From positions 794,914-816,916 of the forward strand of contig JAAOMT010000620.1 in NCBI GenBank assembly GCA_016748015.1: DNA of 22,003 bases. Direction: 5' to 3'. The notes beneath the pieces are model-generated. The model had not been told where the DNA came from. It did not search any database and was given only the letters and a program-made list of their open reading frames with translations. The position numbers and the translations under genes were made by a program. Each line of letters starts with the position of its first letter. The first letter of the stretch is position 1. Of the stretch, positions 1-22,003 are shown piece by piece. The stretch comes from Geosiphon pyriformis (taxonomy: Eukaryota; Glomeromycota; Glomeromycetes; Archaeosporales; Geosiphonaceae).

Positions 1-367
1 ACAAAATTCTATTTCTTTACGTTTCTTTTATTTTTCTCTTTCTTTTCTTATCATAATCATTTGGGTAGCCTACAGACGAGATTCCTGTAGAAGAGTTGAC
101 TTTCACAGCAAAGTAACTACACATTTTTTAGTGAGCTTCCAGACGAGCAATTCCTGGGAAAGAGTTGACGTTTACTACAACGTAACTACATAAAGTAACT
201 GGCACGGAATTGGCCATTCCACTTATAAGCCCAGCGGTTCAAATTATAGGAGATAATTTGAAGATAAATTCAGTTACTGGAGGTTCAACCACATCCAGAA
301 AACGTGAATTCACAGCAAACAAGCATCAACAACATTTAAGAAAAGAGACCAAAAACCTCCGGTAACA
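1..367. other. Non-repetitive left flank without a gene
   Basis: No open reading frame of note and no similarity to the repeats that fill the rest of the window. By my count it holds nine CpG dinucleotides, far denser than the transposon copies. It contains a ~60-bp imperfect direct repeat (separate entry). It ends where homology to the ORF1-only element begins, at about 368. This is probably the local host sequence or a different, undecayed repeat. Confidence 0.6.
65..191. repeat. Imperfect ~60-bp direct repeat, two units
   Basis: Unit 1 (65-124) and unit 2 (131-191) share the blocks CAGACGAG, ATTCCTG, AGAGTTGAC and GTAACTACA in the same order and nearly the same spacing. Unit 2 has a 2-base insertion after CAGACGAG. 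A short run of T separates the units. Function is unknown; it could be a minisatellite or a duplicated regulatory segment. Confidence 0.75.
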
Positions 368-1331
368 CTGTACTGCCTTTGAAATAAGTAATTTGGTCTC
401 CCAAGTTGGTGGCCGTACATGTTTCATTTCTCATTTTCCCAAATCTTATGGATGTTAACACTTTGCTGTAGTTACCTTTGATTCCTTGGAATTTCTGAAT
501 GTTGCTGTGTTAAAGACTGGTATCTTGTGTAATTGCCACATTTGGTGGGAAACTTCTGGATGTTGCCACTGCTACAGGTGTTAAAACTCGAATTATTTGG
601 CTGTGAACTGCAAGATATCATCTTTTCTCCCACTCAAATTCTCTTTTAATGCTTCTGGTGGCCCCAAAGTTTTCAAACTTTTATTTGCTGGATTTAAATC
701 TTACATCTTTGTGGTTCCTCCTGTTGCTGCTGCTGTTAATATGGACTTGAATCTTGGTGGTTCTCCCAAAACTACAACATCTGTGTTGTCTGCTGTTTTT
801 TCTGCTCCCAATTTTGCTGTTGAATCTAGGTTGGTTTCTTTAGAATCCCACCTTAGTGAACTGTCTGTGTTGATAAAGTCCTTGGTTGAGCCTGTTGGTG
901 CTCTGGTTGTATTGGTTACTAAATTGCTGTTTACTCCAACTGCCATGAATGTGTTAGTTAAGGAATGTATAGATGGGTTGGCTAAGCAAAATAAAGACTT
1001 GGCTGCTATTACCACTATGATGCAGAAAAGAATAACACACCTTAAGAAAAAATGTGAATGGGCCTGCTTGGAGGATGAATCAGATGATGATGACATGGTT
1101 GATAATAATAATGATGATGATAAAGATTTTCCAGTCTATGATAATACCTTTAATGTTATGATGCATCTATGAGAAAATCAGCCTTCTGGAATCAAATCCA
1201 GTTCTGATCAGACTGCTAAGTAGATGAGTAGTATGGTTAAGAATAGTCATGAGCTTATATGTATTATGGATAAGATGTATGAATTAGATATGTTTAATAT
1301 ATTAGATAGCAAAGATAGTACTAGCATGTAG
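368..1331 (+). pseudogene. Decayed ORF1 (C-terminal half), copy 1
   Basis: This is the C-terminal half of the family's RNA-binding ORF1 protein. The longest open piece is 597-1172 (191 codons), covering the region just after the CCHC knuckle (LAVNCK), the variable Pro/Ala/Val-rich linker, the predicted coiled coil (VESRLVSLESHLSELSVLI) and an acidic Asp/Asn run. A conserved Trp codon is a TGA stop at 1170-1172, and a second conserved Trp is TAG at 1221-1223. The ancestral stop is TAG at 1329-1331, after the conserved ending STSM. It lacks the N-terminus and RRM and cannot make a functional protein. Confidence 0.8.
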
Positions 1332-1465
1332 TTAGGACTTTCTGTTTATGGTTAGCCGTATCTGATAATTTGTATTATTGGGTGAGCTGGTTTTATGAAA
1401 GTGCCACATTACTGTAGACATAACTAATAAACAACTGATATGGCTACACTTTAACAAAAAAAAAA
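368..1465 (+). mobile_element. ORF1-only non-LTR element, copy 1 (5'-truncated)
   Basis: Homology to the other copies starts abruptly within the RRM-linker region of ORF1 at about 368 and runs through the zinc-knuckle region, coiled coil, acidic part and 3' UTR. AATAAA lies at 1426-1431 and a 10-A tail at 1456-1465. 5' truncation with an intact poly(A) end is the usual product of target-primed reverse transcription. No convincing target-site duplication is seen. The right edge abuts a LINE reverse-transcriptase fragment on the opposite strand; the left edge abuts unrelated sequence, so the locus has been rearranged or the LINE 3' end was lost. Confidence 0.85.
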
Positions 1466-1842
1466 GTACTTTCAATAAGTGTGATTGGTCTGGTGATGTC
1501 AATATTGTCATCCCAGTTTTTTGGCTTTGGAATCAGTATTACTTGTGCTATTTTCCACTCCTCAAACATGTTTGCTGCTTCTATGTAAACATTAAGCAAT
1601 GTTCTCAGTTTAGACTTGGTATTAGGCCCAGCCTTCCTCCAAAGTTCAGCTTGTATGCCTGATAGGCCAAGAGTTTTGTTATGAGATGTGTGGCTTAATA
1701 TGTGTTTGAATTCTTCATTTGTTATTTTAGCTATTACACTATCAAAGACATGATCTGAGATGCTCTTAATTGGCTTAAACCTGTGTTCCCAACTTTTTCA
1801 TAGATCAAGTTTAAAAATTTTTGTTCTAGTTCACCCTTGAGC
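1466..1842 (-). pseudogene. LINE ORF2 reverse transcriptase, N-terminal fragment
   Basis: The minus strand reads as the N-terminal fingers region of a non-LTR reverse transcriptase. The segments EEFKHILSHTSHNKTLG, GIQAELWRKAG, EEWKIAQVILIPKP and ITLIES match the usual layout of linker, 'G.D.i..E.wk', 'W..a.iilIpKp' and 'RPI.Ll'. The sequence stops right after that last motif, before the palm domain, where copy 1's poly(A) tail begins. No YxDD motif is present. An in-frame stop lies upstream, near the junction with copy 2. It is a dead fragment but shows clearly that the surrounding element encoded its own RT. Confidence 0.8.
1832..1842. repeat. Target-site duplication of copy 2, left half
   Basis: CACCCTTGAGC sits directly next to the poly(T) (minus-strand tail) of copy 2. 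The partner at 4263-4273 is CACTTTTGAGC. The two differ at 2 of 11 positions, both C/T transitions. Confidence 0.65.
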
Positions 1843-4262
1843 TTTTTTTTTTTTTTTAGTTAAGTTCACAGTAATATGGCAGTTTTATAAGCCAGCTTAT
1901 CCAATAATACAAAAATCACAAAATGTGACTAACCATAAGTAAAAAGCCCTAACTATATACTAATACTAACTTTGCTACTTAATATATTAAACATATCTAA
2001 TTTATACATCTTACCCATAATACATACAAGCTCATGACTACTCTTAACAAGACTACTCAGCCACTTAGCAGTCTGATCAGAATTAGATTTGATATTAGAG
2101 AATTGAACCTTCCATAATTTTATTATTGCATCAAATGTATTATTATAGACTGAAAATTTTTTTACATCATTATTATCATCATTATTGTCATCCATGTTTT
2201 CATTATCAAATATGTCAAAGTAGACCTTTCCACTTCTTAATTTAATGGCCTCTACTTCCTTTTGCAGCATAGAACTCACAGCACAAACAGCATTAATTTG
2301 GTTTCTCAATCCAATTACACTTTTTTTTATTGCTTCTGCCATAACAGATGGAGTAGATCATAATTTAGTAACCAACACAACCAAAAAACCTACAGACTCA
2401 AATATAAATTTGATCAACAAAGACAGTTCACTAAGTTGGGTTTCCAGAAAAGCCAATCTAGCATTAACAACAACATCTGAACCAGAGGAGACAATAAGCA
2501 ATAGAGGCACAACATCTTTAAAGGGAGCACCAAAAACCAGATTCATATCAGCAGCAGCAGCAACAGGAGGAACCACAAAAATAGCAGTTTTGGCATAGGA
2601 TTTAGCTCCAACAAAAAATGACTTGAAGATATTGAAACCACCAGCAAAATTAGAAGAGAGTTTGGGAGAAAAAGGTGACAACACCTTACAATCCACAGCC
2701 AAATAATCCAAACTTTGACATTTGTAGCAGTGACGACATCCAGAAGTTTTTTACCAGATACAGCAGCCATATAAAGTACCAGTTTTTGAAACAGCAGCAT
2801 TTAAAGATTCTAAGAAATCAAAGATTACCACAGCAAAGCATTAACATTAATAGAAATTAAGGGAGTGGGGAATAAAACATGTACAGACACCAACTTGGAA
2901 TACCAGATTACTTATTTTAAATACAGTGCAGCCAAATAGAAGATTGACCAACTTAGCTTTGAAAGCATCTTTTGAGGAGATAATTTCCTTTTGGTTAACA
3001 ATAGGAAGAATCCTAACACTGTTTTTTTTGACCAAAACAGACCAGTAAAAAAAAGTGATAGCAGCAGAAAAAGTGTCTTTAAAATTAATTACAGCATATT
3101 GCTATAAGCCAGTAGGCTTTAACTTAATAGACATAACAACACCAAAAATGCCAAGAACAGTTTTGATGTTATTGGAAGAGGTACTCAAAAGTATGTCATG
3201 CAGTGCAATTGACAGAGAAGAAGAAGAAACAGAGACCACACCAGAAAATCGTGCAATCTTAAGAGTAGTCAAAAAAACCTCATTACCAATGGCCACTTTG
3301 GTGACACCAATTAGACTCTCTTGAAATGCAAATTCCACACAGAACAACTTAACAGCATTTTGTAAAACTGACTTAAACCCAATACACCCAGGCAGCAGCT
3401 GAAACAAGAAACTAAGAAGAGCCATCTTGATCTTGAATATAGCACCAGGCACAAGAATAGAGGCCACCCATCCAGAGAACTTTTGTTGACCATTTACATT
3501 CATCCAAGCATTATCATCAGCAACACCAGAAACTGAAGAAGAAGTAGATGATTCTATTTTCATCTAATCAGTCCAATCTTTAAGATCATCTAAAATGTAG
3601 GCTGTTTTGCTTTTATGGCAAGAGATAATCTACTAGAGATTACCTCATCAGGCAACACAGCCAGTGGTTGATCTTGCTTTATATTAGGAGTTGAGCCATT
3701 GTTATTGCCATTTATATTAGGAAGAGGGCTGGCTGCTGCTGTAAAGATCTTATCCAAGATCTTATTTGGAACCACAAAGGAGTTCAGTGTGACCATAGCA
3801 GTTGTGACTACTTGCTATTGTTTTTTGGAATTTTTCACCTTTGTGGCCATTTGTGAAGCAGAGATAGTAGTAGTAGTAGTAATAATGAGAGTAATCAGAG
3901 CAAGAAAAACCAATTTGTTGACTGGTTTGTTATTAAAAATCTTTGGGCTTTTGAGATAGTAGAGACAATACTGGAACTAATCCAAATGTGTCTTTTTGAA
4001 AAAACTTTGACTGGTGAAAAACTACTAGACAAAGGTAAAGAAAATAAACCAAAAGCTGCTAAAGGCAGCTTGTCACTAGTATTTTTTAAAAAAAATGTAG
4101 CCAGAACATTTTGTCTAGCTGCTTTAATAACAGAGAGACTCTCTCATATTGAAACTTTATTAGTTACTATAAGAAAAATACTGTTTGCAACTTTTTTACT
4201 CTTAGCTCTAGTCATGGTTATGAAATTTAGGAGAAAAAAAGTTTTTTTAAGTAATTATTATC
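1843..4262 (-). mobile_element. ORF1-only non-LTR element, copy 2 (near full length)
   Basis: About 2.4 kb. The tail is a 15-T run at 1843-1857 on the plus strand. The 5' end carries the family's leader (run of A, ACTTTTTTTCTCC, then TTTCATAACC before ATG). It is flanked by an 11-bp duplication with two transitions and inserted in the LINE ORF2 between the linker and RT. Its 3' UTR is shortened: the usual AATAAA and the TGGCTACATGTTAAC block before the tail are missing. Its ORF1 C-terminal half belongs to the same subfamily as copy 6. There is no sign of endonuclease or RT. Confidence 0.85.
1953..4215 (-). pseudogene. Decayed ORF1, copy 2
   Basis: The start codon is intact: ATG at 4215-4213 begins MTRAKSKKVA, the conserved N-terminus of the family. 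The ORF is broken by stops and frameshifts into pieces at 3796-3590, 3563-3102 (the 153-codon part containing the RRM-like domain), 3035-2847 (RKNSVRILP-like and FIP motifs), 2711-2358 (after the CCHC knuckle, DYLAVDCK) and 2342-1953 (coiled coil, Asp/Asn-rich part, ending SISI). A conserved Trp is lost before the 2711 piece. Predicted ancestral role: binding element RNA in a ribonucleoprotein, as other LINE ORF1 proteins do. This copy cannot encode it. Confidence 0.8.
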
Positions 4263-4273
4263 CACTTTTGAGC
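4263..4273. repeat. Target-site duplication of copy 2, right half
   Basis: CACTTTTGAGC, partner of 1832-1842. It marks the 5' end of copy 2 on the minus strand and the point where the interrupted LINE ORF2 resumes. Confidence 0.65.
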
Positions 4274-5667
4274 TTTTTTGTTTACTAGCTTTTTGATTTC
4301 ATCAGAATTATCATGAAATTTGTCTTTTTTTATAACATAGTCCAGTACTATTCTTTGTTTTTTCTTGTTCAGAATGCTTTTAATCATTGCTTTTTTGTTT
4401 AGCTCAAAGTTTTGTTGTCTTTTGATGATATTGTTCACTATTTGTCTTTGCTATTGCAGTCTGATCTTAGTATACAGTGTAGATCTGTATTTTTTTTTGA
4501 TGCTTAGTAATTCTATAATTAAAAGAGTCATTAGATATGCATTAACTGTTTTAGGTTTTAATTGCTTCCATTTAGCCAACAGCTGCATAATATTGTTATC
4601 ATGCATATCTGCATTGTTTATTCTTATTTGTTTGATTATATCAGCAACAATCCTAACAAGCTTGTAATTCATGCATTTTTTTTTGTGTGTGCAGATTGGG
4701 CTCCCACTTTTTTTTTTGGTAGACAATTAGCAGATTGTAACACAGTCTCCTTGATTATAAGCCACATTTAGTTTAAATTATTATTGCTGTTATTTATCGA
4801 TTTTTTTTGTGCTTCATCTATTAGTTAATTAGTTTCTCTTGCATAGATCTCTTATTAAACTCTAGATGTTTTTTTAACATCTATTATAGTTGTGCTATAC
4901 TTCTTTCTTTCAAATCTAGATTTTTTAGTGCCTGCCAAGATTTTATCAAATCAAATAATTGTTACTACTGCTTTGTAATTAGTGCTAAATGATTTATTAA
5001 CATTAATCACTCTAATATTTGTATCCAGTGAGACTGTAACCACATCAGTAAACACATAGTCCAATCTTCTTTGTACTCTATTTGATGTCCATATATTATC
5101 TGAATTGTTTGCTGCATATATTCCATGTATATTCACCAGATTTATCTGTTGCAGCAATGTTGTAATAGGACATTTTTTTTTCTTGTTTGTGGCAAATGTT
5201 TTTTCAAGTAATTTGAATGCCAAATCTTCATTCAAATTACTTACCATTATGACAATTTTTTTGTTTTGTACAATGTCTGCTAAAAGCTTTCTAATCTCTT
5301 TTGCTACTGTCTTTTCAGTAGTTGATTTTAAAACAAGTATGTACAACCCAACTATGTGTACACTTATTCTACCTTTAAATTTTAATATCAGATGCAATAG
5401 TCTCCTATAATAATCCCTGATTACTTCCATGTAATAAGTCTAGCATTTTCTAACTAGTATACTCATCTCAGTTCTCATTTGTTTTTTAGTGCTTGACTTC
5501 CAAAAGACATGATATTTTTCAATGCCAAAAAACATCTTTTTTTCTTTGAGTAAGGTCAATTTAGTTTCTGTAATGGCCACAAAGTCAAACTGTTTGTCTT
5601 TAATCTATTGTAGTACTTCTTCAGCTTTGTCAGGATTGTTAAGTCCTTTAATATTAATAGTTCCTAT
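4274..5667 (-). pseudogene. LINE ORF2 endonuclease and linker, decayed
   Basis: The minus strand begins IGTINIKGLNN at 5667, a typical EEP/AP-endonuclease start, then DFVAITETKL with the catalytic Glu. The open piece 5430-4951 (159 codons) contains the remaining motifs in order: VHIVGLYIL, then IMVSNLNEDL where the family has GDFN, then RRLDYVFT, then STNYKAVV where the family has SDH. The Asp of GDFN has become Asn, and the Asp and His of SDH have become Asn and Tyr, so the nuclease is inactive. Pieces 4726-4451 and 4438-4274 are the Lys-rich linker before the RT, which resumes at 1842 beyond copy 2. Confidence 0.75.
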
Positions 5668-5719
5668 TTTTTAAATATTATTATTAGCAGTGTTTTGTTT
5701 TAAATTAAAGTTGGATGTA

Positions 5720-7978
5720 CTATATATTATCTGTTTCCATAAATTTAAATTTTCCAGCCATAATACCATTCCAATTATTCTGTTTTTTCATTTGTTTTAG
5801 CAGTATCATAATAATTTTTAGGGTCTTTTTAATTTCATCAATTTTTTTTTTTGAGTTGTATGTCTTTTTTTTCTCCTTTGAGTTATGTCTGGAGGTTATA
5901 TCCTGGTTTGCTTTTTTATTATCCCCTTTTTTCTTCTCTAATATATAACTTGGTAGTAGATTCATCACTTTGTTTTTTTTTTTCTCTACCATTATTCTCA
6001 GTTTGGCAGTCACAGCATTCAGTAGTTTAGCCATTTTATTAATCTGTTGTCTTAATTTATCAATTTCGGCTTTTTATGGCTGGTCTGCTCCCTTTTTTTG
6101 TTGGCTTTCTTTGTTGTTTACTTGTAAACCAGCTTTTTGAAAACCACTTGGATTTGTATTGTTCCTATTTTTAGATAAGTTTAGTGCTGCCATTTTAGCA
6201 TATGATTTTCTCCTAATAAGTTTTTTTGGTACATTTTTTCTAATATACAATTTGGCCAGTCATATATTGTTAGTATCTTTCTTGGTATTCTCCTCCTTTT
6301 TTTTAAGTAAAATAGGGCATTTTGAGACCAAGTGTTTAATCTAATAACAAAAATAACACTCTTTAGCATTAGTAGACATTCAGTGAACCAATGTGTTCCC
6401 AATCATCAAGAGCTTATTAGTAGCATTGTAACAATTGGCTTCACTATCAAACTCTATATAAGTACAGCCCATTTTGGTGTAGTTTCTGCTAGTTCTTGGA
6501 ATAAAGCAAGATTGGACTTTGATTTGATTCAGAGTGGTACTTAGATAGTGGGCAGTACAGTTCTGTAGTAGATCAATAAGTTTAGCTTTCCAGGTTTTCC
6601 TCTGCTTAATAATCTTTTGGGTATCTATCATTGGGTAAATTTTAACTGCATTTTTCCTAATCAGAGTTGACCATTGGTTCACAGCTTTAGTTGCTTTTTT
6701 TTGGTTGTTATATTCAATTACTGCTGACTGCCATTTTCCAGCCACTTTGATTTGAACTTTTTTAACCTCCCCAAATTTTTTTATAACAGTTTCAACTTCT
6801 CTGTCAGAAATACCCAAGAAAATATTTCTAACTAAAACTTTTTTTTGACCAGCCATTTGGTTGACAATGCCATCAAGAATGATTCAATTTTTTCATCTGT
6901 CAGGATTTTTCTGGCTTGATTTCTTCCAGCAATTTGGGAGAAATCTATTTGGATTTCTTGGTTTTTCACCATTACAGCCTCCAAAAGATAACTGATATCT
7001 CCCAACAGATTGTAAATCTACTCCACCTTCTTTTCCATGTTTTTTTCCAGTATGTCCAATATTTGCACAAAAAGCACATGTCTCTTGGTGCCATGAACAA
7101 CAGTTTTTTATCCTTCTTCTTAGTTTGCTTCTATAGACATGGCTTTTTTTCCAAATAATTTGCTACCTTTTTGGTCTGAATTTGGGCTTGACATTCTGCT
7201 TAATAAACTCAATTCAGAGTCTTCCATGTCCTTTACAGTTCGTTCTAAATCAGCTTTATCTTTGTTTATTTCAAATAGATTGTCTATTTGCTCATCAAAT
7301 TTCTCTACAGATTTTCTTTTGTTGATCTTGTCCAAAATCTCAGAATTGCATTTTCTCAAAGTTGTTTCAATCTGCACTGCTCTTTCAACATCTTTAATAG
7401 ACAGTTTGAGTGGTTTATCCAATTTCTTTTGTGATTTTGATGCCTTGTTTTCACCAATCCAAGCTTCTATTTGAAACTTATTACTGTTCTCTCCTTTGTT
7501 AAACATTGGTCACAAGACAAAATTGTTGGTCTGGTCTGTTGTTTTATTAGTAAGTTCCTCTTCAATAATCTGGTTAAATCTTTTTAATAGGCCTTTTACA
7601 CTTATTTTTTCCAAGTGTCTGTATTTTTTATTGGGTTTTTCTTCTAGTCTGTTGTCTGTTAATAGAGAAAAGTCAGCTGCTCTTCAGTGTAAAGCTGTTT
7701 TTTTGATGTATTAGCAATTCTAAAGGGTGTGTCATCTTTACTGCTTGTGTTTACACTTCTAATTGTTCTACTGCTATGTTCAAACCTGAATGAAAATGTT
7801 ATAGGTCTCATATTTTCAACCAGTATTTGGTTTAATATGATTGTGTTATTTCCTTCCTTTCTTCCACTTGGTCTTTATACTCAGTAGTATCTTTGCTTGT
7901 ATTTCTGTTCATAACTGTTGTCACTTCACTATTAGTATTGTTATCAAACACTTTAAAGTCAGTTATAATAATTAAGTG
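5720..7978 (-). pseudogene. LINE ORF1 (coiled coil, RRM, CCHC), decayed
   Basis: Reconstructed only as a series of broken pieces. About 7978-7850 gives a charged N-terminal part. 7506-7120 (128 codons) and the frame after it (ILDILEKNMEKKVEQI) are heptad-rich coiled coil. 6856-6380 (158 codons, starting MAGQKKVLVRNIF) is an RRM-like domain followed by the region with WSTLIRKNAVKIYP and SCFIPRTSRNY. A CCHC knuckle follows at 6358-6317. 6034-5720 is a Lys-rich C-terminal part. The RRM-to-knuckle part aligns by eye with the ORF1-only elements (WSVLVRKNSIRILP, TCFIP). Expected role: RNA-binding chaperone of the LINE RNP. Frameshifts and stops make it non-functional. Confidence 0.75.
6317..6358 (-). 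other. CCHC zinc knuckle of LINE ORF1
   Basis: The minus strand reads C-X2-C-X4-H-X4-C (CYFCY, one stop codon TAG, then IKHLVSKC). The stop at 6343-6341 lies between the second Cys and the His. The spacing is the classic retroviral/LINE gag-type knuckle and matches the spacing in the ORF1-only copies. Confidence 0.8.
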
Positions 7979-8003
7979 TACTTTAATTAAGGATATCTTT
8001 TAG

Positions 8004-8081
8004 AAAAAAAAAAAAAAAAACTATTTTTCTAAATTTGAGACATAGTAAATTTTGTGGTAGCAGACAAAGAAAGAAAAAAGT
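8004..8081. other. A-rich spacer between LINE 5' end and copy 3
   Basis: A run of 17 A (8004-8020) is followed by about 60 bp with no match to the repeats I can see here. It could be the poly(A) tail plus flank of a lost element, or LINE 5' UTR. I cannot assign it. Confidence 0.4.
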
Positions 8082-9201
8082 TTTTTATAGAAATAGAATC
8101 ATCTGCTCCTCTCCCAATTTCTGGTGCTGCTAATAGTGGTGCTTGGATAAATGTGATTTGATTGACTGAAATTTTCTGGGTAGGTGGCCTTTATTCTTAT
8201 GCCTGGTGTCACATTCAAGATCAAGATGGCCTTTTTTAGTTTTTTGTTTTAGCTGCTGCCTGGTTGTATTGGGCTTAAGTCAGTTTCATGAAATGTTGTC
8301 AAGTTGTTCTGTGTGAAATTTGCATCTCAGAAGAGTTTAACTGGTGCCACCAAAGTGGCCATTGGTAATGAAATTTTTTTGACCACTTTTAAGATTGCAT
8401 GGTCTTTTGGTGTGGTCTCTGTTTTTTTCCCTCTCTGTCAGTTGCACTGTATAATGTACTCTTGGGAATCTCTTTTAATGACATCAAAACTGCTCTTGGC
8501 ATTTTTGGTGTTGTTACTTCTGTTAAGTTGAAGCCTATTGGTTTATGACAATATGTTGTAGTTCATTTTGAAGATACCTCTTATGCTGCTACTGCTCTCT
8601 CTTATTGGTCTGTTTTGGTTAGGAAAAACAGTGTTAGAATTTTTTCTATTGTCAATTAAAAGGAAGTTATTTCCTCAAGAGATGCTTTCAAAGCTAAGTT
8701 GGTCAATCTCCCATTTGGCTGTATTGTTTTTGAGATAAGTAATTTGGTCTCCCAAGTCAGTGGCTGTACATGTTTCATTCCTTACTTCCCAGAATTTTAC
8801 TAATGTCAATGTTTTGCTGTGGTTATTTTTGATTCTTTGGAATCTCTGAATGTTGCTGTGTTAAAAACTGGTACTTTGTATGATTGCTGCATCTGGTAGG
8901 AAACTCTTGGATGTCACCACTGCTACAAATGTTAAGACTTGAATTATTTGGCTGTGAACTGCAAAGTATTATTTCTTCTCTCACCCAAATTTTCTTTTAA
9001 TGTTTTTGGTGGCCTCAAAGTTTTCAAACCTTCATTTGCTGAATCTAAATTTTATGTCAAAACTGTTGTCTTTGTGGTTTTTTCTGTTGTTGCTGCTGCT
9101 AATATGAACTTGGATCTTGGTGGTCCTTCCAAACTGCAACACCCATGTTGTCTGCTGTTCTTTCTGCTCCCAATTTTGCTGTTGAATCTAGGTTGGCTTC
9201 T
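8082..9201 (+). pseudogene. Decayed ORF1 of copy 3, segment 1
   Basis: This covers the central part, RRM-like domain, knuckle and post-knuckle linker, with many frame changes. Readable parts are 8304-8531 (CVKFASQKSLTGATKVAIG), the region near 8625 (VLVRKNSVRIF), 8750-8800 (VSQVSGCTCFIP) and 8939-9217 (NYLAVNCK onward; the last few codons fall in copy 4's poly(T)). It ends within VESRLAS, where copy 4 is inserted. Codons for conserved Trp are damaged, for example at the HIW-W site near 8892. Confidence 0.75.
9188..9201. repeat. Target-site duplication of copy 4, left half
   Basis: CTAGGTTGGCTTCT, immediately before the poly(T) of copy 4. The partner CTAAGTTGGCTTCT is at 11639-11652 (13 of 14 identical, one transition). 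Both lie in copy 3's ORF1, and joining across them restores the family's order. Confidence 0.9.
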
Positions 9202-11638
9202 TTTTTTTTTTTGTTAATGTGTAGTCACACTGGTCGTTTATTAGTCATGACTACAGTAATGTGGTGTTTTCATAAAGCCAGCTTACCCAATAATACAAAA
9301 TCACAAGATGTGACTAACCACAAGTGAAAAGCCCTAACTATATGCTAGTACTATCTTTGCTATCTAATATATCAAACATATCTAATTCATACATCTTACC
9401 CATAATGCTAACAAGCTTATGACTATTTTTAATCATATCACTCATCCACTTAGCAGTCTGATCAGAACTGGATTTGATTTTGGAAGGCTGATCTTCCCAT
9501 AGATGTATCATAACATCAAAGGTGTTATTATAAACTGAAAAGTTTTTATTGTTATCATCATTATCATCAACATTATCAACCATATCATCAACATCAAATC
9601 CATTTTTTAAGCAGACCTGTTCACATATTTTCTCAAAGCATATCATTTTTTTTGCATCACAGTAACAACAGCAAGCTTTTATTTTGCTTAGCCAACCCAT
9701 CTACACATTCCTTAACTGACACATCTATGGCAGATAAAGTAGACAGTAATTTGGTAACCAATGCAACCAAAGCACCAACAGATTCAACTAAGGATTTTAT
9801 CAACACAGATAGTTCACTAAGGTGGGATTCCAGAAAAGCCAACCTGGATTTAACAGCAGAATTGGAAGCAGAAGGGACAGCAGGAAACATGAATGTTGCA
9901 GTTTTGAAAGAACTACCAAGATCCAAGTCCATATCAGCAGCAGCAGCACCAGAAGGAACCACAAAAGCAGCAGCTTTGGCATAAGATTTAGATCTAACAA
10001 ATGAAGATTTGAAATTTTTGGGACCACCAAAGGTGTTAAAAGAGAGTTTGGATGGAAAAAGAGGTAACTTTTTGCAATTCACAGCCAAATGATTCAAGTC
10101 TTGATACCTGTAGTAGTGGTAACATCTAGAAGTTTCTCACCAGATATGACAACCATGCAAGATACCAGTTTTTGACACAGCAACATTCAGAGATTTCAAA
10201 GAATCAAAAGTAACCACAGCAAAGCATTGATGTTGATAAGATTCAGAGAAGCAAGGAATAAAACATGTACAGTCACCAACTTGGGAGACCAAGTCACTTA
10301 TCTTAAAAACAATACAGCTAAATAGAAAGTTGACCAACTTAGCTTTAAATGCATCTTTTAAGGAAATAACTTTTTTTTGGTTGGCAATAAGAAGAATCCT
10401 AATACTATTTTTTCTGACCAATACAGACCAGTTAGAGAGAACAGCAGCAATAGAAAAAATGTCTTCAAAATTAACCATAGTGTATTGCCATAAGTCAGCA
10501 GGCTTTAACTTAACAGAAGTGACAACACCAAAAATGCCAAGAGTAGTTTTGATGTCATTAGAAGAAGTACCCAAAGGTATGTCATGCAGTACAACTAACA
10601 AAGAAGGAGAAGAAACAGAGGCCACATCAGAAGACTGTGCAATCTTAAAAATGGTCAATAAAATCTCATTACTGATGGCCACTTTGGTGGCATCATTTAG
10701 ACTCTCCTGAGATGCAAATTCCACACAAAACAACTTAACAGCATCTTGTAAAACTGACTTAAGCCCAATACAACCAGGCAGTGACTGAAACAAGGAACTA
10801 AGCAGAGCCATTTTGATCTTAAATGTAGTATTAGGTACTAGATTGGAGGCCACTCAACCAGAGAATCTCTGATGATTATTTACATTCTCCCAAGCACTGC
10901 TATCAACAGTACCAGAAACTGGGAAAAAGACAGTTAATTTCATTTCTATCTGATCAGCCCAATCTTTGAGATCATCTGAATTAATGGACTGTTTTGCTAC
11001 TGGGATTGGTGATGATCTGCCAGAGAGTACCACATCAGACAACACAGCCAGTGGTTGATCTTGGCCCATCTTGAGAGATGTGCTGCTGCTGTTGCTATTT
11101 ATATCAGGAAAAGAGCTGGCTGCTACTATGGAGATCTTACTGAAGATCTCATCTGGAACCACAAAGCAGTTTGGTGTAACCATAGCAGTTGTGACTGTTT
11201 GCTGCTGTTTTTTGGAATTTTTTGCTTTTGCAGCTATTTGTGAAGCAGTAGTAATAAAAATAGTAGTGAAAGTGGTGAGAGCAGAAAAGACCAACTTATT
11301 GACTGGTCTGTTATTAAAAATTTTTGGGCTCTTAAAAGCAGTAGAAACAACACTAAGACTAATCTAAGTGTGTCTTTTGAAAGGAATTTTGACTGAAGAA
11401 GAACTATCAGCCAAAGGTGAAGGAAATGAACCAGAAGCTACTAAAGGCAGCTTTTTACTACTATTTTTTAAAAAAAATGTTGCCAGAACGTTTTGTTTAG
11501 CTGTTTCAATAACAGAGAGACTTTCTCGTGTTAAAACTTTATTAGTTACTATAGAAAAAGTAATGTTTACAACTTTTTTACTCTTAACTCTATTCATGGT
11601 CATGAAAATTAGAAGAAAAAAAGTTTTACTGTTTTTTC
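9202..11638 (-). mobile_element. ORF1-only non-LTR element, copy 4 (full length)
   Basis: A complete unit of about 2.44 kb: 5' leader (AAAAAACAGTAAAACTTTTT on the minus strand), ORF1 from 11597 to 9338, a 3' UTR of about 125 bp, AATAAA (plus-strand TTTATT at 9237-9242) and a poly(A) tail (poly(T) from 9202). It is flanked by a 14-bp target-site duplication. Because the duplication brackets the unit exactly, the absence of any ORF2 is original to the element. It is inserted antisense inside copy 3, a member of its own family. Confidence 0.92.
9338..11597 (-). pseudogene. ORF1 RNA-binding protein, copy 4 (least broken RRM region)
   Basis: The start is ATG at 11597 (MNRVKSKKVV); an in-frame ATG also lies two codons upstream. 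Pieces on the minus strand: 11597-11364, 11294-10854, 10853-10137, 10097-9657 and 9700-9338. The 238-codon piece 10853-10137 holds the RRM-like domain (HDIPLGTSSNDIKTTLGIFG, then WQYTMVNFED as the RNP1-like strand), then WSVLVRKNSIRI and CTCFIP. A stop replaces the second Trp of the HIWW site. The knuckle is damaged: its first two Cys read Tyr. A frameshift lies near 9680. The C-terminus has the coiled coil, an Asp/Asn-rich run and ends DSKDSTSI. Role inferred: nucleic-acid-binding ORF1 protein. Confidence 0.85.
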
Positions 11639-11652
11639 CTAAGTTGGCTTCT
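11639..11652. repeat. Target-site duplication of copy 4, right half
   Basis: CTAAGTTGGCTTCT, partner of 9188-9201. Copy 3 resumes here with the coiled-coil codons (LASLEFHLSELSVL). Confidence 0.9.
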
Positions 11653-11870
11653 CTGGAATTCCATCTTAGTGAACTGTCTGTATTAATAAAATCTTTGGTT
11701 AAACCTGTTGGTGTTCTGGTTGTATTAGTTACCAAATTGCTGTCTATTCCATCTGCAAAATAAAAGCTTGGCTGCTGTTGCCACCATAATGCAAAATAGA
11801 ATAATACACCTTAAGAAAAAATGTGAATGGGTCTGCTTGGAGAATGGATTAGATGATGACAACATGGTTC

Positions 11871-11931
<61 letters not shown>
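11871..11931 (+). repeat. (AAT)n trinucleotide microsatellite, about 20 units
   Basis: An uninterrupted AAT/ATA run lies inside the Asp/Asn-rich part of copy 3's ORF1, where other copies carry short GAT/AAT mixtures. In the ORF frame it reads as about 20 Asn residues after MVH. It probably grew by slippage from an existing AATAATAAT stretch. Confidence 0.9.
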
Positions 11932-11932
<1 letters not shown>

Positions 11933-11957
11933 GACATTCAGTCTATAATAACACCTT

Positions 11958-11972
11958 TAATATTATGATGCA
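11958..11972. repeat. Target-site duplication of copy 5, left half
   Basis: TAATATTATGATGCA. The partner TAATGTTATGATGCA is at 14380-14394 (14 of 15 identical, one transition). It lies in copy 3's ORF1 codons just before the conserved HLWEDQP. Confidence 0.9.
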
Positions 11973-14379
11973 AAAAATAAATTCTATGGAGAAAAACTCT
12001 TTCTCTCCTAATTTTCATAACCACAATTAGAGCTAAGAGTAAAAAAGTTGCAAACAATACTTTTCCTATAGTAACTAATAAAGTTTTAACATGAGAAGGT
12101 CTCTCTGTTATTGAAATAGCTAGACAAAACATTCTGGTAATATTTTCTTTAAAAAATACTAATGAAAGACTGCCTTTAGCAGTTTCTGGTTCATTTTTTT
12201 TACTTTTGGCTGGTAGTTCTTCTTCAGTCAAAGTTCTTTCCAAAAATCACATTTGAGTTAGCCTTAGTGTTGTCTCTACTGCCTCTAAAAAACCAAAGAT
12301 TTTTAATAACAGATTAGTCAACAAGTTGGTCTTTTCTGCTCTTACTATTTCCATTACTATTTCTACTACTACTGCTTCACAAATAGTTGCAAAAGCAAAA
12401 AATTTCAAAAAACAGCAGCAGGCAGTTACAACTGCTATGGTTACACCAAACCCCTTTGTGGTTTCAGATAAGATTTTCAGTAAAATTTCCACAGCAGCAG
12501 TCAGCTCTCTTTCTGATTTAGATGGCAACAGCAGCAACATATCTCCCAAGATAGGCCAAGATCAACTACTGGCTGTGTTGCCTGATGTGGTACTTTCTGG
12601 CAAATCATCACCAATCCCAGTAGCAAAACAGTTCATCAATTCAAATGATTTTAAAGATTGGGGTGATCAGATAAAAATGGAATCAACTGTCTCTTTCCCA
12701 ATTTCTGGTGCTGCTGATGGTGGTGCTTGGGAGAATGTAAATGGTTATCAGAGATTTTCTGGTTGAGTAATCTTCAATCTAGTACTTGGTGCTATATTTA
12801 AAATCAAAATGGCCCTGCTTGGTTTTTTGTTTCAGTTGCTGCCTGGTTGTATTGGGCTTATGAAATGCTGTTAAGTTGTTCTGTATGGAATTTGCATTTT
12901 AGAAGAGTCTAAATAGTGCTACCAAAGTGGTCATTAATAATAAGATTTTTTTAACTACTCTTAAGATTGCATGGTTTTTTGGTGTGGTCTCTGTTTTTTT
13001 CCCTTCCTTGTCAGTTATACTGCACAACATACTCTTGGGTACCTCTTTTAATAACATTAAAACTGCTTTTGGCATTTTTGGTGTTGTCACTTCTGTTAAG
13101 TTGAAGCCTGCTGACTTATGGCAATATGCTGTGATTAACTTCAAAGACACTTTTTTTGCTGCTGCTGCTCTTTCTAACTAGTTGGTATTAGTCAAAAAAG
13201 ATAGTATTAGGATTCTTCCCATTGCCAACCAAAAGGAGATTATCTCTTTAAGAGATGCATTCAAAGTTAAGTTGGTCAATCTTTTATTTGGCTGTATTGC
13301 CTTTAAGATAAATGATTTGGTCTCCCAAGTTGGTAACCATACATGTTTCATTCCTTGCTTCCCTAAATCTTATTAATGCTAACACTTTGCTGTGGTTACT
13401 TTTGATTCTTTGGAATCTTTGAATGTTGCTGTGTCAAAAACTGGTATTTTGTGTAATTGCTGCATCTAATGAGAAACTCCTGGATGTCACCACTACTATA
13501 AGTATTAAAACTTAAATCATTTGGCTGTGGACTACAAGAAGTCACCTCTTCTCCCATCTAAACTATCCTCCAACACTTTTGGTGGCCCCAAAATTTTCAA
13601 ATCTTTGTTTGCTGGATCTAAATCTTATGCCAAAGCTGCTGCTTTTGTAGTTCTTCTTGGTGCTGCTGCTGTTGATATGGACTTAAATCTCAATGGTCTT
13701 CCCAAAACTACAACACCCATGGTGTCTGCTGTCCCTTCTGTTCCCAATTTTGCTGTTGAATCTAGGTTGGCTTCTTTGGAATCCTATCTTAGTAAACTAT
13801 CTGTGTTAATAAAATCCTTAGCTGAACCTGTTGGTGCTTTGGTTGTATTGGTTATTAAATTGCTATCTACTCTAACTGCTATGGATGTGTCAGTTAAGGA
13901 ATGTATAGATGGGTTGGCTAAGCAAAATAAAGACTTGGCTGCTGTGACCATAGTGATGCAGAAAAAAATAACATGCCTTGAGAAAAAATGTAAACAGGCT
14001 GGCTTAGAGGATGGATCAGATGTTGACAATAAAGATTTTTCAGTTTATAATAATACCTTTAATATTATGATGCACCTATGAGAAGATCAGCCTTCTAGTA
14101 TCAAATTCAGTTTTGATTAGACTGCTAAATAGATAAGTGGTATGATTAAAAATAGTCATAAGCTTGTTAGCATTATGAGTAAGATGTATGAGTTAGATAT
14201 GTTTGAATCTGTAGGTAGCAAAGATAGTACTAGTATGTAGTTAAGGCTTTTCACTAGTGATTAATCACATCTTGTAAACTTTGTATTATTAGGTAAGCTG
14301 GCTTTATGAAAGTGCCAACTCTATTGTTAAACAAACTAATAAACAATCAGTGTGGCTACATATTAACATAAAAAAAAAA
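11973..14379 (+). mobile_element. ORF1-only non-LTR element, copy 5 (full length)
   Basis: A complete 2.4-kb unit bracketed by a 15-bp target-site duplication inside copy 3. The 5' leader holds GAAAAACTCTTTCTCTCC, then TTTTCATAACC. ORF1 follows, then a 3' UTR with AATAAA at 14338-14343 and an A-rich tail at 14370-14379. No ORF2. I found no CpG dinucleotide anywhere in the unit. Copies 4 and 5 lie head to head, about 334 bp apart, in the same host copy. Confidence 0.92.
12023..14240 (+). pseudogene. ORF1 RNA-binding protein, copy 5, decayed
   Basis: The start codon is lost (ACA at 12023-12025 where other copies have ATG before ACTAGAGC). Open pieces: 12326-12766 (low-complexity N-terminal part through WENVNGYQRFSG), 12927-13181 (RRM-like domain), 13182-13376 (KKDSIRILP and TCFIP), 13521-14081 (186 codons: after the knuckle, linker, coiled coil, short acidic part). 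Conserved Trp codons are stops at 12764-12766, 13179-13181, and twice in a row at 13467-13472 (TAA TGA for the WW of HIWW). A deletion near 12860 shifts the frame. The knuckle's first Cys pair is partly lost (codons near 13490-13505). The end is TAG at 14238-14240. Confidence 0.85.
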
Positions 14380-14394
14380 TAATGTTATGATGCA
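14380..14394. repeat. Target-site duplication of copy 5, right half
   Basis: TAATGTTATGATGCA, partner of 11958-11972. Copy 3 resumes here. Confidence 0.9.
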
Positions 14395-14551
14395 CTTATG
14401 GGAAGATTAGCCTTATAATATCAAATCCAGTCCTGATTAGACTGTTAAGTAGATAAGTGGTATAGTTAAGAATAGTTATAAGCTTGTTAGCATTATGGGT
14501 AAGATGTATGAATTAGATATGTTTGATATATTAAGTAGCAAAGATAGTTAG
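14381..14551 (+). pseudogene. Decayed ORF1 of copy 3, segment 3 (C-terminus)
   Basis: This is the last codons of copy 3's ORF1, equivalent to MHLWEDQPSSIKSS through SSKDS, with TAG at 14549-14551. Gln and Trp codons of the conserved QTAKW are stops (TAG, then TAG). The 3' UTR and tail follow to 14659. Confidence 0.75.
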
Positions 14552-14671
14552 CTGCATCTTGTGATTTGTATTATTAAGTAAGCTGGCTTTATAAAAGCAC
14601 CACATTACTGTAGACATAACTAATAAATAACTGGTGTGGCTATATGTTAACAAAAAAAATAAATAGGCTTT

Positions 14672-15304
14672 CTCTGTTGTAGTAATATCCAAAAAAGGTA
14701 GAACCTTATACTTCTGTGTCAACTATTGCCAATTAAATGTCAGCACTCTAAGAAATATGTAACCACTCCCCAAAATTAATACAATGCTAGATAAATTTAA
14801 TAGTGCTGGTTTCTTTAATTCTGGCAAGTAGAAATAAATTCAGAAAGCAGAAAAAAAACTGTTTTCATTACCAAATATGGCATCTATAAATTCACAATTA
14901 TGCTTTTTGGTCTTACTAATGCCTCTCTTACCTTTCAATGCCTAATAAACAAAGTATTTAAATTAGTAAAAAAAAACTTTATTCTGGTCTACTTAGACAA
15001 CATAATGATCTACTCAAAAACTTGGGATGAACACCTTGAACATTTGCAGAAAGTTTTTGACCTGCTCAGAAATGCTGGTCTTAAGATCAATCTAATCAAA
15101 TCTTTCTTTGGATACCAATCCACCCAGTTTCTTGGTCATCTTATTACAAAAAATGGAATCTTCTTTAACCCAGTTAAAGTTAAAAAAGTTCAAAACATTA
15201 AACAACTAATAAACGTTTCTGAACTATGTTTTTTCCTTGGTTTGGCTTTTTACTATTGCAAATTTATCAAAAATTTCTCCAAAATCGCTTTTTTTCTCAA
15301 TTAG
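14672..15304 (+). pseudogene. Gypsy reverse transcriptase, decayed
   Basis: It starts at SVVVISKKGRTLYFCVNY, the family's 'vVlVkKKdGt.R.cvDYR.LN' motif. The LDLxSGYxQI block with the first catalytic Asp is disrupted: only SGK, two stops and IQ remain around 14825-14842. FGLTNASLTFQ follows. The open piece 14900-15304 (134 codons) contains YLDNIMIYS where the family has YLDD; the second catalytic Asp is Asn (AAC at 14999-15001). Then come HLEHLQKVFDLLRNAGL, FLGHLITKNGI and the 'FLGLA.YYRKFI' motif. Two catalytic positions are hit, so it is inactive. Confidence 0.85.
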
Positions 15305-15790
15305 CTACTTAGGAAAAATGTTAATTGGAGCATTCATCAACAAAAAGCTTTTGAAATTCTGAAGGAAAAACTTGTTACTAAACCAATTCTCAAGTAACCT
15401 GATCTGGACCAACCTTTTATTCTCCACACTAATACATCTGGCTATAGACTTGATACTGTCTTTTCACAAAAAAATGAAGATGGCAGAGAATATGCTATAG
15501 TATATGCCAGTAAATCTCTTACACCAGCAGAAAAAACTATTCAGTAACTGAACAAAAATGCTTAGCAGTAGTTTGGATTATTAGTTACTGGGATCAATAT
15601 CTTCTTGATGTAAAATTCTTAGTGGTAACAGATATCAAGCCTTGGTTTGACTCAACAATAAAAAGAAGCTGGAACACAAACAAATAACTTTTTAGATATT
15701 CCACTTAGATGAATTTAACTATGATATTCAACACCACAAAGGAGCAAATCATCAAAATGCCAATGCTTTCTCTAGACTTACCATTTAGTA
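15305..15790 (+). pseudogene. Gypsy RNase H, decayed
   Basis: The connection WSIHQQKAFEILKEKL leads into the RNase H motif FILHTNTSGY, where the family has FILHTDASG; the first catalytic Asp is Asn (AAT at 15431-15433). REYAIVYASKSLTPAEKTIQ follows, close to the family's 'Y.SRsLt.aE.nY'. A frame change then leads to LAVVWIISYWDQYL-like codons and the end of the domain near HHKGANHQNANALSR-like sequence around 15735-15780. Stops interrupt it repeatedly. Confidence 0.8.
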
Positions 15791-15943
15791 ACAGTACAAG
15801 TTTCTCAAACCAAACCAACTTAATTATTAGTAACTCTTCTTTTAACAAACACAATAATAGATTTGAATAACTATTCTGCCTTAATAGAATTTTTGGGTAA
15901 AAGACAATACTCACCAAAATACACTTAACAACAAAGAGAATAT

Positions 15944-16899
15944 TTGCACAAACAATCAAATTTCTATTTGATTCATCAGAACCAGTTATATAAAAGAAAT
16001 AGAAAAGATCCTGACTGTTTCCAGAGAGTTATCAGATTTGAAGAAAGAGAAATTGTAATATACAACATACACACTGACTCATTAGTTAGACATCTTAGAA
16101 AAACAAAAACAATTCAGAAAACTTTAGCTTGCTATTATTGGCCTACTTTGGAAAAAAACATTGCCAAATACATCAAAACCTGTGACATCTGCCAAAAAAA
16201 AGGAGAACTTAATCACAAAGAAGATATCTATTTAATATCTGTTAGTCAACTATTTGACAGAATTGGTATAGATGTTATTGGATCCTTAACCATAACTCCT
16301 AATAACAATAGATACATTATCACAGCTCTTAACTATCTTACAAAATAAGTAGAAGCAAAAGCCACTTCAGACCAAACAGCAGTCTCAATAGCCAATTTTA
16401 TTTATGAAGATATTATCTACTATCATGGCCATTTCAAAGAACTTTTATCTGATAAAAGAAGAGCTTTTCTTAGTACACTGGTTGAAAAACTTTGTAGAAA
16501 AATAGGAATATGTTATAAACTTTTTTCTTCTTACTACTCTTAAACAAATGGCTTAGTGAAATGTTTCAATAGAACATTATACAAAACCTTAACCAAAACC
16601 AGTAAAAAAATAAACTTATGGGACAAAGTACTGCTTTTAGTTTTGTTTTCTTATAGAACTGTGAATTATAACATAACAAGTTATAAACTTTTTTATCTGC
16701 TCTATGGATGCATAACAACACTATCAATAGAAACTGACATTAAAACAATACTCTTTGAAGAAATTAAAATAAAGAATTATAAAAACATTTTGCAAAGAAG
16801 ACTTGGTATCATTCTTAACTCCTTGATAGAAACACAAATAGTTGTTTTTGAAAAGATAAAACAGTTTCAAGAAAAGCTTAAAAAAAAGAAAAGAAAAAA
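15944..16899 (+). pseudogene. Gypsy integrase (HHCC and DDE), decayed
   Basis: 15944-16348 (134 codons) carries the H-H-C-C zinc-binding motif (HTDSLVRHL, then YWPTLEKNIAKYIKTCDICQ) and the first catalytic Asp in IGIDVIGSLT. The second Asp is in LLSDKRRAF near 16451. The third acidic residue is lost: the family's NGLVERFNRTL reads NGLVKCFNRTL, with Lys from AAA at 16559-16561, and the preceding Gln codon is a TAA stop at 16541-16543. 16556-16933 continues with VLFSYRTVNYNITSYKLFYLLYG (family: 'A.RtS...SPF.L.YG') up to the insertion of copy 6 near 16900. Confidence 0.85.
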
Positions 16900-16925
16900 C
16901 TTTTTTTCTCCTAAAATTTATGACT

Positions 16926-19163
16926 ATGACTAGAGCTAAGAGTAAAAAAGTTGAAAACATTACTTTTCTTATAATAACTAATAAAGTTTCAACATAAGAA
17001 AATCTCTCTGTTATTAAAGCAATTAGACAAAATATTTTGGCTACATTTTTTTTAAAAAATATTAGTGAAAAGCTGCCTTTAGTGGCTTCTGGTTCATTTT
17101 CTTTACTTTTGGCTGGTAGTTTTTTTCCAGTCAAAGTTCCTTCCAAAAAACACACTCAGGTTAATTTTAGTGTTGTCTCTACTACTTCTAAGAGCCCAAA
17201 GATTTTTAATAACAGACCAGTCAACAAGTTGGTTTTTTCTGCTCTCATTATTCCTACTACTATTATTATTACTACTGCTTTACAAATGGCCATAAAAGCC
17301 AAAAATTTTAAAAAACAACAGCAGGCAGTCACAACTGCTATGGTCACACCAAATTTCTTTGTGGTTCCAGATGAGATCTTAAGTAAAATCTCCACAGTGG
17401 CAGCCAGTCCTCTTTCTAATATAGATAGTAACAGCAGCAGCATATCTTCCAAGATGGGCCAAGATTAACTACTGGCTGTGTTGCCAGATATGATACTCTT
17501 CAGGAGATCATCACCAATCCTGAAAGCAAAACAGTCTATCAATTTAAATGATTTTAAAGATTGGGCTGATCAGATGAAAATGGAATCAACTGCTCCCTCC
17601 CAGTTTCTGATGTTGCTAATAGTAGTGTTTGGAAAAATGTGAATGGTCATCAAAAGTTTTTTGGTTGGGTGGCTTCCAATCTTGTACTTCATGCTACATT
17701 TAAGATCAAAATGGCCCTGTTTAGTTTTTTGTTTCAGTTGCTGCCAGGCTGTATTGAGCTTAAGTCTGTTTTAAAAGATACTATTAAGTTGTTCTGTGTG
17801 AAATTTGCATCTCAAGAGTGTCTAAATAATGTCATTAAAGTGGCTATTAGTGATAAAATTTTCTTAACCACTCTTAAAATTGCAAAATTTTTTGGTTTTT
17901 TCTCCTCTTTTTTCAGTTGCATTTCATAATCTACTTTTGGGTATCTTTTCTGATAATATTAAAGCTGCTCTTGGCATTTTTGGTGTTGTTACTTCAGTTA
18001 AGTTAAAGCCTGCTGATTTGTGGCAATATGGTGTGGTTCAATTTAAAGACATCTTTTCTGCTGCTGTTGTTCTTGGTCACTAGTTTGTGCTGGTTAGAAA
18101 AAACAGTGTTAGAATTCTACCTTTAGTAAACCAAAAGGAGGTTATCTCTTCAAGAAATGTTTTCAAAACTAAGTTGGTCAATTTTTCTTTTGGCTGTACT
18201 GCCTATGAGATAAGTAATTTGGTCTTTCAAGTTGGTGACTATATGTGTTTTATTCTTCACTCTCTTGAATCATACTGACATCAACAGTTTGCTATGATTG
18301 CTTTTGATTTCTTAGAATCTTTGAACTTTGCTGTATCAAAAACTGGTACTTTACATGGCTGCCACATCTGGTGGAAAATTTTTGGATGTCACTGCTGCTA
18401 CAAATGTCAAGGTTTGAATCATTTGGCTGTAGACTGCAAGGTGTCACCACTTCTTTCTTCCAAATTTTTTTCCAACTCTGCTGGTGGTTTCAAAGTTTTC
18501 AAATCTTCATTGGTTGGTGCTAAATCTTATGCTAAAACTGTTTTTGTGGTTCTTCCTGTTGCTTCTGCTGCTAATGTGAAACATGTTCTTGGTGCAACCC
18601 CTAAAGCTGGATTATCTTTAGTTCCTGTTGTTGCTTCTGTTCCAGATTCTGTTGTTGAATCTAGATTGGTTTCTTTGGAATCTCATCTCAATAAGTTGTC
18701 TTTGTTGATCAAGTCTATAATTGAACCTGTTGGTTTTCTGGTTGTTTTGGTTACCAAACTGCTGTCTACTCCACCTGTTGTAAATGGGTCTATAGAAGAA
18801 AGTTTAATAGGAGTGAAAAAACAAGTTAAAGCTATGGCTGCTGTGATTTTCATGCTGCAAAAAGACATAGGATTCTTAAAAAAAAAGTGTGAACAGGATT
18901 CTTTGGAAGCAGCATCTGATGATGAAGACATAAATAATAATAATGACAATAATAAAGATTTTTCAGTCTATAATAACATCTTTGATGTTATAATGCATTT
19001 ATGGGAAGATCAGCCTTCCAGTATTAAGTCCAATTCCAATTAGACTGTTAAGTAAATAAGTGGTATGATTAAGAATAGTCATGAGCTTGTTAGCATTATG
19101 AGTAAGATGTATAAATTAGATATGTTTAATACATTAAGTAGCAAAGATAATACTAGTATGTAG
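16926..19163 (+). pseudogene. ORF1 RNA-binding protein, copy 6 (intact knuckle)
   Basis: The start is ATG at 16926 (MTRAKSKKVE); another in-frame ATG is at 16920. Pieces: 17037-17468 (N-terminal low-complexity part, ending SKMGQD at a TAA that replaces Gln), 17639-17929 and 17880-18083 (RRM-like domain split by a frameshift), 18087-18278 (VRKNSVRILP), and 18294-19043 (249 codons). The last contains an intact C-X2-C-X4-H-X4-C knuckle (CYKCQGLNHLAVDC at 18396-18437), the coiled coil (SRLVSLESHLNKLSLLI), a Lys-rich segment and an Asp/Asn run. The conserved Trp at 18081-18083 is TAG. QTAKW near the end is also broken. The stop is TAG at 19161-19163. Role inferred: RNP-forming RNA-binding protein. 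Confidence 0.85.
18396..18437 (+). other. Intact CCHC zinc knuckle in copy 6 ORF1
   Basis: CYKCQGLNHLAVDC has exact C-X2-C-X4-H-X4-C spacing. It is the only undamaged example among the copies here; in copy 8 the His is Tyr (CQGLDYLAMDC), and in copy 4 the Cys pair reads Tyr. Confidence 0.85.
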
Positions 19164-19320
19164 TTAGAGCTTTCCACTTGTGGTTAGCTACATCTTGTGA
19201 TTTTTGTATTATTAAGTGAGCTGGCTTTATAAAAGTGCCAACTATATTGTTAGACAAACTAATAAATAATCAGTGTGGCTACATGTTAACAAAAAAAAAA
19301 AAAGAAAAAGAAAAAGAAAA

Positions 19321-19560
19321 CCTATAAAACACTTTCTTTAAATGTTAGTGACTTGGTATAGAATACTGTTCAAACAGAGACAATGTCTATGATAATAGAT
19401 TCTCTAGCTGGTGAAAAGAATATTTTTTAGTCAACAAAGTTTTGAACAATGGTTTTTATATTCTTTAAGATCAATCTGGAACAATTTTCAATAATCATTC
19501 TGTTTATGGTACACAATTCAAGAAATATTATAAACAATTTGATTGGTTGCCTGTTGTGGT
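19321..19560 (+). pseudogene. Gypsy integrase C-terminal domain, decayed
   Basis: After copy 6's tail the plus strand reads KTLSLNVSDLV, then after stops VLNNGFYIL, DQSGTIFNNHSVYGTQFKKYYKQFDW. This order fits the SH3-like end of Gypsy integrases ('f.vGD.Vlly ... vl.nG.Y.lrd..G......vng..LK.Yy'). It is most simply the continuation of the integrase interrupted at 16900. Moderately confident, since the motifs are short and the frame is broken. Confidence 0.6.
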
Positions 19561-19893
19561 AATACTGATCCAAATAATCAGCAAAAATCAAGTATAAATA
19601 AATGCATCATTCCCAAAACAGAGGTATCTTTAATTAACATAAACAATTATTTTCTGGATCAAAACATTCAAAATGCCTTTTATACTTTCCATGAATATTG
19701 GATCAAAAATTATCTAAATGCTACTCTGACCATTGAAAAACAAACCACTATAACTGATAACAGTAAAACACATACTGTTATTAGACCAAAGAAAACTACT
19801 ACCAGAAAAGAAAGAATTAGTAGCAAAATGAATAAATATTTATTAAAAAGTATAACAGCAGTAATAGTCTCACTTTTTTTTTTTTTTTGTTAA
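19543..19893 (+). CDS. Unrecognised short ORF fragment
   Basis: An open frame of 116 codons overlapping the end of the Gypsy remnant in another frame. I do not recognise the protein. Features seen: an Asn/Gln-rich start (CGNTDPNNQQKSSINKC), a middle part NNYFLDQNIQNAFYTFHEYW, and a Thr/Lys/Arg-rich end (RPKKTTTRKERISSKMNKYL). The last residues (a run of Phe) are only translation of copy 7's poly(T), so the true frame is cut at 19873. The first few codons may be Gypsy sequence read out of frame. It could be an ORF downstream of Gypsy pol, part of another transposon, or chance. It is not an intact gene. Confidence 0.3.
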   Translation: MVACCGNTDPNNQQKSSINKCIIPKTEVSLININNYFLDQNIQNAFYTFHEYWIKNYLNATLTIEKQTTITDNSKTHTVIRPKKTTTRKERISSKMNKYLLKSITAVIVSLFFFFC

Positions 19894-20223
19894 CATATAG
19901 CCACATTAGTTGTTTATTAGTTATGTTTACAAAATTGTGATGCCTTCATAAAGCCAGCTCACCCAATAATACAAAAATTACAAGATGCAGCTAACTACAA
20001 GCAGAAAGCCCTAATTACACACTAGTACTCTCTTTATTACTTAATATATTAAACATATTTAATTTATATATCTTACTCATAATGCTTATAAGCTCATGAC
20101 TATTCTTAACCATACCACTTATCTACTTAGCTGTCTAATCAGGATTGGATTTAATACTGGGAGACTGATTTTCTCATAAATACATCATAACATTAAAGAT
20201 ATCATTATAGACTGAAATATCTT
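19874..20223 (-). mobile_element. ORF1-only non-LTR element, copy 7 (3' fragment)
   Basis: The poly(A) tail is the 15-T run at 19874-19888 on the plus strand, AATAAA is read from TTTATT at 19913-19918, and the 3' UTR and the last ~70 codons of ORF1 follow. It stops at about 20223, where copy 8's 5' leader begins on the opposite strand. Either it is a 5'-truncated insert or copy 8 cut it; its missing part does not reappear within the window. Confidence 0.8.
20015..20223 (-). pseudogene. ORF1 C-terminus, copy 7
   Basis: The minus strand matches the family end from FSVYNNTFDVMMHLWEDQP to the terminal STS motif, with the stop TAA at 20017-20015. The Trp of HLWED is a stop (ATGAG context near 20176), and the QTAKW site carries further stops. 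Too short to do anything. Confidence 0.7.
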
Positions 20224-21843
20224 ACAAAAACTCTTTCTTTTTTAAATTTTATAACCATAACTAGAGCTAAGAGTAAAAAAGTTGCAAACAGTATTTTTTC
20301 TATAGTAACTAATAAAGTTTTAATATAAAAAGATCTTTTTGTTATTAAAGCAGCTAAACAAAACATTTTGGCAACATTTTCTTTAAAAAATATTAGTAAA
20401 AAGCTGTCTTTAGCAGCTTTTGGTTCATTTTTTTTACCTTTGGCTGGTAGTTTTTCTCCAGTCAAAATTCCTTCCAAAAGACACACTTGGATTAGTTTGA
20501 GTGTTGTCTCTACTACTTTTAAGAGCCCAAAGATTTTTAATAACAGACCAGTCAACAAGTTGGTCTTTTTTGCTCTTATCACTCTCACTACTACTACTAC
20601 TACTGCTTCACAAATAGCTGTAAAAGCCAAAAATTCCAAAAAACAGCAGCTGGCACTTATAACTGCTTTAGTAACACCAAACTTCTTTGTAGTTTCAGAT
20701 GAAATCTTGGATAAGATCTCCACAGCAGTAACCAGTCTTCTTCCTAATATGGATAGCAACAGCAGTATTACATCTCCTAAGATGGGCCAAGATTAACTAC
20801 TGGCTGTGTTGCCTGATATGGTACTCTCTAACAGATTATTGCCAATTCCAGTAGCAAAACAGTCCATAATTTTAGATGATCTCAAAAATTGGGCTGATTA
20901 GATGGAAATAAATCAACTGTCTTTTTCTCAGTTTTTGGTGCTGCTGTTAGTAATGCTTGGAAGAATGTAAATGGTTGTCAGAGATTCTCTGGTTGGATGG
21001 CCTCCAATCTGGTACCTGATGCTACATTTAAGATCAAAATAACCCAGCTTAGTTTTTTGTTTCAGTTGCTGCCTGGTTGTATTGGACTTAAGTCAATTTC
21101 ACAAGATATTATTAAGTTGTTCTGTGTAGAATTTGCATCTCAGGAGAATCTAACTGGTGTTACCAAAGTGGCTATTAGTGATGAGATTTTTTTGATCACT
21201 CTTAAGATTACACAGTTGTCTGGTGTAACCTATGTTTCTTTTCTCTCTTTGTCAGTTGTGCTGTATAACATATTTTTAGGTACCTTTTCTAATGACATCT
21301 AAAATGCTCTTGGCATTTTTGGTGTTGTTACTGCTATTAAATTGAAGTCTGTTGGCTTATGGCAATATGCTGTGGTTTATTTTAAAGATACTTTTTTTGC
21401 TGTTACTGCTCTCTCACACTGATTTGTATTGGTTAGAAAAAACAGCATTAGCATTTTTTAAAGCTAAGTTGGTTAATCTTTCATTTGGCTATACCGTATT
21501 TGAAATTTGGTTTTCCAAGTTGGTAGCTGTACATGTTTTATTCTTTACTCCCCTAATTTTTATCAATATTAACACTTTGCTGTGATAACTTTTGAGTTCT
21601 TGGAATCTTTAAACACTGTTGTTTCAAAAACTGGTACCTTACGTGACTGCCACATTTGGTAGGAAACTCCTGAATGTTACTGCTGCTACAGATGTCAAGG
21701 TTTAGATTATTTGGCTATGGACTGTAAAGTGTTGTCACTTTTCCCTCCCAAATTCTCTTCCAATTCTGCTGGTGGTTCTAAAATCTTCAAGTCATTCTTT
21801 GTTGAAGCTAAATATTATGCCAAAGCTGCCACTGTTACGGTTT
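20224..21843 (+). mobile_element. ORF1-only non-LTR element, copy 8 (3'-truncated)
   Basis: The 5' leader ACAAAAACTCTTTC lies directly next to copy 7. Homology runs through the N-terminal part, RRM-like domain and knuckle and stops at about 21843, within the post-knuckle linker (KYYAKAA). It has no coiled coil, 3' UTR or tail, so this is 3' loss after insertion rather than ordinary 5' truncation. CpG-bearing non-repeat sequence follows. Confidence 0.82.
20257..21843 (+). pseudogene. Decayed ORF1 (N-terminal two thirds), copy 8
   Basis: The start codon is ATA at 20257-20259 (a G-to-A change of the family's ATG before ACTAGAGC). Open pieces: 20368-20796 (142 codons, ending SPKMGQD at TAA for Gln), and 20997-21302 (GWMASNLVPDATFKIK to the RRM-like domain). 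The CAC-TGA at about 21419-21423 replaces the conserved His-Trp. About 40 bp are deleted near 21460, removing most of RILPIANQKE. The knuckle near 21685-21725 has Tyr in place of the zinc-binding His. Ends with the truncation. Confidence 0.8.
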
Positions 21844-21934
21844 AAGAATTTAGCAAAAAGAATCATAAAAATAATACAAACTATTCAATCATAATATAGC
21901 ACAGTAATAATCTTAGAAAGGTAATGATTAACAT
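21844..21934. other. Non-repetitive right flank
   Basis: AT-rich sequence with no ORF and no similarity to the transposon copies. It begins where copy 8 stops and leads into the tandem repeat. Confidence 0.5.
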
Positions 21935-22003
21935 AGTAGCAAACACCATCTCGCGATAGTGGCAAGCACCAGTTCACAATAGCAGCCAACACCAACTGGT
22001 GAT
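21935..22003 (+). repeat. Degenerate 23-bp tandem repeat, three units, runs off the edge
   Basis: Three successive 23-base units: 21935-21957, 21958-21980 and 21981-22003. They share AG(T/C)(A/G)GC(A/C)A(A/G)CACCA at the start and end in AT, with variable bases in the last third. The array probably continues beyond the window. It looks like a minisatellite; no CRISPR-like spacer structure is present. Confidence 0.75.

What the first reader, a model, noticed from the sequence alone, without database searches (positions are those of the whole stretch)
9202..14379. A HAL1-like, ORF1-only non-LTR retrotransposon family in a fungus
Copies 4 and 5 are complete insertions with target-site duplications of 14 and 15 bp. 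Each holds a 5' leader, one ORF1-type gene, a short 3' UTR with AATAAA and a poly(A) tail, and nothing else. Copies 2 and 6 have the same structure. The missing ORF2 is thus a fixed trait of a mobile family with at least eight copies in 22 kb. Mammalian HAL1 elements are the known parallel; I know of no description in early-diverging fungi. The element must obtain endonuclease and RT in trans while supplying its own RNA-binding protein.
Basis: partly seen in the sequence, partly recalled or inferred. Interest (0 to 1): 0.8.

Follow-up and report, generated by a model that had tools for sequence, protein, structure and literature searches.

The report
Gag-only jumping genes with borrowed tails
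The window is full of jumping genes that make only an RNA-binding protein and no copying enzyme, yet carry the same RNA tail as an enzyme-making jumping gene that lives beside them, which they probably depend on to move.

Summary
Confirmed: a 2.4-kb, A-tailed, ORF1-only non-LTR retrotransposon (here H-A) with real target-site duplications (13 of 17 complete copies; 1 of 272 mismatched flank pairs). Copies elsewhere in the genome also lack ORF2: 13 of 13 complete ones read, and 15 of 18 random ones run straight into the tail (3 are cut by other insertions first).

(2) A LINE with EN, RT and RNase H (LINE-A), present in the window, shares its whole 3' UTR with H-A, although the ORF1 proteins are only about 33% identical; H-A is no recent deletion of LINE-A. 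(3) A second, dispersed ORF1-only family (H-B, 15 of 15 without ORF2 before the tail) has H-A-type ORF1 (49-65% identical) but a 3' UTR resembling that of another LINE, LINE-B. Tails follow the partner, not the ORF1. (4) H-A and LINE-A lie in about one island per contig; LINE-B and H-B do not.

Best reading: a gag-only lineage moved in trans by LINEs whose tails it carries. Movement in trans and any centromeric role are inferred. HAL1 and HeT-A are analogues, not the same family.

The parts
368..1465 (+). H-A copy c1, 5'-truncated, ends in an A-run
1849..4246 (-). H-A copy c2, full length at the 5' end, last ~40 nt of the 3' UTR missing; inserted in LINE-A
4261..8086 (-). LINE-A, 5' end to beyond the EN region, many stops; interrupted by c2. 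74% identical to L023, 82% to L018. Pfam found no EN match in the window's own piece
1465..1852 (-). LINE-A continued beyond c2: RT N-terminal part, 82-86% identical to L023 and L018
6383..6883 (-). LINE-A ORF1 core with RRM (RRM_1 35.2 bits)
8087..14665 (+). H-A copy c3, 5'-truncated host copy, present as 8087-9201, 11639-11972, 14380-14665; interrupted by c4 and c5
9188..9201 (.). target-site duplication of c4, one side
9202..11638 (-). H-A copy c4, complete (homology 9202-11630, then 8 extra bases)
10140..10853 (-). RRM region of c4, longest open piece (RRM_1 27.3 bits)
11639..11652 (.). target-site duplication of c4, other side
11958..11972 (.). target-site duplication of c5, left
11992..14379 (+). 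H-A copy c5, complete
14238..14370 (+). 3' UTR of c5 from the ORF stop to the A-run: the tail shared with LINE-A
14380..14394 (.). target-site duplication of c5, right
16895..19302 (+). H-A copy c6, complete
18279..19040 (+). C-terminal open piece of c6 with CCHC knuckle (zf-CCHC 19.2 bits, just under the cut-off of 20.8)
19874..20223 (-). H-A copy c7, 3' end only
20226..21836 (+). H-A copy c8, 3' part missing

Best explanation
H-A is a non-autonomous, gag-only non-LTR retrotransposon. Its one gene makes an ORF1 protein (N-terminal part of unknown fold, a confidently modelled RRM, a second RRM-like part, a CCHC knuckle) that most likely coats its RNA. Endonuclease, reverse transcriptase and RNase H are most likely supplied in trans by LINE-A, which recognises the 3' tail that both RNAs share; insertion is by target-primed reverse transcription, leaving an A-tail and a duplication of about 9-17 bp. 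Shown: ORF1-only structure, duplications, A-tails, a co-resident LINE with the same 3' UTR, a second ORF1-only family with a 3' UTR resembling that of a second LINE. Inferred: protein function, enzyme supply in trans, tail recognition, and that the H lineage took its tails from its partners (for example by template switching near the stop codon).
For: No ORF2 in 13 of 13 complete H-A copies read, 10 of them picked because no 3' end was listed, 1 for a nearby RT, 2 as controls; of 18 drawn from 107 unread C-terminal hits 15 run into the tail, 3 are interrupted. TSDs 13 of 17 vs 1 of 272. LINE-A tail: 4 of 4 loci picked by RT hit alone (L024-L027) carry it, E 6e-18 to 9e-21, and L023's tail matches 6 window copies at E 3e-17 to 6e-28. 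The shared segment runs from the last codons before the stop to the A-run, 117 of 152 columns alike by majority base, w_c2 and L022 left out. Tail pairing: H-A/LINE-A median z 13.6, H-B/LINE-B 8.5, the four other pairings 0.2-2.3. H-A and H-B ORF1 cores 49-65% identical, 25-34% to both LINEs. Transversions at codon position 2 against fourfold sites 0.46. Tail RNA of H-B+LINE-B: 14 of 28 pairs with changes on both sides, 0 of 500 shuffles. LINE-A RT cores: 60 of 64 within 50 kb of H-A hits, LINE-B 0 of 86.
Against: No functional or expression data. Transitions show no selection (ratio 1.10); three young H-B copies give dN/dS 0.59-0.86 with too few transversions to judge. All 17 aligned H-A copies have stops; L048 is open for 726 codons, then stops before the usual end. 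Tail z ranges touch: lowest H-B/LINE-B 4.6, highest cross pair 4.8 (H-A/LINE-B), and identity over aligned columns does not separate H-B/LINE-B (0.72) from cross pairs (0.72-0.75); 2 of 12 random H-B tails gave no blastn match to LINE-B's tail at E 0.001. The tail structure was derived from the nine sequences on which it was counted; the H-A/LINE-A structure has 3 of 33 pairs with double changes. A shared tail could come from recombination without a role in recognition. At 3 of 15 H-B loci a LINE-B ORF2 piece in the same orientation lies about 100-300 bp beyond the A-tail. The second RRM is poorly modelled.
Confidence: 0.82

Rival explanations
1. H-A copies are recent internal deletions of LINE-A that lost ORF2.
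For: Same 3' UTR and a similar pyrimidine-rich 5' end seen by eye.
Against: ORF1 about 33% identical, and no DNA similarity between corresponding parts outside the tail; a second ORF1-only family shares the H ORF1 but not this tail.
Confidence: 0.04
2. An autonomous LINE with H-type ORF1 existed and lost ORF2 separately in the H-A and H-B lines, so gag-only status is not ancestral to both.
For: Grouping of the H-A and H-B ORF1s does not show what their ancestor carried; only about 150 of 1641-4491 first-look candidates were scored per search.
Against: No H-type ORF1 next to ORF2 in 46 sampled copies (13 + 18 H-A, 15 H-B), 3 of which are cut before the tail.
Confidence: 0.2
3. Processed copies of a host RRM-CCHC gene, moved by LINEs.
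For: A-tails and TSDs are what processed pseudogenes have too (general knowledge).
Against: The ORF is homologous to LINE ORF1s, the 3' UTR is that of a LINE, over 140 scored hits in each family. A source gene with introns was not looked for.
Confidence: 0.04
4. Gag-only elements are real, but any LINE RT in the cell moves them, by the A-tail alone; the tail match reflects old recombination without function.
For: L1 moves Alu and SVA/LAVA in trans (PMC2666806 and PMC7353768, abstract starts in the listings); that the A-tail suffices there is recalled.
Against: Two separate tail matches, each with the LINE of the same compartment, and covariation in the H-B/LINE-B tail.
Confidence: 0.25

Closest known systems
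HAL1 (half-L1) of mammals
   Same: Non-autonomous derivative of a LINE that 'encodes only ORF1p' (PMC5753468, passage).
   Different: HAL1s derive from L1 and arose several times. H-A ORF1 is an RRM-CCHC type, about 33% identical to that of its tail-sharing LINE, and one H lineage carries the tails of two different LINEs.
HeT-A with TAHRE/TART of Drosophila telomeres
   Same: Abundant gag-only element lacking pol, a rarer gag-pol relative beside it, confined to a special part of each chromosome (PMC5537684, passages).
   Different: HeT-A forms head-to-tail arrays at chromosome ends, and TAHRE Gag resembles HeT-A Gag. H-A is inserted internally, in both orientations, nested, with TSDs; its partner's ORF1 is distant.
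EKA family (Avrk1/Avra10 homologues) of barley powdery mildew, from the ORF1 of the LINEs Satine and Kryze
   Same: Many ORF1-bearing copies in a fungus; ORF2 was found behind 1 of 34 full-length Avrk1-like copies searched (PMC4641428, passages).
   Different: Described there as truncated LINE copies and co-opted effectors, with two-ORF LINEs whose ORF1 is 67-99% like the genes compared; the passages seen make no claim of a mobile ORF1-only element with TSDs or of a shared tail.
SINEs that share a 3' tail with a partner LINE (recalled, from no call)
   Same: Short non-autonomous element with the 3' end of a LINE.
   Different: H-A is protein-coding, with an ORF of about 755 codons; a tRNA-type head was not looked for.

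Membership tests
HAL1 | ORF1 only, no ORF2 | tested here: met
HAL1 | ORF1 of the L1 type, derived from an L1 | tested here: not met
   Pfam matches above or near cut-off are RRM_1 and a sub-threshold zf-CCHC, none an L1 ORF1 model; nearest LINE ORF1s about 33%. The clade of LINE-A was not determined
HeT-A | gag-only non-LTR element | tested here: met
HeT-A | head-to-tail telomeric arrays in one orientation | tested here: not met
   both orientations, nested, TSDs
non-LTR retrotransposon | A-tail and target-site duplication of variable length | tested here: met
non-LTR retrotransposon | moves through RNA by target-primed reverse transcription | not testable with these tools
   needs an assay
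tail-sharing LINE/non-autonomous pair | 3' end homologous to that of a co-resident LINE | tested here: met
tail-sharing LINE/non-autonomous pair | partner RT needs that tail | not testable with these tools
   needs an assay

The most novel reading that the evidence does not exclude
A single ancient gag-only retrotransposon lineage persists by swapping 3' tails to match whichever LINE is active in its compartment; its H-A branch and LINE-A form a pair confined to about one island per chromosome, probably the centromere or pericentromere, an internal counterpart of the HeT-A/TAHRE telomere system.
Probability: 0.35. Interest if true: 0.82.

Novelty: new variant of a known kind. Interest (0 to 1): 0.63.

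Why it matters
Gag-only non-LTR elements are known from few systems (recalled). Here two families with the same ORF1 type carry the tails of two different LINEs in one genome, which makes tail-dependent parasitism of LINEs directly testable by swapping about 130 bp. The per-contig islands give candidate centromere markers; for R. [quoted passage not shown] Whether this genome is a relative of that species is not settled.

Tried and rejected
A Ty3/gypsy RT behind an H-A copy in L019 (2.1-kb pair) looked like ORF2, but its sequence is gypsy-type (read by eye). RIP-like decay: C-to-T in 7 decayed copies, at sites judged from 8 less decayed ones, is 0.23, 0.27, 0.23 before A, C, T, so no CpA preference; CpG could not be scored. 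A composite H-A + LINE-A insertion with one common TSD in L018: LINE-A is cut by an LTR-like insertion and its 3' end was not reached in two further stretches, so this is open. Species: the recalled 22-base primer AML2 has one site with 1 mismatch, GLOM1310 none; not decisive. The second structure model (LINE-A ORF1) was weak (mean pLDDT 55) and was not searched. L049, fetched as a second LINE-B, is N over much of its length and was used only for its RT-to-RNase H part.

Literature: searches on Rhizophagus LINE/ORF1, HAL1, ORF1-only (0 papers), Rhizophagus TEs, Rhizophagus LINE and half-L1 showed in their listings no paper titled for a gag-only LINE family in a fungus; the nearest is the EKA paper. 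Only listings (up to 15 rows each) and find-passages were seen, and bioRxiv is not held. Listings alone were seen for Grem-LINE1, a Mucor LINE that I recall as pericentromeric, for Rhizophagus centromeres and primers.
Full report
OBSERVATION. A self-comparison of the window gives eight copies of one family. c2, c4, c5 and c6 are full length or nearly so. c4 and c5 have duplications of 14 and 15 bp, each with one mismatch; both lie in an older copy (c3), and c2 lies in LINE-A. With 13 further complete copies from the genome, true flank pairs score >=9 in 13 of 17 and mismatched pairs in 1 of 272.

ANATOMY. The element is about 2.4 kb. A leader of about 30 nt ('AAAACTCTTTCTC...') precedes one ORF of about 755 codons, followed by a 3' UTR of about 130 bp and an A-run. 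Domains: RRM_1 (21.8 and 27.3 bits, cut-off 20.7) and a zf-CCHC match just under its cut-off (19.1-19.2 vs 20.8). A model of the window's c4 RRM region has mean pLDDT 65 with the first RRM near 90; its best PDB hits are mostly RRM proteins, one at E below 0.001. The second RRM-like part is poorly modelled.

IS ORF2 EVER THERE? The best 40 hits of the 5' end, 150 of the C-terminus and 40 of the 3' end were paired: 29 of 40 5' hits reach a listed C-terminal hit at 1.94-2.18 kb, one at 2.48, one at 11.4 kb, nine have none. I then read 13 complete copies: 10 picked because no 3' hit was listed, hence likeliest to be longer, one for an RT nearby, two as controls; 13 of 13 are collinear with c5 to the tail. 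Of 107 remaining C-terminal hits 18 were drawn at random: 15 run into the tail, two are cut by the same LTR-like insert, one by a nested H-A copy; what lies beyond these three inserts was not read. With an N-terminal search (150 listed hits), 99 pair at 1.88-2.16 kb, 13 at other distances, 38 have no listed partner.

THE PARTNER. The window holds a broken LINE (LINE-A), 8086-4261 and 1852-1465 on the minus strand, split by c2. Better copies (L018, L022, L023) have ORF1 with RRM and CCHC, EN (PF03372), RT (PF00078, 30.0 bits in L023, 22.3 in L022, cut-off 29.6) and RNase H (PF00075); the window's own EN piece gave no Pfam EN match. RNase H with a zinc-finger-like ORF1 is what one paper gives for the I superfamily (PMC4641428, passage); I did not classify LINE-A. 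Its 3' UTR is that of H-A: L024-L027, chosen by RT hits only, all have it (4 of 4, E 6e-18 to 9e-21); L022, L023, L028, L029, chosen with help of the tail motif, have it too, L022 interrupted. L023's tail matches six window copies at E 3e-17 to 6e-28. The shared piece starts in the last codons before the stop. Corresponding parts of the two elements show no other DNA similarity, and the ORF1 proteins are about 33% identical. The tail motif has 37 sites in the genome against 0 for the reversed control; 36 of 37 lie within 100 kb of an H-A hit.

A SECOND FAMILY. Three were read (L051-L053) and 12 more at random: 15 of 15 are ORF1, a 3' UTR of about 130 bp and an A-run. Their ORF1 core is 49-65% identical to that of H-A; both are 25-34% identical to those of the LINEs. 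Their tail resembles that of LINE-B (L050; EN, RT and RNase H by Pfam), not that of LINE-A or H-A. Of the 12 random tails, 10 match LINE-B's tail by blastn at E 2e-4 to 1e-9, two do not at 0.001. Global alignment against 40 shuffles per pair, with 8 H-A, 5 LINE-A, 11 H-B (4 of 15 left out) and 3 LINE-B tails, two LINE-A tails being cut short by the script: median z 13.6 (lowest 6.6) for H-A/LINE-A, 8.5 (lowest 4.6) for H-B/LINE-B, 0.2-2.3 for the four other pairings (highest single 4.8). Identity over aligned columns does not separate H-B/LINE-B (0.72) from cross pairs (0.72-0.75). At 3 of 15 H-B loci (L052, L057, L063) LINE-B ORF2 pieces in the same orientation begin beyond the A-tail, at different points within ORF2; I read them as separate, truncated LINE-B insertions.

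SELECTION AND RNA. Over 136 pairs of 17 H-A copies, transversions at codon position 2 relative to fourfold sites are 0.46, as for a protein kept by selection; transitions give 1.10, as for decay after insertion. All 17 have 1-14 stops. Three young H-B copies give dN/dS 0.59-0.86. The H-B/LINE-B tail (6 + 3 sequences) folds with 14 of 28 pairs showing changes on both sides, 0 of 500 shuffles reaching this, and slid controls at 28-41% paired against 93%; the structure comes from the same nine sequences. The H-A/LINE-A tail shows 3 of 33.

WHERE THEY LIE. The 150 C-terminal hits are on 40 contigs, 38 with one cluster at a 100-kb gap; several contigs have only one or two hits. With N hits and LINE-A added, 42 contigs, 5 with more than one cluster. 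LINE-A RT cores are within 50 kb of an H-A hit in 60 of 64, LINE-B in 0 of 86; within 100 kb 61 and 2. H-B: 2 of 144 within 50 kb, on 94 contigs in all. The zone is about 4.5% of the genome; the binomial P of 1e-75 treats copies as independent, which nested copies are not. Because only the best 150 candidates were scored, low-scoring H-A copies elsewhere are not excluded. Centromeres are a guess.

MECHANISM. The H protein most likely binds its own RNA, and a LINE supplies EN and RT in trans through the shared tail. In both families the tail goes with the LINE partner and the ORF1 does not, which fits capture of LINE tails by one gag-only lineage. With LINEs as outgroup the tree joins H-A and H-B (splits 0.946-0.956), but the root is assumed, and separate loss of ORF2 is not excluded.

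KNOWN PARALLELS. HAL1 'encodes only ORF1p' and arose several times (PMC5753468, passage). HeT-A lacks pol, and TAHRE pairs a similar Gag with Pol (PMC5537684, passages). In barley powdery mildew the EKA genes come from LINE ORF1s, and ORF2 was found behind 1 of 34 full-length Avrk1-like copies searched (PMC4641428, passages): ORF1-rich LINE copies in a fungus are thus not new in themselves. The R. irregularis TE papers searched list LINE clades or a LINE R1 and have no occurrence of 'ORF1' or 'non-autonomous' (hyphenated) in the main text (PMC11075540; PMC8647823).

LIMITS. 

Noticed in passing
G000 contigs with H-A/LINE-A, window island C394:758167-823723: H-A and LINE-A form about one island (up to 149 kb) per contig on some 40 contigs; candidate centromeres or pericentromeres.
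   Followed up: partly
window 14666-16890: Broken Ty3/gypsy-type element: RVT_1 (61 bits) and Integrase_H2C2 (51 bits) pieces; end coordinates are those of the neighbouring H-A copies.
   Followed up: partly
window 21833-22003; L037 and L040 (RC) about 180-190; L022 (RC) 7570-8220: LTR-like sequence with TGTTAC near its start (by eye); in L037 and L040 it interrupts H-A just before the stop codon, and in L022 a similar sequence, reversed, interrupts the LINE-A 3' UTR.
   Followed up: no
L018 (RC) 2439-2445: H-A A-run joins directly, without visible TSD, to a 5'-truncated LINE-A in the same orientation; could be end-to-end template jumping. LINE-A 3' end not reached.
   Followed up: partly
G000:C317:1168088-1169622 (-): N-terminal part 77% identical to the H-A query, RRM part 81% to the H-B-type query: possible recombinant ORF1.
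   Followed up: no
L052 2945, L057 910, L063 964 (element orientation): LINE-B ORF2 pieces in the same orientation shortly after H-B A-tails in 3 of 15 loci.
   Followed up: no
G000:C320:1045481-1045502: One site for the recalled mycorrhizal SSU primer AML2 with 1 mismatch; hints at, but does not show, a Glomeromycotina relative.
   Followed up: no
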